DNA of 64,000 nt from NCBI RefSeq assembly GCF_016735515.1, contig NZ_JAERQZ010000001.1, forward strand, positions 3,770,746 through 3,834,745. The letters are read 5' to 3'. Below, in pieces: positions 1-64,000 of this stretch (position 1 is its first letter; each line of letters opens with the position of its first letter). This DNA is from Piscinibacter sp. HJYY11. Lineage in GTDB: Bacteria; Pseudomonadota; Gammaproteobacteria; Burkholderiales; Burkholderiaceae_C. Both the position numbers and the translations under genes were made by a program. The notes below the pieces were generated by a model. The model was not told where the DNA came from, did no database searches, and saw nothing but the letters and a program-made list of their open reading frames with translations.

Positions 1-374
1 AGGGTGAACTCGCCGCGCACGTCCAGCGGCGCGTCGCGCTGCCAGCGCCACCGCTTCGCCACGAAATACGCCACCGGGTGCGCTTCGCTGGCGAGGTAGC
101 TGCGGCGCATCACCCCGTCGAGCGGCGGCACGCCGGTATTGACCGAGGCGGTGCGCACTTCGATCGACACCTCGCCGGTGCCGGCCGTGGCGTCGAGCTC
201 GAGGCTGCCGCGGATGTCGTCGAAGCGGCCGCGGCTGGTCGAGGTCCCGAAATGCATCACCTCCCAGTGCACCCGTGTGTGGCCGGGGTCGAGCAGGTAG
301 GTCGTCGGCTGCGCATGCGCAGAAAAGGCCAGCCACGAGAGCAGGCACCCACCCACGAGGGGAATACGGCGCAT
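1..374 (-). CDS. YceI family periplasmic protein (3' part beyond window)
   Basis: Reading leftward from an ATG at 372-374 the frame stays open to base 1, so the C-terminal part lies outside the window. The N-terminus is a signal peptide ending near SAHA, followed by a YceI lipocalin-fold start (LDPGHTRVHWEV) and the family segments GTSTSRGRFDD and NTGVPPLDGVMR. YceI proteins bind long-chain isoprenoid or amphiphilic ligands in the periplasm; the ligand here is unknown. It resembles the YceI gene at 2404-2973 and is divergent from the hybrid kinase at 487. Family assignment is firm. Confidence 0.85.
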   Translation of the reverse strand, partial: MRRIPLVGGCLLSWLAFSAHAQPTTYLLDPGHTRVHWEVMHFGTSTSRGRFDDIRGSLELDATAGTGEVSIEVRTASVNTGVPPLDGVMRRSYLASEAHPVAYFVAKRWRWQRDAPLDVRGEFT

Positions 375-486
375 GGCGGTGCACAAACTGTGGGCAAGCG
401 TGATCAATGGCATGTGAGTACTCGTCATCCGCAGGTGCCTAAAACGGGGGGTCTCGGGATAATGCGCCAATCTGATCAGAGGGTAG

Positions 487-2319
487 ATGGGCAGGTGGGC
501 GGGGATGTCAAAAGAATTGCGAACGCCACCGCACATCGTCGATCGGGCCATGGCCGACGCCCTTGGCGCTGACGCCAGCCTGGCGCAGCGCGTGCAAGAC
601 GCGCAGACCGCCATGCTCTATGAGCGCGCGCAGACCTCCACGCTCGCCGGCATGGGCTTCGCACTGCTGGTGTGCGTGGGCCTTCTCCCCTATGTCGACC
701 CGCGCCTGGCCTGGGGCTGGTTCGTGCTGCGCTGCGGGGTCTCGGTGCTGCGGCTCGTGCTCACCCACCAGTTCGTGCGCTCCACGCTGCCGAGCAACCG
801 CACCTGGCGGGGCTGGCTGGAGGCCACGCTCGTCGCCGACGGCTTCACCTGGGGCCTGGCCGCGGTCTCGCTGCCGGCCACCACCAGCCCGCACGTGGTC
901 GCGCTGCTGCTCACCGCGCTGGTGGGCGTGGCGGCGATCGGCATGTTCGTGCTGCAGCCGAGCTGCCGCGCGAGTGCCTTCTTCCTGTTGTCGATGCTGC
1001 TGCCCGCGGGGGCCGACCAGATGCTGACCGGCACCCGCTACGGCCTCTTCGCCGGCGTGGGCCTGTGGGTCTTTCTCGCACTGGTGATGGTGGAGGCGCG
1101 CCGCTCCGAGGCGCGCATCCGCGAGCTGCTCACGCTGCGCTTCACCACCGACCGCATCTCCGAGGAGCGGGCCGAGGCCCTGCGGCTTGCGCAGCGGCAG
1201 AGCAGCGTGAAGAGCCAGTTCCTCGCGACCATGAGCCACGAGATGCGCACGCCGCTGCACGGCATCCTCGGACTCACGCGCATGCTGCGCAAGGACGGCG
1301 CCATCCAGCCCGAGAAAAAACCCGACGAGCAGCTTCAGCTCATCGAGCGTGCCGGCGAGCACCTGCTGACGCTCATCAACGACATCCTCGATTTCTCCAA
1401 GCTCGAGGCGGGGCAGGTGCGCCTGTCGCCGCAGACCTTCGACCTAGCTGCGCTGATCGACGACGTGGTGTCGCTGTCGGTGCCGGGCGCCTTCCAGTCC
1501 GGCCTGTCGCTCACGACACGGCTGCACATGCCGCGGCCCTGTTATGTGCGCGGCGACCCGTCGCGCCTGCGCCAGGTGCTGCACAACCTGATCGGCAACG
1601 CGATCAAGTTCACTGAAGCCGGGGCCGTGACGGTGGTGGCCAAGCACCGCGGCTCGCGCACGCGCATCGCGGTGCACGACACCGGCGTCGGCATCCCGGC
1701 CGACGAGCTGCCGCGCATCTTCGACGCCTTCCACCAGGCCGACAGCTCCTTCACCCGCCGCTACGGCGGCACCGGCCTCGGCCTCACCATCGCCCGTGAG
1801 CTCGCGCGCGCGATGGGCGGCGACCTCGTGTGCACCAGCCAGCAGGGCCGCGGGTCTTGTTTCACCGTGACGGTGGAGCTGCCCGAAGCGCGCAACCCGG
1901 CGCCCGCAACGCCCGACGACGCCGCCGATCGGGTGCCGCTGCAAGGGCGTGTGCTGCTGGCCGAGGACAACCCCGTCAACGCCCTCGTGGCCGAGGCGGC
2001 ACTGAAGAACATGGGGCTCACGGTCGAGCTGGTCGAAGACGGCCTGCAGGCCGTGGCCTCGTTCCGCGCCTCACCGCCCGACCTGGTGCTGCTCGATTGC
2101 CAGATGCCGGTGATGGACGGCTTCGAGGCCGCGCGCCGCATCCGCGAGCACGAAGGCGAGCAGGGCCTGCAGCGCACGCCGGTGGTGGCGCTGACGGCGA
2201 ATGCCCTGCAAGGCGACCGCGAACAGAGCCTCGCGGCGGGCATGGACGATCACCTCGCCAAGCCGTTCAAGGACGAGGACCTGCGCGCCGTGCTGCGCAG
2301 GCACCTCGTGCCGGCCTGA
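487..2319 (+). CDS. Hybrid sensor histidine kinase/response regulator
   Basis: The N-terminal 200 residues hold six or seven hydrophobic segments and no recognised sensor domain. A HisKA domain follows with phospho-acceptor His near residue 251 (ATMSHEMRTPLHG), then an HATPase_c domain (N box LIGNAIKFTEAG, G boxes DTGVGI and GTGLGL). The C-terminal receiver domain has its phospho-Asp in LLDCQMPVMDG. It would autophosphorylate and relay to its own receiver; no Hpt domain or partner regulator is adjacent. AGAGGG lies four bases before the ATG at 487; an ATG at 505 is an alternative start. Signal and output are unknown. Confidence 0.92.
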   Translation: MGRWAGMSKELRTPPHIVDRAMADALGADASLAQRVQDAQTAMLYERAQTSTLAGMGFALLVCVGLLPYVDPRLAWGWFVLRCGVSVLRLVLTHQFVRSTLPSNRTWRGWLEATLVADGFTWGLAAVSLPATTSPHVVALLLTALVGVAAIGMFVLQPSCRASAFFLLSMLLPAGADQMLTGTRYGLFAGVGLWVFLALVMVEARRSEARIRELLTLRFTTDRISEERAEALRLAQRQSSVKSQFLATMSHEMRTPLHGILGLTRMLRKDGAIQPEKKPDEQLQLIERAGEHLLTLINDILDFSKLEAGQVRLSPQTFDLAALIDDVVSLSVPGAFQSGLSLTTRLHMPRPCYVRGDPSRLRQVLHNLIGNAIKFTEAGAVTVVAKHRGSRTRIAVHDTGVGIPADELPRIFDAFHQADSSFTRRYGGTGLGLTIARELARAMGGDLVCTSQQGRGSCFTVTVELPEARNPAPATPDDAADRVPLQGRVLLAEDNPVNALVAEAALKNMGLTVELVEDGLQAVASFRASPPDLVLLDCQMPVMDGFEAARRIREHEGEQGLQRTPVVALTANALQGDREQSLAAGMDDHLAKPFKDEDLRAVLRRHLVPA

Positions 2320-2325
2320 CGACAG

Positions 2326-2394
2326 CCCCTCGCGCGCCGAGTACGGCGCACGATCCCCCGAGGGGATGCCGCCCGGCTTGGGGCGGCCCGGCGC
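2326..2394 (-). repeat. Dispersed 69-bp intergenic repeat, copy 1
   Basis: This 69-bp segment after the hybrid kinase matches, in inverted orientation, the segment after rpe at 45785-45853. Both contain CCCCTCG..CGAGGGG blocks and a GC-rich hairpin with a four-base loop (GCGCCG-AGTA-CGGCGC here). Each sits just downstream of a stop codon, so it may act as a terminator or be an extragenic repeat typical of this genome. Confidence 0.6.
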
Positions 2395-2403
2395 TCGGGC
2401 GGC

Positions 2404-2973
2404 TTACTGCTTGACCGCTTCGACTTGAATGAGCAGCTTGATGTTGTCAGGGATGCCCGGCACGCCGTAGTTGTTGCCGAACTGCGTGCGCTGGATCGTG
2501 GTCTCGAAGTCGCCACCGCACACCTCGCGCTTGAGCATCGGGTTCTGGTAGCAGTTGAAGTTGGTGGCGGTCAGCGTCACCGGCTGCGTCTTGCCCAGGA
2601 AGGTGAGCGTGCCCGCCACGGTGGTGACCTTGTCGCCGTTGAAGGTGAACTTGTCGCCCACGAACTTGGCGGTCGGGTGCTCGGCGGCGTTGAAGAAGTC
2701 CTTGCTCTTCAGGTGGCCGTCGAGCGGGCCCACGCCGGTGCTGACCGAGGTGGTGTCGATGGTGATCTCGGCCTTGCCGGTCTTGGCGGCCTTGTCGAAA
2801 CTCACGCTGCCTTCCTTCTTGTCGAAACGGCCGCGGAGCGTGCTGGTGCCGAAGTGCTTGGCCTCGAAGTTCACGAAGGTGTGCGTCGGGTCGATCGCAT
2901 AGGTGGCGCTTTGCGCCTGGGCGACGCCGGCAACGGCGACGAGGGCGGTGACGAGCAGGGTCTTCTTGATCAT
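2404..2973 (-). CDS. YceI family periplasmic protein
   Basis: 189 residues. A signal peptide (cleavage after GVAQAQ) is followed by a complete YceI domain: AIDPTHTFVNFEAKH, STLRGRFDKKEG, and NCYQNPMLKREVCGGDFE with two cysteines that could form a disulfide. YceI proteins are periplasmic lipocalin-like binders of isoprenoid-type ligands. It is the last of three same-strand genes (cytochrome b561, YceI, YceI), a layout common in proteobacteria and suggesting a quinone- or redox-linked role. The 40-bp gap to the upstream YceI gene supports co-transcription. Confidence 0.93.
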   Translation of the reverse strand: MIKKTLLVTALVAVAGVAQAQSATYAIDPTHTFVNFEAKHFGTSTLRGRFDKKEGSVSFDKAAKTGKAEITIDTTSVSTGVGPLDGHLKSKDFFNAAEHPTAKFVGDKFTFNGDKVTTVAGTLTFLGKTQPVTLTATNFNCYQNPMLKREVCGGDFETTIQRTQFGNNYGVPGIPDNIKLLIQVEAVKQ

Positions 2974-3013
2974 GGAACAGCTTCCTGTTGGTGGGGAGGG
3001 GAGGGGTCGGGAA

Positions 3014-3571
3014 TCAGAGCGGGGCCACGCCGGTCAAGGCGAACTTCAGCTTGACCTGCACGTCGTTGGCCACCATCGAGGTGTCTTTCCAGTCACCGTC
3101 GCCGATCTTGAAATCGAGGCGCTTGAGCGTGAAGCCGCCGGTGGCGGTGGTGGTGCCGCCGGCTTGTGCCAGCGCGACCGGCACGACGATGTTCTGGCTC
3201 GCGCCCTTGATCGTCAGCTTGCCGGCCACCTCGAACTTGCCGGGGCCGGTGGCCTTGACGGCCGTCGACTGGAAGCTCGCCTGCGGGAAGGCCTTGGTAT
3301 TGAACCAGTCGGGCTTGGCCACTTCGGCCTCGGTCTCGCTGGAGCCGAAGCTCACGCTCGCGAGGTCGACCGTGAAGGCGATCTTGGCCGCGTCGGGCTT
3401 CTTCGGGTCGAACGCCACTTGGGCGTCGAACTTCTTGAACTTGCCGTCGACGGGCACGCCCATCTGCTTGCTGGTGAAGGCGATCTCGCTCTGGGCCGGC
3501 ACCAGCTTCTGCTGGGCCGAGGCGCCGAAGGCGAGGGTGGCGAGCGCCATGGAGACAAGGAGTGTTTTCAT
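3014..3571 (-). CDS. YceI family periplasmic protein
   Basis: 185 residues from the ATG at 3569-3571; the frame is open farther upstream but that part is antisense of the cytochrome gene. The signal peptide is MKTLLVSMALATLAFGASAQ, followed by a YceI domain (VPAQSEIAFTSKQMGVPVDG, FNTKAFPQASF, RLDFKIGDGDWKDT). It belongs to the subgroup with a conserved GVPVDG motif rather than the CYQN subgroup of the next gene. It lies 29 bp downstream of the cytochrome b561 gene and is probably co-transcribed with it. Confidence 0.92.
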   Translation of the reverse strand: MKTLLVSMALATLAFGASAQQKLVPAQSEIAFTSKQMGVPVDGKFKKFDAQVAFDPKKPDAAKIAFTVDLASVSFGSSETEAEVAKPDWFNTKAFPQASFQSTAVKATGPGKFEVAGKLTIKGASQNIVVPVALAQAGGTTTATGGFTLKRLDFKIGDGDWKDTSMVANDVQVKLKFALTGVAPL

Positions 3572-3600
3572 TTGGAGCGGTCCTTTCAACCGCAGAAGTG

Positions 3601-4137
3601 TCAGCCGCGCAGGGACATGCGGCTGATGAGACCGTCGCGGTCGATGAACTGGTGCTTGAGCGCCGCGGCGATGTGCATCACCACCAGGGCCGCCAACGCG
3701 TACGCCAGGTAGGCGTGCCAGGGCTTGATCGCCTCGGCCAGGGCCTTGTCCGGCGAGACGAAGTCGGGCAAGGGCAACACGCCGAACCAGACGATGGGGA
3801 AGCCAGCCGCCGAGCTGTAGGCCCAGCCGACCAGCGGCACCGCGAAGAAGAGCGCGTACAGCGCCCAGTGCGTGGCATGCGCGGCACCGCGCTGCCAGGC
3901 CGGCATGGGCGGGTCGGCCGGCGGCCGGTGCGTCAGGCGCCACAGGAGGCGCAGGGCCGAGAGCGCGAGGATGGTCACCCCCGCCCACTTGTGCCAGTTG
4001 TAGTACTTGAGGCGCTGCGGGGAGAAGGGCAGGTCACTCATGTAGACGCCCATGCCAAACGCGCCGACGATCGCCAGCGCCAGGACCCAGTGGAAGGCAA
4101 TGGCGACCGTGCTGTAGCGGGTGCGGGGTGTGTTCAT
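3601..4137 (-). CDS. cybB: Cytochrome b561 family membrane protein
   Basis: 178 residues with four predicted transmembrane helices. Histidines fit heme-b ligation in the b561/Ni-Fe-hydrogenase b-type family: IAFHWVLAL in helix 1, NWHKWAG in helix 2, and LAYALAALVVMHIAAALKH in helix 4. Members carry electrons between quinol and periplasmic acceptors. First gene of the cybB-yceI-yceI set on the minus strand, so the two YceI proteins probably serve the same redox process. The gene symbol follows E. coli usage and is approximate. Confidence 0.9.
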   Translation of the reverse strand: MNTPRTRYSTVAIAFHWVLALAIVGAFGMGVYMSDLPFSPQRLKYYNWHKWAGVTILALSALRLLWRLTHRPPADPPMPAWQRGAAHATHWALYALFFAVPLVGWAYSSAAGFPIVWFGVLPLPDFVSPDKALAEAIKPWHAYLAYALAALVVMHIAAALKHQFIDRDGLISRMSLRG

Positions 4138-4342
4138 GAGGTTGGCACTCTACGGAAGCGGCGTTCGAAGCCGTTCACCGACCTTGATGTGAGCCTTCAA
4201 ATTTTTGAACGTCCGGAGTGTCCGCTCAGACCGAGGGCTTACGCAAAAGTGCCGACACGCAAACCCTGAGCGGACTTTCCCTAGGACGGGTTCGGCGCAT
4301 CTTGCAGTGACGCACAGCACTCTTAGACTCGGCCCTCGGCAG

Positions 4343-4376
4343 TTCAGGTAACTGAATTCCGTTCAATTGGCTGAAC
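4343..4376. promoter_or_regulatory. Twin palindromes upstream of the iclR-like gene
   Basis: Two short inverted repeats lie 13-46 bp before the iclR start: TTCAG-GTAA-CTGAA at 4343-4356 and GTTCA-N6-TGAAC at 4361-4376. Their half-sites are related (TTCA/TGAA). IclR proteins bind such palindromes in their own promoters, so these are candidate operators controlling the iclR-liv operon. Confidence 0.5.
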
Positions 4377-4388
4377 ATCGAACCCTGC

Positions 4389-5189
4389 ATGCAACCCGCC
4401 GTGGCCACCGCACCTTCCACCGCCAAGCCCGCCCTCGTGCCGGCCGTGGCGCGTGCCATGGCGCTGCTGGACCTGCTGGAAAAGGAGCGTGGCCCGATGA
4501 GCCTGGCCAAGCTGTCGACCAGCCTCGCGCTGCCCAAGAGCAGTGTGCATGGCCTGTGCAACACCCTGGTGGCCCTGGGGTACCTGCGCCGCCAGGACGA
4601 CGGCGCCTTCTACATCGGCCCGCGCGTGATGGGTCTCGCGCATGCGTTTGCCGAAGCGACCACGCCGGCGCAGGAGTTCGAGCGCCTGTGGGCGAGCCTC
4701 GGCACCGTGCCCCAGGAGACGCTCATCCTCTCGGTGCTCGACGGCACCGACGTCGTCTACGTCGGCGTGCGCAACGGCATGCGCCCGCTCGGCATGGCCT
4801 TCAGCGTGGGCATGCGCCTGCCGGCCCACCGTGCCGCGACCGGCCGCGCGATGCTGGCGTTCCACGACGAAGCCTGGGTCAAGCAGCTCTACCCGGCGGC
4901 GCGACTGCCCGCCTACATGAACCTGCCGGCCATGCGCCGCAGCGACCTGCTGGCCGAGCTGACCGAAACCCGCGAGCGCGGCTTCAGCATCGACGACGAG
5001 AGCGTGCGCCAGGGCGTGTACTGCCTGGCCGCGCCGGTGCGCGCTGCTTCGGGCGAAGTCGTGGCCGGCCTGGGCGTGTGCATGCAGAAGGCCGGGCTCA
5101 AGCCGCGCTTCGTCGCCCAGCAGCGCGACACCGTCATCGACCTCGCCCGCCGCCTCTCGGAACGGCTCGGTGCCTCTCCCCAAAAGTAA
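4389..5189 (+). CDS. IclR family transcriptional regulator
   Basis: 266 residues. The N-terminal winged helix-turn-helix covers about residues 20-80 (LAKLSTSLALPKSSVHGLC is the recognition region). A GAF-like IclR effector domain follows (SVGMRLPAHRAATGRAMLAF; ERGFSIDDESVRQGVYCLAAPV). IclR regulators sense small organic acids or aromatic compounds. The next gene, livG, starts 11 bp downstream, so the regulator appears to be the first gene of the transporter operon it controls, with twin palindromes just upstream for autoregulation. Confidence 0.93.
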   Translation: MQPAVATAPSTAKPALVPAVARAMALLDLLEKERGPMSLAKLSTSLALPKSSVHGLCNTLVALGYLRRQDDGAFYIGPRVMGLAHAFAEATTPAQEFERLWASLGTVPQETLILSVLDGTDVVYVGVRNGMRPLGMAFSVGMRLPAHRAATGRAMLAFHDEAWVKQLYPAARLPAYMNLPAMRRSDLLAELTETRERGFSIDDESVRQGVYCLAAPVRAASGEVVAGLGVCMQKAGLKPRFVAQQRDTVIDLARRLSERLGASPQK

Positions 5190-5200
5190 AGCGACGACCC

Positions 5201-5971
5201 ATGAGCGACATCATTCTCGAAACGCGCAAGCTCACCAAAGAGTTCAAGGGCTTCGTCGCCGTCAACCAGGTCGACCTGAAGGTCAAGCGCGGCCACATCC
5301 ACGCGCTGATCGGCCCCAACGGTGCCGGCAAGACCACCTGCTTCAACCTGCTCACGCACTTCATCACGCCGACCTCGGGCCAGATCGTCTTCAACGGCAA
5401 CGACATCACCGGCGAGGCGCCGGCCCACATCGCGCGGCGCGGCATCATCCGCTCGTTCCAGATCTCGGCGGTGTTCCCCCACCTCACGGTGCTCGAGAAC
5501 GTGCGCGTGGCCCTGCAGCGCAAGCTCGGCACCTCGTTCCACTTCTGGAAGCCCGAGCGCTCGCTGCACACGCTGAACGACCGTGCCCTCGAGCTCTTGC
5601 GACAGGTCGACCTCGAGAGCTACGCCGAGCACACGACGGTGGAGCTCAGCTACGGCCGCAAGCGTGCGCTCGAGATCGCCACCACGCTCGCGATGGAGCC
5701 CGAGCTGATGCTGCTCGACGAGCCCACGCAGGGCATGGGCCTGGAAGACGTGGACCGCATCCGCTCGCTGATCAAGAAAGTCTCAGCCAACCGCACCATC
5801 CTGATGGTGGAGCACAACATGAGCGTGGTGGCCAGCATCGCCGACACCATCACCGTGCTGCAACGTGGGGCCACGCTGGCCGAAGGGCCGTATGCCGAGG
5901 TGTCGAAGAACCCGGCGGTGATCGAGGCGTACATGGGCTCTGCGAATGTCGAACTGAAGGGGGCGCATTGA
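5201..5971 (+). CDS. livG: Branched-chain amino acid/organic acid ABC transporter ATPase, LivG type
   Basis: 256 residues. Walker A is GPNGAGKT near residue 40, followed by the Q-loop and the LivG-type insert (HIARRGIIRSFQISAVFPHLTV). The signature is LSYGRKRALEI, a variant of LSGGQ with YG, and Walker B is LMLLDEPTQGMG. It powers uptake by LivH/LivM of a substrate delivered by the binding protein at 7033. The family covers branched-chain amino acids, amides and aromatic acids; the IclR partner slightly favours an aromatic or organic acid. An intergenic repeat block separates it from livF. Confidence 0.93.
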   Translation: MSDIILETRKLTKEFKGFVAVNQVDLKVKRGHIHALIGPNGAGKTTCFNLLTHFITPTSGQIVFNGNDITGEAPAHIARRGIIRSFQISAVFPHLTVLENVRVALQRKLGTSFHFWKPERSLHTLNDRALELLRQVDLESYAEHTTVELSYGRKRALEIATTLAMEPELMLLDEPTQGMGLEDVDRIRSLIKKVSANRTILMVEHNMSVVASIADTITVLQRGATLAEGPYAEVSKNPAVIEAYMGSANVELKGAH

Positions 5972-6003
5972 GATGAAGCTTGCCCCTTCGACGATTGGCG
6001 CGA

Positions 6004-6103
6004 GCCGACGCTACCGGGTGACCGGCTCCGCTCATGTCCCCCGGCCAGGCTGCGCCTGGCCTCCTCCTTTACTTCGCTGCGCCGGTCACCCGGCAGCGTC
6101 GGC
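6004..6103. repeat. Long imperfect hairpin in livG-livF spacer
   Basis: The 23-bp arms at 6004-6026 and 6081-6103 are inverted repeats with one mismatch (start GCCGACGCTACCGG, mate end CCGGCAGCGTCGGC). A smaller perfect hairpin with 8-bp arms (GGCCAGGC-TGC-GCCTGGCC) lies at 6043-6061. Transcribed RNA would form a branched structure that could reduce or stabilise expression of genes downstream of livG. Confidence 0.75.
6033..6075 (+). repeat. REP-like unit, copy 1
   Basis: The unit is CATGTCCCCC, then a GC-rich hairpin, then CTCCTCCTTTACTTC. Its mate lies in inverted orientation at 6183-6227. The flanking blocks are identical in both copies while the hairpin sequence differs (GGCCAGGC stem here). 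Conservation of flanks with compensating stems is typical of repetitive extragenic palindromes. Confidence 0.65.
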
Positions 6104-6182
6104 CAGGCACGACGGTGGCACGCATGGCTCGTGGCGTGCCAGGGCCGTGGCTTGCTCGCTGCGGTGGGGCGCCGTGTGGAGT

Positions 6183-6227
6183 GAAGTAAAGGAGGAGAGG
6201 CGGGCGCAGCCCGCCTCGGGGGACATG
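6183..6227 (-). repeat. REP-like unit, copy 2 (inverted)
   Basis: Inverted mate of 6033-6075. GAAGTAAAGGAGGAG lies at 6183-6197, a 7-bp hairpin GGCGGGC-GCA-GCCCGCC at 6199-6215, and GGGGGACATG at 6218-6227. The flanks are exact reverse complements of copy 1. Confidence 0.65.
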
Positions 6228-6288
6228 AACGGAACACGGCGCCCCGCCGCAGCGAGCCTGCGCAGTCCGCAGCAAAGGACCCATTGAG

Positions 6289-6993
6289 ATGCCCACCAAG
6301 TTTCTAGAAGTCAAAGAACTACAAGGCTGGTACGGCGAGAGCCACGTCCTGCACGGCGTGAACTTCCACGTCGACGAAGGCGAAGTCGTCACGCTGCTCG
6401 GCCGCAATGGCGCGGGCCGCACCAGCACGCTGCGCGCGATCATGGGCCTCATCGGCTCGCGCAAGGGCAGCGTGAAGGTGAAGGGCCAGGAGGTGATCAC
6501 CCTCCCCACCCACCGCATCGCAAGGCTCGGCCTCGGCTACTGCCCCGAGGAGCGCGGCATCTTCTCCACGCTCTCGTGCGAAGAGAACCTGATGCTGCCG
6601 CCCAAGCAGGCCGAGGGTGGCATGAGCATCGCGCAGATCTACGACATGTTTCCCAACCTGAAAGAGCGCGCCAGCAGCCAGGGCACGCGGCTTTCAGGCG
6701 GCGAGCAGCAGATGCTGGCGGTCGCGCGCATCCTGCGCACCGGCGCCAAGCTGCTGCTGCTCGATGAAATCTCGGAAGGCCTCGCACCCGTCATCGTGCA
6801 GAAGCTCGCCGAGATGGTGGTCGCTCTGCGCAAGCAGGGCTACACCATCGTGATGGTGGAGCAGAACTTCCGCTTCGCCGCGCCGCTGGCCGACCGCTTC
6901 CTCGTCATGGAGCACGGCCGGATCCTCCAGGAGTTCACCCAAGCCCAACTGCCTGACCGCATGGCCCAGCTCCACGAGTACCTGGGCGTTTGA
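6289..6993 (+). CDS. livF: Branched-chain amino acid/organic acid ABC transporter ATPase, LivF type
   Basis: 234 residues, the usual LivF length. The P-loop reads GRNGAGRT with arginine in place of the invariant lysine. The signature is LSGGEQQML, Walker B is LLLLDEISEGLAP, and the switch histidine region is EQNFRF. It forms the ATPase pair with LivG. The Lys-to-Arg change normally impairs ATP hydrolysis, but I recall similar P-loops in some LivF-like proteins, so loss of function should not be assumed. The start ATG overlaps the right copy of the 10-bp repeat flanking the upstream block. Confidence 0.92.
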   Translation: MPTKFLEVKELQGWYGESHVLHGVNFHVDEGEVVTLLGRNGAGRTSTLRAIMGLIGSRKGSVKVKGQEVITLPTHRIARLGLGYCPEERGIFSTLSCEENLMLPPKQAEGGMSIAQIYDMFPNLKERASSQGTRLSGGEQQMLAVARILRTGAKLLLLDEISEGLAPVIVQKLAEMVVALRKQGYTIVMVEQNFRFAAPLADRFLVMEHGRILQEFTQAQLPDRMAQLHEYLGV

Positions 6994-7032
6994 CCTGCTC
7001 GCTCTGTCTCTCACCACCCTTAGGAGAAACAC

Positions 7033-8241
7033 ATGATGAAACTCAAGAACATCGCAGCCGCCGCCACCCTGGCCTGCGCATCCGCACTCGTGCCGGCACA
7101 GGCGCAGATCTCGGGCGACGTGATCCGCATCGGCTTCATCACCGACATGTCGGGCCTGTACTCCGACATCGACGGCCCGGCCGGCGTCGAAGCCATCAGG
7201 ATGGCCATCGCCGACGCGGGCGGCAAGATCAACGGCAAGACGATCGAGCTCGTCTCGGCCGACCACCAGAACAAGCCCGACATCGCCGCCGCCAAGGCGC
7301 GCGAGTGGTTCGACACCAACGGCCTCGACATGCTGATCGGCGGCACCAACTCCGGCACCAGCCTGGCCATGGCCAAGGTCGCGGCCGAGAAGAAGAAGCT
7401 CTTCATCTCGGTGGGCGCCGCCACCTCGGCGCTGACCAACGAGCAGTGCAACCCCTACACCGTGCACTGGGCCTACGACACCGTGGCCCTCGCCAAGGGC
7501 ACCGGCAACGCGGTCGTGAAGGCCGGTGGCAAGAGCTGGTACTTCCTGCAGGCCGACTACGCCTTCGGCGCGCAGCTGATGAACGACACCTCGTCCGTGG
7601 TCAAGGCCGCCGGCGGCAACATCGTGGGCTCGGTGAAGCACCCGCTGTCGGCGAGTGACTTCTCGTCCTTCCTGCTGCAGGCGCAGTCGAGCAAGGCGCA
7701 GATCCTGGGCCTGGCCAACGCCGGTGGCGACACCATCAACAGCATCAAGGCGGCCAACGAGTTCGGCATCACCAAGACGATGAAGCTCGCCGGCCTCTTG
7801 ATGTTCATCAACGACGTGCACTCGCTGGGCCTCAACGCCACGCAGGGCATGTACCTCACCGACAGCTGGTACTGGAACCGCGACCCCGAGACGCGCGCCT
7901 GGAGCCGCAAGTTCTTCGAGAAGATCAAGCGCATGCCCTCGTCCATCCAGGCCGGTGACTACTCGGCCGCGTTCAACTACCTGGCCGCGGTGAAGGCGAC
8001 CGGCAGCGACGATGCCGACAAGGTGCTCGCCCAGATGAAGAAGGGCAAGGTCAACGACATCTTCGCCAAGGGCGGCTACATCCGCGACGACGGCCGCATG
8101 GTGCACGACATGTACCTGATGCAGGTGAAGACGCCGAAGGAATCGACCGAGCCGTGGGACTACTACAAGGTCGTCGAAACCTTCAAGGGCGATGTCGCCT
8201 GGACGACCAAAGCGGAATCAAAGTGCGCTTTGTGGAAGTAA
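7033..8241 (+). CDS. ABC transporter periplasmic substrate-binding protein, LivK-like
   Basis: 402 residues beginning with a signal peptide (cleavage near PAQA-QI). The type I periplasmic binding fold starts with VIRIGFITDMSGLYSDIDGP and carries motifs of the Peripla_BP_6 family (GGTNSGTSLAMAKVA, TMKLAGLLMFINDVHSLGL). It captures the substrate for the LivGFHM complex. Long LivK-like proteins of this kind in Burkholderiales often serve aromatic acids, amides or other non-amino-acid ligands, so the ligand is left open. AGGAG precedes the double ATG at 7033/7036. Confidence 0.9.
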   Translation: MMKLKNIAAAATLACASALVPAQAQISGDVIRIGFITDMSGLYSDIDGPAGVEAIRMAIADAGGKINGKTIELVSADHQNKPDIAAAKAREWFDTNGLDMLIGGTNSGTSLAMAKVAAEKKKLFISVGAATSALTNEQCNPYTVHWAYDTVALAKGTGNAVVKAGGKSWYFLQADYAFGAQLMNDTSSVVKAAGGNIVGSVKHPLSASDFSSFLLQAQSSKAQILGLANAGGDTINSIKAANEFGITKTMKLAGLLMFINDVHSLGLNATQGMYLTDSWYWNRDPETRAWSRKFFEKIKRMPSSIQAGDYSAAFNYLAAVKATGSDDADKVLAQMKKGKVNDIFAKGGYIRDDGRMVHDMYLMQVKTPKESTEPWDYYKVVETFKGDVAWTTKAESKCALWK

Positions 8242-8252
8242 GAGCCAGCCAC

Positions 8253-8273
8253 GGCGCGGGCTGATCCCGCGCC
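8253..8273 (+). terminator. Intercistronic stem-loop between binding protein and permease
   Basis: A perfect 8-bp stem GGCGCGGG-CTGAT-CCCGCGCC lies 12 bp after the binding-protein stop. There is no T-run. Such hairpins commonly protect the abundant binding-protein transcript or attenuate the permease genes downstream. Confidence 0.6.
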
Positions 8274-8294
8274 GATATTCAACAAGACACCGCC

Positions 8295-9182
8295 ATGACT
8301 GAAATCTTCGGCATTCCCATACAAGCCTTCATGGGCCAGCTCATGCTGGGCCTGGTGAACGGCTCGTTCTACGCCATGCTGAGCCTCGGGCTGGCGGTGA
8401 TCTTCGGCCTCTTGGGCATCGTGAACTTCGCGCACGGCGCGCTGTACATGATCGGCGCCTACGTGGCGTGGTTCTCGCTCGAGAAGTTCGGGCTCAACTA
8501 CTGGATGGCGCTCATCGTCGCGCCGCTGGTGGTGGGTGCACTCGGCCTCGTGATCGAGCGCACGCTGCTCAAGCACCTCTACAAGCTCGACCCGATCTAC
8601 GGGCTCTTGCTCACCTTCGGCATCTCGCTGATCTTCGAAGGCGTGTTCCGCGAGCAGTACGGCGTGTCGGGCCAGTCGTACTCGGTGCCCGAGGCGCTGC
8701 AAGGCGCCACCAACCTCGGCTTCATGGTGCTGCCCAACTACCGCGCGTGGGTGATCGTCGCCTCGCTGGTCGTGTGCCTGGGCACCTGGGCGCTGATCGA
8801 GAAGACGAGCCTGGGCGCCAAGCTGCGCGCCGGCACCGAGAACCCGGCGCTGGTGCAGGCCTTCGGCATCAACGTGCCGATGATGGTGATGTTCACCTAC
8901 GCCGGCGGTGCCGCGCTCGCCGCGCTGGCCGGCGTGCTCGCTGCGCCGGTGATCCAGATCACGCCGCTGATGGGCAGCAACCTCATCATCGTCGTCTTCG
9001 CGGTGGTGGTGATCGGTGGAATGGGCTCGATCCTCGGCTCCATCCTCACCGGCCTCGCGCTCGGCCTCGTCGAAGGGTTGACCAAGGTGTTCTACCCCGA
9101 GGCCTCCAACATCGTGGTGTTCGTCATCATGGCCATCGTGCTGATGATTCGCCCCGCCGGCCTGTTCGGCAAGGAGAAATAA
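8295..9182 (+). CDS. livH: Branched-chain amino acid-type ABC transporter permease, LivH
   Basis: 295 residues of mostly hydrophobic sequence with about eight transmembrane helices. Family segments include LGLAVIFGLLGIVNFAHGAL in the first third and GGMGSILGSILTGLALGL near the end, the cytoplasmic coupling region of LivH permeases. It forms the membrane channel with LivM, whose gene starts 2 bp after this stop codon. Operon position and length are standard. Confidence 0.93.
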   Translation: MTEIFGIPIQAFMGQLMLGLVNGSFYAMLSLGLAVIFGLLGIVNFAHGALYMIGAYVAWFSLEKFGLNYWMALIVAPLVVGALGLVIERTLLKHLYKLDPIYGLLLTFGISLIFEGVFREQYGVSGQSYSVPEALQGATNLGFMVLPNYRAWVIVASLVVCLGTWALIEKTSLGAKLRAGTENPALVQAFGINVPMMVMFTYAGGAALAALAGVLAAPVIQITPLMGSNLIIVVFAVVVIGGMGSILGSILTGLALGLVEGLTKVFYPEASNIVVFVIMAIVLMIRPAGLFGKEK

Positions 9183-9184
9183 GC

Positions 9185-10138
9185 ATGGCCACCACCGCCA
9201 TCACCCAGACACGCAACGCACGCATCGCGTGGGGCGTCGTCTTCGCGCTGCTCGCCATCGCGCCCTTCGTCGGCCTGTACCCCGTCTTCATGATGAAGGC
9301 GCTGTGCTTCGCGATCTTTGCCTGCGCCTTCAACCTGCTACTGGGCTACACCGGCCTGCTGTCCTTCGGCCATGCAGCCTTCCTCGGCTCGGCGGCCTAC
9401 GCCACCGGCTGGCTGGTGCGCAGCGCCGGCTGGTCGCCCGAACTCGGCCTCGTGGCTGGCGTGGTGATCGCGGCGGCACTCGGCCTCGTGGTCGGTGCGA
9501 TCGCCATCCGGCGCCAGGGCATTTACTTCGCGATGATCACGCTCGCGATGGCGCAGATGGTGTTCTTCGTCTGCCTGCAGGCGCCCTTCACCGGCGGCGA
9601 AGACGGCCTGCAGGGCGTGCCGCGCGGCAAGCTCTTCGGCCTGCTGCCGCTCGGCAACGACGTGGCGATGTACTACCTGGTGCTCGCGATCTTCGTCGCG
9701 GTGTTCCTCGGCATCCTGCGCATCGTGCATTCGCCTTTCGGCCAAGTGCTCAAGGCCATCCGCGAGAACGAGCCGCGCGCCATCTCGCTCGGCTACGACG
9801 TCGACCGCTACAAGCTGCTGGCCTTCGTGCTCTCGAGCGCGCTCGCCGGCCTGGCCGGTGCGTTGAAGACCCTGGTGCTCGGCTTCGCCACGCTGACCGA
9901 CGTGCACTGGTCGCTCTCGGGAGAGGTGATCCTGATGACGCTGCTGGGGGGCCTCGGCACCTTCGCCGGCCCGGTGATCGGCGCCTTCACCATCATCGGC
10001 CTGCAGAACTTCCTGGCCGACCGCGTGGGCTCGTGGGTCACCGTCATCATCGGCGTGATCTTCGTGGTGTGCGTGATCGCGTTCCGGCGCGGCTTCGTCG
10101 GCGAGCTGCTGGCGTGGCAGCAGCGCAAGAAGTCCTGA
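9185..10138 (+). CDS. livM: Branched-chain amino acid-type ABC transporter permease, LivM
   Basis: 317 residues with about nine hydrophobic helices. LivM landmarks are YTGLLSFGHAAFLGSAAYA in the N-terminal half and LLGGLGTFAGPVIGA in the C-terminal half; KAIRENEPRAISLGYDV is the typical cytoplasmic coupling loop. It pairs with LivH. The next ORF (DUF2164) starts 4 bp downstream and is probably on the same transcript. Confidence 0.93.
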   Translation: MATTAITQTRNARIAWGVVFALLAIAPFVGLYPVFMMKALCFAIFACAFNLLLGYTGLLSFGHAAFLGSAAYATGWLVRSAGWSPELGLVAGVVIAAALGLVVGAIAIRRQGIYFAMITLAMAQMVFFVCLQAPFTGGEDGLQGVPRGKLFGLLPLGNDVAMYYLVLAIFVAVFLGILRIVHSPFGQVLKAIRENEPRAISLGYDVDRYKLLAFVLSSALAGLAGALKTLVLGFATLTDVHWSLSGEVILMTLLGGLGTFAGPVIGAFTIIGLQNFLADRVGSWVTVIIGVIFVVCVIAFRRGFVGELLAWQQRKKS

Positions 10139-10142
10139 GCGC

Positions 10143-10397
10143 ATGGCCATCGAGATCCCGAAGGACGCTCGCAAGGAGGCCATCGCCTCCATCGAGCGTT
10201 ACTTCCAGGAGAACATGGAGGAGAAGATCGGCAACATCGCCGCCGGCGCGTTGCTGAACTACTTCCTCGAGGAGATCGGCCCGCTCGTGTACAACCAGGC
10301 CGTGGCCGACGTGCAGGAGCGGCTGCGCATGCGCGTCGACGAGCTCGACGTCGAACACCACGAAGACGAGTTCCAGTACTGGCGCAAGCGCCGCTGA
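10143..10397 (+). CDS. DUF2164 family protein
   Basis: 84-residue charged protein starting MAIEIPKDARKEAIASIERY and matching the DUF2164 family. Residues 45-84 are helical and acidic (VADVQERLRMRVDELDVEHH). No catalytic motif is visible and the function is unknown. It starts 4 bp after livM, so it is probably expressed with the transporter, though the family is not generally tied to Liv systems. Confidence 0.8.
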   Translation: MAIEIPKDARKEAIASIERYFQENMEEKIGNIAAGALLNYFLEEIGPLVYNQAVADVQERLRMRVDELDVEHHEDEFQYWRKRR

Positions 10398-10435
10398 GTG
10401 GGCACCATACGCGCCTTCAATCCAAGGAGAAGCGC

Positions 10436-10783
10436 ATGAAGTACACCGGCAGCTGCCACTGCGGCAAGGTCGCCTTCGAGGTCGACGGCGAGATCGGCAC
10501 GGCACTCGCCTGCAACTGCTCGATCTGCCAGCGCAAGGGCTCGTTGCTCTGGTTCGTGCCCCGGGACGAGCTCAAGCTCAAGACACCGGAAGACGCCGCC
10601 AGCACCTACACCTTCAACAAGCACGTCATCCAGCACCGCTTCTGCCCACGCTGCGGCATCCACCCGTACGGCGAGGGTGTCGACCCCAAGGGCAATGCGA
10701 TGGCGGCGATCAACGTGCGTTGCCTCGAGGGCATCGACCTCGAGACGGTGAAGGTCCACCACTACGACGGGCGCTCCAAGTGA
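10436..10783 (+). CDS. GFA/CENP-V domain protein (glutathione-dependent formaldehyde-activating family)
   Basis: 115 residues with the GFA zinc-binding pattern: CHCGKVAFEV near the N-terminus, CNCSICQRKG around residue 25-34, and FCPRCGIHPYGEG around residue 70. The cysteines would bind one structural and one catalytic zinc. Family members bind glutathione or carry out thiol-linked chemistry, but most are uncharacterised. A good AAGGAG site precedes the ATG. It lies 38 bp after the DUF2164 gene. Confidence 0.9.
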   Translation: MKYTGSCHCGKVAFEVDGEIGTALACNCSICQRKGSLLWFVPRDELKLKTPEDAASTYTFNKHVIQHRFCPRCGIHPYGEGVDPKGNAMAAINVRCLEGIDLETVKVHHYDGRSK

Positions 10784-10789
10784 CACCGC

Positions 10790-11542
10790 ATGCAGGGCGC
10801 TGAGATCGCGCTGCTGGTCGTCGGGGCGGCGATCGCGGGCTTCGTGCAGGGCCTGTCGGGCTTTGCCTTCGGCATGGTGGCGATGTCGATCTGGGTCTGG
10901 GCGATCGACCCGAAGGTGGCGGTCGTGATGTCGATCGCCGGCGGCCTGTCCGGGCAGATCTTTGCCGCCGTGCGCCTGCGCCGCGGCCTGCAGTGGCCAC
11001 TGCTGTGGCCCTTTCTCGCCGGGGCGCTGGCCGGCGTGCCGCTGGGCGTGGTGGTGCTGCCCTACGTCGATGCGGTGGTGTTCAAGTTCGGCCTCGGCGT
11101 GACGCTGATGGTGTGCTGCTCGGCGATGCTCTTCGCGCAGCGGTTCCCGCGCGTCACGCGCGGCGGTCGCATCGGTGATGGCCTTGCGGGCCTGGCCGGT
11201 GGCGTGATGGGCGGGCTGGGTGGTTTCACCGGCGTCGTGCCTTCGCTCTGGTGCACCGTGCGCGGCTGGGACAAGGACACCGCGCGCGCCGTGCTGCAGA
11301 ACTTCAACCTCGCCGCGCTCAGCGTCACCTTTGCCACCTACGTGGGCACCGGCATGGTCACGCGCGAGATGTGGCCTCTGTTCGCGGTCGTGGTCCCGGC
11401 CCTGCTGATCCCCTCGGTGCTGGGCACACGGCTTTACGTCGGTTTGAGCGAAGCGGCGTTCCGCCGGGTGATCCTGGGTTTGCTGACCTTCTCGGGGTTG
11501 GTCATGATCGCGTCGTCGCTGCCCGTCCTGCTGAAGCGGTGA
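10790..11542 (+). CDS. TauE/SafE family membrane exporter
   Basis: 250 residues with about seven hydrophobic helices. It has the two-repeat TauE/SafE pattern (GFVQGLSGFAFGMVAMSIW in the first half; GGVMGGLGGFTGVVPSLWC in the second). Family members move sulfite, sulfoacetate or other organosulfur anions; the substrate cannot be inferred here. It starts 6 bp after the GFA gene and is followed 14 bp later by a racemase-like gene, so these small genes look like one transcription unit. Confidence 0.9.
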   Translation: MQGAEIALLVVGAAIAGFVQGLSGFAFGMVAMSIWVWAIDPKVAVVMSIAGGLSGQIFAAVRLRRGLQWPLLWPFLAGALAGVPLGVVVLPYVDAVVFKFGLGVTLMVCCSAMLFAQRFPRVTRGGRIGDGLAGLAGGVMGGLGGFTGVVPSLWCTVRGWDKDTARAVLQNFNLAALSVTFATYVGTGMVTREMWPLFAVVVPALLIPSVLGTRLYVGLSEAAFRRVILGLLTFSGLVMIASSLPVLLKR

Positions 11543-11556
11543 CGCGAGAGACCGCC

Positions 11557-12198
11557 ATGGCCGACATCACTTTCCTGCACACCTCTCCCGTCCATGCGGC
11601 CACCTTCGACGCGCTGCTCAACGACGTGGCGCCGCATTGCACCGCCACCCACATCGTGCGCGAAGACCTGCTCGCCACCGCGCAGCGGGATGGCGTCGAC
11701 GACGCCGCGCTCATCGCGGCCGTGGGCGCGGCCTTGCACGGCGCCGCGGCCGACGCACGCGCCGTGGTGTGCACCTGCTCCACGATCGGCGGGCTGGCCG
11801 AAGCCACGCAGGCGCGCGTGCCCATCACCCGCATCGATCGCGCCATGGCCGACGAAGCCGTGCAGCGCGGCGCCCCGGTGTTGATGGTCGCGGCCCTGCA
11901 GAGCACGCTGCAGCCGACCGAGCAGCTGTTGCGCTCCTCCGCGGAGCGCCTCGGGCTGCCGCTCGTGTTGCGGTCGTTGTGGGTGGAAGGGGCCTGGGCC
12001 CATTTCGAATCCGGGCAGCGCGAGGCCTACCTGGCCAGCATCGCCGCAGCCGTGCGCCAGCATGCGCAGCCTGGCGAGACCATCGTGCTGGCCCAGGCGT
12101 CGATGGCGGGCGCGGCCGAGTGGCTGGCCGAAACCGGCCTCGTGGTGCTGAGCAGCCCGCGGCTGGGCCTGGTGCATGCCCTGCGTTTCATCGGGTGA
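11557..12198 (+). CDS. Aspartate/glutamate racemase-like protein
   Basis: 213 residues with an Asp/Glu racemase fold. A first cysteine lies in VVCTCSTIGGL near residue 70. The second catalytic cysteine expected around residue 180 is replaced by serine or alanine (VLAQASMAGAAEWL), so classic two-cysteine racemisation is doubtful. A decarboxylase- or isomerase-like reaction, as in arylmalonate decarboxylase and maleate isomerase relatives, is possible. It is the last plus-strand gene before the convergent tesB. Confidence 0.75.
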   Translation: MADITFLHTSPVHAATFDALLNDVAPHCTATHIVREDLLATAQRDGVDDAALIAAVGAALHGAAADARAVVCTCSTIGGLAEATQARVPITRIDRAMADEAVQRGAPVLMVAALQSTLQPTEQLLRSSAERLGLPLVLRSLWVEGAWAHFESGQREAYLASIAAAVRQHAQPGETIVLAQASMAGAAEWLAETGLVVLSSPRLGLVHALRFIG

Positions 12199-12249
12199 GC
12201 TGAGCGCCGAGTGGTGCGCTGTGCGATGCACCGCGACGCCTGACCCGGC

Positions 12250-13140
12250 TCAAGCCGGCTTCCTGGCCTTCGGAGGCTGCGGCCGCATCAACCCCTCTTG
12301 CGCGACCGAGGCGATCAGCCGCCCGTCCTGCGTGTAAATGCTGCCGCGACAGAAGCCGCGCGCGCCGCTGGCGGCGGGCGAGTTGGTCGCGTAGAGCAGC
12401 CACTCGTCCATGCGGAAGCTGTCGTGGAACCACATCGCGTGGTCCAGGCTCACGCCTTGCACGCTGCCGTTCATGAACGAGAGACCGTGCGGCAGCAGCG
12501 CTGCGCTGAGCAGGCCGAAGTCGGACGAGTAGGCGAGCATCGCCTGGTGCAGCACCGGGTCGTCGGGCAGGCGGTCGGAGGCGCGGAACCACGAGTTGTT
12601 GACCGCCGCGCGCTCGCCGGCGGGCGGCGGGTTGAGCGGGTTGAAGGGCTCGCAGTGGCGGATGTCGATCGCGGTCTCGGCGTGCAGCACGGCGCGCAGG
12701 CGCTCGGGCAGCTGGTCGAAATGCTGGCGGCGCAGCTCGTGCACGCTGGTCAGGCCCTCGGGCGGCGGCACCTGGGGCATGGCGTCCTGGTGCGACACCC
12801 CGTCTTCCTTCACATGGAAGGAGGCAGCGAAGTTGAAGATCGGCTGGCCATGCTGGATGGCCACCACTCGCCGCGTGGTGAAGCTGCCGCCGTCGCGGAT
12901 GCGCTCCACGTCGTAGACGATCTTGGCCTGCTTGTCGCCGGGGCGCAGGAAGTAGGCATGCAGCGAATGCACCGAGCGGTCACGCCCGACGGTGAGGGCC
13001 GCCGCCATCAGCGCCTGGCCCAGCACCTGCCCGCCGAAGACACGCGGGCTGCCGATGTCGCCGCTGATGCCGCGGAAGAGGTTGTGTTCGAGCTGCTCGA
13101 CCTGCAGCAGCTCGACCAGTTCTTGGACTTGGGTGTTCAT
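12250..13140 (-). CDS. tesB: Acyl-CoA thioesterase II
   Basis: 296 residues from the ATG at 13138-13140; the longer open frame upstream is antisense of pldA. Two hot-dog domains are visible. The first has GGQVLGQALMAA; the second has the catalytic region SLDHAMWFHDSFRMDEW, with the expected Asp, and GLMR preceded by the Gln of SVAQEG. TesB hydrolyses medium- and long-chain acyl-CoA in the cytoplasm. Length and motif order match E. coli TesB. It is transcribed alone, divergently from pldA. Confidence 0.93.
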   Translation of the reverse strand: MNTQVQELVELLQVEQLEHNLFRGISGDIGSPRVFGGQVLGQALMAAALTVGRDRSVHSLHAYFLRPGDKQAKIVYDVERIRDGGSFTTRRVVAIQHGQPIFNFAASFHVKEDGVSHQDAMPQVPPPEGLTSVHELRRQHFDQLPERLRAVLHAETAIDIRHCEPFNPLNPPPAGERAAVNNSWFRASDRLPDDPVLHQAMLAYSSDFGLLSAALLPHGLSFMNGSVQGVSLDHAMWFHDSFRMDEWLLYATNSPAASGARGFCRGSIYTQDGRLIASVAQEGLMRPQPPKARKPA

Positions 13141-13203
13141 GGCTGAAATGATCTCACCAAACCTGCCGCTACCATCGCGCCACCGCTGCCATGCCGAGGC
13201 CAC

Positions 13204-14346
13204 GTGTCGAATCCTGCTCCTACTTGTTTTGCACGTCCGCACCCCGTGAAATCGCTCGTCTGGGTCGCACTGTTGAGCGGCGGCGCGGCATGGGCCCAGG
13301 TGGCCACACCGGCCGCACCGGCGGCCTCGGCAGCGCAGGAGCCGTCGCCGGGCTTGCAGGAGTGTGCGGCCATCGGCGCGCCATCCGACCGCCTCGCCTG
13401 CTACGACAAGCTTGCCGGCCGCAAGCCGCCCTCGCCGCCGCCGGCCGACGTGCCCATCGCCACCACGCAGATGGCACCGCAGGGCGCGGCCACTGCGCCC
13501 GCGCAGGAGGCCAAGCCCGAGGCCTCGCCGCTGTCGCAGTACTGGGAGCTGGACGCAACGGACAAGCGCGGCACCTTCAACCTGCTCGGCTACCGCGCCA
13601 ACTACGTGATGCCGTTGCACAAGACCAACCGCATCAACCGCGCGCCCCAGTCCCCCACGCAGACGGCGGTGAACCAGCCCAACTACCGTGACGTCGAGGC
13701 CAAGTTCCAGATCTCGCTGCGCACCAAGGCGATCCAGGATGTGTTCGGCCGGGGGAGCGGCGACCTGTGGCTGGCCTTCACGCAGCAGGCGATGTGGCAG
13801 ATCTGGAATGGCAAGGACTCCAAGCCCTTCCGCAACACCGACTACGAGCCCGAGGCGATCTACGTGTTTCCGGTGCCCAAGGTCGCGCAGCACCTCCCCT
13901 TCGGGTGGCAGTGGCGCCTGGGGCAGGTCGGCATCGCCCACCAGTCCAACGGCCAGTCGGACCCTTTGTCACGCAGCTGGAACCGGGTCTACATCGGCAC
14001 CGGCTTCGAGCGCGGCGACCTGAGCCTGCAGGGGCGTTTCTCGCATCGCCTGAGCGAGAAGCGCGAGCGCGACAACAACCCCGACCTCGTCGACTACCGC
14101 GGGCGCACCGAGCTGCAGCTGGGCTGGACACCCGGCGCCAGCACCAGCTCGCTGCTCTGGCGCAACAGCGCGCAGCGCAGCGACTGGGGCGCGCTGCAGT
14201 TCGAGTGGACCTACCCGGTGGCCAAAAGCCGGCCCAACGGCCTGCGCTGGTTCGTGCAGGCCTTCCATGGGTACGGCGAGACGCTCACCGACTACAACTT
14301 CAAGCAGACGAGCTTCGGCTTCGGGCTCGGGTTCATGCAGTTCTGA
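13204..14346 (+). CDS. pldA: Outer-membrane phospholipase A
   Basis: 380 residues. After a signal segment (KSLVWVALLSGGAAWAQ) and a proline/alanine-rich linker comes an OMPLA beta-barrel. The catalytic triad is His246 and Ser248 in GIAHQSNGQ and Asn260 in RSWNR, with the same spacing as E. coli His142/Ser144/Asn156. The C-terminus ends in Phe (GFMQF), the usual barrel-assembly signal. The start is GTG at 13204, with GAGG five bases upstream; GTG at 13246, directly at the signal peptide, is an alternative. Confidence 0.92.
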   Translation: MSNPAPTCFARPHPVKSLVWVALLSGGAAWAQVATPAAPAASAAQEPSPGLQECAAIGAPSDRLACYDKLAGRKPPSPPPADVPIATTQMAPQGAATAPAQEAKPEASPLSQYWELDATDKRGTFNLLGYRANYVMPLHKTNRINRAPQSPTQTAVNQPNYRDVEAKFQISLRTKAIQDVFGRGSGDLWLAFTQQAMWQIWNGKDSKPFRNTDYEPEAIYVFPVPKVAQHLPFGWQWRLGQVGIAHQSNGQSDPLSRSWNRVYIGTGFERGDLSLQGRFSHRLSEKRERDNNPDLVDYRGRTELQLGWTPGASTSSLLWRNSAQRSDWGALQFEWTYPVAKSRPNGLRWFVQAFHGYGETLTDYNFKQTSFGFGLGFMQF

Positions 14347-17300
14347 CCGCCTGGGCAGGCGCGCGGCGCCACGCGTCGAGCAGCGCCTGCCACTTCGCCC
14401 GCGCGCTGGCGAGGTGCCGGGCCTTCACATGGCCGTAGCCGCGGATCTCCTCGGGGATGCTGGCAATCGCGATCGCTTGCGGCAGGTTGGCGGCGTTGAG
14501 CGTCTGCAGCACTTCGTCGAGGCTCGCGCGGTATTCGCCGATCAGGGCACGCTCGGTCTTGCGCTCTTCGGTGCGGCCGAAGGGGTCGAAGGCGGTGCCA
14601 CGCAGGCCCTTGAGCCTGGCCAGCACGCGGAAGGCGGTCTTCATCCACGGGCCGAAGCGCTGCTTGACGAGTTCGCCACGTTCGTTGTGCTTCGCGAGCA
14701 GTGGCGGCGCGAGGTGGTAGTTCACGCGGTAGTCGCCCTCGAACTGCGAGGCGATCTTCTCCAGGAAGCCGGTCTCGGTGTGCAGGCGGGCCACTTCGTA
14801 CTCGTCCTTGTAGGCCATGAGTTTGAAGAGGTAGCGGGCCACGGCTTCGGCGAGCTTCGTGCTGCCCAGAGGCGCCTCGGCCGCGCGCACCTTGTCGACG
14901 TAGGCGCGGTACTGTGCCGCGTAGGCGGCGTCCTGGTAGGCGGTGAGGAACTCGACGCGCTTGCTGACCAGCTCCTCGAGGTTGCCCGAGGGCTTGCGCA
15001 CGAACTCGATCACCTGCGACGGCTGTGCGAGAGACTGCACGGCGCGCAGGTCGTGCGCGGCGCGGCGGCCCCATTCGAAGGCCTGCTGGTTGCGCTCGAC
15101 CTGCACGCCGTTGAGCTCCATCGCGCGCATCAGCGCGGCGTGCGACAGCGGGACCTGGCCCTTCTGCCACGCGTAGCCGAGCATCATCGGGTTGGTGTAG
15201 AGCGAGTCGCCGCAGAGTGCCACCGCGAGCTGCTCGGCATCGAAGGCGCCGAACTTGTCTCGGCCCGTGGCGGCCATCAGCGCGGCTTCGCAGCTGGCGG
15301 AGGGGAACTGCCAGTCGGGGTTGTTGACGAAGGCCGCGGTCGGCGAGCCGTGGGTGTTGAGCGCGACGAAGGTGCGGCCTTCGCGCACGACCGCGAGCGT
15401 GCTCTTGTTGGCGCCGACGATCGGGTCGCAGGCGAGCACGAGGTCGGCTTCGGCGGTGCCGACCTTGGTGGTGTAGATCGCGTCCATGCTGTCGGCGATC
15501 TGGATGTGGCTCCAGGTGCTGCCACCCTTCTGCGCGAGGCCGGCGGCGTCCTGCGTGACGATGCCCTTGCCTTCGAGGTGCGCGGCCATGCCGAGCAGCT
15601 GGCCGATGGTGATCACGCCGGTGCCGCCGACGCCGGCGACGACGATGCCGAAGGCCTGGCGCGTGTCGGGCAGCTGCGGCTCGGGTACGCTGATCTTCGA
15701 CGGATCAGGGCGTGAGGCTTCCGCCTTCTTCGCCGTCTTGAGCTGCCCGCCCTGCACGGTGACGAAGCTCGGGCAGAAGCCCTTCACGCAGGAGTAGTCC
15801 TTGTTGCAGGTGTTCTGGTTGATGCGGCGCTTGCGGCCGAATTCGGTCTCGACCGGCTCCACGCTCAGGCAGTTGCTCTGCACCGAGCAGTCGCCGCAGC
15901 CTTCGCACACCAGCTCGTTGATGACGACGCGGGTGTCGGCGTCTTTCATCGTGCCGCGCTTGCGGCGGCGGCGCTTCTCGGTGGCGCAGGTCTGGTCGTA
16001 GATGATGGCGGTCACACCCTTCACCTCGCGGTATTCGCGCTGCAGGCGGTCGAGCTCGTCGCGGTGGAAGACCTGCACGCCGGGGGCGAGTGCCACGCCG
16101 TCGTACTTGCCAGGGTCGTCGCTCACGATGCTGAGCGCGGCCACGCCTTCGGCCTTCAGGCTCTGCATGATCTGCAGCACGCTGTGGCCTTCGGGCCGTT
16201 CGCCCACGCGCTGGCCGCCGGTCATCGCGACCGCGTCGTTGTAGAGAACCTTGTAGGTGATGTTCACGCCCGCCGCGATGCTCTGGCGGATGGCGAGGAT
16301 GCCGCTGTGGAAGTAGGTGCCGTCGCCCAGGTTGGCGAAGATGTGCTCCTCGGTCGTGAACGGCGCCTGGCCCACCCAGGGCACGCCTTCGCCGCCCATC
16401 TGCGTGAAGGTGGAGGTGCTGCGGTCCATCCACACCACCATGTAGTGGCAGCCGATGCCGGCGACTGCGCGAGAGCCTTCGGGGACGCGGGTCGAGGTGT
16501 TGTGCGGGCAGCCGCTGCAAAAGAAGGGCAGGCGGTCGCCGCTGTCGGCCTTGAGCACCTGCAGCGATTTTTCTTTCGCGTCGATGAGCGCGAGCCGGGC
16601 GTCGATGCGCGCGGCGGTGTCGGCGTCGACGCCCAGCTTCTTCAGCCGCTTGCCGATCGCCTTCGCAATGATGGCGGGCGTGAGGTCGGCCTGCGCACGT
16701 AGCAGCCAGTTGGCGCTCGGATTGGGCTGTGACCATTCGCCGCCGGTGTGGTCGCCCTCGGCTTCGTCGAACTTGCCGAGCACGTTGGGGCGCACGTCGG
16801 GGCGCCAGTTGTAGAGCTCTTCCTTCAGCTGGTACTCGATGACCTGGCGCTTCTCCTCCACCACCAGGATCTCCTGCAGGCCGGTGGCGAAGTCGCGGGT
16901 GATGGTGGCCTCCAACGGCCACACCACGTTCACCTTGTGCAGGCGGATGCCCAGCCGCCGGCAGTCGTCGTCGGAGAGGCCGAGGTCGTGCAGGGCCTGG
17001 CGGGTGTCGTTGTAGGCCTTGCCGCTTGCAATCAAGCCGAAGCGATCGTTCGGGCCTTCGATCACGTTGTGGTTGAGCTTGTTGGCCCGCACGTAGGCGA
17101 GCGCGGCGTACCACTTGTGGTCCATCAGCCGCGCTTCCTGCTCGAGCGGTGGGTCGGGCCAGCGGATGTGCAGGCCACCCGGCGGCATGACGAAATCTTC
17201 AGGCAGCAGGATCTGCACCCGGTCGGGGTCGACGCTGATGCTGGCCGACGATTCGACGATTTCCTGGATGGTCTTCATCGCCGTCCACACACCGGAGAAG

Positions 17301-17905
17301 CGGCTCATGGCAAACGCATGCAGACCCATGTCGAGGATGTCCTGCACGCTCGACGGGAAGAAGACCGGCAGCCCGCAGGCCTTGAAGATGTGGTCGCTCT
17401 GGTGCGCGGCGGTGCTGCTCTTGGCGATGTGGTCGTCGCCGGCGAGTGCGATCACGCCGCCGTGCCTGGCGGTGCCAGCCATGTTGGCGTGCTTGAAGAC
17501 GTCGGAGCAGCGGTCGACCCCCGGGCCCTTGCCGTACCAGAGGCCGAAGACGCCGTCGAACTTCTTCTTCTCGGGGTAGAGGTCGAGCTGCTGCGTGCCC
17601 CACACGGCGGTGGCACCGAGCTCTTCGTTCACGCCGGGCTGGAAGACGATGTTCTGGGCCGACAGGTGTTTCTTCGCCGCCCACAGCGCCTGGTCGTAGC
17701 CCCCGAGCGGCGAGCCGCGGTAGCCGCTGATGAAGCCGGCGGTGTTGAGCCCCACCATCGCATCGCGTGTGCGCTGCAGCATGGGCAGCCTCACCAGAGC
17801 CTGCACCCCGCTCATGAAGGCGCGGCCGGTCGGCAACGCGTACTTGTCGTCGAGCGAGACGCTCTCCAGGGCACGGCGGATGGACTCGGGCAGCGGTGCG
17901 TTCAT
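14333..17905 (-). CDS. Fused indolepyruvate ferredoxin oxidoreductase (IorA-IorB type)
   Basis: 1190 residues from the ATG at 17903-17905; the frame continues upstream but that part is antisense of the lrp gene. The N-terminal pyrimidine-binding and core domains (AGFISGYRGSPLGGYDQALW) precede a thiamine-diphosphate-binding region (NLGDGTYFHSGILAIRQS). A cysteine-rich iron-sulfur segment follows (ELVCEGCGDCSVQSNC), then a gamma-type domain with GVGGTGVITIGQLLGMAA. It oxidatively decarboxylates aryl or branched 2-oxo acids to acyl-CoA. The fused long form is common in aerobic proteobacteria. Its 3' end overlaps the pldA 3' end by 14 bp. Confidence 0.93.
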   Translation of the reverse strand: MNAPLPESIRRALESVSLDDKYALPTGRAFMSGVQALVRLPMLQRTRDAMVGLNTAGFISGYRGSPLGGYDQALWAAKKHLSAQNIVFQPGVNEELGATAVWGTQQLDLYPEKKKFDGVFGLWYGKGPGVDRCSDVFKHANMAGTARHGGVIALAGDDHIAKSSTAAHQSDHIFKACGLPVFFPSSVQDILDMGLHAFAMSRFSGVWTAMKTIQEIVESSASISVDPDRVQILLPEDFVMPPGGLHIRWPDPPLEQEARLMDHKWYAALAYVRANKLNHNVIEGPNDRFGLIASGKAYNDTRQALHDLGLSDDDCRRLGIRLHKVNVVWPLEATITRDFATGLQEILVVEEKRQVIEYQLKEELYNWRPDVRPNVLGKFDEAEGDHTGGEWSQPNPSANWLLRAQADLTPAIIAKAIGKRLKKLGVDADTAARIDARLALIDAKEKSLQVLKADSGDRLPFFCSGCPHNTSTRVPEGSRAVAGIGCHYMVVWMDRSTSTFTQMGGEGVPWVGQAPFTTEEHIFANLGDGTYFHSGILAIRQSIAAGVNITYKVLYNDAVAMTGGQRVGERPEGHSVLQIMQSLKAEGVAALSIVSDDPGKYDGVALAPGVQVFHRDELDRLQREYREVKGVTAIIYDQTCATEKRRRRKRGTMKDADTRVVINELVCEGCGDCSVQSNCLSVEPVETEFGRKRRINQNTCNKDYSCVKGFCPSFVTVQGGQLKTAKKAEASRPDPSKISVPEPQLPDTRQAFGIVVAGVGGTGVITIGQLLGMAAHLEGKGIVTQDAAGLAQKGGSTWSHIQIADSMDAIYTTKVGTAEADLVLACDPIVGANKSTLAVVREGRTFVALNTHGSPTAAFVNNPDWQFPSASCEAALMAATGRDKFGAFDAEQLAVALCGDSLYTNPMMLGYAWQKGQVPLSHAALMRAMELNGVQVERNQQAFEWGRRAAHDLRAVQSLAQPSQVIEFVRKPSGNLEELVSKRVEFLTAYQDAAYAAQYRAYVDKVRAAEAPLGSTKLAEAVARYLFKLMAYKDEYEVARLHTETGFLEKIASQFEGDYRVNYHLAPPLLAKHNERGELVKQRFGPWMKTAFRVLARLKGLRGTAFDPFGRTEERKTERALIGEYRASLDEVLQTLNAANLPQAIAIASIPEEIRGYGHVKARHLASARAKWQALLDAWRRAPAQAVRTA

Positions 17906-18085
17906 GCGTCGGGGCTCCTGTATTCCTGTAAGGGGCAGGGCTGCAGCTCGTGACCGCGGCCTGCCGTGAGGGGTGGGACGGTGCGGCCAGTGTAGGCAAG
18001 GGTGCCGCGGAAGTCCTTTCTTTGTTTGCTCGAAAGAAGGGTGTTCCAGCAATAATCTTTCTTCAACTGCGCATCTGGAATCGAA

Positions 18086-18646
18086 ATGCCGCTCAAAAAG
18101 CCATTCCCAGGGAAAACCATCAAGCCCGTCGACGACATCGCCGAGCCGCATGGTGATGCGCTCGACCGCTACGACGTGCTGATCCTGCGCGAGCTCCAGC
18201 AAGATGCTCGCCTGTCGAATGCGGAGCTCGCCGCGCGCATCGGCCTCTCGGCCGCGCCCACCTGGCGGCGTGTGAAGTGGCTGGAAGAGCAGGGCTACAT
18301 CACCGGCTACCGTGCCGAGATCGACCGCCGCAAGATCGGCCTCGGCGTGCTGGCCTTCGTGCGGGTGGATGCCGAGCGCAACAACGGCCTCGCCACACGG
18401 GCGCTGGAAGACGCGATCCGCAAATTGCCCGAGGTGATCGCCTGCCACTACATTTCAGGCACCGGCACTTTCGAGCTGCAAGTCATGGCCACAGATCTTG
18501 ATGCGTTCTCCCGCTTTTCGATCGACACCTTGCTCAATCTGCCGAACGTCAAAGACATCCACACCAGCTTCTCGCTGGGCGAAGTGAAGGCCGGGGCGGC
18601 ATTGCCTCTTACTCATCTGCAGACCGGCAAGACCCGCTCACGCTGA
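18086..18646 (+). CDS. Lrp/AsnC family transcriptional regulator
   Basis: 186 residues. An N-terminal helix-turn-helix (LSNAELAARIGLSAAPTWRR) precedes an RAM/AsnC ligand-binding domain (KIGLGVLAFVRVDAE; ACHYISGTGTFELQVM). Divergent from the indolepyruvate oxidoreductase across 180 bp, so it probably controls that gene in response to an amino acid. The spacer has a near-palindrome, CCTTTCTTT (18015-18023) facing AAAGAAGG (18033-18040), as a possible binding site. Confidence 0.92.
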   Translation: MPLKKPFPGKTIKPVDDIAEPHGDALDRYDVLILRELQQDARLSNAELAARIGLSAAPTWRRVKWLEEQGYITGYRAEIDRRKIGLGVLAFVRVDAERNNGLATRALEDAIRKLPEVIACHYISGTGTFELQVMATDLDAFSRFSIDTLLNLPNVKDIHTSFSLGEVKAGAALPLTHLQTGKTRSR

Positions 18647-19761
18647 TGTCGTCTTCCCGCCTGGCCGACTGGTTGTTCGGCACGGAACCCAAGCAGCGGC
18701 TGCGGCTGGTGCAGTGCGGCACGGCCATGCTGCTGGTGCTGGGCAGCGTGCTCAACATGCAGTACCTCGTGTGGGCGGGTCTCGCGCCGATGGAGCCCAC
18801 CGCGTGGTGGACGCTGGTGCTGATCGGCGGCTTCGTGGTCTTCTTCATCACCATCCGCAGCGGGCAGAACCTGCGCTACGCCGAGCCGTCGTTGACGGTG
18901 CCGCAGATGGTGTTCGCCATCCTCTGCGCCGCAGTGGGGTATGCGCTGGCCGGCAAGGGGCGCGGCGGCGCCTTTCCGATCCTGATGGTCGTGTTCATGT
19001 TCAGCATGTACTCGCTGGCGCCGAAGACGGTGCTGCGCACCAGCTTCTTTGCGGTGGCGGTGTTCGGCGTGACGATGGCGACGATGGCCTACCGCAAGCC
19101 GACGGTCTATGAGCCGGCGGTGGAGTGGGGCCACTTCATCATGATCGCGATCATGGTGCCGGCGGTGGCGGTGCTGGCCGGGCAGCTGAGCCGCCTGCGC
19201 GACCGGCTGCGCCGGCAGAAGAAGGACATCGCGCTCGCGCTCGCGCGCATCCAGGAGCTCGCCACGCGCGACGAGCTCACCGGCCTCATCAACCGCCGCC
19301 ACATGGTCGAGCTGATGGAGCAGGAGCGCCAGCGCGGGGTGCGCTCGGGCCAGTCGTTCTGTCTCGCGGTGATCGACATCGACGGCTTCCGCGAGATCAA
19401 CGACAAGCATGGCCATGCGTTCGCCGACGAGCTGCTGCGCCGCTTCGCCAACGAGGCGCTGAACGTGATCCGCATCTCCGACCTGCTCTCTCGCTGGGAC
19501 GGCAAGGAGTTCCTGCTGATGCTCAGCAACACCCGCGCGTCGCTCGGCCGCACGAGCCTCGAGCGCCTTCGGGAGCGCATGAAGGCGATGACCGTCGAGG
19601 TGCCAGGGGATGCGTCAGGAGCAGGGCCGCTGCACCTGAGCTTCTCGGCCGGCGTGGCCGAGCACCGCGCCGGCGAGTCGGTGGCCGACACCGTGCAGCG
19701 CGCCGAACACGCGCTCATCAACGCCAAGGCCTCGGGCCAGAACCGGGTCGTCGTCGCCTGA
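18646..19761 (+). CDS. Membrane GGDEF-domain protein with degenerate active site
   Basis: 371 residues: six hydrophobic segments, a short coiled linker (about residues 180-205), then a GGDEF domain (RDELTGLINRRHM, VIDIDGFREINDKHGH). The active-site box that should read GG[D/E]EF is DGKEF at residues 285-289, so diguanylate cyclase activity is probably lost. An RxxD product-binding site (RISD) survives just before it, which would fit a c-di-GMP receptor. The same architecture with an intact GGEEF is encoded at 40355-41467. The start overlaps the lrp stop, and the TGATG at 19759-19763 couples it to the next gene. Confidence 0.9.
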   Translation: MSSSRLADWLFGTEPKQRLRLVQCGTAMLLVLGSVLNMQYLVWAGLAPMEPTAWWTLVLIGGFVVFFITIRSGQNLRYAEPSLTVPQMVFAILCAAVGYALAGKGRGGAFPILMVVFMFSMYSLAPKTVLRTSFFAVAVFGVTMATMAYRKPTVYEPAVEWGHFIMIAIMVPAVAVLAGQLSRLRDRLRRQKKDIALALARIQELATRDELTGLINRRHMVELMEQERQRGVRSGQSFCLAVIDIDGFREINDKHGHAFADELLRRFANEALNVIRISDLLSRWDGKEFLLMLSNTRASLGRTSLERLRERMKAMTVEVPGDASGAGPLHLSFSAGVAEHRAGESVADTVQRAEHALINAKASGQNRVVVA

Positions 19762-20642
19762 TGGCCCACCCGCCCTGGCGGCACCTGCTGCTCGCGCTCG
19801 CCGTGGTGGCCGTGTGGGGCACCAACTTCGTTGTCATCAAGGTGGCGCTGGCGCATCTGCCGCCGCTGCTCTTTGCGGCGCTGCGTTTTGCGCTCGCCTT
19901 CTTTCCAGCGGTGCTGCTGCTGCCCAGGCCGCCGGTGCCGTGGCGCAACCTGGCCGCCTATGGGCTGCTGATCGGCGTCGGCAACTTCGGGGTGCTGTAC
20001 CTCGCGATGAAGGGCAACATTTCACCCGGCTTGGCCTCGCTCGTGATCCAGACGCAGGTGTTCTTCACCATCGTGCTGGCCATGCGTGTGGCGCGTGAGC
20101 GCGTGCAAGGTTTCCAGTGGGTGGCGCTGGTGCTGGGCGCGGCCGGCATCGGCGTCATCGCCCTGCACACCGGCGGCGACACCACCGTGCTCGGCCTCGC
20201 CATGGTGCTGGGCGCCGCCTTCTGCTGGGCCAGCGGCAACATCGTCGCCAAGCAGGCCGGGCAGGTGAACATGCTGGCGTATGTGGTGTGGTCGAGCGCC
20301 GCGGCGGTGCCACCGCTGGTGCTCATGTCGCTGGTCTTCGAGGGCTGGCCGGCCATCGAGGCCGGGCTGGTGCAGGCCGATGCGGCCACCTGGGCCGCGG
20401 TGCTCTGGCAGTCGCTCGGCAACACGCTCTTCGGCTACGCCGCCTGGGGCTGGCTGCTGGCGCGGCACCCCGCGGCCAGCATCTCGCCGATGGCGTTGCT
20501 GGTGCCGGTGTTCGGCATGGCCTCGTCGGGCTGGTGGCTGGGCGAGGCGCTGCCGGCGTGGAAGCTGGGCGCCGCGTCGCTCATCCTGTGTGGCCTCGCG
20601 CTGAACGTGCTGTGGCCGCGTTGGCGCACTGCACAAAAATAA
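19761..20642 (+). CDS. EamA/DMT family transporter
   Basis: 293 residues with ten hydrophobic helices in two EamA repeats (VAVWGTNFVVIKVAL in repeat 1; GAAFCWASGNIVAKQAG in repeat 2). The family exports amino acids or metabolites; substrate unknown. The start codon overlaps the stop of the GGDEF gene (TGATG), showing translational coupling. Confidence 0.9.
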   Translation: MAHPPWRHLLLALAVVAVWGTNFVVIKVALAHLPPLLFAALRFALAFFPAVLLLPRPPVPWRNLAAYGLLIGVGNFGVLYLAMKGNISPGLASLVIQTQVFFTIVLAMRVARERVQGFQWVALVLGAAGIGVIALHTGGDTTVLGLAMVLGAAFCWASGNIVAKQAGQVNMLAYVVWSSAAAVPPLVLMSLVFEGWPAIEAGLVQADAATWAAVLWQSLGNTLFGYAAWGWLLARHPAASISPMALLVPVFGMASSGWWLGEALPAWKLGAASLILCGLALNVLWPRWRTAQK

Positions 20643-20650
20643 GCACGCTT

Positions 20651-20666
20651 GGCACAGGCCTTGCAC
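20651..20666 (+). promoter_or_regulatory. Sigma-54 promoter
   Basis: TGGCAC-AGGCC-TTGCA matches the -24/-12 consensus, with the invariant GG (20652-20653) and GC (20664-20665) separated by exactly 10 bp. Transcription would start near 20677, about 20 bp before the sensor-kinase ATG. Sigma-54 promoters need an AAA+ activator, and no activator gene is adjacent. Expression may be tied to nitrogen status or another RpoN regulon. Confidence 0.8.
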
Positions 20667-20697
20667 TCGGATGGTGAACCGTCCCGAGTGATTGCCC

Positions 20698-21906
20698 ATG
20701 TTGTCCGAGCTGAGTTTGCCCGCGCGTACTTCCTCCGCGCACCTGACGCCGCACCCCAGCGGCGCCTGGAGCGAGCGCCTGCAACTGCTGCTCGAGTCCA
20801 CCGGCGACGGCATCTTCGGCATCGACATGGACGGTCGATGCACCTTCGTCAACCGCGCCGCCGCCGAGATGTTGGGCTACCGCACCGAGCAAGTGCATGG
20901 CCGCAATATGCACGAGCTGATCCACCACACCCACGCCGATGGTCGCCACTATCCCGAGTGCGACTGCCCGATCTTCAACGCCTTCCGTCGCGGGCTGCCC
21001 TGCCGCATCGACAGCGAGGTGCTGTGGCGCTCCGACGGCAGTGCCTTCAGCGCCGAGTACTCCTCGCACCCGGTCATCGATGCAGGGGTGGTGCAGGGCG
21101 CGGTGGTCACGATCGTCGACATCACCGAGCGCAAGCGCGCCGAGGGCGCCCTGCGGCAGGCCCACGAGGAGCTGGAGCGCCGGGTCGAAGAGCGCACCCA
21201 CGAGCTGACGCAGGCGCTCGGCCAGCTGCGCGAGCTGTCGGCCTACCTCGAGACCGTGCGCGAAGACGAGCGCACGCGCATCGCGCGCGAGATCCACGAC
21301 GAGCTGGGCTCGTTGCTCGTGGCCCTGAAGATGGACGTCAACTGGCTGGAGAAGCGCGTCGACGACCGGGCGCTGCTGCTCACCAAATGCCAGGGCATGG
21401 GCGCTCTCATCGACCGGGCGGTCGACAACCTGGGCCGCATCATCACCGACCTGCGCCCGAGCATCCTCGACCACCAGGGCCTGTGGGCCGCGCTCGAATG
21501 GCAGGCGCAGGAGTTCATCGAAACGACCGAGCTGCGACATGAGCTGCAAGTGCATGTGCACCACGGCGTTGAGCCACCGACCGGCCCGCAGGGCGAGCGC
21601 TGGGCGATCGCGGTGTTCCGCATCTTCCAGGAGATGCTGAGCAACGTGGCGCGGCATGCCAAGGCGAGCGCGGTGTTCGTGCGCCTGTACGTCGACGGGC
21701 CGGTGGCGCCCGTGCTCTACCTCGAGGTGCGCGACAACGGCGTCGGCGCGCCGCGCGAAGCGCTCGAAGACCGGCGCAGCTACGGCGTGATGGGCATGCG
21801 CGAACGCGCCGGGCACTTCGGCGGCAAGCTCACCATCGACGGCATGCCCGGTCAGGGCACCGTGGCGCGATTGACCATGCCCTTGCCAGCGGAGGCAGCA
21901 CCATGA
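20698..21906 (+). CDS. PAS-domain sensor histidine kinase, NarX/DegS type
   Basis: 402 residues from the ATG at 20698. A PAS domain covers about residues 22-140 (GIFGIDMDGRCTFVNRAAAE). A coiled coil precedes a HisKA_3 domain with phospho-His in RIAREIHDELGSLLVALK, and an HATPase_c domain ends the protein (GVMGMRERAGHFGG). There is no transmembrane segment, so it is a cytoplasmic sensor. The stop overlaps the next start by ATGA, pairing it with the LuxR-type regulator. The pair sits behind a sigma-54 promoter. Confidence 0.93.
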   Translation: MLSELSLPARTSSAHLTPHPSGAWSERLQLLLESTGDGIFGIDMDGRCTFVNRAAAEMLGYRTEQVHGRNMHELIHHTHADGRHYPECDCPIFNAFRRGLPCRIDSEVLWRSDGSAFSAEYSSHPVIDAGVVQGAVVTIVDITERKRAEGALRQAHEELERRVEERTHELTQALGQLRELSAYLETVREDERTRIAREIHDELGSLLVALKMDVNWLEKRVDDRALLLTKCQGMGALIDRAVDNLGRIITDLRPSILDHQGLWAALEWQAQEFIETTELRHELQVHVHHGVEPPTGPQGERWAIAVFRIFQEMLSNVARHAKASAVFVRLYVDGPVAPVLYLEVRDNGVGAPREALEDRRSYGVMGMRERAGHFGGKLTIDGMPGQGTVARLTMPLPAEAAP

Positions 21907-22550
21907 AGAAGATCAACGTCCTGATCTGCGATGACCACCTGATCGTGCGCCAGGGCATCCGCCAGGTGCTAGCCGATGCCCCCGACATCACGGTCGCCTT
22001 CGAAGCGGCCAACGGCCCCGACGCGCTGAACCGGGTGCGCCAGGGCGGCATCGACGTGGTGCTGATGGACATCGCGATGCCGCACCGCGACGGGCTCGAC
22101 GTGCTGCGCCAGATGAAGAGCGAGTTCCCGAAGGTGCCGGTGCTGATGCTCTCCACCTACCCCGACAAGCAGTACGCGGTGCGCAGCATGAAGCTCGGCG
22201 CGGTGGGCTATCTCAACAAGAGCGCCGACTCCGAGCAGATGATCGCGGCCATCCGCAAGGTGGCCTCGGGCGGGATGTTCATCACACCGGCCGTGGCCGA
22301 GCACCTGGCGAGTGCCATCGGCGCCGGCCACACCGAAGACAAGCCGCTGCACGAGCGCCTGTCGCACCGCGAGTACCAGGTGTTCCGCCTCCTGAGCCAG
22401 GGCCGCAGCGTGAGCGAGATCGCCGATCAGCTGGCGCTGTCGTCCAACACGGTGAGCACCTACCGCGCGCGCATCCTTGAAAAGACCGGGGTGCGCAACG
22501 ACGTGGAGCTGGCGCTGTACGCCGTGCGCCAGGAGCTGACGCAAGTTTGA
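21903..22550 (+). CDS. NarL/FixJ family response regulator
   Basis: 215 residues. The receiver domain has acidic-pocket residues ICDDH near the start, phospho-Asp in VVLMDIAMPHRDG and the conserved Lys in YLNKSAD. A LuxR-type helix-turn-helix fills residues 148-205 (LSHREYQVFRLLSQGRSVSE). It is the cognate partner of the overlapping kinase gene. Regulated genes are not evident from the window. The next gene converges with 1 bp between stop codons. Confidence 0.93.
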   Translation: MKKINVLICDDHLIVRQGIRQVLADAPDITVAFEAANGPDALNRVRQGGIDVVLMDIAMPHRDGLDVLRQMKSEFPKVPVLMLSTYPDKQYAVRSMKLGAVGYLNKSADSEQMIAAIRKVASGGMFITPAVAEHLASAIGAGHTEDKPLHERLSHREYQVFRLLSQGRSVSEIADQLALSSNTVSTYRARILEKTGVRNDVELALYAVRQELTQV

Positions 22551-22551
22551 G

Positions 22552-23442
22552 CTACGCGAGGAAGCGCCCGCGCGCCGACTCGGTGATCGCCACGACGCAG
22601 GGGTGCGTGATGCGCCGCTCCACCGAAATCGCGTAGAACTCTTCCACCAGTGCCTCGGTGCGGCCGAGCACCTTCACTTCGTACTGCTCGCAGGTTTCGT
22701 CTTCCAGCACGGTGGGCGACATGAAGACTCCCTGGCCTTCGCGGCCGAAGGCCTTCATCAAGGCGGCGTCGTCGAACTCGCCCACCACGCGCGGGTGCAG
22801 GCCCTGCTCGGCCAGCCACAGGTCCAGCCGCTGGCGCATCGCAGAGCTGGCGCCTTGCGACAGGAAGGGCGCCCCGTCCAGGCACTTCGGGAAGCTGCCT
22901 TTCAGCGAACGCCGGAGTCCTGCCGACGCGAAGAAGCTCATCGCGGTGGTGCCCAGCGGGTGGTTGTAAGCCTTGACGCTCACCGACTTGCCCATCGGCT
23001 CGTCGGCGATCACGAGGTCGAGCCGATGCACCGAGAGCTGGCCCAGCAGGTCCTGCAGCTTGCCTTCATGGCCGATCAGGCGGGTGTTGGGCACCCGCAG
23101 TGCCGGCTCGATCAGCCGATAGGCAATGGCTTTCGGAACCTGGTCGGCGATACCCACGCGAAAGGGCAGGCTCGCACCCGCGGTGCCGGCACGGCCGATC
23201 GCCGCCTCGAGCTCGGCGCTCAGCGCAAAGATCTGGTCGGCATAGCCGAGGGCGGTACGGCCTTCCTCGGTGAGCTCCAGGTGCCGCCCCTTCTTGCGGA
23301 ACAGCGCACAGCCCAGGCGCTCCTCGAGCATCTTGATCTGGGTGGAGAGCGTCTGCGGCGTGGTGTGCAGCTGCTCGCCGGCGCGCATCACGCCGCCGGC
23401 CTTGGCCGTCGCCCAGAAGTAATAGAGGTGCTTGAAGTTCAT
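22552..23442 (-). CDS. LysR family transcriptional regulator, NhaR-like
   Basis: 296 residues. The N-terminal helix-turn-helix region MNFKHLYYFWATAKAGGVMR with TTPQTLSTQIKMLEERLG is typical of the NhaR branch, whose members respond to sodium or stress in enterobacteria. The rest is a LysR substrate-binding fold. It is divergent from the TerC gene across 75 bp. That spacer holds a direct repeat (ATGCTTC, twice), so TerC is a plausible target. Confidence 0.9.
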   Translation of the reverse strand: MNFKHLYYFWATAKAGGVMRAGEQLHTTPQTLSTQIKMLEERLGCALFRKKGRHLELTEEGRTALGYADQIFALSAELEAAIGRAGTAGASLPFRVGIADQVPKAIAYRLIEPALRVPNTRLIGHEGKLQDLLGQLSVHRLDLVIADEPMGKSVSVKAYNHPLGTTAMSFFASAGLRRSLKGSFPKCLDGAPFLSQGASSAMRQRLDLWLAEQGLHPRVVGEFDDAALMKAFGREGQGVFMSPTVLEDETCEQYEVKVLGRTEALVEEFYAISVERRITHPCVVAITESARGRFLA

Positions 23443-23517
23443 GCTTCATTTTTTCAGAAGTCATGCTTCCAAAATGGCGACTTTACGCGAAGTGTTTAGG
23501 CGCCTAGATTCGGCCTA

Positions 23518-24288
23518 ATGGAATTCCTGTCTGACCCCAACGTCTGGATCGCGTTCGCGATGCTCACCGCCCTCGAGATCGTGCTCGGGGTGGACAACAT
23601 CATCTTCATCTCCATCCTGGTGGGCCGCCTGCCGGCGCACCAGCGTGACATGGCGCGCCGCCTCGGCCTCGGCTTCGCGATGCTGAGCCGCCTGGCGCTG
23701 CTCTTCTCGCTGAGCTGGGTCATGAGCCTCACAGCCGATCTCTTCACGGTGGCCGGCCAGGGCATCAGCGGGCGCGACATCGTGCTGCTGCTGGGTGGCC
23801 TGTTCCTGCTCTACAAGGCTTCGCACGAGATCTTCGTCGAGGTGGAAGCGCGCGAACAGGACGGCCCGCCGAAGACCGACCCCGCCACCGCCAAGTCGGT
23901 GGGCGGCAAGTTCTTCTGGGCCATCATCGGCCAGATCGCCATCATCGACATCGTGTTCTCGCTCGACTCGGTGATCACCGCCGTCGGCATGGTCGACCAG
24001 TTGCCGGTGATGATCGCCGCCGTGGTCGCCTCGGTGGCCGTGATGCTCTTCGCGGCCAAGCCGATCGGCGAGTTCGTCGACCGCCACCCGTCGGTGAAGG
24101 TGCTGGCGCTGGCCTTCCTGGTGATGGTGGGCATGGCGCTCACTGCCGAGGCCTTCGACGTGCACGTGCCGAAGGGCTACATCTACGCTGCGATGGCCTT
24201 CTCGCTGGCCGTCGAAGCTTTGAACATCCGCGCCCGGAACAAGCGGCGGGCGGCGGAGTCTCATGAATCGTCCTCCGCTGGTGCCTGA
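23518..24288 (+). CDS. TerC family integral membrane protein
   Basis: 256 residues with seven hydrophobic helices. TerC signatures include EIVLGVDNIIFISILVGRLP near the N-terminus and DIVFSLDSVITAVGMVDQ mid-protein, with acidic residues inside membrane segments as in manganese/metal exporters of the family. Proposed roles are metal efflux or metallation of exoenzymes. Divergent from an NhaR-like regulator and followed 18 bp later by a Bax-inhibitor-1 gene. Confidence 0.92.
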   Translation: MEFLSDPNVWIAFAMLTALEIVLGVDNIIFISILVGRLPAHQRDMARRLGLGFAMLSRLALLFSLSWVMSLTADLFTVAGQGISGRDIVLLLGGLFLLYKASHEIFVEVEAREQDGPPKTDPATAKSVGGKFFWAIIGQIAIIDIVFSLDSVITAVGMVDQLPVMIAAVVASVAVMLFAAKPIGEFVDRHPSVKVLALAFLVMVGMALTAEAFDVHVPKGYIYAAMAFSLAVEALNIRARNKRRAAESHESSSAGA

Positions 24289-24306
24289 TTCACAAAAGGA
24301 GTCTTC

Positions 24307-24996
24307 ATGAACTACGACATTCAACAGACCTACGGTGGTGCGATTGCATCGCCGCAGGAGCGCAACAAGGTCCTGCGCAACACCTACTGGCTGCTGGCGC
24401 TGTCGATGGTGCCCACGGTGCTGGGCGCCTGGATCGGCGTGGCCACCGGCATCGCCGCGGCCATGTCGCCGATGGTGAGCGTGGTGGTCTTCCTGGGCGG
24501 CGCCTTCGGCTTCATGTTCGCCATCGAGAAGACCAAGAACTCGGCTGCCGGCGTGCCGCTGCTGCTCGCGTTCACCTTCTTCATGGGCCTGATGCTCTCG
24601 CGCATGGTCGGCATGGTGCTCGGGCTGGCCAACGGCGCCGAGCTGATCATGATGGCCTTCGCCGGCACGGGCCTGATCTTCTTCGGCATGGCGACGCTGT
24701 CGTCGGTGATCAAGCGCGACCTGACCAGCATGGGCAAGTGGCTCTTCATCGGCGCGATCATGTTGCTGGTTGCCGGCATCGCCAACATCTTCCTGAAGTC
24801 GCCCGCGCTGATGATCACGCTGTCGGTGCTGGCCATCGGCATCTTCTCGGCCTTCATCCTGCATGACCTCAAGCGCGTGCAAGACGGCTACGAGACCAAC
24901 TACATCACGGCCACGCTGGGCGTCTACCTGAGCCTGTACAACGTGTTCCAGTCGCTCTTGGCGCTGTTCGGCATCTTCGGCGGTCGCGAAGAGTAA
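24307..24996 (+). CDS. Bax inhibitor-1/YccA family membrane protein
   Basis: 229 residues with seven hydrophobic helices and the UPF0005 C-terminal motif (FILHDLKRVQDG then ATLGVYLSLYNVF), including the acidic residue implicated in pH-sensitive leak in BsYetJ. E. coli YccA modulates FtsH. A clear AAGGAG site precedes the ATG. Close spacing after TerC suggests co-expression. Confidence 0.92.
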   Translation: MNYDIQQTYGGAIASPQERNKVLRNTYWLLALSMVPTVLGAWIGVATGIAAAMSPMVSVVVFLGGAFGFMFAIEKTKNSAAGVPLLLAFTFFMGLMLSRMVGMVLGLANGAELIMMAFAGTGLIFFGMATLSSVIKRDLTSMGKWLFIGAIMLLVAGIANIFLKSPALMITLSVLAIGIFSAFILHDLKRVQDGYETNYITATLGVYLSLYNVFQSLLALFGIFGGREE

Positions 24997-24999
24997 GTC

Positions 25000-25533
25000 T
25001 CAGCCTTCTGCCCGCCAGCGCACCACCCGCGCCCAGCCCTCGGCCCAATCGCCGAGACCACTCTGGGCGTTGAGGTGGCCGCGCGGGCCCATTTCGATGT
25101 GTTCGGCCCGCCACTGGCGGGCCGTTTCTTTGGCGAAGGCCTCTGTCGAATACGGGTCGTCCTGGCTGCTCACGCAGCACAGCCGGCGGCCGGGCAGGCT
25201 GCTCGGCAGCGGCGCGAAGCCTGTGGCCTCGCGCGGGAAGGCCGGGCCGTTCGGGTCGGGCACCGCCACCAGCAAGGCAGCATGCAGGGCGCGCCGGGAT
25301 TGCGCCGCCCAGTGCGCCACCACCAGGCAACCGAGGCTGTGGGCCACCACGATCGGCGCTTCTGCCGCAGCGTGCACGGCCGTGTCGAGCGCCTGCACCC
25401 ATTCGCTGCAGACCGGCTGGTCCCAATCACGTTGCATCACCCGCGTCACGCCAGGCTGCAGCGCTTCCCAGCGCGACTGCCAATGGGCCGGGCCGGAGTT
25501 CTGGATGCCGGGGACGAGCAGGACGGGGCGCAT
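25000..25533 (-). CDS. RBBP9/YdeN family serine hydrolase
   Basis: 177 residues from the ATG at 25531-25533. Alpha/beta-hydrolase fold with nucleophile Ser in VVAHSLGCLV, Asp in SSQDDPYST and His in GPRGHLNAQSGLG. Family members are small esterases of unclear physiological substrate. Its stop codon lies 4 bp after that of the convergent BI-1 gene; on the other side it is divergent from an Lrp regulator. Confidence 0.9.
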   Translation of the reverse strand: MRPVLLVPGIQNSGPAHWQSRWEALQPGVTRVMQRDWDQPVCSEWVQALDTAVHAAAEAPIVVAHSLGCLVVAHWAAQSRRALHAALLVAVPDPNGPAFPREATGFAPLPSSLPGRRLCCVSSQDDPYSTEAFAKETARQWRAEHIEMGPRGHLNAQSGLGDWAEGWARVVRWRAEG

Positions 25534-25638
25534 GGTCGAAGACGTGAGTGGACGATGCGGCCTACGATAGTCAGCACGCCATGCGCCCACCATGGCCTGC
25601 CATCGGAAGTTCGCCCGCCAAACCTTCAGTTCATCGCC

Positions 25639-26094
25639 ATGACCGCTGCTGCGCCGCTCAAGCTCGACAAGAAAGACCACCTGATCCTGCAGGCGCTGCA
25701 GGCCGACGCGCGCCAGCCGCTGGCCGCGCTCGGCCGGCGCATCGGGCTGTCGCAGCCGGCGATCAGCGAGCGGGTCAAGAAACTGGAGGATGCGGGCGTG
25801 ATTGCCGGCTACGGCGCGCGCGTCAACCTCGCCGCGGTCGGGCTGTCGCTGCAGGCGGTGGTGCGTGTGCGCACGACGCATGCGCACATCCAGCGCTACG
25901 TGGCGCTGTTCCAGGCCATGCCCGAGGTGCTCGACGCGGTGCGCGTCACCGGCGAAGACTGCTTCATCGTGCGTTGTGCCTTTGCCGGCCCGCAGGACCT
26001 GGAGCGGGTGGTCGATGCGCTGGCGGCGCACGGCAGCGTGAGCACCTCGCTCGTGCTGTCGCACCCGGTCTCGAAGCCCGCGCCCATCGGCTGA
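25639..26094 (+). CDS. Lrp/AsnC family transcriptional regulator
   Basis: 151 residues, standard Lrp length. Helix-turn-helix LAALGRRIGLSQPAISERVK, then an RAM domain (GLSLQAVVRVRTTHAHIQRY; VRVTGEDCFIVRCAFAG). A distinct, shorter paralogue of the regulator at 18086. Target genes are not evident; the divergent hydrolase is 105 bp away. Confidence 0.92.
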   Translation: MTAAAPLKLDKKDHLILQALQADARQPLAALGRRIGLSQPAISERVKKLEDAGVIAGYGARVNLAAVGLSLQAVVRVRTTHAHIQRYVALFQAMPEVLDAVRVTGEDCFIVRCAFAGPQDLERVVDALAAHGSVSTSLVLSHPVSKPAPIG

Positions 26095-26193
26095 GGCGGG
26101 GCGGAGCGCGAGCACCGCGCAGAACCCTCGCTGCGCGCAGGGGCGTGTGCGCTCTGCCTATGCTGCGGGGTTCTGTCGTTGCGGAGCCTCCCC

Positions 26194-27240
26194 ATGCGCC
26201 ACCTGCCCCTCGGCCGTACTGGCCTCTTCGTCTCAGAGCTGTGCCTCGGCACCATGACCTTCGGCGGCAGTGCCGACATGTGGGCCAAGATCGGCACCCT
26301 GCAGCAGTCGGACGCCGAGCGCCTTGTCGGCCAGGCGCTCGATGCGGGCGTCAACTTCATCGACACCGCCGACGTGTACGCGGGCGGCGCGTCGGAGCAG
26401 ATCACCGGCCAGGCGCTGAAGAACCTGAAGGTGCCCCGCGAGAGCGTGGTGGTCGCGACCAAGGTCTTCGGTGAGACGGGGGCGTCGCCGAACGCCCGCG
26501 GCAACTCACGCGGCCACATCCTCGATGGCGTGAAGGCGAGCCTGAGGCGCCTGCAGCTGGAGCACATCGACCTCTACCAGATCCACGGCTTCGACCCCGC
26601 CACGCCGATCGAGGAAACGGTGCGGGCGCTCGACACGCTGGTGCGCGACGGGCGCGTGCGCTACGTCGGCGTGTCGAACTGGGCCGCGTGGCAGATCGCC
26701 AAGGCGCTGGGCATCAGCGAGCGGCTGGGGCTCGCGCGCTTCGAGTCGCTGCAGGCCTACTACACCGTGGCCGGGCGTGACCTGGAACGTGAGATCGTGC
26801 CCATGCTCAAGAGCGAAGGCGTGGGCCTGATGGTGTGGAGCCCGCTTGCGGGCGGTTTGCTGAGCGGCAAGTTCGCCACTGGGCAGGCCGAGGCGGGCAG
26901 CCGGCGTGCGGGCTTCGATTTCCCGCCGGTGCTGCGGCCGCGGGCCGAGGCCTGCATCGAGGCCATGCGGCCGATCGCCGAGGAGCACGACGTGTCGGTG
27001 GCGCAGGTGGCGATCGCGTGGCTGCTGCACCAGCCGCAGGTGACGAGCGTGATCGTGGGCGCCAAGCGCCCGGACCAGCTGGCCGACAACCTGGCGGCGG
27101 TGAAGCTGCGATTGAGTGCCGACGAGCTGCGGGCGATCGACGAGGTGAGCCGTCTGCCGCCGGAATACCCGGGCTGGATGTTCGAGCGGCAGGGCGACTT
27201 CCGCCGTAAGCAGCTGCGCCAGGCCGGCCGCGAAGTCTGA
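26194..27240 (+). CDS. Aldo/keto reductase
   Basis: 348 residues from the ATG at 26194. Catalytic tetrad regions are visible: Asp and Tyr in FIDTADVYAGG, Lys in VVATKVFGE and His in YQIHGFD. NADPH-binding C-terminal motif SVIVGAKRPDQLADNL. It belongs to the large subfamily of general aldehyde/ketone reductases such as YajO/Tas. Stand-alone gene; substrate unknown. Confidence 0.92.
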   Translation: MRHLPLGRTGLFVSELCLGTMTFGGSADMWAKIGTLQQSDAERLVGQALDAGVNFIDTADVYAGGASEQITGQALKNLKVPRESVVVATKVFGETGASPNARGNSRGHILDGVKASLRRLQLEHIDLYQIHGFDPATPIEETVRALDTLVRDGRVRYVGVSNWAAWQIAKALGISERLGLARFESLQAYYTVAGRDLEREIVPMLKSEGVGLMVWSPLAGGLLSGKFATGQAEAGSRRAGFDFPPVLRPRAEACIEAMRPIAEEHDVSVAQVAIAWLLHQPQVTSVIVGAKRPDQLADNLAAVKLRLSADELRAIDEVSRLPPEYPGWMFERQGDFRRKQLRQAGREV

Positions 27241-27251
27241 GCGCGGGCGGC

Positions 27252-27905
27252 TCAGTGCCCGCCGGCCACCGTGGTCACCGGCAAGCCGAAGAAGGCCTGC
27301 ACCGACTGCCGCTCGGGAAGCACGTAGACCACGCCGCGCGTGCGGCCCAGAGAGGGGGCGACCACCGCGTCGTAGAACGCCGGCGGCACCACCACGCAGC
27401 CGAGCGACGCGCGTTTGTCCTCGGCCCCGCCATTCGCGAGCCGTGCCATGCGCTCGCCCTGCGAGGCACCGGGGCGCACGCGGTGGATGGCGAGCGCCGC
27501 CTGGTAGTCGAACCACACGATGGCCTCGCCGGTCAGGTTGCGGCCCGGCCGGGAGTCGAAGCGGCCTGCCGGCGTGGTGCGGTCGGCAAGCGGAATGCGG
27601 TTCACGTCGCCATCGGCCACGCCGGGCACCGAATGATCGCCCGGGGCCTGGCCCAGCAGCACCGGCGTCGCGCCGAGCAGCTGGCCGTCGGCGGCAAAGA
27701 CGAAGAGGCGGGCCGCCTTCTTGTCGACCACCGCAAACGGCTGCTGGCGGGTGTCGCCGCTGTCGAGCGCCCACTGGCGCACGTCGCGGGCGTCGGCGGT
27801 CAGGGGGTCGGCTGCGGCCGGCAGCGCAGCCACGGCGCCCGCCGCGGCCCACGCGAGGGTGACGGTGGCCAGGGCCTGGCGGAGAAAGCGGGTCGAGGAC
27901 TGCAC
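27252..27905 (-). CDS. L,D-transpeptidase (YkuD-like) family protein
   Basis: 217 residues, GTG start at 27903-27905. Signal peptide, then a compact domain with the catalytic Cys in ASLGCVVVPPAFY (the SxGC signature) and an upstream His in ALAIHRV. Such enzymes cross-link peptidoglycan or attach lipoproteins in the periplasm. The domain resembles the murein L,D-transpeptidase catalytic region but is divergent. A putative -10 (TACAGT) lies only about 10 bp before the GTG. Confidence 0.82.
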   Translation of the reverse strand: MQSSTRFLRQALATVTLAWAAAGAVAALPAAADPLTADARDVRQWALDSGDTRQQPFAVVDKKAARLFVFAADGQLLGATPVLLGQAPGDHSVPGVADGDVNRIPLADRTTPAGRFDSRPGRNLTGEAIVWFDYQAALAIHRVRPGASQGERMARLANGGAEDKRASLGCVVVPPAFYDAVVAPSLGRTRGVVYVLPERQSVQAFFGLPVTTVAGGH

Positions 27906-27942
27906 CGCGCGACTGTAGGAATTTGCCGCGTTCTACGGGTAT

Positions 27943-27969
27943 GAAAAATGCCGCATTCGAAGGCGGCAT
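27943..27969 (-). terminator. Rho-independent-type hairpin upstream of the L,D-transpeptidase gene
   Basis: On the minus strand the stem ATGCCGC/GCGGCAT (27948-27954 with 27963-27969, loop of eight) is followed by TTTTT. It lies about 40 bp before the GTG of the L,D-transpeptidase gene. It would stop minus-strand transcripts arriving from the thioredoxin side, or act as an attenuator if the promoter lies farther upstream. Confidence 0.6.
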
Positions 27970-28019
27970 CACACCTTCTTACGCGCCCCTAGACTTGTTG
28001 CCTTTCAGGAGAACGGCCC

Positions 28020-28343
28020 ATGACCCAGCCCTACCAGGAAGCCCAACCCGATCGTTCCGAGATCGATGCATGGCGGGGCCTGGCCGTGGTCGATTTCGGC
28101 ACCAACTGGTGCGGCTTCTGCCGTGCAGCGGAGCCGGCGGTCGAGGCCGCACTGGCAAAGCATCCGCAGGTGAAGCACCTCAAGGTGGAAGACGGCCCGG
28201 GCCGCCCGCTCGGCCGGTCGTTCAAGGTGAAGCTCTGGCCCACGCTGGTGTTCCTGCGCGATGGTCAGGAGGTGTCTCGATTGGTGCGGCCGAATGACAC
28301 GACTGCCATTCAGCAGGCACTGGGCGCGCTCGAACAACACTGA
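28020..28343 (+). CDS. Thioredoxin family protein
   Basis: 107 residues with active site WCGFC (classic thioredoxin has WCGPC) and cis-proline in KLWPTLVFL. A cytoplasmic disulfide reductase or thiol-exchange protein is likely. AGGAGA precedes the ATG. It is flanked by hairpins on both sides and appears monocistronic. Confidence 0.92.
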   Translation: MTQPYQEAQPDRSEIDAWRGLAVVDFGTNWCGFCRAAEPAVEAALAKHPQVKHLKVEDGPGRPLGRSFKVKLWPTLVFLRDGQEVSRLVRPNDTTAIQQALGALEQH

Positions 28344-28439
28344 CGTGCAGGATCGGAGCAGCGCGCGGCAGTCTCCGAGAGCCCCAAGGGGCAGGCCGGA
28401 CGCCTAGCCGAAGCGGTGGGTGTGTTCCGCTGACAGGCA

Positions 28440-28600
28440 CAAAAGAAAAAGCCCGCGACCATTCCTGGTGGCGGGCTCGTCTTCCGGGCATGGGGGCTCA
28501 CCACTCGGAGTGGCTGCGGCCATGACGGTTTCGCTCTGTGCGGGGTGACGGGTTCCCGGGGTTCCGCCCAATCGTGCGGTCGGTTTCGCAACAGAGAAGA
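28440..28600 (-). ncRNA. Possible small RNA in thioredoxin-kinase gap
   Basis: The 336-bp gap holds no convincing gene. On the minus strand a -10-like TACACT (28606-28611) is followed about 130 bp later by a strong intrinsic terminator (28451-28476). Between them are small stems (CCACT-CCG-AGTGG) and two copies of GCGAAACCG. A roughly 160-nt transcript could be made. No known RNA family was recognised and the -35 is weak, so it could also be the 3' end of the kinase transcript. Confidence 0.3.
28451..28476 (-). terminator. Rho-independent terminator
   Basis: On the minus strand: GCCCGC, C, ACCA, GGAA loop, TGGT, C, GCGGGC, then a T-rich tail (TTTTTCTTTT). The stem is perfect except for one C-C mismatch. 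It would end the response-regulator/kinase operon transcript about 200 bp after the kinase stop, or the putative small RNA. Confidence 0.8.
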
Positions 28601-28679
28601 GCTTCAGTGTAGGCGATTCATGTTTCGGCGATGTGACGAATAGCAGGGCTTTTGCAAGGCTATTGATTCGGCTCAAGCT

Positions 28680-29981
28680 TCAAACGGGCCAGCGCACCAC
28701 CGCTTCGAGGCCTGGCCGTGCATTGCGCAGCGTCAGCGAGCCGCCGTGCGACTGTGCGACGAGCCGACACAGGTACAGGCCCAGGCCCACGCCGCCGCTG
28801 GCGCGCGTGCGGGCCACATCGGGGCGGTAGAACGGCTCGGTGAGGCGCGCCAGCTGGTCCTCGGGCACGCCGGGCCCATGGTCGCGCACGGTGAGCACCA
28901 CCTGGGCCCCATCGGCATGGGTGCTGACAAGCACCGGCTGGCCCTCCGCCGCACCATGTCGCAGTGCGTTGTCGATCAGGTTGCGCACGAGCATCGTGGC
29001 GCGCGGGCGGTCGAGCGCGAGCGGCGGCAGCTCATCGGCCAGTGAAAGCTGCAGCGGCTGGCCCTCGAAGCCCGCGGCGATCTCCTGCACCAGCGTGTTG
29101 AGGTCGGTGGCTTCGCGCTTCAGGGCCGAGGGGCCGGCGGCCAGGCGCTCACCTTCCAGCAGGTCGGTGATCAGCGTGCCCATCAGCGTGAGGTCGCGCA
29201 GCAGCGCGGCGCGCTCGGGGGTGTCGCCCGACAGCTCGGCGTTGAGCCGCGCACGCGTGAGCGGCGAGCGCAGTTCGTGGCTGATGGCCAGCAGCAGCGC
29301 GCGCTGGCTGTGCAGCATGCCCTGCAGGCCGGTGGCCATGTCGTTGACCTGCTGGGCGAGGTCGCCCAGCTCGTCGCGCCGGCGGATGGGGATCGGGTTG
29401 CTGAAGTCGCCTTCGCCATAACGCTGCGTGCCCTGGCGGATGTCGTCGAGCGGGCGGAAGAGCCGGCGCACCGTGGCGTAGGCGGCGAGCGTGAGCAGCA
29501 GCAGGCCAAAGAGCGGCACCAGCGCGCGCACCGGGTGCCGCTCGTGCCAGACGTTGGTGGCCATGCCGAAGCTGATGCGGTGGCCGTCGGCCGTGCTGCG
29601 GGTGAAGAGGCGCGGGCCCCACTCGTCTTCCTTGTCCTTGAACTTGTGCTTCCACTCCTTGGCCTTCTCGGGGTGGGAGTCCCAGCGGATCTCGGGCCCC
29701 TCGATGCGCACCGAGATGGGCAGCCGCGCCACCAGCGCCTGCGCGCGCTGCGGGTCGGGGGGCGAGCCGATGTCGGCGGCAAGCCGGTCGACGTAGTCCG
29801 CCAGCAGCGGCTTGACGAAGTATTCGAAGCCGCCCGAGAGTGCCATGCGCGTGCCGCCCATGAACACCATGACCGAGCACGCCGCGAGCACGAGGAAGAG
29901 CGCCACCAGCCGCCACTTCAGCGAATGGCGGAAGCGCTGGTGCCAGCGCTTGTGCGCCTGCACGTGGCGGCGCCACCTCAT
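28680..29981 (-). CDS. Sensor histidine kinase, CpxA/EnvZ type
   Basis: 433 residues. One transmembrane helix near residues 24-45, a periplasmic domain rich in charged residues, a second helix near 160-180, HAMP, HisKA with phospho-His in LLAISHELRSPLTRAR, and HATPase_c (NLIDNALRHGA; GVGLGLYLC). It starts inside the stop of the response regulator (ATGA), so the two form a two-component pair. The CpxP/Spy-like gene upstream suggests an envelope-stress or metal-stress system like CpxRA. Confidence 0.93.
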   Translation of the reverse strand: MRWRRHVQAHKRWHQRFRHSLKWRLVALFLVLAACSVMVFMGGTRMALSGGFEYFVKPLLADYVDRLAADIGSPPDPQRAQALVARLPISVRIEGPEIRWDSHPEKAKEWKHKFKDKEDEWGPRLFTRSTADGHRISFGMATNVWHERHPVRALVPLFGLLLLTLAAYATVRRLFRPLDDIRQGTQRYGEGDFSNPIPIRRRDELGDLAQQVNDMATGLQGMLHSQRALLLAISHELRSPLTRARLNAELSGDTPERAALLRDLTLMGTLITDLLEGERLAAGPSALKREATDLNTLVQEIAAGFEGQPLQLSLADELPPLALDRPRATMLVRNLIDNALRHGAAEGQPVLVSTHADGAQVVLTVRDHGPGVPEDQLARLTEPFYRPDVARTRASGGVGLGLYLCRLVAQSHGGSLTLRNARPGLEAVVRWPV

Positions 29982-30688
29982 CGGCGTGGCACCCCGGCGA
30001 AGGTGTAGCCCGCGTTGCGCAGCGTCTTGATGAGCGGCAGCGGCTCGAGCTTCTTGCGCAGGCGGCTGATGAGGATGTCGACCGCGCGGGTGAAGAGATC
30101 GGCCTCGCGGCCGCGCAGCTTGTTGAGGATCTCGTCGCGGGTGAACACGCGGCCCGGCTCGCGCGCCAGCAGCACCAGCAGCTCGAACTCTGTGCCCGTG
30201 AGCTCCAGCAGCTCACCCTGGCGCTCCACCTCGCGGCGCTGCAGGTCGATCGTGAGGCCTTCGAAGTCGAGCTTCTGCGCCTTGGCGGCGTCTCCGTTGC
30301 CGCCGCCATGGCGCGAGCGGCGCAGGATGGTCTGCAGCCGCGCCGCCAGCTCGCGCGGCTCGAAGGGCTTGGGCAGGTAGTCGTCGGCGCCGAGCTCGAG
30401 GCCGACCACGCGATCGGTCACGTCGCCGCGCGCGGTGAGCATCAGCACCGGGATGTCGCTGCCGTGGCGGATGCGGCGGCAGACCTCGAAGCCGTCCATC
30501 TCGGGCAGCATCACGTCGAGGATCACCGCGTCGTAGCCCGTCTCCGCCAGGCGCGCGAGGCCGAGCGTGGGGCGCGCCGCGTGGTCGAGCGCGAGGTCGA
30601 AGCGCTTGAGGTAGGCCGCGAGCGGGGCGGCCAGGTCCTCGTCGTCATCGATCAACAGGATGCGGTGCATGGGGCGCGATGCTGACAC
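29978..30688 (-). CDS. OmpR-family response regulator, CpxR-like
   Basis: 236 residues. Receiver domain with LLIDDDEDL, phospho-Asp in AVILDVMLPEMDG, and Lys in YLPKPFEPRE. C-terminal winged helix (LDFEGLTIDLQRREVERQG; RLRKKLEPLPLIKTLRNAGY). Cognate to the overlapping kinase. The methyltransferase and CpxP/Spy-type genes lie immediately upstream on the same strand with a 12-bp gap. Confidence 0.93.
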   Translation of the reverse strand: MSASRPMHRILLIDDDEDLAAPLAAYLKRFDLALDHAARPTLGLARLAETGYDAVILDVMLPEMDGFEVCRRIRHGSDIPVLMLTARGDVTDRVVGLELGADDYLPKPFEPRELAARLQTILRRSRHGGGNGDAAKAQKLDFEGLTIDLQRREVERQGELLELTGTEFELLVLLAREPGRVFTRDEILNKLRGREADLFTRAVDILISRLRKKLEPLPLIKTLRNAGYTFAGVPRR

Positions 30689-30700
30689 AAACCTCCCTGC

Positions 30701-31219
30701 TCAGAGCCAGCGGCGCACGTCGCCCGCGTAGTCGCGCCACCAGCCACCGAAGCGGCGTGCCAGCTGCGCCTCCTCGCGCGGGATGTGCACGGTGTGCACG
30801 ACCGCCATGAAGAGCAGTGCGCCCAGCAACAGCAAGGGCACGCCCAGCGCCATGGCGGTGCCGACGAGGGCCGCGGTGATGCCGAGGTACATGGGGTGGC
30901 GGCTGTAGCGGTAGGGGCCTTCGTCGATCAGCTGCATCGGGGTGTCGGCTTCGAGCGGCATGCCGGCCTGGCGAAAGCTCGCCCATGCCCACAGGGCCCA
31001 CGCGAGCCCCGCCGCGGCGAGCACCGCGCCCGGCACCGGTGCGCTGCCGAGCGGGGCGCCGGTGCCCCAGAGCAGCAGGTGCAGGCCCGACGCCGCGGCC
31101 GCGATGCCGATCGCCAGTCGGGCGACGCTCCAGCGCGACAGCTGCGCCTGCCGCCGCTCTACCCAGGCGGGGGCGCTCAGCCCGCCCGCCGGCACGCCGG
31201 GCTCAGCCGCGCCAGCCAC
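30701..31219 (-). CDS. Isoprenylcysteine carboxyl methyltransferase-family membrane protein
   Basis: 172 residues with four hydrophobic helices and the ICMT/PEMT motif GPYRYSRHPMYLG, followed by an EE pair in HIPREEAQLARRFG. These are SAM-dependent membrane methyltransferases; bacterial substrates are mostly unknown. It overlaps the 3' end of the CpxP/Spy-like gene by 17 bp and precedes the response regulator, so it seems part of the same operon. Confidence 0.85.
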   Translation of the reverse strand: MAGAAEPGVPAGGLSAPAWVERRQAQLSRWSVARLAIGIAAAASGLHLLLWGTGAPLGSAPVPGAVLAAAGLAWALWAWASFRQAGMPLEADTPMQLIDEGPYRYSRHPMYLGITAALVGTAMALGVPLLLLGALLFMAVVHTVHIPREEAQLARRFGGWWRDYAGDVRRWL

Positions 31220-31682
31220 GGTGATGCCCCCAGCGGTCGAGCGCCTCGCGCACCTTCTGCTGCTGCTCGGGTCTCAGGCTGTCGTAGAAGTCGGCCGCGG
31301 CGCCGATGACGGCCGGCGAGGCGTTGCGCATCGCGCTCGTCTTGGCGTCGACCAGCGACTGCGCCTTGGCGCGGTCGAACTGCGCACCGGCCAGCACGGC
31401 CTTCAGTTCGGCGTGCGGCTCGCCGCCGCTCGCCTTCATGGTCTTGCGCTGGGCTTCGAGGGTGTCGGCCAGCACGGTGAGCTTGGCCTTCTGCGCGGCA
31501 TCGAGGTCGAGCTTGCGGCTTGCCTTCTCGACCATGCGGGCGCGTTTCTCGGCCCGCTCACTCTCGGTGATCCGGTCTCCGAAGTAGCCGTGGTGGCGCT
31601 GATGCGAGCACGCCGCAAGGCCGCCAGCCAGGAGCGACACGCCGAAGATGCCGATGAAGGTGCGTTTCAGCCAGGATGTCAT
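31203..31682 (-). CDS. CpxP/Spy-like periplasmic stress protein (lipoprotein-like)
   Basis: 159 residues. The N-terminal hydrophobic segment ends in a lipobox-like LLAGGLAAC, and a histidine-rich patch HQRHHGYFGD follows. The remainder is highly helical with Spy/CpxP-type content (LRPEQQQKVREALDRW). Related proteins sense or chaperone envelope stress and metals and feed back on Cpx-type kinases. Adjacent to a matching two-component pair, which strengthens the assignment. The canonical LTxxQ repeats are altered. Confidence 0.8.
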   Translation of the reverse strand: MTSWLKRTFIGIFGVSLLAGGLAACSHQRHHGYFGDRITESERAEKRARMVEKASRKLDLDAAQKAKLTVLADTLEAQRKTMKASGGEPHAELKAVLAGAQFDRAKAQSLVDAKTSAMRNASPAVIGAAADFYDSLRPEQQQKVREALDRWGHHRGWRG

Positions 31683-31791
31683 GTCGTGTCCTTTCCAGAC
31701 GTGTTGAACATGAGCTCATGGTCGGCACTCGGCTCGGGCGTGTCCTTTCGCGCCCGCATCGTTGTGTTTCGTTTCTTTTCAGCATGCGCCG

Positions 31792-32259
31792 TCAGCGATA
31801 CGTGGCCGCAGTGATGAACTGGCTGAAGGTCTCGCACCAGATGACGACGGTGTTGTAGCGCTGCAGGTCGGTGCCGGGCGGCAATGGCAGCTCGAAGCGC
31901 TCGAAGTTGCGCACGTCGCCCACCCGCAGCATCGAGGGCTTGAGCCGCTTGAACTCGGCCTCGGTCTCCACGAACTGCGGCGACAGGTACAGCTTGTAGT
32001 CGGGCCCCGGGGCGAGCTTGCCGTCGAAGGCGATGCGGCTGGCGGCCAGCGTCACCCGGCCTTCGCCCCAGTGGAGGAAATCGCTGTCCTTCAGGTCGCG
32101 CCGGAACTGGCCCTGGAAAAGCGCTTCACCCGCCGGCATGGCGGCGGCCGCAGGCGCCGGCGGCGCGGCGGTGAGGATGGGCAGCCAGTAGATGCCGGCG
32201 GCAAAGCCTGCGGCGAGCATCGCCAGGTGCGTTGCGATCAGGAGGAGGGCTTTCTTCAT
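31792..32259 (-). CDS. DM13 domain protein
   Basis: 155 residues from the ATG at 32257-32259. A signal anchor is followed by an alanine/proline linker and a DM13-type domain (LFQGQFRRDLKDSDFLHWGE; YKLYLSPQFVETEAEF; VIWCETFSQFITAATY), with a conserved Cys near the end. DM13 domains are proposed to act in extracytoplasmic redox or electron transfer. Lies 109 bp upstream of the CpxP/Spy-like gene on the same strand and may belong to that cluster. Confidence 0.8.
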   Translation of the reverse strand: MKKALLLIATHLAMLAAGFAAGIYWLPILTAAPPAPAAAAMPAGEALFQGQFRRDLKDSDFLHWGEGRVTLAASRIAFDGKLAPGPDYKLYLSPQFVETEAEFKRLKPSMLRVGDVRNFERFELPLPPGTDLQRYNTVVIWCETFSQFITAATYR

Positions 32260-32380
32260 GGCGGCAAGGTCGTCGCAGTGGTGCGTGACCTTACATCGCC
32301 GCCATCGGCGTCGTCCTACAGCCAGTCGATCCGGCGCCCGACGGCGCGGGCCCGGGCGCCGGCGTAGCCTGCGCTCCACC

Positions 32381-33298
32381 ATGGCTGCACGCTCCCTTGC
32401 ATCGCTCACCCTCGGCTTCGGGCTCGTCTCGATCCCGGTGAAGCTTTTCTCGGCCACCGAGAGCTCGGCCAGCGTCGGCTTCAACCTGCTGACGAAAGAC
32501 GGCTCGCGGGTGAAGCAGCAGTACATCTCGGTGAAGAGCGGCCAGGTGGTCGAGCGCGCCGAAATGGTGAAGGGCTACGAGTTCGAGAAAGACCATTTCG
32601 TGATCTTCGAGCCCGAGGAACTGAAGGCGCTGGAGGCCGAGGCGAGCCACGTGGTGGACATCGTGGCCTTCGTGCCCGACAAGGCCATCGACCCGATCTA
32701 CTACGACCGCGCCTATTACCTCGGCCCCGACAAGCGCGGCGCCAAGCCGTATTCGCTCCTGATGCAGGCCATGCGCAAGACCAGGCGCGTGGCGCTCGCC
32801 CGCATGGCGTGGAAGGGCAAGCAGTACGTGGTGCAGGTGCGCCCCGCCGAAGAGGGGCTGGTGCTGCAGCAGCTGCTTTACGCCGACGAGGTGCGCTCGA
32901 TGCGCGACCTCGACATCGAGACGGTGAACGTGTCCGACGCCGAGGTGCAGCTCGCCACCCAGCTCATCGAGCAGATCTCGGTCGACAACTACGACCCTGC
33001 GCAGTTCAAGGACGAGGAGAAGGACCGCATCCTCGCCGCCATCGACAAGAAGATCGCGGGCAAGAAGATCGTCGCGGCGCACCGGCCGGATGAAGCGCCG
33101 GGCACCGGCGGCGGCCAGGTGATCGACATCATGGATGCGCTGCGCGCGAGCCTCGCCAAGAAAGGCGGAGCGAAGCCGAGCGCGGCCAAGGCAGCACCCG
33201 CGGCCGACACCACGCTGAAAGAGCGCAAGCCGCCCCGGCGCGCCGCCGCCAGCCCCGCGCCCGCAGCCGCCCCGGCCCGCGCCCGCGCGAGGAAGTGA
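32381..33298 (+). CDS. ku: Non-homologous end-joining protein Ku
   Basis: 305 residues with the full bacterial Ku core: LTLGFGLVSIPVKLFSATE at the N-terminus, GYEFEKDHFVIFEPEELKAL, and the bridge region around ADEVRSMRDLD. A lysine/alanine/proline-rich tail (about residues 265-305) is typical of the C-terminal DNA-binding extension. Ku binds double-strand ends and recruits LigD. No ligD lies in the window, so the ligase partner must be elsewhere. Stop overlaps the next start by GTGA. Confidence 0.95.
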   Translation: MAARSLASLTLGFGLVSIPVKLFSATESSASVGFNLLTKDGSRVKQQYISVKSGQVVERAEMVKGYEFEKDHFVIFEPEELKALEAEASHVVDIVAFVPDKAIDPIYYDRAYYLGPDKRGAKPYSLLMQAMRKTRRVALARMAWKGKQYVVQVRPAEEGLVLQQLLYADEVRSMRDLDIETVNVSDAEVQLATQLIEQISVDNYDPAQFKDEEKDRILAAIDKKIAGKKIVAAHRPDEAPGTGGGQVIDIMDALRASLAKKGGAKPSAAKAAPAADTTLKERKPPRRAAASPAPAAAPARARARK

Positions 33299-34104
33299 TC
33301 GACGCCAGCGCCGACGACCGGCAGGCCACGCTGAGCCTGCGCAAGGTCCAGGCCCTGCTGGGCCTGCCCCTCCACGTGGTCACGGGGCTGATCGATGCCG
33401 GCGTCGTCACACCCACGCGCGGGCCGCGACACGCCTGGCGCTTCACCTTCCAGGACGTGGTGCTGCTGCGCACCGCCCACCGCCTGCGCACGGCGCAGGT
33501 GCCGTCGCGCAAGCTGCTGCGGGCGCTCGCGCGCGTGAAGGGTGGGCTCGGGCCGCTGCCGCTGAGCGGCGTGCGCCTGACCGCCATCGACCGCCAGGTG
33601 GTGGTGCGCGACGGCCCGCTGCAGTGGGAGGCCGAGAGCGGCCAGCTGCTGATGGATTTCGACACCGCCGCGGCGCCGGTGGTCCAGCCTCTGGGCGCCA
33701 CAGAGGTCGACTGGTTTGCCGAAGCCGTCGAACTCGAGGCCACCGACCCGGCAGCCGCCATCCAGGCCTACCGCGCAGTGCTTGCCGCCGACCCCTCGCA
33801 TGCCGCCGCGTGGGTCAACCTCAGCGCCCTCCTGTGCGAGCAGGGCCATTGCGACGATGCAGTGCAGACGCTCGATGAAGCGATCGTCCACCTGCCCGAC
33901 GATGCAGACCTGCATTTCAACCGCGGCATCGCCCTCGAAGACCAGCAGCGCTTTGACGAGGCCATCGGCGCCTACGAGCGCGCGCTGGCCTTGCGGCACG
34001 ACCTCGCCGACGCGCACTTCAACCTCGCGCGCCTGCACGAGCGGGCCGGCCGGCCGCACCGGGCCTTGCGACATTTGCACGAGTACAGGCGCTTGTCCCG
34101 TTGA
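33295..34104 (+). CDS. MerR-like helix-turn-helix protein with TPR repeats
   Basis: 269 residues, GTG start overlapping the ku stop (GTGA). Residues 10-75 look like a MerR-type winged helix (LSLRKVQALLGLPLHVVTGL; FQDVVLLRTAHRL). Residues 145-265 form three to four TPR units (AAWVNLSALLCEQGHCDDAV; DLHFNRGIALEDQQRFDEAI; DAHFNLARLHERAGRPHRAL). A DNA-binding or scaffold protein is inferred. Coupling to ku suggests a role linked to DNA repair regulation, but no function is known to me. Confidence 0.85.
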   Translation: MIDASADDRQATLSLRKVQALLGLPLHVVTGLIDAGVVTPTRGPRHAWRFTFQDVVLLRTAHRLRTAQVPSRKLLRALARVKGGLGPLPLSGVRLTAIDRQVVVRDGPLQWEAESGQLLMDFDTAAAPVVQPLGATEVDWFAEAVELEATDPAAAIQAYRAVLAADPSHAAAWVNLSALLCEQGHCDDAVQTLDEAIVHLPDDADLHFNRGIALEDQQRFDEAIGAYERALALRHDLADAHFNLARLHERAGRPHRALRHLHEYRRLSR

Positions 34105-34127
34105 GGAGCGCGATATCCTCGTTCACG

Positions 34128-34727
34128 ATGCGCTGCGAAGAGATCGCCACCCACCCCGATTTCCGCCGCCTGTCGTCCATCGACGGCGTGCGGGTGGACC
34201 TGCGCTACGTGGGCCCGCGCAACTTCGTCGGCCGCGACCTCTACGGCGAGCTCGATTGCGCCTGGCTGCACCGCCTCGCCGCCGAGGGCCTGGCCCGGGC
34301 GGCCGCCGAACTGACGGCCCTCGCGCCGGGGCACCGCCTGCTGGTGCTCGACGCCCTGCGCCCGCACCGCGTGCAAATCGAGCTGTGGGAGTTCCTCGAC
34401 GGCACCGGCCTGCGCCAGTACGTGGCCGACCCGGCACGCGGCTCGATCCACTCCTTCGGCATGGCGCTCGACGTGACCATCGTGAATGCCGACGGCGACG
34501 AGCTCGACATGGGCAGCGGCTTCGACGAGATGGACGAACTCTCGCACCCCAAGCTCGAGGCCGAGCACCTGGCGAGCGGTGCGCTCACGCCCACGCAGGT
34601 GGCCAACCGTGAGCTGCTGCGCCGCGTGATGACGGTGGGCGGCTTCAACGGCGTCGACAACGAGTGGTGGCACTTCGACATGCTCGACCGCAGCCACGTG
34701 CGGCAGACCTTCGTGCGGGTGGACTGA
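34128..34727 (+). CDS. D-alanyl-D-alanine dipeptidase, VanX/DdpX family
   Basis: 199 residues from the ATG at 34128; a TTG at 34101 is an alternative. Zinc ligands and catalytic residues are visible: SIHSFGMALDVTI (HxxGxAxD) and NEWWHFD (catalytic Glu and third ligand His). The upstream Arg in LDALRPHRVQ fits the family. It cleaves D-Ala-D-Ala; in non-resistant bacteria such enzymes recycle peptidoglycan dipeptide. No vanHA-type genes are adjacent, so vancomycin resistance is not implied. Confidence 0.9.
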   Translation: MRCEEIATHPDFRRLSSIDGVRVDLRYVGPRNFVGRDLYGELDCAWLHRLAAEGLARAAAELTALAPGHRLLVLDALRPHRVQIELWEFLDGTGLRQYVADPARGSIHSFGMALDVTIVNADGDELDMGSGFDEMDELSHPKLEAEHLASGALTPTQVANRELLRRVMTVGGFNGVDNEWWHFDMLDRSHVRQTFVRVD

Positions 34728-34742
34728 CGCCCACGCGGGCGG

Positions 34743-35504
34743 TCACGACGCCGGCGCGCGGGCCGGCTCCAGCGCCTGGGCGAGCGGCGACTGCGACAGC
34801 AGCTCCCTGAGCCACAGCTGGTAGCCCGCGTCGCTCGGGTGCAGCCCGTCGCGTGCGTTGAGCGCCTTCTGCTGCGCGAACGGGTCGTTGGCCTTGTCCT
34901 TGAAAAGGTTCACATAGGCCACGCCCTGCCGGGTGGCGGCTTCGCGGACGAGGGTGTGCATCTGGCGAGCGCGCGAGCTCATCCACCACGACACCGGGGG
35001 AAAGAAGAAGGGCGCGTTGCCCACGTTGCCGGCCGGCATCAGCACCACCGTGTCGGCGCGTGCACGGGCGAGCGTGGAGATGCGGGCCAGGTGGTCGGGC
35101 AGGGTGTCGAAATCGCGCAGGCGGATGACGTCGTTGCCGCCGGCCAGCACCAGCACGGCGTCGAAGCGGCCGGCGCCTTCCAGCTGGTGCGCCACTTCGG
35201 CGAAGGTGGCGCCGTCGCGCCCGCGGTTCTCGATCAGGAGGCTGGGGTAGGCCTGGGCCAGCAGCCCCGCGAGGCTGCGCTCGGGGGCGCTTGCGCCGGT
35301 GCCGACCGCGGTGCTGTCGCCCACGATGAGCAGGCGGGCGCGTGGCTGCTCGAGCTGCCGCTGGAGCGGCTCGCTCTGGCGCGCCAGCTGAACCGTTTCG
35401 TGCAGGCGCGTCACGGTGCAGCCGGCCGACAGCAGCAGCGCCGCTGCGGCCGCGCCCCAGCCGAGCAGCTTCAGGTTGAGGCGGTGGGGGTGGGGTGTGT
35501 GCAT
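34743..35504 (-). CDS. SGNH/GDSL-type lipoprotein hydrolase
   Basis: 253 residues from the ATG at 35504 (an ATG at 35543 is possible). Lipobox LLLSAGC gives an outer- or inner-membrane lipoprotein. SGNH blocks: LLIVGDSTAVGTG (Ser), Gly in RGRDGATF, VLAGGNDV (Asn) and DGLHPSDAGY (Asp/His). Likely an esterase or acyl/acetyl hydrolase acting on envelope polymers. Converges on the dipeptidase gene. Confidence 0.88.
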   Translation of the reverse strand: MHTPHPHRLNLKLLGWGAAAAALLLSAGCTVTRLHETVQLARQSEPLQRQLEQPRARLLIVGDSTAVGTGASAPERSLAGLLAQAYPSLLIENRGRDGATFAEVAHQLEGAGRFDAVLVLAGGNDVIRLRDFDTLPDHLARISTLARARADTVVLMPAGNVGNAPFFFPPVSWWMSSRARQMHTLVREAATRQGVAYVNLFKDKANDPFAQQKALNARDGLHPSDAGYQLWLRELLSQSPLAQALEPARAPAS

Positions 35505-35689
35505 GGCGGCGACATCATGGCCGCCCGGGCAGCGCTTGTGCACAGGCGGGGGGAGCGAGCTGCAGTAGTCGCGCTCCTACAGCGGGCGCCCGGCTTGTAG
35601 TGCCAGCCCTACACCACAAAGCCGGTTGTCGCGATTTCTCGGACAGGGGCCGGTTCCTAGCATGACGCCATCGTTCATCGAGGGCTGCC

Positions 35690-37096
35690 ATGCGCCACGA
35701 CAACCGCTTCGACCCGTACAACCCCGATCGCCCGCTGCAGATGCGCTGCGCCTGCGGCCAGCACGCCTCGGCCGAGGAGCACCTGAGCGCCGAAGCCGCG
35801 CTCACCGAGCTGAAGCGGCGCAGCGAGACGGCCGAGTTCGAGGCCTACTCCAATGACTTCATCGAGGCCTCGCTGGTCAAGGCGCTGTTCCCGCAGGACG
35901 CGCTGCGCCGGCGCTTCCTGCGCGCGGTGGGCAAGGGCACGGCGATGGCGGCGATCGGCAGCGTGTTGCCGATCGCCTCGCTGCAGGCCATGGCGCAGGA
36001 GAAAGGCGCACTCGAGAAACGCGAGCTGAAGATCGGCTTCATCCCCATCACCTGCGCCACGCCGCTGATCATGGCGCACCCGCTGGGCTTCTATTCGAAG
36101 CAGGGGCTCGACGTGCAGGTGGTCAAGACCGCCGGCTGGGCGCTCATCCGCGACAAGATGCTCAACAAGGAGTACGACGCGACGCACTTCCTGTCGCCGA
36201 TGCCGCTCGCGATCTCGCTGGGCCTGGGCGCCACTGCTACGCCGATGAACGTGGCGACGATCCAGAACACCAACGGCCAGGCGATCACCCTGCACGTCAA
36301 GCACAAGGACAAGCGCGATCCGAAGGACTGGAAGGGCTTCAAGTTCGCCGTGCCCTTCGAGTACTCGATGCACAACTTCCTGCTGCGCTACTACGTGGCC
36401 GAAGCGGGGCTGGACCCCGACCGCGACATCCAGATCCGCGTGGTGCCGCCGCCCGAGATGGTGGCCAACCTGCGCGCCGGCAACATCGACGGTTACCTCG
36501 GCCCCGACCCCTTCAACCAGCGGGCGGTGTTCGAGGAGGTGGGCTTCATCCACTTGCTCACCAAGGAGTTGTGGAACGGCCACCCCTGCTGCGCCTTCGG
36601 CACCAGCACCGAGTTCATCCAGAAGAACCCCAACACCTTCGCGGCGCTGTACCGCGCGGTGCTGACCTCGGCCGCGATGGCGCGCGAGGCACGCAACCGC
36701 GAGCTGATCGCCAAGGTGATCGCACCGCAGGCCTACCTGAACCAGCCTGAGACGGTGCTCACCCAGGTGCTCACCGGCAAGTTCGCCGACGGCCTGGGCA
36801 ACGTGAAGACCGTGCCCGACCGTGCCGACTTCGACCCCATCCCGTGGCAGAGCATGGCGGTGTGGATGCTCACGCAGATGAAGCGCTGGGGCTACGTGAA
36901 GGGCGAGGTGAACTACAAGCAGATCGCCGAGAAGGTCTTCCTGCTCACCGATGCGAAGAAGCAGATGAAGGCGCTCGACATGAAGGTGCCTGACGGGGCC
37001 TACCCGAAGATCACCGTGATGGGGAAGGTGTTCGACCCCGAGAAGGCCGAGGCCTACGTGAACGGCTTCGCCATCAAGCGCAGCCCGACCGCATGA
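35690..37096 (+). CDS. cynA: Cyanate/nitrate-type ABC transporter substrate-binding protein
   Basis: 468 residues. A long N-terminus with MRCACGQHAS precedes a twin-arginine motif (LRRRFLRAV near residue 70) and hydrophobic segment, so Tat export is likely. The rest is a NrtA/CmpA/SsuA-like binding domain (KIGFIPITCATPLIMAHPLG; GNIDGYLGPDPFNQRAVFEE). Because cynS follows its permease and ATPase genes, cyanate is the most probable ligand, though nitrate or bicarbonate cannot be excluded. Confidence 0.88.
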   Translation: MRHDNRFDPYNPDRPLQMRCACGQHASAEEHLSAEAALTELKRRSETAEFEAYSNDFIEASLVKALFPQDALRRRFLRAVGKGTAMAAIGSVLPIASLQAMAQEKGALEKRELKIGFIPITCATPLIMAHPLGFYSKQGLDVQVVKTAGWALIRDKMLNKEYDATHFLSPMPLAISLGLGATATPMNVATIQNTNGQAITLHVKHKDKRDPKDWKGFKFAVPFEYSMHNFLLRYYVAEAGLDPDRDIQIRVVPPPEMVANLRAGNIDGYLGPDPFNQRAVFEEVGFIHLLTKELWNGHPCCAFGTSTEFIQKNPNTFAALYRAVLTSAAMAREARNRELIAKVIAPQAYLNQPETVLTQVLTGKFADGLGNVKTVPDRADFDPIPWQSMAVWMLTQMKRWGYVKGEVNYKQIAEKVFLLTDAKKQMKALDMKVPDGAYPKITVMGKVFDPEKAEAYVNGFAIKRSPTA

Positions 37097-37974
37097 ACGC
37101 CTCGCGCTCCCTCAGCCTTCGGGCCGGGCTGCTCTCGGCGTTGATCCTGCTGCTGGTGCTGGCGGTCTGGCACGTGGCCACGCTCAGCAGCACGCCGGTC
37201 GCCGCCGCCGCGCCGGCGCTGACGCCGGAGCAGATCGAGTACGCCAAGCTGATGGGCAAGGACCCGGCGGCCGGTGGCGCGCCCGCCGAGAAGTCGGGCT
37301 TCCCGACGCTCGCGCAGATGGGCCAGACCATCGCCAAGCACCTGTCGCAGCCCTTCTATGACAACGGGCCCAACGACAAGGGCATCGCGGTGCAGCTCGG
37401 CTACTCGCTGGCGCGCGTGGGGCTCGGCTACCTGCTGGCGGCGCTGGTCGCGATCCCGCTCGGCTTCGTCATCGGCATGAGCCCGCTGGTGTATCGCGCG
37501 CTCGACCCGTTCATCCAGGTGCTCAAGCCCATCTCGCCACTGGCGTGGATGCCGCTTGCGCTCTACACGATCAAGGACTCATCGATCAGCGGGATCTTCG
37601 TGATCTTTATCTGCTCGGTGTGGCCAATGCTGATCAACACCGCCTTCGGCGTGGCGAGCGTGCGGCGCGAATGGCTCAACGTGGCGCGCACGCTGGAGGT
37701 GACCCCGCTGCGCCGTGCCTTCGAGGTGATCCTGCCGGCGGCCGCGCCGACCATCCTGACCGGCATGCGCATCAGCATGGGCATTGCGTGGCTCGTGATC
37801 GTGGCGGCCGAGATGCTGGTGGGCGGCACGGGCATCGGCTACTTCGTGTGGAACGAGTGGAACAACCTCTCGCTGCCGAATGTGATCTTCGCGATCCTGA
37901 TGATCGGCATCGTCGGCATGTTGCTCGACCTGATGTTTGCGCGGCTCCAGAAGGCGGTGACGTATGTCGACTGA
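37093..37974 (+). CDS. cynB: Cyanate/nitrate-type ABC transporter permease
   Basis: 293 residues. One N-terminal helix, a periplasmic segment, then the BPD_transp_1 domain with about five helices and the EAA-like loop (RTLEVTPLRRAFEVILPAAA). NrtB/SsuC-family features include PISPLAWMPLALYTIKDSSI. Start overlaps the binding-protein stop by ATGA; its stop overlaps the ATPase start by 11 bp. Confidence 0.9.
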   Translation: MNASRSLSLRAGLLSALILLLVLAVWHVATLSSTPVAAAAPALTPEQIEYAKLMGKDPAAGGAPAEKSGFPTLAQMGQTIAKHLSQPFYDNGPNDKGIAVQLGYSLARVGLGYLLAALVAIPLGFVIGMSPLVYRALDPFIQVLKPISPLAWMPLALYTIKDSSISGIFVIFICSVWPMLINTAFGVASVRREWLNVARTLEVTPLRRAFEVILPAAAPTILTGMRISMGIAWLVIVAAEMLVGGTGIGYFVWNEWNNLSLPNVIFAILMIGIVGMLLDLMFARLQKAVTYVD

Positions 37975-38839
37975 GGCGTTTCTCAAGGTCGAAGGCCTGG
38001 CCAAGCGCTACGGCGACAGCACCGTCTTCGACAGCGTCAACTTCGACATCCGCCAGGGCGAGTTCGTCTGCATCATCGGCCACAGCGGCTGCGGCAAGAC
38101 GACCATCCTCAACGTGCTGGCCGGCTTGGAGCACGCAAGCGAAGGCCACGTCTTCATGGACAACCGCGAGGTCGCGGGCCCGAGCCTGGAGCGCGGGGTG
38201 GTGTTCCAGGGCCATGCGCTGATGCCTTGGCTGACCGTGCGCGCCAACATCGCCTTCGCCGTGCGCAGCAAGTGGCCGCTGTGGACACGGGCGCAGGTGA
38301 ACGAGCATGTGGAGAAATACGTGGCGATGGTGGGCCTCTCGGCCGCCATCGACAAGAAGCCCTCGGCGCTGTCGGGCGGCATGAAGCAGCGCGTGGGCAT
38401 CGCGCGCGCGTTTGCGATCCAGCCGCGCATGCTGCTGCTCGACGAGCCCTTCGGTGCACTCGATGCGCTGACGCGCGGCACCATCCAGGACGAGTTGCTG
38501 CGCATCTGCGCCGAGACGCACCAGACCGTCTTCATGATCACGCACGACGTCGACGAAGCCATCCTGCTCGCCGACCGCATCCTGCTGATGAGCAACGGCC
38601 CGCAGGCGCGCGTGGCGGAGATCGTGAAGAACACGATGCCGCGCGACCGCGCGCGCGCCACGCTGCACCACGATCCGCAGTACTACCGCATCCGCAACCA
38701 CCTGGTCGACTTTCTCGTCGCGCGCTCGAAGGAGCTGTCGCACGGCAAGGCGCCGATGCAGCCACCCGAGGTGAGCCCGGGCCTGCAGGAGCCCACCCCC
38801 GAACCGCCGACGCGCCTGCCCTTGCAGCGTGTCGCGTGA
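37964..38839 (+). CDS. cynD: Cyanate/nitrate-type ABC transporter ATP-binding protein
   Basis: 291 residues. Walker A GHSGCGKTT, signature LSGGMKQRVGIARAFA, Walker B MLLLDEPFGALDALT, switch His in MITHDVDEA. NrtD/SsuB family. A proline-rich C-terminal tail of about 40 residues is present. Third gene of the transporter, followed 31 bp later by cynS with a strong AGGAG site. Confidence 0.92.
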   Translation: MSTEAFLKVEGLAKRYGDSTVFDSVNFDIRQGEFVCIIGHSGCGKTTILNVLAGLEHASEGHVFMDNREVAGPSLERGVVFQGHALMPWLTVRANIAFAVRSKWPLWTRAQVNEHVEKYVAMVGLSAAIDKKPSALSGGMKQRVGIARAFAIQPRMLLLDEPFGALDALTRGTIQDELLRICAETHQTVFMITHDVDEAILLADRILLMSNGPQARVAEIVKNTMPRDRARATLHHDPQYYRIRNHLVDFLVARSKELSHGKAPMQPPEVSPGLQEPTPEPPTRLPLQRVA

Positions 38840-38870
38840 TTTTCTTTTTCTCTCAACGAAGGAGCACAGA

Positions 38871-39314
38871 ATGAGCCGTCTCGACGTCACCGAAAAAATC
38901 GTCGCCACCAAGGTCGCCAAGGGCCTCAAGTGGTCCGACGTGGCCGCGAAGGTGGGCCTGAGCAAGGAGTGGGTCACCGCCGCCTGCCTCGGCCAGATGA
39001 CGCTGGATGCCAAGCAGGCCGGCATCATCGGCGAGATCTTCAGCCTCACCGACGCCGAGCAGAAGTGGCTGCAGGTCGTGCCCTACAAGGGCTCGCTGCC
39101 CACCAGCGTGCCGACCGATCCGCTGATCTACCGTTTCTATGAACTGGTGAGCGTGTACGGCACGACCTTCAAGGAACTCATCCATGAAGAGTTCGGCGAC
39201 GGCATCATGAGCGCAATCGACTTCAAGATGGACCTGACCCGCGAAGCCGACCCCAAGGGCGACCGCGTCAGCATCAACATGTCGGGCAAGTTCCTGCCCT
39301 ACAAGACCTACTGA
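38871..39314 (+). CDS. cynS: Cyanate hydratase (cyanase)
   Basis: 147 residues. N-terminal helix-turn-helix-like domain, then the catalytic C-terminal domain. Catalytic residues Arg88, Glu91 and Ser114 occur in [11 protein letters not shown] and GIMSAIDF with the spacing of E. coli Arg96/Glu99/Ser122. It converts cyanate plus bicarbonate to ammonia and CO2, giving detoxification and a nitrogen source. The adjacent ABC system would import cyanate. No CynR gene is adjacent. Confidence 0.97.
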
Positions 39315-39315
39315 C

Positions 39316-39783
39316 ATGGAGACCCGGCCGCCCCTTCCGCCGTTCACGGCGGAGTCCGCCCGGCAGAAGGTCCGGCTCGCCGAAGACGCCTGGAACTCGC
39401 GCGATCCCGACCGTGTGGTCGGGGTCTACACACCCGACACCCGCTGGCGCAACCGGGCCGAGTTCCCGGTGGGCCGCGACGAGGTGCGCGCCTTCCTGCA
39501 GCGCAAGTGGGCGCGTGAGCTCGACTACCGGCTGATCAAGGAGCTGTGGGCCTTCGACGGCGCGCGCATCGCGGTGCGCTTTGCCTACGAATGGCACGAC
39601 GACTCGGGGCAATGGTTCCGCAGTTACGGCAACGAGAACTGGGAGTTCACCCCGCAAGGGTTGATGGCCTGGCGCTACGCCAGCATCAACGACCTGCCGA
39701 TCCGGGCGGAGCAACGCCTCTTCCACTGGCCGCTCGGGCGCCGGCCGGACGACCACGCCAGCCTGAGCGAGTTGGGCCTCTAG
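39316..39783 (+). CDS. DUF1348 (NTF2-like) protein
   Basis: 155 residues with a SnoaL/NTF2-like fold of the DUF1348 family: [37 protein letters not shown] and [13 protein letters not shown]. Function unknown. It starts 1 bp after the cynS stop, so it is likely the last gene of the cyanate operon. Confidence 0.88.
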
Positions 39784-39827
39784 CGGGCCAGAGCAGGTTT
39801 CATGGCGCTGGCCTACGATGCGGGGCC

Positions 39828-40241
39828 ATGCCGCGCCTGCACCTGCACGACCTGAGAACAAGAAGTCAGCGCCTGCTGTGGTTGCTGGCCGGGCTGGTGA
39901 GCCTGCTGGTCGGCATCGTCGGCATCTTTTTGCCGCTGCTGCCGACCACGCCCTTCGTGCTGCTCGCGGCCTTCTGCTTCTCGCGGGGCAGCGAGCGCCT
40001 GGAAGCCTGGATCGTGACCCACCCCCGCTTCGGGCCGATGGTCGCGGCCTGGCGGCGCAACCGCGCCGTGCCCTTGCGCGCGAAGCAGCTTGCCACCGCG
40101 ATGATGGCGGCCAGCGCGATCGGCGCCTGGTTCGTCGTGCACTCCCCGTGGCGGTGGGCGCCCGCCATCGTCTGCACCTGCGTGGCGCTGTGGCTCTGGA
40201 GCCTGCCCACGACCCCGGCCGCGCCGCCTGGCGACGAGTAA
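39828..40241 (+). CDS. YbaN/DUF454 family membrane protein
   Basis: 137 residues with four hydrophobic helices and the DUF454 pattern (GIVGIFLPLLPTTPFVLLAA; CFSRGSERLEAWIVTHPRFG). Inner-membrane protein of unknown role. A proline/alanine-rich tail ends the protein. Independent small gene after the cyanate operon. Confidence 0.88.
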   Translation: MPRLHLHDLRTRSQRLLWLLAGLVSLLVGIVGIFLPLLPTTPFVLLAAFCFSRGSERLEAWIVTHPRFGPMVAAWRRNRAVPLRAKQLATAMMAASAIGAWFVVHSPWRWAPAIVCTCVALWLWSLPTTPAAPPGDE

Positions 40242-40354
40242 CAAAAGCGCGACCCCGGTTCAGGGGGGACCCTTCCCACAACGTGTGCTTTCACACGGAG
40301 AGCGACAGGCGTACCGTTGAACAATCTCCCGGTGCTGCCGATAACGATCCCGAC

Positions 40355-41467
40355 ATGAATCGAGCCGTCTTCACCTCCTGGGTCGACGCCCTGCTGGGCA
40401 CCGACCGGAACCAGCGCGTGCGGGTCAAGCAGGCGCTGATCGCTGGCGGCATCTACGCCGCGCTGTGCGTGATCATGGGCCTGGGCGTGTTGATGGGCCT
40501 GGTCGAGCCGCTGCCGGTGGCCGTGCTCGCGGTGGTGGTGCTCACGGTGTCGGCGCTCTTCTACGGGCTGATCCGCAGCGGTGCCAACCTTCGCTTCCCG
40601 TCGGACCCGGCATTGACGCAGGTGCAGGGCTTCTTCTGCGTCCTTGCGGCCTGCGCGTGCTACGTGGTGGCCGGGCCGTTCCGCGGTGCGATCTTGATGA
40701 CGGTGATGATCGGCCAGGTGTTCGGCATCTTCGCGCTCACGCCCGTCCAGGCGCGCCGGATGGCGACGCTGGGCGTCTCGGGGCTCGGCATCACGATGGC
40801 GGCCGGCGCGTTCTTCGACCCGCTGCGCTTTCCGCCCCGCGTGGAGCTGCTCAACTTCCTGCTGGTCGTGTTGATGCTGCCCATCATCGGCTGGCTCACC
40901 GGCACGCTTTCCGCCATCCGCAACAAGCTGCGCCACCAGAAGGTGCAACTTGAAAACGCACTGCAGCAAAACCGATTGCTGGCGACGCAGGACGAGCTCA
41001 CCGGGCTCTCGAACCGCCGCCACATGACCACCCTGCTCGTGGCCGAGCGCGGGCGCCAGCAGCGCAACCGGCTGCCGATCAGCATGGTGCTGATGGACAT
41101 CGACCACTTCAAGCGCATCAACGACGGTTGCGGCCACCAGGCCGGCGACCAGGTGCTGCAGATCTTCGCCGACGTCATCACCCATGGCCTGCGCGCCGGC
41201 GATGCGCTGGCACGCTGGGGCGGCGAGGAGTTCTTGCTGATGCTGCCCAACACCACGGCCGAAGACGCCCTGATCTGCGTGGAGCGCATGCGCGGGCAAC
41301 TGGCAGCGCGCAGCTTCGAGCACATCGCGCCGAAGCTGACCGTGACCTTTTCCGCAGGCATCGGCGTCTGCACGGTCGACGACCGCACCGACGCCATCAT
41401 CGAGCGTGCCGACCGCGCCATGTACCGCGCCAAGACCGCGGGCCGCAACCGCACCGTGGTGGCCTGA
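40355..41467 (+). CDS. Membrane diguanylate cyclase (GGDEF intact)
   Basis: 370 residues from the ATG at 40355. Six hydrophobic segments, a short coiled linker, then GGDEF: RNRRHMTTLL-type start (DELTGLSNRRHM), metal-binding MDIDHFKRIND, active box RWGGEEF and an RxxD inhibitory site (RAGD) five residues before it. It should make c-di-GMP. The membrane region is similar in design to the protein at 18646 (LLGTDRNQRVRVKQ versus LFGTEPKQRLRLVQ), whose active box is destroyed. Confidence 0.93.
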   Translation: MNRAVFTSWVDALLGTDRNQRVRVKQALIAGGIYAALCVIMGLGVLMGLVEPLPVAVLAVVVLTVSALFYGLIRSGANLRFPSDPALTQVQGFFCVLAACACYVVAGPFRGAILMTVMIGQVFGIFALTPVQARRMATLGVSGLGITMAAGAFFDPLRFPPRVELLNFLLVVLMLPIIGWLTGTLSAIRNKLRHQKVQLENALQQNRLLATQDELTGLSNRRHMTTLLVAERGRQQRNRLPISMVLMDIDHFKRINDGCGHQAGDQVLQIFADVITHGLRAGDALARWGGEEFLLMLPNTTAEDALICVERMRGQLAARSFEHIAPKLTVTFSAGIGVCTVDDRTDAIIERADRAMYRAKTAGRNRTVVA

Positions 41468-41597
41468 AGCGCGGCCCAGGCGGGAAATCTGCTCGCTGCG
41501 CGCGAGCACATGCCCACATCTTCGGTCGAGCAGTCTCAAGAAACGCGGCCCAGCGGCCGATACATCAAGCATCCCTGAACGCCATCTCCACCCTGCC

Positions 41598-41807
41598 ATG
41601 CAAGCCGATCACAGCCCGTCTCTCGAAGGCCCGACGCAACCCCATGTCGACCTGACCGACCCGCTCGAGGTCGCCCGCTGGTCCTGGCTGCTCGACGTGC
41701 CCGACCAGCAGATCCACCACGCCGTGCGCCTGGTGGGCAACAACGGTGATGCCGTCGCGCACTACATCGAGCTCTACGGCCGCCCGGCCGGCCGCGCCCG
41801 CCACTGA
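41598..41807 (+). CDS. DUF3606 family small protein
   Basis: 69 residues. Residues 18-60 fit DUF3606 (LTDPLEVARWSWLLDVPDQQ; AVRLVGNNGDAVAHYIELYG). Small stress-associated helical proteins of unknown function. The frame extends upstream without a better start. Confidence 0.7.
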   Translation: MQADHSPSLEGPTQPHVDLTDPLEVARWSWLLDVPDQQIHHAVRLVGNNGDAVAHYIELYGRPAGRARH

Positions 41808-41913
41808 AGCGACCGCTGGCACGAAGCTCGCTTTTCAGGCCGCACGAGCGCTTCAGAGCGTTTGAAGCGCTCGCTAACCGACCAGGTACGTCGGTTTTGC
41901 TGCGGGAACTCAC

Positions 41914-42036
41914 ATGTCTGACAAACCACGTCATCGCCACCAGCACGCTCCCCATGGCTTCCTGCCGAACTGGGTGCTGGTGATGTTTGCGGCCGGCGCC
42001 ATCCTCGTGGCGACCCTGGCCCGCACGCTGATCTGA
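41914..42036 (+). CDS. 40-residue single-pass membrane protein
   Basis: Short ORF: a basic, histidine-rich N-terminus (MSDKPRHRHQHAPHG) followed by one transmembrane helix (VLVMFAAGAILVATLA) and a short tail. GGGA lies upstream of the ATG. It could be a regulatory or cofactor micro-protein. No family recognised; real coding status rests on the well-formed hydrophobic helix and ribosome site. Confidence 0.5.
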   Translation: MSDKPRHRHQHAPHGFLPNWVLVMFAAGAILVATLARTLI

Positions 42037-42142
42037 GCGACTCATCCCTCGTCCTCCTCCACGGGCGCACCGGCCCGGGGCGGCAAGCGGCTTGCATTGA
42101 AGATGCCGGCACGTGTCGCCACGCACTGTTTGGAGGATGGTC

Positions 42143-43093
42143 ATGGACGAGTACACCACCCAACTGGTCAAGGAAAGCTGGGACCTGGTCGAGCCCATCG
42201 CACCGAGGGCGGCCGAACTCTTCTACGCCAACCTGTTCCAGCTCGACCCGTCGCTCAAGCCGCTCTTCACGAGCGGCGACATGGTGGTGCAGGGCGAGAA
42301 GCTGATGAAGATGATCGGCGTGGCGGTGGGCCTGCTCGGGCAGCCGCAGCTGCTGCTGCCGGCCTTGCAGACGCTGGGCCGGCGCCATGCCGACTACGGC
42401 GTGCGCGACGAGCACTACGACACCGTGGGCACGGCGCTCCTGTCGACGCTGCAGCAGGGCATCGGCGTGGCGTTCACGCCCGAGGTGCGCGAGGCCTGGA
42501 TCGACGTGTACGGCGTGATGGCGCACACGATGAAAGAGGCGGCGCGCGTCCCGCTTGAAACGCGCTTATTTCGGTTGCAGCACCCACATGCGCAGCGGCT
42601 GCTTCATGCGGCCTGCCTGCTGCTCGGCCGTGTCGCCCCAGCCCCAGAAGTAGTCGGCCCGCACGGCGCCCACGATCGCGCTGCCGGTGTCCTGCGCCAT
42701 GACGAGGCGGCGCAGCGGCGTGCTGCCCAGCGGCTCGGTGGTGTCGAGCCAGACGGGGGTGCCGTAGGGCACGCTGTCGGCGTCGACGGCGATCGAGCGG
42801 CCAGGGGTCAGCGGCAGGTTCTGCGCGCCCTTGGGGCCGAGCGCCGGGTCCGGCAGGGCTTCTTCACGGAAGAAGACATAGCGCGGATTGCTCCACAGCA
42901 TCTCGTCCACCCGCTTCGGGTTGGCACGTGCCCAGGCCTTGATCGCCGGCCACGAGGCTTCGCCGCTGCGCAGGGCGCCCTGGTCGATCAGCCACTTGCC
43001 GACGGAACGATACGGGTGGTCGTTGTGGCCGGCGTAGGCCATGCGCACCAGCTTGCGTTGGCCGTTGGCTTCGGTCAGCTGCAGCCGACCTGA
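42143..43093 (+). CDS. Globin family protein with long read-through tail
   Basis: The first ~135 residues are a bacterial single-domain globin (DEYTTQLVKESWDLVEPIAP; FYANLFQLDPSLKPLF; proximal His region LGRRHADYGVRDEHY). GGAGG sits six bases before the ATG at 42143. Instead of stopping near 42560 the frame stays open for about 175 more codons, antisense to mltA, giving 316 residues. The tail has no domain character. Either the natural stop was lost or an indel shifted the frame: a TGA exists at 42556-42558 in another frame. Functionally expect an oxygen- or NO-binding globin. Confidence 0.8.
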   Translation: MDEYTTQLVKESWDLVEPIAPRAAELFYANLFQLDPSLKPLFTSGDMVVQGEKLMKMIGVAVGLLGQPQLLLPALQTLGRRHADYGVRDEHYDTVGTALLSTLQQGIGVAFTPEVREAWIDVYGVMAHTMKEAARVPLETRLFRLQHPHAQRLLHAACLLLGRVAPAPEVVGPHGAHDRAAGVLRHDEAAQRRAAQRLGGVEPDGGAVGHAVGVDGDRAARGQRQVLRALGAERRVRQGFFTEEDIARIAPQHLVHPLRVGTCPGLDRRPRGFAAAQGALVDQPLADGTIRVVVVAGVGHAHQLALAVGFGQLQPT

Positions 43094-43723
43094 GCCCTGG
43101 ATCTGCAGCACGAGTGCATCGAGCGGGTCGGCAACGTAGGCGATGGCGGTGCCCTGCAGGGCTTTCTGCGCCGCCGGCAGGGTGGCGATCTGCTGGCGCG
43201 TCCAGTAGGGTTTGCGGCTGGCGAGGTCGGCCGGTGCGCCGTGCAGCGGAATGCGGAACGCGCCCCCTGCGGTGCGACGCGCCTCGACCAGCGGCTCGAA
43301 GTAGCCGGTGATCATCCCGTCGGCAGCGCCATCGGTCGACTCGACGCGCCAGGGCTGCATGCGCTGGCGAATCCAGGCTCGCGCCGAAGCGTCGGACGTG
43401 GGCATGACGCCTCGCGCATCGACGCAGATGCGGGCCCATTCGAGCGGCGGCTTGTCGCAGCCGCGTTGCAGCGCCGGCCACCACTCCAGCTGCGCATCGC
43501 CCTCCCAGCCGGGCAGCTCCGACCAGTCGGCCTTGACCCAGCGCGAGCGGGCCCGCTGCATCACCACGGGCGGGGTGGAGGGTGCGGGCTTGTCAACGGT
43601 GGGAGGTGGGGGCTCCGATGCCGGAGGCGGGGTCGGCCGGCTCGTGCAGGCGACGAGCACTCCTAGAATCGCCGCCGCCGCAAAAGGCCGCAGGGACCGG
43701 AAACCGAACGGGATCGTCATCAT
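42566..43723 (-). CDS. mltA: Membrane-bound lytic murein transglycosylase A
   Basis: 385 residues from the ATG at 43721-43723. Lipobox-type signal (AILGVLVACTS) and a proline-rich linker lead into MltA: GMITGYFEPLVEARR, then QIQGSGRLQL within the barrel and a C-terminal 3D domain (VDADSVPYGTPVWLD; VMAQDTGSAIVGAVRADYFW) with catalytic Asp in AQDTG. Cleaves glycan strands to anhydromuropeptides at the outer membrane. Its 3' half is overlapped on the other strand by the globin read-through. Confidence 0.93.
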   Translation of the reverse strand: MMTIPFGFRSLRPFAAAAILGVLVACTSRPTPPPASEPPPPTVDKPAPSTPPVVMQRARSRWVKADWSELPGWEGDAQLEWWPALQRGCDKPPLEWARICVDARGVMPTSDASARAWIRQRMQPWRVESTDGAADGMITGYFEPLVEARRTAGGAFRIPLHGAPADLASRKPYWTRQQIATLPAAQKALQGTAIAYVADPLDALVLQIQGSGRLQLTEANGQRKLVRMAYAGHNDHPYRSVGKWLIDQGALRSGEASWPAIKAWARANPKRVDEMLWSNPRYVFFREEALPDPALGPKGAQNLPLTPGRSIAVDADSVPYGTPVWLDTTEPLGSTPLRRLVMAQDTGSAIVGAVRADYFWGWGDTAEQQAGRMKQPLRMWVLQPK

Positions 43724-43859
43724 GGGTTTGTTGTTGCTCGAAGCGCTGGCGGCGCTGGTGGTTCTGGTGTTGATCGTGTGGTGGACCATGTTCTCGGGCC
43801 GCAAGGGCGGCGAGCGCCCGTCCGACCGGGGTGACGGCGGCGACGACGCTGAGAGCTAG
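43722..43859 (+). CDS. 45-residue single-pass membrane protein
   Basis: Short ORF whose start overlaps the mltA start codon on the opposite strand. One strong helix (LLLLEALAALVVLVLIVWW) precedes a charged tail (GRKGGERPSDRGDGGDDAES). No family recognised. The single helix and acidic tail are consistent with a micro-protein, but the overlap with mltA signals makes expression uncertain. Confidence 0.45.
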   Translation: MGLLLLEALAALVVLVLIVWWTMFSGRKGGERPSDRGDGGDDAES

Positions 43860-43874
43860 CCGCGCCGCGAGGGT

Positions 43875-44672
43875 TCAACCACCCTCGTCGAGATCGATGT
43901 GCTGGTCCATGTCGAGCGCGGGCTGATCGACGCGCGGCGTGCCCACCACGCGCGCCGGCACGCCGACCACCGTCTTGTGCGGCGGCACGTCGTCGAGCAC
44001 CACACTGCCGGCGCCGACCTTGGCGCCGTCGCCAATGCGGATGTTGCCCAGCACCTTGGCACCGGCGCTCAGCAGCACGCCGCGGCCGATCTTGGGGTGG
44101 CGGTCGCCCGTCTCCTTGCCGGTGCCGCCGAGCGTCACGCCTTGAAGGATGGAGACGTTGTCGCCGACGACCGCGGTCTCGCCGATCACGACGCCGGTGC
44201 CGTGGTCGATGAAGACGCCGCCGCCGACCGCGGCTGCGGGGTGGATGTCGACCGCGAACACTTCGGAGGCGCGCCCCTGCAGGCACTGCGCGAGCGCCTT
44301 GCGTTGGCGCCCCCAGTACCAGTGCGCGATGCGGTGCGCCTGCAGCGCATGGAAGCCCTTGTGGTTGAGGAAGGGGTTGACGCTCGAGCCGGCCGCGGGG
44401 TCGCGGGCAGCGATGGCCGCCAGGTCGGCGCGCGTCAGTTGCCCGATCTGTGGCTCGGCCCGCAGCGCCTCCTGCGCGACGCTGCGCAGCGTGTCCGCCG
44501 GGAGCTCGGCCGAGGCCAGCTTGCGGGCCAGCAGCTCCGCCAGCGCGGCGTCGAGCGAGGGATGGTCGAGGATGAAAGTGCGCAGCACGGCCGCGAGCAC
44601 CGGCTCGGCGGTGGCGAGCTGCGATGCATCGTCGCGCAGCGCGTGCCAGAGGGTGTCGGCCGGCGCGCCCAT
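43875..44672 (-). CDS. cysE: Serine O-acetyltransferase
   Basis: 265 residues. N-terminal helical SATase domain (TFILDHPSLDAALAELLARK; SSVNPFLNHKGFHALQAHR) followed by the left-handed beta-helix with catalytic DIHPAA, DHGTGVVIGE and the cysteine-feedback region. It makes O-acetylserine for cysteine synthesis. Standard length. It precedes nothing on its strand but is preceded 3 bp upstream by apaG, so apaG-cysE look co-transcribed. Confidence 0.95.
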   Translation of the reverse strand: MGAPADTLWHALRDDASQLATAEPVLAAVLRTFILDHPSLDAALAELLARKLASAELPADTLRSVAQEALRAEPQIGQLTRADLAAIAARDPAAGSSVNPFLNHKGFHALQAHRIAHWYWGRQRKALAQCLQGRASEVFAVDIHPAAAVGGGVFIDHGTGVVIGETAVVGDNVSILQGVTLGGTGKETGDRHPKIGRGVLLSAGAKVLGNIRIGDGAKVGAGSVVLDDVPPHKTVVGVPARVVGTPRVDQPALDMDQHIDLDEGG

Positions 44673-44675
44673 GTC

Positions 44676-45050
44676 TCAGTGCAGGGCGGACGGGACGGAC
44701 AGCGAGAACTCGGGCACCACTGCGTCAAAGGGCCGCGCGTCCTCGGTCATGCAGAAGAAGGTGCCGCGCATGCTGCCCTGCGGCGTGTGGATGCGCGTCC
44801 AGCTGGTGTACTCGAAGCGCTCGCCGGGCTTCAAAAGCGGCTGCTGGCCGACGACCGCTAGGCCGCGCACTTCCTCGACGTGGCCGCGCGCATCGGTGAT
44901 CACCCAGTGGCGTGCCACGAGCTGCGCGGTGATGTCGCCGGTGTTGACGATCTGGATGGTGTACGCATAGGCATGCACGCCTTGCTCGGGGTCTGCCTGT
45001 TCGGGCAGGGGGCGCACGCTGACGCTGCAGGTGAATTCGGGCTTGGCCAT
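44676..45050 (-). CDS. apaG: ApaG domain protein
   Basis: 124 residues, the standard length. ApaG fold motifs: [27 protein letters not shown]-type loop ([20 protein letters not shown]) and GSMRGTFFC. ApaG has been linked to Co2+/Mg2+ homeostasis in enterobacteria; the molecular activity is unresolved. Divergent from rpe across 35 bp, an arrangement common in Burkholderiales. Confidence 0.95.
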
Positions 45051-45085
45051 CGTTCGATTCTAGGGAGGCTCCTAGAATCCTTCGC

Positions 45086-45775
45086 ATGAGCACGCCCTCC
45101 TACCGCATCGCCCCCAGCATCCTCTCCGCCGACTTCGCCCGCCTGGGTGAGGAAGTGCGCAACGTCATCGCAGCGGGTGCGGATTGGATCCACTTCGATG
45201 TGATGGACAACCACTACGTGCCCAACCTGACCTTCGGGCCGATGATCTGCGAGGCACTGCGCAAGCACTCCGCGCGTGCCGATGGAACCCCGGTGCCGAT
45301 CGACGTGCACCTGATGGTGCAGCCGGTCGACGCGCTCGCGCAGGCTGTCTGCAAGGCTGGCGCCGATCTCGTGAGCTTTCACCCCGACGCCAGCACGCAC
45401 GTGGACCGCACGTTGCAGCTGATCAAGGCCGAAGGCAAGCAGGCGGGGCTGGTCTTCAACCCGGCCCAGCCGCTCGACGTGCTGGAGTGGGTGATCGACA
45501 AGGTCGACCTCATCCTCATCATGAGCGTGAACCCCGGCTTCGGCGGGCAGAGCTTCATCCCGAGTGCGCTCAAGAAGATCGAGCAGGCGCGCAAGCTCAT
45601 CGAGAAGAGCGGCCGCGACATCCGGCTGGAAGTCGATGGCGGCATCAAGGTCGACAACATCCGCCAGGTGGCCGATGCGGGTGCCGACACCTTCGTTGCG
45701 GGCAGCGCGATCTTCGGCAAGACAGACTACAAAGGCGTGATCGACGCGATGCGCACGCAGCTCTCCGCGGCATGA
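45086..45775 (+). CDS. rpe: Ribulose-phosphate 3-epimerase
   Basis: 229 residues. TIM-barrel with metal ligands in [36 protein letters not shown] and VDGGIK, all intact. Interconverts ribulose-5-P and xylulose-5-P. In related genomes rpe is normally followed by gph and trp genes. Here the downstream sequence is a genome-typical repeat and then a Tn7-like module, so the element probably inserted in the rpe-gph interval. Confidence 0.96.
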
Positions 45776-45784
45776 CGGGCCGCC

Positions 45785-45853
45785 GCGCCGGGCCGCCGCA
45801 AGCAAGGCCCGATCCCCTCGGGGAATCGCACGGCGTACTCGCCGTGCGAGGGG
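45785..45853 (+). repeat. Dispersed 69-bp intergenic repeat, copy 2
   Basis: Inverted counterpart of 2326-2394, starting GCGCCGGGCCGCC and ending GCGAGGGG. It includes a perfect 9-bp hairpin with a TACT loop (CGCACGGCG at 45827-45835, CGCCGTGCG at 45840-45848). It lies 9 bp after rpe and is probably its terminator and part of the pre-insertion chromosome. Confidence 0.65.
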
Positions 45854-45895
45854 AGTGGTGTAGACCAATAGAGTGTCCAGCCGTGCTCCCACGAC

Positions 45896-45903
45896 AGCGA
45901 CGT
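45896..45903 (+). other. Candidate left-end transposase-binding motif
   Basis: AGCGACGT here reappears in inverted orientation at the right side (ACGTCGCT at 55265-55272). Opposite orientation at the two sides is what TnsB sites would show, but an 8-bp match can arise by chance. The rest of 45854-46113 holds no gene I can support. Confidence 0.2.
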
Positions 45904-46113
45904 AACACACGCTCCCCAAAGGGGCATGATAGTTGTCGGTCGTGTGCCTCGACGTGCGCGCGCGGCCTGCAGGTACGTCAATAGAGATCCCAAGATCGGT
46001 AGCGCCGCTTTTTAGGCTGAGGCATTGGTGACCAAAACCGAAAAAATGCGCTGTTGAGCCGATTAGGGGCCTCCCTGGGCATTTGTCTCAGAGCGCTGCG
46101 CAGTGAGGTTGGG

Positions 46114-46142
46114 TTGCCTGCCCCAAGCTCGGCCGTTATAAC
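46114..46142 (+). promoter_or_regulatory. Sigma-70-type promoter for the tnsD-like gene
   Basis: TTGCCT (46114-46119), 17-bp spacer, TATAAC (46137-46142). Both hexamers are near consensus and the spacing is ideal. It lies about 95 bp before the tnsD-like ATG codons and drives toward them. Confidence 0.55.
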
Positions 46143-46246
46143 TAGACCAAGCAGTGCTGTGCGACTCGCTTAGAGCGTAGAACGAGGCGATTTGAATTCG
46201 CCGTGGCTTGCACCTAATGTGACTTTGAAGCAATCCATGCTCCAAA

Positions 46247-47965
46247 GTGCTCAAGACACCCTCGGTCGACCCATACTGGGCTCATACACCCTGCCTACCC
46301 GTGGGGGCGAATCTCTATACAGCGTCCATACTGGCCGCCCGAGGGAACTGCGCAAGTCCACTCCCCACTGCGAATGTTTTTTATGGGCGACCTACTGGAA
46401 CGCTAAACAGCTACGCGAACGGGGCGGCTTTTGTCAGCGAGCGGTACTTTCGGGGCGCATTGAGCGCGGAGGAGGTACTCGTTCGACATTCGCCCTTTGG
46501 CTACTACTCACTGGGCCTCAGCAACCGCGATCGTGAGTCTTGGTTAGGCCAACTCAGCAAGGGCGAGTTCGACGTCCATGACACAACGGCCCGAACGAAG
46601 TCGCGAGGGTTCAGCGAGCATTCCAAACGCTATCGCCGCGGCTTGGCTTGGTGTCCCATCTGTGCCGTCGCTGACGAGGATGAACGGGGTTTTGCATGCT
46701 GGTATTGGTGGCACCAATTCCCGTTCATGACTCACTGCCTTATCCACTTCGAGCCACTGGCGTACGCTTGTGCATCGTGTGGCTATGCGCTGGGGGACAG
46801 TCGAAGGTTTTACTTGCCGGGAGAACCTTGCAGGTTATGCGGTTCTCGCCAAGTGAGCAGGTTCTCCGACGCCATCAGCGAGCCCTGCGTCCAATTGCTG
46901 CGGGACGTTCATCGATGCTGCGTGGAGCAATGTCAAATCTTTCGTCCGCTTGCCTGGGAAGCGAAGCTACAAGCAGCGTGGGAGCAAGCGGGTGGCGTTG
47001 AGCAAGCAGTCGATGGCGCGATGCGGTGGCTCATCGAGAGATGGAATGTCGAGAAGATTGAAGACATTAGCGATGCGCTGCACACGAAGCTGACACCAAT
47101 GCACATCCGGTGTGCTGTGACGGCAAACCTTTGCGGGACGCCGTTGTTGTCGCAATTTTTGCTTTTTCCCGCCGTTGAACCTCTCGCGCCGAAGGTGGGG
47201 TTCGACGATGCCCCAGAACATCTTCGGCGGATCGCGGAAGACCGTGGTACGTCCATGCACACCATCGATCTATTACGGCAAGGACTTCCGGTAGAGGCTG
47301 TTCGCGCTGAGTCTGGCCTGCCGTCGGTGCACATGCGCAAGACGCTGCTTGAGCTTCGAAAAAATGGCGTGGCAAAGGCTCGCCCAAGACGCATTCGTTA
47401 TCCAAACTGTGTCCGGTACGTCGACGATGAGCAGCGCCGTGAGGTGTATGTGCGCCGACTTAAAGAGCAAGTCGCTGAACATCCCACTGCTTCTCGCGGA
47501 CAGATGTGGGACATGATGCCGGCGGCGATAGAGTGGTTGAAGAAGCACGACCGGGCGTTGCTGGATCAGTTACTTCCGCCCCGGGTTCGCCATGCCGCCG
47601 GCCATTGGAAGAATGCTGAAGTCAGCCCTGACAACATTGCGTTCGCGCGCAAGCGTCTGGTGGCGATCGCTGCAGTGTTCCGCTGCTCGACCCGAAAAGA
47701 GTTGAGTACTCGTGCTGCATCGCTTGTGAGTTGGCTTCGCAACCACGATGCAGCCTGGTTTGACACTCGCTTCCCCAGGCTGAGGCCCGTCGTGCTACGC
47801 CGCTCAGAAATCAGGGCGTCGTTTCGCTCGATCTTCATGGGGCAGACCGATGAATGCCCACTGATTGAATTCGGTTCCGACAGTCCTCAGTTGAAGTTCG
47901 CGACTGATTGGCTAAAGGCGCACGACACGGTGTGGCTCAATGAGCACAAGTCGACGTCACACTAG
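46247..47965 (+). CDS. tnsD: TniQ/TnsD-family target-selection protein (N-terminus probably frameshifted)
   Basis: 572 residues in the annotated frame. TniQ zinc-finger pattern: CPIC near residue 137, then MTHCLIHFEPL, CASC and CRLC. The C-terminal half carries three TnsD-type helical units with WLKKHDRALLD, WLRNHDAAWFD and WLKAHDTVWLN, thought to read target DNA. The canonical TniQ N-terminus (LPTRGGESLYSV) is in a different frame starting at ATG 46237, and joins this frame near 46325 if one base is removed. So the gene is either frameshifted or uses ATG 46247 with a divergent N-terminus. It lies next to rpe, as expected for a site-specific targeting protein. Confidence 0.82.
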   Translation: MLKTPSVDPYWAHTPCLPVGANLYTASILAARGNCASPLPTANVFYGRPTGTLNSYANGAAFVSERYFRGALSAEEVLVRHSPFGYYSLGLSNRDRESWLGQLSKGEFDVHDTTARTKSRGFSEHSKRYRRGLAWCPICAVADEDERGFACWYWWHQFPFMTHCLIHFEPLAYACASCGYALGDSRRFYLPGEPCRLCGSRQVSRFSDAISEPCVQLLRDVHRCCVEQCQIFRPLAWEAKLQAAWEQAGGVEQAVDGAMRWLIERWNVEKIEDISDALHTKLTPMHIRCAVTANLCGTPLLSQFLLFPAVEPLAPKVGFDDAPEHLRRIAEDRGTSMHTIDLLRQGLPVEAVRAESGLPSVHMRKTLLELRKNGVAKARPRRIRYPNCVRYVDDEQRREVYVRRLKEQVAEHPTASRGQMWDMMPAAIEWLKKHDRALLDQLLPPRVRHAAGHWKNAEVSPDNIAFARKRLVAIAAVFRCSTRKELSTRAASLVSWLRNHDAAWFDTRFPRLRPVVLRRSEIRASFRSIFMGQTDECPLIEFGSDSPQLKFATDWLKAHDTVWLNEHKSTSH

Positions 47966-49329
47966 GCCATGTCTCGGGTCGAACCGTCGTCGTCGCCGGC
48001 GACGACGTCCTGCAGGGCGAAGATTGACCGTTGCGCTGCGGCTCTTCCCGGTACGGATCTGAGCATCTGCTCCAGCAATTGGGGCACGTGCTTTCTCATC
48101 CACCGAAGATCTGAGTTGCATGCGAGCTCAATCTGATGGCGCCGAATATTGGGGCTCGCTGCGACTACCGCGGAGAGTTGCGCTACGCAATGCTCGAGGC
48201 GATCGTTTGTCGCCCGTTCTTGTCGTCTAGAGCGCAGTTCAGGCACATTGTCGAGCCACCTGAAGAGCGCTGAGCGAGGAAGCGCAAGCTGAGCAATGGC
48301 TTCTCCGTAGGTGTTGCACTCATCCATTGCATGATGGACGCTGGCTGGCGCCTCGCTCACCTGGCGCGGCCCATCGAACATTTCCAGTTGACCCGCGAGG
48401 ACGAGTCGCCCGTTCGCAGCGTCGCAGAAGGCAGCAACACAGTCCTCCGTCGACCGCCACTCCATTGCCGCCCAAAGCAGAGCCCAGCAAGCCGGGTAGT
48501 TGGTCTGTCTGCGCCAAAGTAGCGACGGCAGCCATTTGCCATCGGCTAGCGCCTCCAGTCCCCGGCCTACGGACCTGCAGAGCTCGGCCACCGGAGAGCC
48601 GGCGAACCAGGCCATCAATGCATCGTGACGCGTGCGCGAGGTGGTGTGAATGGTGCCCTGCTCGCGCAACCTGGAGAGGGACTCGCGCCGTAGCGCTGCG
48701 ATGTCGATGCTGGGTGAGGACAAGATGCCGCGTCCAATGGCCGCCAGCCTGACTGCGACGGTGTTCACGACAACGCTTGCCGTTGCTTCAGCGCCCACCT
48801 CCGCTGGCAGCTGCCACGTCTTCGTTCTGCGCGGAAGCATGCGAAGGGCGACGCCGTGGAGCGAGCAGATAAACGTGGTCGGACATTGGTGTTCAACGTG
48901 CCAGAAGGCACGACCCTCGCTTGCTTGGTCCCGCGCGACGCAGTCCATGCACAGCTTCAGGGGATGAGGAAGAACGCTGTTTCTAGGTTTGAGGCACAGG
49001 GCGAGCCGCCATCGGTCGCTGTCACGCGCGGCTAGCTCCGCCAGTCGCCGCTGGGCCTCGAGAGAGTGGAAGGGCCAGTAGTAGCCCCCCACCGTGTGTT
49101 GGCGGATTGCGTTGATGACCGTCGCCAGGTCGCTCTTGTTGACAAACGGCAGCCGGGCCAGCGCTGGAGGAAAGTCCGGCTGCCTTGCCGCATGCGCTCT
49201 CCCCAGCAGCTCTTCGGCCGTCCGCATGGAGTGCTGCGACACAGACGAGCGAAAAACAGCCGCGCACCAGCTGTATACCGTCTCGCCAGGAAGGATGCAT
49301 GAAGCCGCGATGGATGGGCTGGTGGCCAT
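47962..49329 (-). CDS. tniQ: TniQ-family transposition protein
   Basis: 455 residues. N-terminal TniQ signature ILPGETVYSWCAAVFR, zinc motif LCMDC with CSLHG about 30 residues later. The remainder is helical and lacks the tandem WL..HD units of the tnsD-like protein. TniQ bridges the TnsC ring to a target-recognising partner. It starts 8 bp after tnsC. Its stop codon (47962-47964) overlaps the stop of the converging tnsD-like gene, an unusually tight join. A second TniQ suggests two targeting routes or division of labour. Confidence 0.88.
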   Translation of the reverse strand: MATSPSIAASCILPGETVYSWCAAVFRSSVSQHSMRTAEELLGRAHAARQPDFPPALARLPFVNKSDLATVINAIRQHTVGGYYWPFHSLEAQRRLAELAARDSDRWRLALCLKPRNSVLPHPLKLCMDCVARDQASEGRAFWHVEHQCPTTFICSLHGVALRMLPRRTKTWQLPAEVGAEATASVVVNTVAVRLAAIGRGILSSPSIDIAALRRESLSRLREQGTIHTTSRTRHDALMAWFAGSPVAELCRSVGRGLEALADGKWLPSLLWRRQTNYPACWALLWAAMEWRSTEDCVAAFCDAANGRLVLAGQLEMFDGPRQVSEAPASVHHAMDECNTYGEAIAQLALPRSALFRWLDNVPELRSRRQERATNDRLEHCVAQLSAVVAASPNIRRHQIELACNSDLRWMRKHVPQLLEQMLRSVPGRAAAQRSIFALQDVVAGDDDGSTRDMA

Positions 49330-49337
49330 CTGGTGCC

Positions 49338-50822
49338 TTACGTTGCGGCCTTTGCGTTGCGACCGCGTTGCGCGAGGTCCTTCTTGTGCTGCTCGATCTT
49401 CGCGATGCTGTCCTGAAGCTCATTGACGTGATGAAGCGTGAGGCCCAGCGCTTCAGCGTCTTCTTTGGAGAGTCCTTGAATTTCCTTCAGCTTGTTGCGC
49501 GTGCGAGTGAGTTCGGCAGACACCCGCTGCTGCAGCTTCCTGAGCAGTTCCAGGACGGCTGAGCCGCTTGCGGCGTCGAGCTGAGCGACATCGTGCTTGG
49601 CGCGAAGACTCGGATTGCGCAGGCATTCTGTCGACGGCAGATCGAAATAGTGGTCCGAATTCGGGATTCCTTGTATCGCCTGACTGATGCTGGCAATCTT
49701 TTTCAGGCGTGGGGAATTGAGCGCTTCGTCATAGTCATCCTCCGATATCAAGCAAGGACTGCCACCTCTGCGTATCGCGGAGCGCATCACCTCACACCGA
49801 AGTGGCAAGAGGAAGCCTGGGATGCCCGCAGAGAAGTTGGTTTCAACTTCGCTGCGCCATGCGAGGTCAACCGCAAACCCGTCCACCAGCATGAACTCAT
49901 CAACACGAGGCACGAACTCTTTGGTCCACCAGGGGTCCGTTTGTTGGCCGGGCGTGAGCTCATGTACACCAGCAATGCTGAACCGCCGCATGACTTGGCT
50001 CAGGTTCATCATGTGATCAAAAGCCAGCGGATTTCCACACAACGCGACTGAGACCCCGAGGTTCATCAGGCTGAGGTAGAACAGGACAAATTGCAGGGCC
50101 CACTGGCTGTCGTTGAATGTCATCGACTGCTTCTCGTCGACGACCAGCAGTGCAACCCGATGATTGATCAGCGCTTTGCATACGGCGACCATCAGGATGT
50201 CGATGTTGACGGTCCTCTTGTGTTCTCCCGAGTAGTTGGTCCCGGCAACGCTGTCCAGTTCTTCCAGGATGCGGTGCAACAGGGCGCCTCTTGTTCCATT
50301 CGAAGGAAAGTCGACATAGAGGTAGGCGACCTGCCGCATGCCGTACCAGCCGTACTCTTCGCTGGCCGGGTGGTCCAACACCAGATGCTTGACCAAGACT
50401 TGAAGGCAGCGCTTGATCAGGCGTGTTTTCCCGCGCCCCGTGATGCCCGACACCAGCATCCCCGCACCATCCAAGCAGATCAACTGCCTCAACTGAAGAG
50501 TTGACCGTGCCGCACCGATGCGATTGGCATGAAGACGCGCTGCTCGTTGCAACGGGTTCATCAGGCTCAAAGATCGGCGCAGCAACTCCTGCACGCCCAT
50601 GAAGACTTCGAGGTTGGGCCCGCTGGGAATGAAAAGTTGCTCCGCGAACGGCAGAAGGGACTCGCGCTTCTGCAGCGGGATAGTCTTTAGATCTAGCGTC
50701 GACAGGGGGTTGTAGTTGAGAAGGGCTGGCACTTCCCCCAGTGTCACGAAGGGCCGGAGAACCCCAAATAACGGGTTGGGCCCGGTGAGCAGCGTCTCAG
50801 GGTGTTCCAGGCAATCGTTCAT
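49338..50822 (-). CDS. tnsC: TnsC-family AAA+ transposition regulator
   Basis: 494 residues from the ATG at 50820-50822, chosen because it overlaps the stop of the preceding small gene (ATGA); the frame extends 20 codons further. Walker A SGITGRGKTRLIKRC (residues 126-133 core), Walker B VALLVVDE (224-231) and sensor-like region NLGVSVALCGNPLAFDHM. In Tn7 the homologous ATPase polymerises on target DNA and activates TnsAB. The C-terminus is a coiled-coil (KLKEIQGLSKEDAEALGL). All key ATPase residues are present. Confidence 0.92.
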   Translation of the reverse strand: MNDCLEHPETLLTGPNPLFGVLRPFVTLGEVPALLNYNPLSTLDLKTIPLQKRESLLPFAEQLFIPSGPNLEVFMGVQELLRRSLSLMNPLQRAARLHANRIGAARSTLQLRQLICLDGAGMLVSGITGRGKTRLIKRCLQVLVKHLVLDHPASEEYGWYGMRQVAYLYVDFPSNGTRGALLHRILEELDSVAGTNYSGEHKRTVNIDILMVAVCKALINHRVALLVVDEKQSMTFNDSQWALQFVLFYLSLMNLGVSVALCGNPLAFDHMMNLSQVMRRFSIAGVHELTPGQQTDPWWTKEFVPRVDEFMLVDGFAVDLAWRSEVETNFSAGIPGFLLPLRCEVMRSAIRRGGSPCLISEDDYDEALNSPRLKKIASISQAIQGIPNSDHYFDLPSTECLRNPSLRAKHDVAQLDAASGSAVLELLRKLQQRVSAELTRTRNKLKEIQGLSKEDAEALGLTLHHVNELQDSIAKIEQHKKDLAQRGRNAKAAT

Positions 50823-51163
50823 GACTGCTCGCTGGCTGCCCCGCCAGCTGGACCCTTCACTGGCCCGGCAGCACTTGGCCACTCACATGACACTTTCCCC
50901 GCGTTGTATTCGATGATTATCTTTTTGCACTGCTCATCGAACTGAGCCGGCGTGAGCCAGCCTGACCGAGAAATTGACTCTGATCGGTGTCGGTTCAGGC
51001 AACCGGAATCTGCGAGCTGCAGCAGAAATAACCCAGGCACCAATCCAAGAAGCTCGCGCGTGGTGCTCGTTTGTAGGTAGTCGATTAAGGGGTTCGAGCC
51101 TGAGGCTAGGTCGTTGCCCTCCGAGCGAGGGCGTTGTCCGCCGATCGATGGCTTCTGTGTCAT
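50819..51163 (-). CDS. Unknown 114-residue protein encoded between tnsB and tnsC
   Basis: Starts on ATGA overlapping the tnsB stop (51160-51163) and ends on ATGA overlapping the tnsC start (50819-50822). This double coupling argues strongly for a real gene. Residues 24-55 look helical and hydrophobic (LIDYLQTSTTRELLGLVPGL), followed by WLTPAQFDEQCKKIIIEY and a Gly/Pro/Ala tail. No domain recognised. It may bridge TnsB and TnsC, or be a detached or accessory part of either. Canonical Tn7 has no gene at this position. Confidence 0.75.
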   Translation of the reverse strand: MTQKPSIGGQRPRSEGNDLASGSNPLIDYLQTSTTRELLGLVPGLFLLQLADSGCLNRHRSESISRSGWLTPAQFDEQCKKIIIEYNAGKVSCEWPSAAGPVKGPAGGAASEQS

Positions 51164-53523
51164 GTCACTTCTCCTTGAAGGAATGCCGCCATGGCGATTT
51201 CGACGGCCGTGGGTTTCGGCTTGGGTTCGGCGCCACCGGCAGCGGCTTGCCCGGCGGCCTCTGAAAGCTTCCCCAACAGGTCATCCAGCGAGTCGGCAGG
51301 GGACGCGGAGTCACGCATCACCTCGAGCTCGTCCTTGAGGTTGTTCTTCAGGGAGCTTCGCTGCGTGTTGCCGCCTGCAGACCGGCCTGCGGCTTCAACC
51401 TGCTGGGCCTTCTCCGTCCTTGCAGCGAGCTCGGTGTCCTTGCGGTCAGCCGCCTCTTCGGCTTGCGCCTGAACGTCGTCGTCTTCTCTGCGAAGACGGG
51501 AAGCACGAAGGTCCATCTGGAGGTCAAGGTAGTCTGTGAGGGTGAAGTCTCGGTTGAAGAGCGTGTCGCTGCGTCGATTGGCGAGCTTGAACATTCCGGC
51601 TCGGGTGGGAAGCCAGCATTCCGAGGGGCGCTCGGGGTCCATCCGAACGAACACTCGGATGGACTTCCCGCTTTTGTTGAGTTGGGCGAAGACCCCCGTC
51701 TTTGCCAGCTCTTCGCTCCAGTAGCGGAAGCGTGGCAGGATTACCCGGCGCTTACCGATCTTCACGACCAGGTGCACGCCCCGCTTTCGAATCACCGCTT
51801 CGTACTTGGGCAGACAGAAGGCCCTGAGGGACTCGAAGTTGTAGCTCAGCGACACGTCCCCACCGTGTTCGCGATACCAGTTGAAGATGTTGATGCGCGT
51901 GGGAACGATCCCTTTCATCAACATGGCGTCCGGTGCGAGGTCGGGCACCTCGTCAATGCAATTCCAGCGATACGCCCACTTGAGGAACCCTCGCATGTAT
52001 TCAACGCGATTCAACAGGGCTTCGCTGGCTGGTGATGCCTGCCCTGGACGGGTAATGCGCCCGTGTGTGTTTCCCGGCTGCTCGTGGTCATGGCCAGCTT
52101 GTGCGGCATGGTGGAGCGATTCGACAGGCCCCTTGCGTTCGCCGTGGCGCGGTGGCGCATATTCCATGCCGAACCCAAACTGCCCCTCTGCCTCGGTCAC
52201 CTCGTTGGCTTTCATTTCGCCGCAGTCGGTGAGGTGCAACCGGCACAACATGAACGGCATCCAACCTTCCGGAAGCTCGAGGCCCAGTTCCCGGTTCCAC
52301 CGCTCAACCTTGTCGGGGTCTGCTCCGTTCAGCAGGCACTGGAGCGCGGTGGCGGGAGACGGGCCATCCCATCCCAGGTACACGCCATAGACGACCTGCG
52401 ATTTCCCTTCCAGCAGGACGCTCCTGGTCATCGCTGGCAGCGCCTTGTACCGATGCCCCATGCGGGTGAGGTAGACGTCTGTCGAGGTGGCATCGAAGTA
52501 GGCGAGCGCACCAAGCGTGGCGACGCGGGCCTGTTCATCTCGGCCGCGCGTTTCTCGCTGCGCACGTTCATGCGGCATGAACAGCAGATCAGCGACGCCG
52601 TTCCCGGTGAATCGACGGCCCCAGCGCATGAACTGCCCAAAGGAAGGCCGCTTGTGCTTGGGATAGAGCTTGAAGCTTGTCTTGCCCGTGAGCGGATCCG
52701 TGTGGTGGAACGCGTACAGCACGGAGAGCATGATCACGTAGGCGCTTCGGGGCTTGGTGTTCTTGTCGATCAACATGTAGCCCCAACCGATGTTGCGCTT
52801 GTCCGTCTCCGTGAGCGGGTAGGGCTCTAGGCTTATCGGTCCCATGTCGCGCCAGTCGTTGCGTCGGCCCAGGCCGTTTTTCTGCGGTTTGGGAACACCG
52901 CGGTTGCCGCAACGCTCAAAACCGGGGATGAGGCTGTTGAGGCGGCCGTTCCCTGCGTAGAAGCGATTCAGCCAGCCTGACACGGTGTCGCACGTCACAC
53001 CGTGGTTGGCGGCAACGATCTCAAGTCGAGCCCGGAATTCGGTGTCTTGCAGCACCTCCAGCGGGCGCCTGGTCAGCCTTTGCTCGGGCGAGGAGTTGCG
53101 GCGCGCAGAGGCTTCCCAGCGTCGTCCTGGCTCGGGCATCTCTGTGGCCAGCAACGCCTGGACCGCAGCGTGGTGGTCGTCCCGCGCAGCGAGTGCCTTG
53201 GTCAGTCTTTCTTTTTCTGCCAGGGTATGGGCCACCGCCAGTCGATCAGCGTCGGACATGTCCTTCGGATCGTCCTCTCGCATGACCATCATGGCTGACT
53301 CGAGCACTGCGTCCACGACACAGTCAAAGGTGGTTTGCACTGCTCGTTTTTGATAGTGCTGCACTTGGTTCGTCTTGCCCTTGCTCTCGCTCATCTTTGG
53401 CAAGTCAACCCACAGCAACACGTTGCGCTCTTCATCCCAGTCGATGACCCGCCGCTTCCGGCCAAGCGGAAACGTCGGGGGCGTTGCCACGAGCACGTCG
53501 CCTCGCTTGAACGGCGGGTTCAT
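51160..53523 (-). CDS. tnsB: TnsB-family DDE transposase
   Basis: 787 residues. N-terminal DNA-binding helices, then an rve-type catalytic core with Asp344 (YFDATSTDVYL), Asp433 (HLTDCGEMKAN) and Glu468 (KGPVESLHH). Spacings of 89 and 35 residues match Tn7 TnsB (Asp273/Asp361/Glu396). A Mu-type beta-barrel follows and a charged C-terminal tail (ADRKDTELAARTEKAQQVEA) ends the protein, the part that contacts TnsC in Tn7. Start overlaps the tnsA stop by ATGA. It should nick and join 3' ends. Confidence 0.94.
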   Translation of the reverse strand: MNPPFKRGDVLVATPPTFPLGRKRRVIDWDEERNVLLWVDLPKMSESKGKTNQVQHYQKRAVQTTFDCVVDAVLESAMMVMREDDPKDMSDADRLAVAHTLAEKERLTKALAARDDHHAAVQALLATEMPEPGRRWEASARRNSSPEQRLTRRPLEVLQDTEFRARLEIVAANHGVTCDTVSGWLNRFYAGNGRLNSLIPGFERCGNRGVPKPQKNGLGRRNDWRDMGPISLEPYPLTETDKRNIGWGYMLIDKNTKPRSAYVIMLSVLYAFHHTDPLTGKTSFKLYPKHKRPSFGQFMRWGRRFTGNGVADLLFMPHERAQRETRGRDEQARVATLGALAYFDATSTDVYLTRMGHRYKALPAMTRSVLLEGKSQVVYGVYLGWDGPSPATALQCLLNGADPDKVERWNRELGLELPEGWMPFMLCRLHLTDCGEMKANEVTEAEGQFGFGMEYAPPRHGERKGPVESLHHAAQAGHDHEQPGNTHGRITRPGQASPASEALLNRVEYMRGFLKWAYRWNCIDEVPDLAPDAMLMKGIVPTRINIFNWYREHGGDVSLSYNFESLRAFCLPKYEAVIRKRGVHLVVKIGKRRVILPRFRYWSEELAKTGVFAQLNKSGKSIRVFVRMDPERPSECWLPTRAGMFKLANRRSDTLFNRDFTLTDYLDLQMDLRASRLRREDDDVQAQAEEAADRKDTELAARTEKAQQVEAAGRSAGGNTQRSSLKNNLKDELEVMRDSASPADSLDDLLGKLSEAAGQAAAGGAEPKPKPTAVEIAMAAFLQGEVT

Positions 53524-54557
53524 GCTTCACCTTCTTCGAAGACAAGGTCGCGAAGGCGTGCGCGAAGGCTGTAGCCACCATGGACCAGCGGCAGCCACGG
53601 TTGCAGGGGGACCGCAAGGTTGTGGTCGGTCTCCTGGTTCCACAGGCACAGCTCGTACGCTTGCTGCAGCCGCTCGGCCGGGACGTCATGGCGCCGGCGG
53701 ACTTCGGCAAGGAGCGTGCTGACGGGATAGCGGAACCCGTCCTCCCGCAGCACAGCGACCGTATCGGCGTAGACGCTGCTCTTTGCGAGACGCTCACGTT
53801 CGGCCCCGTTGAGCTTCGGCTCGATGGCTGCCAGGTTGATGGCGAGACCTTCTGGGACTGTGCCTGGCGGCATGTGGATGAATCGGATCCTCGCCTCTTG
53901 GAAATACCGCCGAAGCACCCGGCGCTTGATGTTGCGTGGCAGGGTGGGATCGGGCCAAGCACTCTTCGCACCGAGATCCACCGCGACAAGTTGATAGCCG
54001 ACATGGCAGGGCCAAGTCGTCATGACGTCAACGGTTTGCACGCAGGGAATCTTCAATTGCGAATAACAGGGCAGGCGGACCCCCAGGCTTTTTGCTGCGG
54101 CCGTCAAGCCTGGCTGAGAGGGCAGGTCGTCGCACCCCTGAAGACCGATGGCCGGATGGGGATGGCTCCATGGCCACACCGGGTATGAAAGGCGTACGTC
54201 GACCGCGCCAAGCCATTTCAGCCCGAAGAGCGAACCGCGCTGTGATCGTGAGAGCAGGTGGTGCAGGCCTGCCGTTGTCGGGTCGGGGGCATGGCCGACG
54301 TTGGAGACCGGCGTGGACACTTGTTTCGTCACAGGCGTCCAGGGCTTGTAGCGATGAAAATGGCCCTGCCCATAGCCGGCGCGGATCATCGCGAGCAGCT
54401 TATGGGGGGTCATGACGCTGAGGGTGTTGAACCTTGGGGCTTGTGGGGCGAGAAAGTTCTCGATGCCAAATGCAACCACGTCCCATTTGCTCCCTAGTGA
54501 AGGGACGCGTTCACGCGGGGCTGCGCTCCCGAAGAGGGAGCCTTCAAATCGTTCCAT
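53520..54557 (-). CDS. tnsA: TnsA-family protein, catalytic residues apparently lost
   Basis: 345 residues; GGAG lies seven bases before the ATG. Aligned by eye to Tn7 TnsA the anchors are clear: GYGQGHFHRYKPW, LHHLLSRSQ and DVRLSYPVWPW. Tn7 catalytic Glu63 falls on Gln106 (LLSRSQ versus LLSDLE) and Lys132 on Gly196 (VAVDLG versus AIQVK). Asp114 is kept (Asp177). An active TnsA cleaves 5' ends for cut-and-paste; this one probably cannot, which would make the element copy via cointegrates or leave TnsA a structural role. The extra N-terminal ~45 residues are unusual. Confidence 0.85.
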   Translation of the reverse strand: MERFEGSLFGSAAPRERVPSLGSKWDVVAFGIENFLAPQAPRFNTLSVMTPHKLLAMIRAGYGQGHFHRYKPWTPVTKQVSTPVSNVGHAPDPTTAGLHHLLSRSQRGSLFGLKWLGAVDVRLSYPVWPWSHPHPAIGLQGCDDLPSQPGLTAAAKSLGVRLPCYSQLKIPCVQTVDVMTTWPCHVGYQLVAVDLGAKSAWPDPTLPRNIKRRVLRRYFQEARIRFIHMPPGTVPEGLAINLAAIEPKLNGAERERLAKSSVYADTVAVLREDGFRYPVSTLLAEVRRRHDVPAERLQQAYELCLWNQETDHNLAVPLQPWLPLVHGGYSLRARLRDLVFEEGEA

Positions 54558-54813
54558 CGTGGGTCTCCGGTCGACCTGCTCCGAGCCTGACGAGGGTGTC
54601 GTCGCTGCGGCGTGGATGCGCCGCAGCGCTCTTCGCGGGTAAGGTGCTGGATGACCGCGTTTCCCAACGCGAGGGCCACGACGACTAGGACGGCAGTGAG
54701 TCGCCCGACACGGCTCGCTTGAGCGCTGTTGCCGGTGAGCCGGTCAAAGACCGGTGTATGAAGTCCTAGAAAAAACTTTGCAAAAGTGCGTCCGCGACGA
54801 CTATGCTGTTCAT
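54494..54813 (-). CDS. Small membrane protein split by a -1 frameshift (programmed or lesion)
   Basis: An ATG at 54811-54813 with AGAGGA seven bases upstream encodes MNSIVVADALLQSFF and then hits TAG (54766-54768). Shifting -1 at the T-tract continues LGLHTPVFDRLTGNSAQASR into a clear transmembrane helix (LTAVLVVVALALGNAVIQHL) and a basic tail to 54494, about 106 residues in all. Reading sense runs smoothly across the junction. It overlaps the tnsA start by about 60 bp. Either programmed frameshifting or a one-base indel explains it. No family recognised. Confidence 0.5.
54740..54775 (-). other. Candidate -1 ribosomal frameshift signal
   Basis: On the minus strand the heptamer T TTT TTC (54769-54775) sits in the correct 0 frame, is followed at once by stop TAG, and 14 bases beyond the heptamer comes a perfect stem-loop CCGGTC-TTT-GACCGG (54740-54754). 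This order matches programmed -1 sites. The spacer is longer than the usual 5-9 bases. Confidence 0.45.
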
Positions 54814-54846
54814 GTCGTTGTCCTCTGGGATAAGCGGTCGACGTCA

Positions 54847-54879
54847 GAGACGCAAGCGGCTTGTCCCCGCTTGCGTCTC
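54847..54879. terminator. Perfect 13-bp hairpin upstream of tnsA
   Basis: GAGACGCAAGCGG (54847-54859) and CCGCTTGCGTCTC (54867-54879) pair fully around a 7-base loop. There is no T-run on either side. It lies between the gp16-like gene and the split membrane-protein gene, and could attenuate entry of transcription into the tns operon. Confidence 0.6.
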
Positions 54880-54896
54880 GCCAACCTGTAGCAGCG

Positions 54897-55160
54897 TCAA
54901 CCTGGTGGTGTGCTCATAGGTCCTCCTTGGTCAAGAGAGGGTTTGAGCCCGAGTGCGACCGCCACGCGGTGCGATTGACCGCGCAGACATTTGCTGCGCC
55001 CTGCCAGAACGGCGTACACCACTTCGTGGTGAAAGCCGTGGGAGGCAGCCCAGTCCTTGATGACCAGCCCACGTTCACGAAACTGACTGATCGCGTCGGC
55101 CGCTGTGCGGACCGAGGTCGGATCAAAGGTGACATTGGCTGGCAAGTCGCGGTGGCTCAC
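54897..55160 (-). CDS. BcepMu gp16-like DNA-binding protein
   Basis: 87 residues from a GTG at 55160, chosen because GGAG lies six bases upstream; a TTG at 55172 is also open. The segment IKDWAASHGFHHEVVYAVLA followed by GRSKCLRGQSHRVAVALGLK matches the BcepMu gp16 helix-turn-helix family, small regulators found with Mu-like and Tn7-like transposition genes. The gene is oriented with, and just upstream of, the tns operon, and a palindrome overlaps its start, so it is a likely self- and transposition regulator. Confidence 0.8.
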   Translation of the reverse strand: MSHRDLPANVTFDPTSVRTAADAISQFRERGLVIKDWAASHGFHHEVVYAVLAGRSKCLRGQSHRVAVALGLKPSLDQGGPMSTPPG

Positions 55161-55161
55161 A

Positions 55162-55186
55162 TTGGACTCCAAAGCTGAGAGTCCAA
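55162..55186. promoter_or_regulatory. Palindrome at the gp16-like gene start
   Basis: TTGGACTC (55162-55169), 9 bp, GAGTCCAA (55179-55186): perfect 8-bp arms immediately upstream of the GTG start. Size and position fit a dimeric repressor site blocking transcription or translation of the regulator and possibly the tns operon. Confidence 0.55.
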
Positions 55187-55554
55187 CTTAGGTGAGCGAC
55201 GCATTGATTTCAAGAAAAGTTCTTAAAAATCAAACACTTGTGTGATGTCTTGGTTGCGCACAAAACGTCGCTACAAGACAAAAATGACGACAACAGGCTG
55301 AGAAGTGTCGCTATGAAGATCGGCTCGCGGCGTGTTGGTTGTCCCGTCTGTCTTGGTGAGACAAGCGTTCGGTTACTCGCGGAGAGCCTGTCTTCAGAAG
55401 ACACCCTTGCCACTCGGCGCTCCCATGTGAATCTCCCCTGAGAGCGAACGCCTGTTGCTGGCCAGCGGTCGCGCACAGAATGCGCGGCTCGCTCGCGGTC
55501 GGCGCGTCTTAACTGTTCCCGACGGAATGTTTTTCGCGCCGATTGGCAACGGGC
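55187..55554. other. Gene-free AT-richer spacer with possible transposon-end repeats
   Basis: No ORF here is convincing. The stretch 55261-55318 holds three related 16-18-bp motifs in tandem (CAAAACGTCGCTACAA, ACAAAAATGACGACAACA and AGAAGTGTCGCTATGAAG), spaced about 20 bp apart as TnsB sites are. The AT-rich part at 55206-55245 could hold the promoter of the gp16-like gene. If the motifs are end sites, the element would end a little to the right of 55318. Confidence 0.3.
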
Positions 55555-55896
55555 CTAGTCTTTGGCCCGGCTCGAACTGCTCGGCTTGGTGCCCGCCGCA
55601 CTAAAGCGCCTTCGCGCCAATGCATGCTCGACTTGGCGAACGACAGCATGGGCTTCTGTGTTGAGCGCTGCAGCCATCTTCATGATCACGAACAGAGTTG
55701 GTTGACTCTCCCCGCGCTCGACGCTTCCGCAATACGAGCGGCCGACTCGTGAATAGTCAGCCAACGCTTCTTGAGACATGCCGGCGGCCAGCCGGAGTTT
55801 GCGGATGACTTCCCCAACAGCCTGCGCGACCTCCGGGTCGAAGCTGCCGGCGCCACGAGGCCTTCCTGTTTTTGGTTTTAGGGGGCGCCCTGACAT
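55555..55896 (-). CDS. XRE-family helix-turn-helix regulator
   Basis: 113 residues from the ATG at 55894-55896; the longer frame begins inside the putative -10 box and is rejected. Helix-turn-helix: EVIRKLRLAAGMSQEALADY with SRVGRSYCGSVERGESQPTL. A basic leader (RPLKPKTGRPRGAG) precedes it. The start codon lies within a near-perfect palindrome, indicating autorepression. Confidence 0.85.
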   Translation of the reverse strand: MSGRPLKPKTGRPRGAGSFDPEVAQAVGEVIRKLRLAAGMSQEALADYSRVGRSYCGSVERGESQPTLFVIMKMAAALNTEAHAVVRQVEHALARRRFSAAGTKPSSSSRAKD

Positions 55897-55939
55897 ACGC
55901 CGGAGGGTCCGGCATATGAAATGAACGGTCCACACTATA
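55894..55939 (-). promoter_or_regulatory. Promoter and operator of the XRE regulator
   Basis: On the minus strand a -10 TATAGT (55934-55939) is followed by a palindrome with 11-bp arms, CATACGCCGGA and TCCGGCATATG (55894-55904 and 55908-55918, one mismatch, 3-bp centre). The operator covers the leader and start codon, so a bound dimer would block its own gene. Confidence 0.6.
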
Positions 55940-55959
55940 TAAAGGCGGAGCCGCCGCGG

Positions 55960-56289
55960 CTAATTTCGACTTCGGCGTGCAGGTCCGACGACCCCGATCA
56001 GTGGCTTGGATGGCGTGCCAGGGTGAATGGTCTCAAGCACAGGTGCGTCGCCGAGTCGTTGATCTAGCTCGCGCATGAAGGCAAGGAAATCGACGCCCAA
56101 CGCACGCAACCAGAGGCGAAGCTGAAGCACGTCAAGACGTCGCTCGCCAGTCTCCACGCGGCTCACTGTCGTCTGGTCGCGGCCAAGAAGCCTCGCGAGG
56201 TCAGCCTGCCTCAACTGGACTGACTCCCGGGATTGCCGCAGGAGTGTGAGGAAGACATCGTTGTGTCGGCCGTAGAGAGATTTCGACAT
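55960..56289 (-). CDS. XRE-family helix-turn-helix regulator
   Basis: 109 residues. Helix-turn-helix RESVQLRQADLARLLGRDQT with VSRVETGERRLDVLQLRLW, then a short C-terminal region (LGVDFLAFMRELDQRLGD). HipB/XRE-type repressor. Same strand and just upstream of the other XRE gene, divergent from the 135-residue unknown gene; the 190-bp spacer has a long inverted repeat. Confidence 0.85.
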   Translation of the reverse strand: MSKSLYGRHNDVFLTLLRQSRESVQLRQADLARLLGRDQTTVSRVETGERRLDVLQLRLWLRALGVDFLAFMRELDQRLGDAPVLETIHPGTPSKPLIGVVGPARRSRN

Positions 56290-56333
56290 GGCACCCTTTT
56301 CCTTGCCAGCCTACCTTCATCTCGCGCATATGC

Positions 56334-56374
56334 CGAATGAGCATCTAACTCCGAGCCAGCAGCTCGCTCATTCG
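56334..56374. promoter_or_regulatory. Inverted repeat in divergent promoter region
   Basis: CGAATGAGC (56334-56342) and GCTCATTCG (56366-56374), perfect 9-bp arms with a 23-bp spacer. Centred between the XRE gene and the 56478 gene; a candidate paired operator for the regulator next to it. A TATAAA at about 56429 may be the -10 of the rightward gene. Confidence 0.45.
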
Positions 56375-56477
56375 CGTTGCCGTTGCTGTGTGACTTCGGT
56401 TTACAGACACTTTCGCCTTTATAAAACGCAAGCCACCTTACCCGATGTTTGTTGCGTACGAGGGGTCTGAGGACCCA

Positions 56478-56885
56478 ATGCTGTCAGCGCTCGACCTTGG
56501 ATCGCTCCACTACCGTGGGATGGAGCTCTCCGTTCGACTGCCTTGGTACATCGTCACCTGCAAGGTAGACGACGATGGGCTCAAGCTGTTGCGCTCGTTC
56601 TGTTGTTCACGGGACTTTGATTTGATCGAGCTGCTGAAGACCCAGCAAGGCAGGGTGGTGGCGAGCATCCAGCGCTTGACACCTGCTCCCAGCGACTATG
56701 GCTGGGTCGCCTCAACGGTGATGCGTGTTTGGCAAGCCCGGGATGTCTCCGGCGATGTCGCTTTGGTCACCGAGGACGAACATGGCGTCGATTCTTGGGA
56801 CGGCGCGTTGAACAAGAGCGTTTGGAACGCTGAAGGTTGGTCGTTGCTCTTCGAGGCGCAGAGCGTCAACGTCGAAGCTGGCTAA
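56478..56885 (+). CDS. Unknown 135-residue protein
   Basis: Start chosen at the ATG 56478, with GAGGA just upstream. Soluble, acidic, tryptophan-containing (YIVTCKVDDDGLKLLRSFCC; VWNAEGWSLLFEAQS). No signal peptide, transmembrane helix or domain recognised. Lies 51 bp before the lipoprotein gene on the same strand and may be co-expressed. An effector, immunity or anti-defence function is possible but unsupported. Confidence 0.65.
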   Translation: MLSALDLGSLHYRGMELSVRLPWYIVTCKVDDDGLKLLRSFCCSRDFDLIELLKTQQGRVVASIQRLTPAPSDYGWVASTVMRVWQARDVSGDVALVTEDEHGVDSWDGALNKSVWNAEGWSLLFEAQSVNVEAG

Positions 56886-56936
56886 TGCGCGACAGATTTG
56901 AAGAGAGGGGCGGCCGCGTCGTACAAGGGAGCAGAC

Positions 56937-57806
56937 ATGGAGAAGATGAGAGAGAGTTCGCATGGTCAAGCTCTCCTGGGTGTGTTCGTTGGCTTGACGG
57001 TCGCAGCGCTCGTTGGGTGCGCAAATGTCGCTTCGCGCACTCCGGCCGAGGTTGTCGCCGGTGTCGCCAAGAACAGTGATCTGCGCATCACCTGGCTCGG
57101 CCCCGAAAGCGAAAACGAGCTTTTCGGCTTCCCCGCGATCGAGCGTCAGCTCGAACCGATCTACGAGAAGTGCCGTCAACAGCAAGGGGTCATGACGCCG
57201 ATACGGCAGTCATTGCGCTTTGCCGGCCCGTCCGTGATGCGTAACCACAAGCCTGAATTCGTTCGCAGCGTCACGACTGAGATCCATTGCAAGCAGGGTG
57301 ACCTGTACCTTTGGATGGCCAAGATCGACTACAACGATCACCGCTTTTACCAAGACATCCAGAACCGCGATCGCATCCAGCTCATCCTCCACACCAAGTT
57401 CGTGGCGGGTGAATCGCTCAACCCTCCTCCGCTTCCGCAGGATGAAGAGAGCAAGCGACAGCGAGCAGAAGCGAGGGCAGCTGCCGAGAAACGATGGGAG
57501 GAAGAAGCAGCTCAGCGGGAGCGGGAACGACAGGCCGAAAGAGTAGCGCTAGCCGAGAGGGAACGAGCCGCAGCCGAACAGCGAAAAGCAGAGCTTCCAT
57601 CGTTCAGGGCGCGACTCAAATCGGGCGATCGAGTCGGCATCTTGCATCCTCAGTTCCGATCCGTGTCAGCCATTGGCCTGGTCATCGATGTGAAGCCCGG
57701 CTTGGCGCAGGTTCAGTTCAGGTCCACGCCGAGCATTCTGAACCCCGACCCGAAAACTGAAACGCTGTGGTTTCAGCTGGAGCAGTTGGTTCAGCCCGAG
57801 CGGTGA
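56937..57806 (+). CDS. Lipoprotein with central coiled coil
   Basis: 289 residues; GGGAG precedes the ATG at 56937. Signal peptide with lipobox (VGLTVAALVGCANV). Residues 30-160 form a globular domain with two cysteines (YEKCRQQQG, EIHCKQGD). Residues 175-230 are a highly charged helix (ESKRQRAEARAAAEKRWEEE) predicted as coiled coil, and the C-terminal 60 residues look like a small beta domain (GDRVGILHPQFRSVSAIGLV). Envelope-anchored; function unknown. Confidence 0.8.
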   Translation: MEKMRESSHGQALLGVFVGLTVAALVGCANVASRTPAEVVAGVAKNSDLRITWLGPESENELFGFPAIERQLEPIYEKCRQQQGVMTPIRQSLRFAGPSVMRNHKPEFVRSVTTEIHCKQGDLYLWMAKIDYNDHRFYQDIQNRDRIQLILHTKFVAGESLNPPPLPQDEESKRQRAEARAAAEKRWEEEAAQRERERQAERVALAERERAAAEQRKAELPSFRARLKSGDRVGILHPQFRSVSAIGLVIDVKPGLAQVQFRSTPSILNPDPKTETLWFQLEQLVQPER

Positions 57807-57926
57807 GCCGGCCGAAGTAGCTTTGCGAGGTGCACATGAAGCGACGCCATGGCAATATCAAACAGCCAGTGAAACGATCCATAGGATCGGCAAGGCACTT
57901 CGCGAACCGGCATCTCCCGTGAGGCG

Positions 57927-58073
57927 GTGTTCGGCAGAGAACCGAAGACCAACGTGGTCGCCTATTGGCTCGACCCCTGCGACGCGACGAGGATCGTCCG
58001 CGTATCAGCGAACGGAACCAAGACGGTGGGCCGAATGACGCGTGAGAGTTTTCGGGCCATTCGCTCAAAGTGA
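57927..58073 (+). CDS. Possible 48-residue protein or gene remnant
   Basis: A protein-like frame (NVVAYWLDPCDATRIVRVSA then KTVGRMTRESFRAIRSK) ends 9 bp before the next gene. Only a GTG with GAGG too close upstream serves as start, and the frame is closed just beyond 57890. It may be the 3' end of a decayed gene. No homology recognised. Confidence 0.3.
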   Translation: MFGREPKTNVVAYWLDPCDATRIVRVSANGTKTVGRMTRESFRAIRSK

Positions 58074-58082
58074 GGAGTCGAC

Positions 58083-58307
58083 ATGCGTTTCGCCTGGATC
58101 AAGATTCTCCCCTCGGTGGAACTCCTAGCCCGACTACGGCCTGAGGAGGCGGTCCGCATCTTCGACAGTGGCGCGTTAGATGAAGAGATGCTCCGCGTTG
58201 CGCCCGCCGAGAAGCTGGCCGCCGGTGAGCGCTTCGATCAGGTGCGGCCTTTCTCATACGAGAGTTGGAAGTCACGCGGCACGCGGCGGGTCTCGCGAGG
58301 CGAATGA
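58083..58307 (+). CDS. Unknown 74-residue protein, first gene of antitoxin-like/AAA+ cluster
   Basis: GAGGAG lies six bases before the ATG. Helical, acidic N-terminal part (SVELLARLRPEEAVRIFDSG) and a basic tail (WKSRGTRRVSRGE). It is followed after 3 bp by the antitoxin-like gene, and thence the AAA+ ATPase, so the three look like an operon. No family recognised. In toxin-antitoxin terms it could be a small partner, but there is no toxin motif. Confidence 0.6.
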   Translation: MRFAWIKILPSVELLARLRPEEAVRIFDSGALDEEMLRVAPAEKLAAGERFDQVRPFSYESWKSRGTRRVSRGE

Positions 58308-58310
58308 CCT

Positions 58311-58739
58311 ATGCCATTCGAACTCTTGTCGACTGATGATTTCTTGGTTGAAGAGATGGCCGCGCACCTCGGCTTAAGTTGCGAACAGGTGGTGCAAAGA
58401 GAACACGCGGGTGATCTGTTTTCGTATTGCAAGCAGAGCAGAGGACAGCAGCGGCTCTACCCCACTTATCAGGTTGCGCTGGCCAACAGCTTTCCTGACC
58501 TTCTGCAGCGAGCAAAAGCGGCACTCGAACCCAACACCGTGCAGGTCCACTGCTTCTTTACTCAGCGCGACCCTGACTTAGCGGGTCTGAGCGTCAGAGA
58601 GGTCTTGTCAGGGCGTCCACGCGAGAGTCTCAAGCTGAATAGCCTCGCGTCGTGGCTGCTGTCTCTCCCACTCACGAGGCGGGTAGACGCTGTTCTGAGC
58701 GCTTTGGAGCGCGAACGCGCCCATAGTGAAGCTTGGTAG
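58311..58739 (+). CDS. MbcA/ParS/Xre antitoxin-like protein (DUF2384-type)
   Basis: 142 residues. An N-terminal helix-turn-helix-like region (LVEEMAAHLGLSCEQVVQRE), a RLYPTYQ motif, then a C-terminal helical segment (FFTQRDPDLAGLSVREVL) resembling the toxin-binding domain of MbcA/Xre antitoxins of RES-type toxins. No RES toxin is nearby. It overlaps the frame upstream of the AAA+ ATPase and sits 26 bp before that gene's chosen start. Assignment is by motif resemblance only. Confidence 0.6.
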   Translation: MPFELLSTDDFLVEEMAAHLGLSCEQVVQREHAGDLFSYCKQSRGQQRLYPTYQVALANSFPDLLQRAKAALEPNTVQVHCFFTQRDPDLAGLSVREVLSGRPRESLKLNSLASWLLSLPLTRRVDAVLSALERERAHSEAW

Positions 58740-58765
58740 TGTCGTTCGACCACAAGGGCGCCGGC

Positions 58766-59746
58766 ATGGCAAACGGTGATCACCTCAAGGCACTGCTGCG
58801 CTCCCACGCAGAGGGCGACGATCGCCACTTCTACTCGGTCGCCATGCAGATGGCCGCCCACGAGGCCAAGCAAGGCCACGGCAAGCTCGCCGAAGAGCTG
58901 CGCGAGCTAATCGATGCTGCCAAGTCTCGCCGGCACGGTGCGCCGCTCGAAGGCGCTGCGATCCCCATCACCCGGCCCAAGGGCGAACTCGCCTCCCTTC
59001 TGAGCGTCTCGTACCCGTCGCGACGCTTGTCCGACATGGTGCTGGCGCTGCCGGTGCTCGAGAGCCTGCAGCAGGTCCTGAAGGAACAGCGGCACTTGAG
59101 CAAGCTGCGCAGCCACGGCCTCCACCCCCGCCGCAAGTTGCTACTGGTCGGTCCCTCCGGCACCGGCAAGACGATGACGGCGGCCGCGCTCGCCGGCGAG
59201 CTGGGCATCCCGTTGTTCGTGGTGCGCCTGGACTCGCTGATCACCAAGTTCATGGGCGAGACCGCGGCCAAGCTGCGCCAGGTGTTCGACGCCGTCGCGT
59301 CGACGCGCGGCGTTTATCTGTTCGACGAATTCGATGCCATCGGCAGCCAACGTGGCATGGCCAATGACGTTGGCGAGATCCGCCGCATCCTGAACAGCTT
59401 CCTGCTGATGATCGAGCAGGACGAGTCGAGCAGCGTGATCGTCGCCGCCACCAACCATCCCGACATCCTGGACGAGGCGCTCTTCCGGCGCTTCGACGAT
59501 GTGGTGCAGTACCACGTGCCGTCGGCGGACGAGGTCAAGGCCTTGCTTCGCATGCGTCTGGCCAACTACCTCAAGTCGCCCAAGGCGCTTGCTGAGCTCG
59601 CCGAGGTGGCCACCGGGCTCAGCCATGCCGAAGTCGCCAGGGCCGTCAGCGACGCGATCAAGGAAGCGGTGATGCACGACCAGAAGAATGTCGCAGCCGC
59701 TGCAGTGCAAGACTTCCTCAATCGACGCCGAGTCAGGCGCTATTGA
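58766..59746 (+). CDS. AAA+ ATPase of the subtilase-partner type
   Basis: 326 residues from the ATG at 58766. An N-terminal helical domain with a typical start (MANGDHLKALLRSHAEGDD) precedes a classic AAA module: Walker A GPSGTGKT, Walker B VYLFDEFDAIG, sensor 1 VIVAATNHPD and arginine fingers RRFDDV. Relatives are usually encoded right before an S8 subtilisin-like protease and this pair occurs in mobile and defence-like contexts. Here no protease gene follows; the frame after 59746 is unrelated. An orphan or re-partnered ATPase is inferred. Confidence 0.88.
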   Translation: MANGDHLKALLRSHAEGDDRHFYSVAMQMAAHEAKQGHGKLAEELRELIDAAKSRRHGAPLEGAAIPITRPKGELASLLSVSYPSRRLSDMVLALPVLESLQQVLKEQRHLSKLRSHGLHPRRKLLLVGPSGTGKTMTAAALAGELGIPLFVVRLDSLITKFMGETAAKLRQVFDAVASTRGVYLFDEFDAIGSQRGMANDVGEIRRILNSFLLMIEQDESSSVIVAATNHPDILDEALFRRFDDVVQYHVPSADEVKALLRMRLANYLKSPKALAELAEVATGLSHAEVARAVSDAIKEAVMHDQKNVAAAAVQDFLNRRRVRRY

Positions 59747-59930
59747 GTCACCCGGGGCCGCGATAAGCGTACTGTCGGCCTTTCCGGGCTTCTTGGCTTG
59801 GATAGTTCGGGGGTACGCAAGCCGACTAGCAGCAACCGACCGGCTGCTGGATGCTACGCCTACCCGTGGCCACCTGGGAAGTAGGCCACCGACGAAAGCA
59901 AAACGTGGCGAGAGTTGCGGTCCGGTACCT
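59747..59930. other. Spacer after the AAA+ gene, no gene seen
   Basis: Holds short GC-rich runs and no ORF with coding character or ribosome site. The expected S8 protease partner of the ATPase is missing here. A deletion junction or an element boundary could lie in this stretch, but no repeat marking one was found. Confidence 0.4.
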
Positions 59931-60158
59931 TCAGGCGATGGCCTGCAGCCAAGCGCGCGGCCTGGCGTAGGGCCGCGACCGTTCGTCGCGCATTCGCCTT
60001 CGCGCCTCGGTGTCCAGGTGCCCAGCATCTTCCTCGACTGGTACCCGGTCCAACAGCTCCAATGCCTCAGCCACGATCCGATTCTTTTGGTTGGCCCACA
60101 AGGCGTAGATCCTTCGCCACTGGGCATATGCGCTTCTAGGCCTCGCTGCGTCCTCCAA
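59931..60158 (-). CDS. Possible 75-residue protein or C-terminal gene fragment
   Basis: The minus-strand frame reads naturally (AQWRRIYALWANQKNRIVAE; VPVEEDAGHLDTEARRRMRD) to TGA at 59931-59933. Only a TTG at 60156-60158, inside the end of the kinase gene, offers a start. It could be a coupled small gene or the remnant of a gene truncated by rearrangement. No family recognised. Confidence 0.35.
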   Translation of the reverse strand: MEDAARPRSAYAQWRRIYALWANQKNRIVAEALELLDRVPVEEDAGHLDTEARRRMRDERSRPYARPRAWLQAIA

Positions 60159-62319
60159 GCCGAATTGAAGAAGCAACGGTAAGTGCAGCACTTTCCACCG
60201 TAAGCTGTTTGGGTTGCTGTGACACGGACGCGACGGGCAGCTCAAATGAAAACTCCGCTCCCCGCGCTTTGAAGTCTTGATCAAGCACGTTTCTGAAATG
60301 CAGCTCACCCCCATGCTCTTCAGCGACGGATCGACACAAACTAAGACCAAGTCCCATTCCTTTGCCGCGGTTGCTGTTGAACGGGTTGTAGAGCGGGTGT
60401 CCGAGGCGTTCGAGCACTTCGGCGGGCAACCCGGGACCGCTGTCGCGAATCGTGAAAACGGCTCTGGTTTCAGATGCGGGTGCAACTTCAATGCGCAGCT
60501 TCCTCATTGCTCCGACCGGGTTGGCCCTCATCGCTTGCAACCCGTTCCTTGCAATGTTCAACAGCACCAGTTCAACCATCAGGCGATCGCAACTGACCAC
60601 CAAGCCAGGCACTTCCTGGCTCACATCAACCGTTGCACCACAGTTCTTCGCTTGAAGCTGTATCAATGGCAGCAGGCCTTCCAAGAGAGCGTCGACGACC
60701 ACAGCCTCCCGAACGACCTGGCCCCGACTTACGAAGTTTCTGACGCTTTTCACGACTCGCCCTCCGCGAGCCGCCTGCTCCGCGATATGTCCGAGCAATT
60801 CACGAAGCTCGGGCGGCGTGTCACGATGTTCAGCTGCGAAATGCGCCGCCGCGTCCGCGTACATCGAAATCGAATGAAGCGGCTGGTTGATCTCATGACT
60901 TATCAACGACGCGAGCTCGCCTACCGACGCGAGTTTGGCCGCGGCTTGTAGCCGTTCTTCCTGATGCCGTATTACGGCATCGGCTTCGGCGCGTCTCGCT
61001 GCTTCGGTCTGCAGCGCCTTGGTAGCCTCTTCTTGAGTGGCTAGCAGTTGTCTTTGCTCTCCGAGCAGCTTGCGGGTCGACGCCTCTGCCATCCTGATCC
61101 GATAAGCAAGGGCGAACGAAAAGCAGAGCGCCTCCCAGGTAGCCGCGGCAATGACCCAATAGATCGTGACGAATTCGCCAGGCAGCCCATAGAGAAACTT
61201 CTGCATCACGTATGCAGAACTAACGCTCAGATGGACGGCAAGGCCGAATACGCTGAACCGTGCCGGCGCGAAACCCTGACGCCAACGAATGACGCTCGCA
61301 ATGGTGATAGCGACCAGCGCTGGAGGAATCAAAAGCATCGACGCGGGATAGGCGATTCGGGTGCCGCCCGCCAACGCCAATGCGCCGAGAGCGAGGGATA
61401 TCAATTGAACCCATAACAGACATCGATCCGTGAGGGGAGCATGCGTGTCTAGTTGGAGGAACTTTCGGAAGAACCACATCCCGCCGTGGATGACACCCAC
61501 GTTCAACAGGGTGAAGACGAGCGGGCTTCCCAGATGACCGAGGACGCCGGTCATGATGCCCATCAGCACCGTGAAACAAACGAGGTAGTAGACGTATAGA
61601 AAATATGCGCGGTCACCCGTCGTCGCTAGCAAAAAGACGTTGTAGAGCACGAGCGTTATCAGTGCTCCTAAAAAAATGCCTTTCCAAAAATTGCTCTTGG
61701 CAGTTTGCTGCTGCGCTCCCGTGTCGGACACCCACGACATGTTGGTCTGTAACGGATGTTGACGCTGCTGAAAACGGACGTATACCGTTGTGCCATCCCC
61801 TGATACCGACGGCGTCGGGATCTTGAAGAGCAACAGGCCATTCGACGTCGATGGCGTCGAAGCGCTGGCACTGTCCAGCGCATGGGAGAACCATTGGTCG
61901 GGACCCGTTGGTGTGAAGACCTCTATGCGCCCGATGAGATGCGGTTCCATCAGCAAGTGTGAGACGGCAGGGCGATAGTCGCGAAAATCGATTCGGATCC
62001 GCGCCCAATAAACTGCGTCTCTAAAAGGCGGAGTTCGCAAGGAAGGAAGGAAAACCACCGCTCGACCTGAAGCCACCTCCGAGACCGTCAGGCTGCCCGA
62101 TGGGTCTTCCGCAAAGGTCATGAAGCGCGAGACGCTGACAGGTTGGTCGCCGCTTGGCACAAACGCCGGTATGCCGTTGGGTTCGACGGACGCCAATGCA
62201 TGCAGAGTGACGGCCAGTAGTGCCAGTAGAAGAGCGCTACGCACCCACTGACCGATACACCGCAGGCGCTGCAAAGCACCGTCTCCGCATAGGCGTCCAA
62301 GCCCGTGAGACGCATACAT
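60136..62319 (-). CDS. Sensor histidine kinase with 7TMR-DISM-type sensor
   Basis: 727 residues from the ATG at 62319; the frame is open upstream to 62433 but that would overlap another gene's signals. Signal peptide, periplasmic 7TMR-DISMED2-like beta domain (about residues 50-180), seven transmembrane helices (about 185-400), coiled coil, HisKA with phospho-His in LASLISHEINQPLHSIS, HATPase_c (NIARNGLQAMR; GLGLSLCRSVAEEHGG). It resembles FixL/NtrB-type kinases at its catalytic end. No response regulator gene is adjacent in the window. Lower GC than the core. Confidence 0.88.
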   Translation of the reverse strand: MYASHGLGRLCGDGALQRLRCIGQWVRSALLLALLAVTLHALASVEPNGIPAFVPSGDQPVSVSRFMTFAEDPSGSLTVSEVASGRAVVFLPSLRTPPFRDAVYWARIRIDFRDYRPAVSHLLMEPHLIGRIEVFTPTGPDQWFSHALDSASASTPSTSNGLLLFKIPTPSVSGDGTTVYVRFQQRQHPLQTNMSWVSDTGAQQQTAKSNFWKGIFLGALITLVLYNVFLLATTGDRAYFLYVYYLVCFTVLMGIMTGVLGHLGSPLVFTLLNVGVIHGGMWFFRKFLQLDTHAPLTDRCLLWVQLISLALGALALAGGTRIAYPASMLLIPPALVAITIASVIRWRQGFAPARFSVFGLAVHLSVSSAYVMQKFLYGLPGEFVTIYWVIAAATWEALCFSFALAYRIRMAEASTRKLLGEQRQLLATQEEATKALQTEAARRAEADAVIRHQEERLQAAAKLASVGELASLISHEINQPLHSISMYADAAAHFAAEHRDTPPELRELLGHIAEQAARGGRVVKSVRNFVSRGQVVREAVVVDALLEGLLPLIQLQAKNCGATVDVSQEVPGLVVSCDRLMVELVLLNIARNGLQAMRANPVGAMRKLRIEVAPASETRAVFTIRDSGPGLPAEVLERLGHPLYNPFNSNRGKGMGLGLSLCRSVAEEHGGELHFRNVLDQDFKARGAEFSFELPVASVSQQPKQLTVESAALTVASSIRLGGRSEA

Positions 62320-62372
62320 GAGAAACTTCCCGCCTAGCCAAGGCGCGCGCCGCGGCAGCCCAGGAGTTGGAA

Positions 62373-62600
62373 ATGGTTGTCCCGGCACCGTTTGTCCCCC
62401 GCCCCGATGTGTGGAGCTATGTCTATGCCCCAACGGAAGACGGAAGGAACTTTGCGGTCTTGGTTGGGGGCGATCCGACCCCCATTGTGACCCTGAGATT
62501 TGAAGAGAACGCCAAGAGGATTGTCAGCACGGGCAACTTGACCGGCTATCCAGATATCGCTGCACTAGCAGCTGACGACAAGGGCGAAGTGTGGTGCTAA
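62373..62600 (+). CDS. Unknown 75-residue protein
   Basis: GGAG lies six bases before the ATG at 62373. Beta-rich sequence (VWSYVYAPTEDGRNFAVLVG; IVTLRFEENAKRIVSTGNLT), ending VWC. No motif recognised. It starts divergently from the kinase gene and converges with the ketosynthase gene 8 bp beyond its stop. Confidence 0.6.
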   Translation: MVVPAPFVPRPDVWSYVYAPTEDGRNFAVLVGGDPTPIVTLRFEENAKRIVSTGNLTGYPDIAALAADDKGEVWC

Positions 62601-62608
62601 CGCTTCGG

Positions 62609-63745
62609 TCAGCAAACAGTCAGCAGAGCATGTCCATATGAAAAGCGGGCGCTCTCCGGGACAGTGATCAGAATTTTTTGGCCGGATCGCAACTCTTTGG
62701 TCCGAGCCAGCTCCTCCAGCATCAGGATCATTGATGCGGTTGCCACATTGCCCACATGCGCCAGGTTGGTGAACCACTTCGAAAGTGGAATGCCAATGCC
62801 TTGCTCCTTCAGCTCTGTGCAAAGAGGATTGCGGAACACTTCCGACGAAATGTGCGGCAAGTAGTGATCCACGGTCGCCACATCAAAATCGTGTTTGGCG
62901 GCGGCGTCTTTGAGCGACTTCACTGCAAGTTGAACGATGTGACTTCCGAGCAGACGAGTATCTTGTTTGACCGACATGATCGACTTGCTGAGCCATTCAT
63001 TCGGTTCAAACCTGCAGTAGCCTTGTAGTTCGCCTGCCTCGTCACGTTCACCCGCGACATACATGCACGTCGGCATCTTGTTCGCATATGAGCGAATGTC
63101 TATCCATTCGATCTTGAGCGGCCTGTCACCATGCGCCTTGTTCTCTAGCCGGATGGCTCCCGAACCATCTGAAAGCATCCATCGCAAGAATTCCTTGTCA
63201 AAGGAAAGCAAGGGGTTGTCGCGCAAAGCCAATTCGTTGTCAGCTTCATTCTGGAAGTATTTCGCCAGCATCCAATGCGACAGCATCTCAGAGCCGGAGC
63301 AAATCGCGTTTTCGGTATGGCCACTGGCAATGGAGAGATAGGCCATTTGCAGCGCTTGGATGCTTGCGGCGCATGAACCTGCGAACGAAGCGATCTCCAT
63401 ATCGTCGCCGCCAAGCGCCGCGTGCACCATCGCGGCATGCGACGGGACCAGTTGATCCGGTGAGGCAGTCCCACAAGCGAGCAATTGCAACTTCTGTTGC
63501 GTGAAACGTGCATCGAACAGCAAGCGAATCGATGCTGCGGCCAGTTGGGCATTGCTGTGTGTCGGGGTGCCGCCCTTCTCCAGCGCGTAGTGACGCGTCT
63601 GAATGCCATTGTTCCTGAGTACCACCCGGCGGGCCCGAGATGGCTTGCCGTTGATCATCCCCAGGTAGGCTTCCATCGCCTCATTTTCGACTGGTGCGTT
63701 TGGGAGAAAACGGGAGATGCCGGTGACGTAGACAGCTTTAGACAT
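62609..63745 (-). CDS. Beta-ketoacyl synthase III-like enzyme, StlD/DarB type
   Basis: 378 residues from the ATG at 63743-63745. Thiolase-fold KAS III: catalytic Cys125 in FAGSCAASIQ, His298 in YLPHISSEV, Asn333 in AHVGNVATAS, all intact. The N-terminal motif KPSRARRVVLRNNGIQTRHY is shared with StlD/DarB ketosynthases that join acyl chains to make stilbenes or dialkylresorcinols, which in other bacteria serve as antibiotics or signals. No partner acyltransferase or ACP is in view, so the product is unknown. A palindrome lies just upstream. Confidence 0.88.
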   Translation of the reverse strand: MSKAVYVTGISRFLPNAPVENEAMEAYLGMINGKPSRARRVVLRNNGIQTRHYALEKGGTPTHSNAQLAAASIRLLFDARFTQQKLQLLACGTASPDQLVPSHAAMVHAALGGDDMEIASFAGSCAASIQALQMAYLSIASGHTENAICSGSEMLSHWMLAKYFQNEADNELALRDNPLLSFDKEFLRWMLSDGSGAIRLENKAHGDRPLKIEWIDIRSYANKMPTCMYVAGERDEAGELQGYCRFEPNEWLSKSIMSVKQDTRLLGSHIVQLAVKSLKDAAAKHDFDVATVDHYLPHISSEVFRNPLCTELKEQGIGIPLSKWFTNLAHVGNVATASMILMLEELARTKELRSGQKILITVPESARFSYGHALLTVC

Positions 63746-63749
63746 GCCG

Positions 63750-63766
63750 TAATTGTTTCGCAATTA
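63750..63766. promoter_or_regulatory. Palindrome upstream of the ketosynthase gene
   Basis: TAATTG-TTTCG-CAATTA: perfect 6-bp arms, 5-bp centre, ending 5 bp upstream of the ketosynthase ATG. A candidate repressor or activator site. Confidence 0.45.
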
Positions 63767-64000
63767 GTGGCCGCTGGCTTACCGAAACCAGGGGAGAAGG
63801 CAGTCTGGCGTGACGAAAGTCGCTGTCGGGAAGGGATGGCGGCATCTGAAGCGGCCCCGCATCCAAATGGGCACTGATCTGTGCGCAACTCCGTTGCTGT
63901 CCAAGCGACGAGCCCATAGAGCTTGGCCTTTCGGTTGCTGGCTTTGGGGTTGAGGATCGCGCGCTTGGGTGCGTTGGCGACCCACCGGAGCGACTCAGGC
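63767..64000. other. Window end, no gene assigned
   Basis: A minus-strand frame reads LRWVANAPKRAILNPKASNR near the edge with some protein-like character, but no start, motif or family can be tied to it within the window. It could be the end of a gene that begins beyond base 64000. Confidence 0.3.

Follow-up and report, generated by a model that had tools for sequence, protein, structure and literature searches.

A Tn7-like transposon of Piscinibacter sp. HJYY11 encodes a TnsA that lacks two of the three catalytic residues

Introduction

TnsA decides between cut-and-paste and copy-and-paste transposition in Tn7-like elements, and it has been lost from whole branches of these elements. What becomes of an element that still encodes TnsA when the catalytic residues of the protein have changed? 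A locus of Piscinibacter sp. HJYY11 raises this question. We analysed it in a stretch of 64,000 nucleotides (hereafter the window, whose positions are used below), together with the rest of the genome, related elements and solved structures.

Results

A complete-looking Tn7-type transposon

The core transposition genes are encoded on the reverse strand. The tnsA gene (53520..54557, 345 aa) shares an ATGA overlap with tnsB (51160..53523, 787 aa), and the same type of coupling joins tnsB to an orphan frame, orf114 (50819..51163), and orf114 to tnsC (49338..50822). The listed open reading frame of tnsC extends to 50882; the ATG at 50822 is the one that overlaps the stop of orf114. Next comes tniQ (47962..49329, 455 aa), which has a Pfam TniQ match above the cut-off (2.4e-9), and then, on the forward strand, a tnsD-like gene of 572 aa (46247..47965), whose Pfam scores are both under the cut-off (TnsD, 2.9e-7, 30.3 bits for a cut-off of 32.4; TniQ, 2e-5, 25.7 for a cut-off of 27). 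None of the tns frames is interrupted, and they are coupled. For orf114, no homologue was found among 17 candidates, and in two related elements (L007 and L010) tnsB directly abuts tnsC.

TnsC matches Pfam TniB (1.4e-8) and AAA_22 (4.6e-12). TnsB matches the structure 7pik (E-value 2.6e-18) and keeps the DDE triad that an earlier note on this DNA had called perfect (D344, D433 and E468, in columns that are invariant in alignment A3). Among solved structures, both proteins are closest to those of Tn7 itself: the TnsB family profile reaches 3.4e-66 with 7pik, versus 2.4e-5 to 2.6e-5 with the TnsB of 8aa5 and 7svw, which we take to be type V-K, and the TnsC family profile matches Tn7 TnsC at 8.6e-48. 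The TnsC profile match to the PDB spans positions 15-435 of 494, and the TnsA-binding tail of Tn7 TnsC is not among the matches listed. A working definition of Tn7-like elements (PMC11406308) asks for TnsB, TnsC and at least one of TnsA and a TniQ protein, and the HJYY11 element encodes all of these. Judged from its sequence, it is a complete-looking Tn7-type transposon.

Ends and insertion site

The ends of the element are newly described here. We located them through the core AATAGAG, which is common to repeats beside tnsD in a related element (G075) and to sites at 45867 and 45980 of the window. The element spans 45856..170902 (125,047 bp; G000:C1:3816601-3941647), of which the window covers 45856..64000. 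Its left end (45856..45990, forward strand) carries two putative TnsB sites, with the core at the two positions above, and its right end has reverse copies of the core at 170821, 170865 and 170885. TGG(N8)AATAGAG forms both termini, each flanked by GGGAG, a 5-bp duplication with the left copy at 45851..45855 and the right copy at 170903-170907, beyond the window. The core also occurs in the element ends of G075 and of Variovorax soli (L009), and the terminus of the latter resembles, by eye, those of HJYY11. The element has the paired ends, repeated cores resembling TnsB sites and 5-bp target duplication of a Tn7-like transposon. Inverted-repeat searches for ends within the window gave nothing convincing, and a candidate right end directly upstream of tnsA was dropped, the core pointing to the far-off one.

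The insertion lies between rpe and gph, the right flank being the start of gph (a HAD hydrolase by Pfam). With the joined flanks as query, 5 of 10 further genomes from the genus proved to have rpe next to gph and no element in between: G550 gave one match to the whole query, and G544, G547, G548 and G549 gave two pieces, 28-45 bases apart. The two genes are about 7 kb apart in G543 and about 10 kb apart in G545, and they lie on separate contigs in G119, G546 and G551. A TnsA of the HJYY11 type is absent from all 10 genomes searched. The G+C content, in 5-kb steps, is 0.54-0.65 within the element versus 0.67-0.70 in the three upstream steps. In the HJYY11 genome, searches found this kind of TnsA once and the right end once; no cointegrate relic and no second right end were seen there. 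We also considered rpe as a target common to the G075 element and rejected it, the latter being ~15 kb from rpe and beside a reductase-like gene. A search of open-licence papers for Tn7-like elements together with rpe found none.

Catalytic residues of TnsA

A phmmer search of HJYY11 TnsA against PDB sequences returned Tn7 TnsA only (1t0f and 1f1z; E-value 8e-5), and a profile of its relatives matches Tn7 TnsA in both halves (E-value 5.7e-17). The protein has the sequence and fold of Tn7 TnsA and does not have its complete catalytic set. In the profile alignment, columns 106, 177 and 196 face the Glu, Asp and Lys of Tn7 TnsA, which we take to be Glu63, Asp114 and Lys132, and are occupied by Q106, D177 and G196. 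The codons are CAG (54240..54242), GAC (54027..54029) and GGT (53970..53972), all on the reverse strand; relatives have Glu at the first position and Lys at the third. Alignment and codons thus agree with the earlier note, which had two of the three residues replaced and the Asp kept. Near the third position there are also D194 (GAT) and K198 (AAG). A compensated frameshift does not explain the change of residue, since no ENKP motif is seen by eye in the other frames, and GGT is three changes away from AAA/AAG; neither a frameshift nor a sequencing error was therefore retained as the cause of the missing lysine. HJYY11 TnsA is a TnsA homologue that has probably lost nuclease activity.

The replaced residues are nearly invariant elsewhere. 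Among the 46 other rows of alignment A5, the Glu is present in 46/46, the Asp in 46/46 and the Lys in 45/46, the sole exception (P0041) having a T that adjoins a K. A second survey (28 ORFs, 36 loci), in which a few rows repeat the same gene, gave E 27/27, D 26/26 and K 24/24 of the readable rows. A further E 5/5, D 4/4 and K 4/4 came from two plasmid relatives, from the partial locus L011 and from two fragments excluded from A5 (P0015 and P0016). Of all rows read, HJYY11 TnsA alone lacks the catalytic glutamate, which is present in all 78 readable others (some of them duplicates). The Q and G, whose conservation among homologues had been suggested as a check, are thus not conserved.

The best protein relatives of HJYY11 TnsA are 40-41% identical to it, and the named genomes with relatives are of Polaromonas, Variovorax, Aquabacterium and a Burkholderiales MAG. 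Four elements, those of Polaromonas jejuensis (L007), V. soli (L009), the Burkholderiales MAG (L010) and G075, share the gene order tnsA-tnsB-tnsC-tniQ with HJYY11 but, unlike it, have E, D and K in their TnsA (34-39% identical). The two plasmid relatives are 29% and 27% identical and both have E, D and K. None of 22 candidate stretches in viral contigs was confirmed as a relative, and no relatives were found in phages. As read from these sequences, the Q/G change is private to HJYY11 TnsA. Because all the related TnsAs read are catalytic, this would be a separate, lineage-private loss within the Tn7-type branch. Together with the affinity of TnsB and TnsC to Tn7, this goes against the suggestion of the earlier note that the element bridges Tn7 and Tn5053 or type V-K elements.

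Pattern of change in TnsA

HJYY11 TnsA has changed at many other positions that are fixed in its relatives. In alignment A2, it departs at 11 of the 30 columns that are fixed in the other 22 rows, and the other rows depart at 0-5 of 19-24. Under the looser rule used for A5 it departs at 12/39 and the other rows at 0-6, barring the two most distant ones, P0041 (17/40) and P0042 (17/41), several of whose departures are gaps. When the three proteins were compared across the same seven elements, the departures of HJYY11 were 13/40 in TnsA, 3/37 in TnsB and 4/39 in TnsC (Fisher p 0.0035, which is a guide only, as columns are not independent). The relatives L007, L010 and L009 depart at 1-3 of 35-37 columns in TnsB and TnsC, and the three distant elements of the seven at 5-7 of 32-34 in TnsA, 7-15 of 41-49 in TnsB and 5-8 of 40-43 in TnsC. 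TnsA shows no excess over TnsB when the columns compared are those conserved in the four nearest elements (46/122 and 83/221; TnsC 44/149). HJYY11 sits on a long branch in each of the three trees (TnsA 1.76, TnsB 1.45, TnsC 0.96), its placement in that of TnsB being unsupported. Overall, TnsA has not changed much more quickly than TnsB; it stands out by changes at positions that are otherwise near-invariant.

These changes concentrate in the nuclease region. Ten of the 12 departures in A5 fall in residues 97-230 (10/27 of the fixed columns there), with 1/7 in the N-terminal part and 1/5 in the C-terminal part. The C-terminal domain shows no special conservation (consensus agreement of 31/60, versus 49/102 in the nuclease part and 30/45 in the N-terminal part). 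At codons 196 and 212 all three bases must have changed, and at codons 162, 167 and 209 at least two. Such multi-base changes in pocket codons would make the loss old, if they followed the loss of catalysis. When the tnsA of L010 was evolved neutrally in simulation, 7, 1, 0 and 0 of 200 copies remained free of stops at 80, 70, 60 and 50% identity. An open and coupled tnsA hence suggests selection for a role outside the pocket, a rebuilt pocket, or a loss that postdates most of the divergence; the pocket changes could be late, after the insertion in HJYY11.

Genes for cointegrate resolution

The element encodes one copy of a tyrosine recombinase with DUF3701 (156993-158678), of a kind that occurs in 1943/72,556 plasmid records. 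DUF3701 matches were found in 3/8 of the relatives' genomes searched and never on the contig with TnsA, so the recombinase may be plain cargo. No resolvase common to the relatives' elements was found, and no serine resolvase was found in the HJYY11 genome. A resolvase tends to be present in branches that lack tnsA, a trait that is typical and not universal (PMC8649781).

Discussion

We infer a loss of nuclease activity, a structural role for TnsA, a replicative mode of transposition and a route of resolution, which would fit together as follows. The pocket of TnsA would have been lost through the changes from Glu to Gln and from Lys to Gly and through the alteration of further fixed residues of the nuclease domain, and the protein would have been retained to support TnsB and TnsC, either structurally or as an activator. 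TnsB, with its intact DDE triad, would cut the 3' ends and join them to a target picked through TniQ/TnsD and TnsC. As the 5' ends would stay uncut, replication of the strand-transfer product would yield a cointegrate; RecA recombination, or the element's own tyrosine recombinase, might resolve it into a simple insertion with a 5-bp duplication. To this reading, in which TnsA is kept as a partner and the element moves through cointegrates, we give a probability of roughly 0.58. Both routes end in a simple insertion with a 5-bp duplication, and finding one does not discriminate between them. Precedent comes from engineered proteins: TnsA mutated in its active site gives cointegrates (PMC8188705), and active-site mutations of TnsA abolish cut-and-paste and spare replicative transposition (PMC8649781). 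By analogy with these mutants, the HJYY11 element should form cointegrates.

Could the element instead be decaying? It may have inserted with an active TnsA, lost activity later and now be stuck at 125 kb; its single copy in the genome, its absence from the 10 congeneric genomes searched and the resemblance of the fixed-column departures to relaxed constraint on the nuclease are all in line with this. We consider it unlikely, given that the tns frames are all open and coupled, that ends and duplication are intact, and that the departures of TnsB (3/37) and TnsC (4/39) are no more than the range of the nearest relatives suggests. Moreover, changes of two or three bases in several pocket codons take time, yet tnsA has no stop.

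Less probable again is that TnsA still cuts, through another site of the PD-(D/E)XK type made of D177, D194 and a lysine at 198 (or none). PD-(D/E)XK nucleases vary at the Lys, and here D177 is kept, residue 194 is acidic and K198 lies two residues further than the expected position, a shift that the earlier note had named as a case that would refute it. However, the Glu is gone as well, although every one of the 78 readable rows (duplicates included) has it, and the lysine at 198 is not special or newly acquired, as 5/46 of the A5 relatives carry one; in the model, the strand is predicted to end at 194 and a turn to open at 198. That the 5' cuts are made in trans seems very improbable. The genome does have a second Tn7-like element, with a tns-like operon and a TnsA of 228 aa (G000:C1:3686833-3687519) that has E, D and K by eye, but this TnsA is of another type (228 vs 345 aa; its locus, L001, is missed by the A5 profile at 1e-3) and is accompanied by a far shorter TnsB (623 aa) and TnsC (293 aa).

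If TnsA is indeed a partner without a nuclease pocket, the element would behave like the engineered TnsA mutants. With Tn7 (TnsABCD; 1f1z, 1t0f, 7pik, 8glu) it shares the operon tnsA-tnsB-tnsC with TniQ/TnsD genes, the TnsA fold, the TnsB DDE, the 5-bp duplication and insertion beside a conserved gene; it differs by the missing Glu and Lys, by orf114 between tnsB and tnsC, by the rpe-gph site and by its 125 kb. Like the active-site mutants of Tn7 and Tn6677 (PMC8188705, PMC8649781), it has TnsA present with active-site residues replaced and TnsB intact, but it is natural and has two residues gone. The TnsA-less Tn5053 and type V-K CAST share with it the predicted replicative route, with TnsB as sole active nuclease; in contrast to them, it has a tnsA that is present and open, a TnsB closest to that of Tn7, no resolvase common to its relatives' elements and a separate origin. 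In the accessible text of open-licence papers, including PMC10293859, PMC8649781, PMC8188705, PMC13228271 and PMC11406308, we found no natural loss of the TnsA catalytic site.

We tentatively extend this, at somewhat less than even odds, to a natural Tn7-type lineage in which TnsA would be a pseudo-nuclease that only licenses TnsB, and in which a 125-kb element at a fixed gene junction would spread by replication; orf114 may have entered with the change. If true, the structural and cutting roles of TnsA would be separable, and the switch of transposition mode could be tested in a natural case. This would also be relevant for transposase tools, where the purity of the products is under the control of TnsA.

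Organisation of the transposition genes

The space between tnsB and tnsC is filled exactly by an orphan frame, orf114 (50819-51163), which overlaps its neighbours by ATGA on both sides; this frame is missing from the related elements of Polaromonas jejuensis (L007) and of a Burkholderiales MAG (L010). Upstream of tnsA, on the minus strand, lies a frame (54900-55187) that by eye resembles a short helix-turn-helix protein, and similar stretches, also recognised by eye, precede tnsA in P. jejuensis, Variovorax soli (L009) and the relative G075. In G075, about 2.9 kb of inserted DNA, carrying three other frames, interrupts tnsB (L012:14461-19122) near residue 347.

The genome that harbours the 125-kb element has another Tn7-like operon, which belongs to a different type (G000:C1:3680739-3687519; L016:3740-10520). 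It comprises TnsA (228 aa), TnsB (623 aa) and TnsC (293 aa), the last two named by eye, and further frames of 619 aa and 552 aa, the latter TniQ-like by eye. The operon adjoins a subtilase-like gene and an AAA gene, both names again being given by eye.

Cargo of the element

An IetA/IetS-like anti-phage pair is encoded near the right end (window coordinates 161472-165286; L058:7218-11032). A lone IetA-like ATPase is found inside the window (58733-59746), and 715 bases of it recur as a 96.5%-identical copy near window coordinate 83.7-84.4 kb. Judged by eye, the cargo at window coordinates 68324-83189 (L014) includes RHS-like genes and genes resembling those of type II secretion systems or pilins.

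Insertion site

On the right flank, the gph frame (window coordinates 170878-171555; L058:16624-17301) now starts at a TTG located within the right end of the element, and its first codons thus appear to be supplied by the transposon end. On the left flank, a palindromic stretch some 80 bases long (45776-45855) runs up to the element and gives a z of -2.6 when folded as DNA. Among the matches listed, this stretch recurs many times in genomes of the genus. The target of the element may be this palindromic repeat of about 80 bases, rather than rpe.
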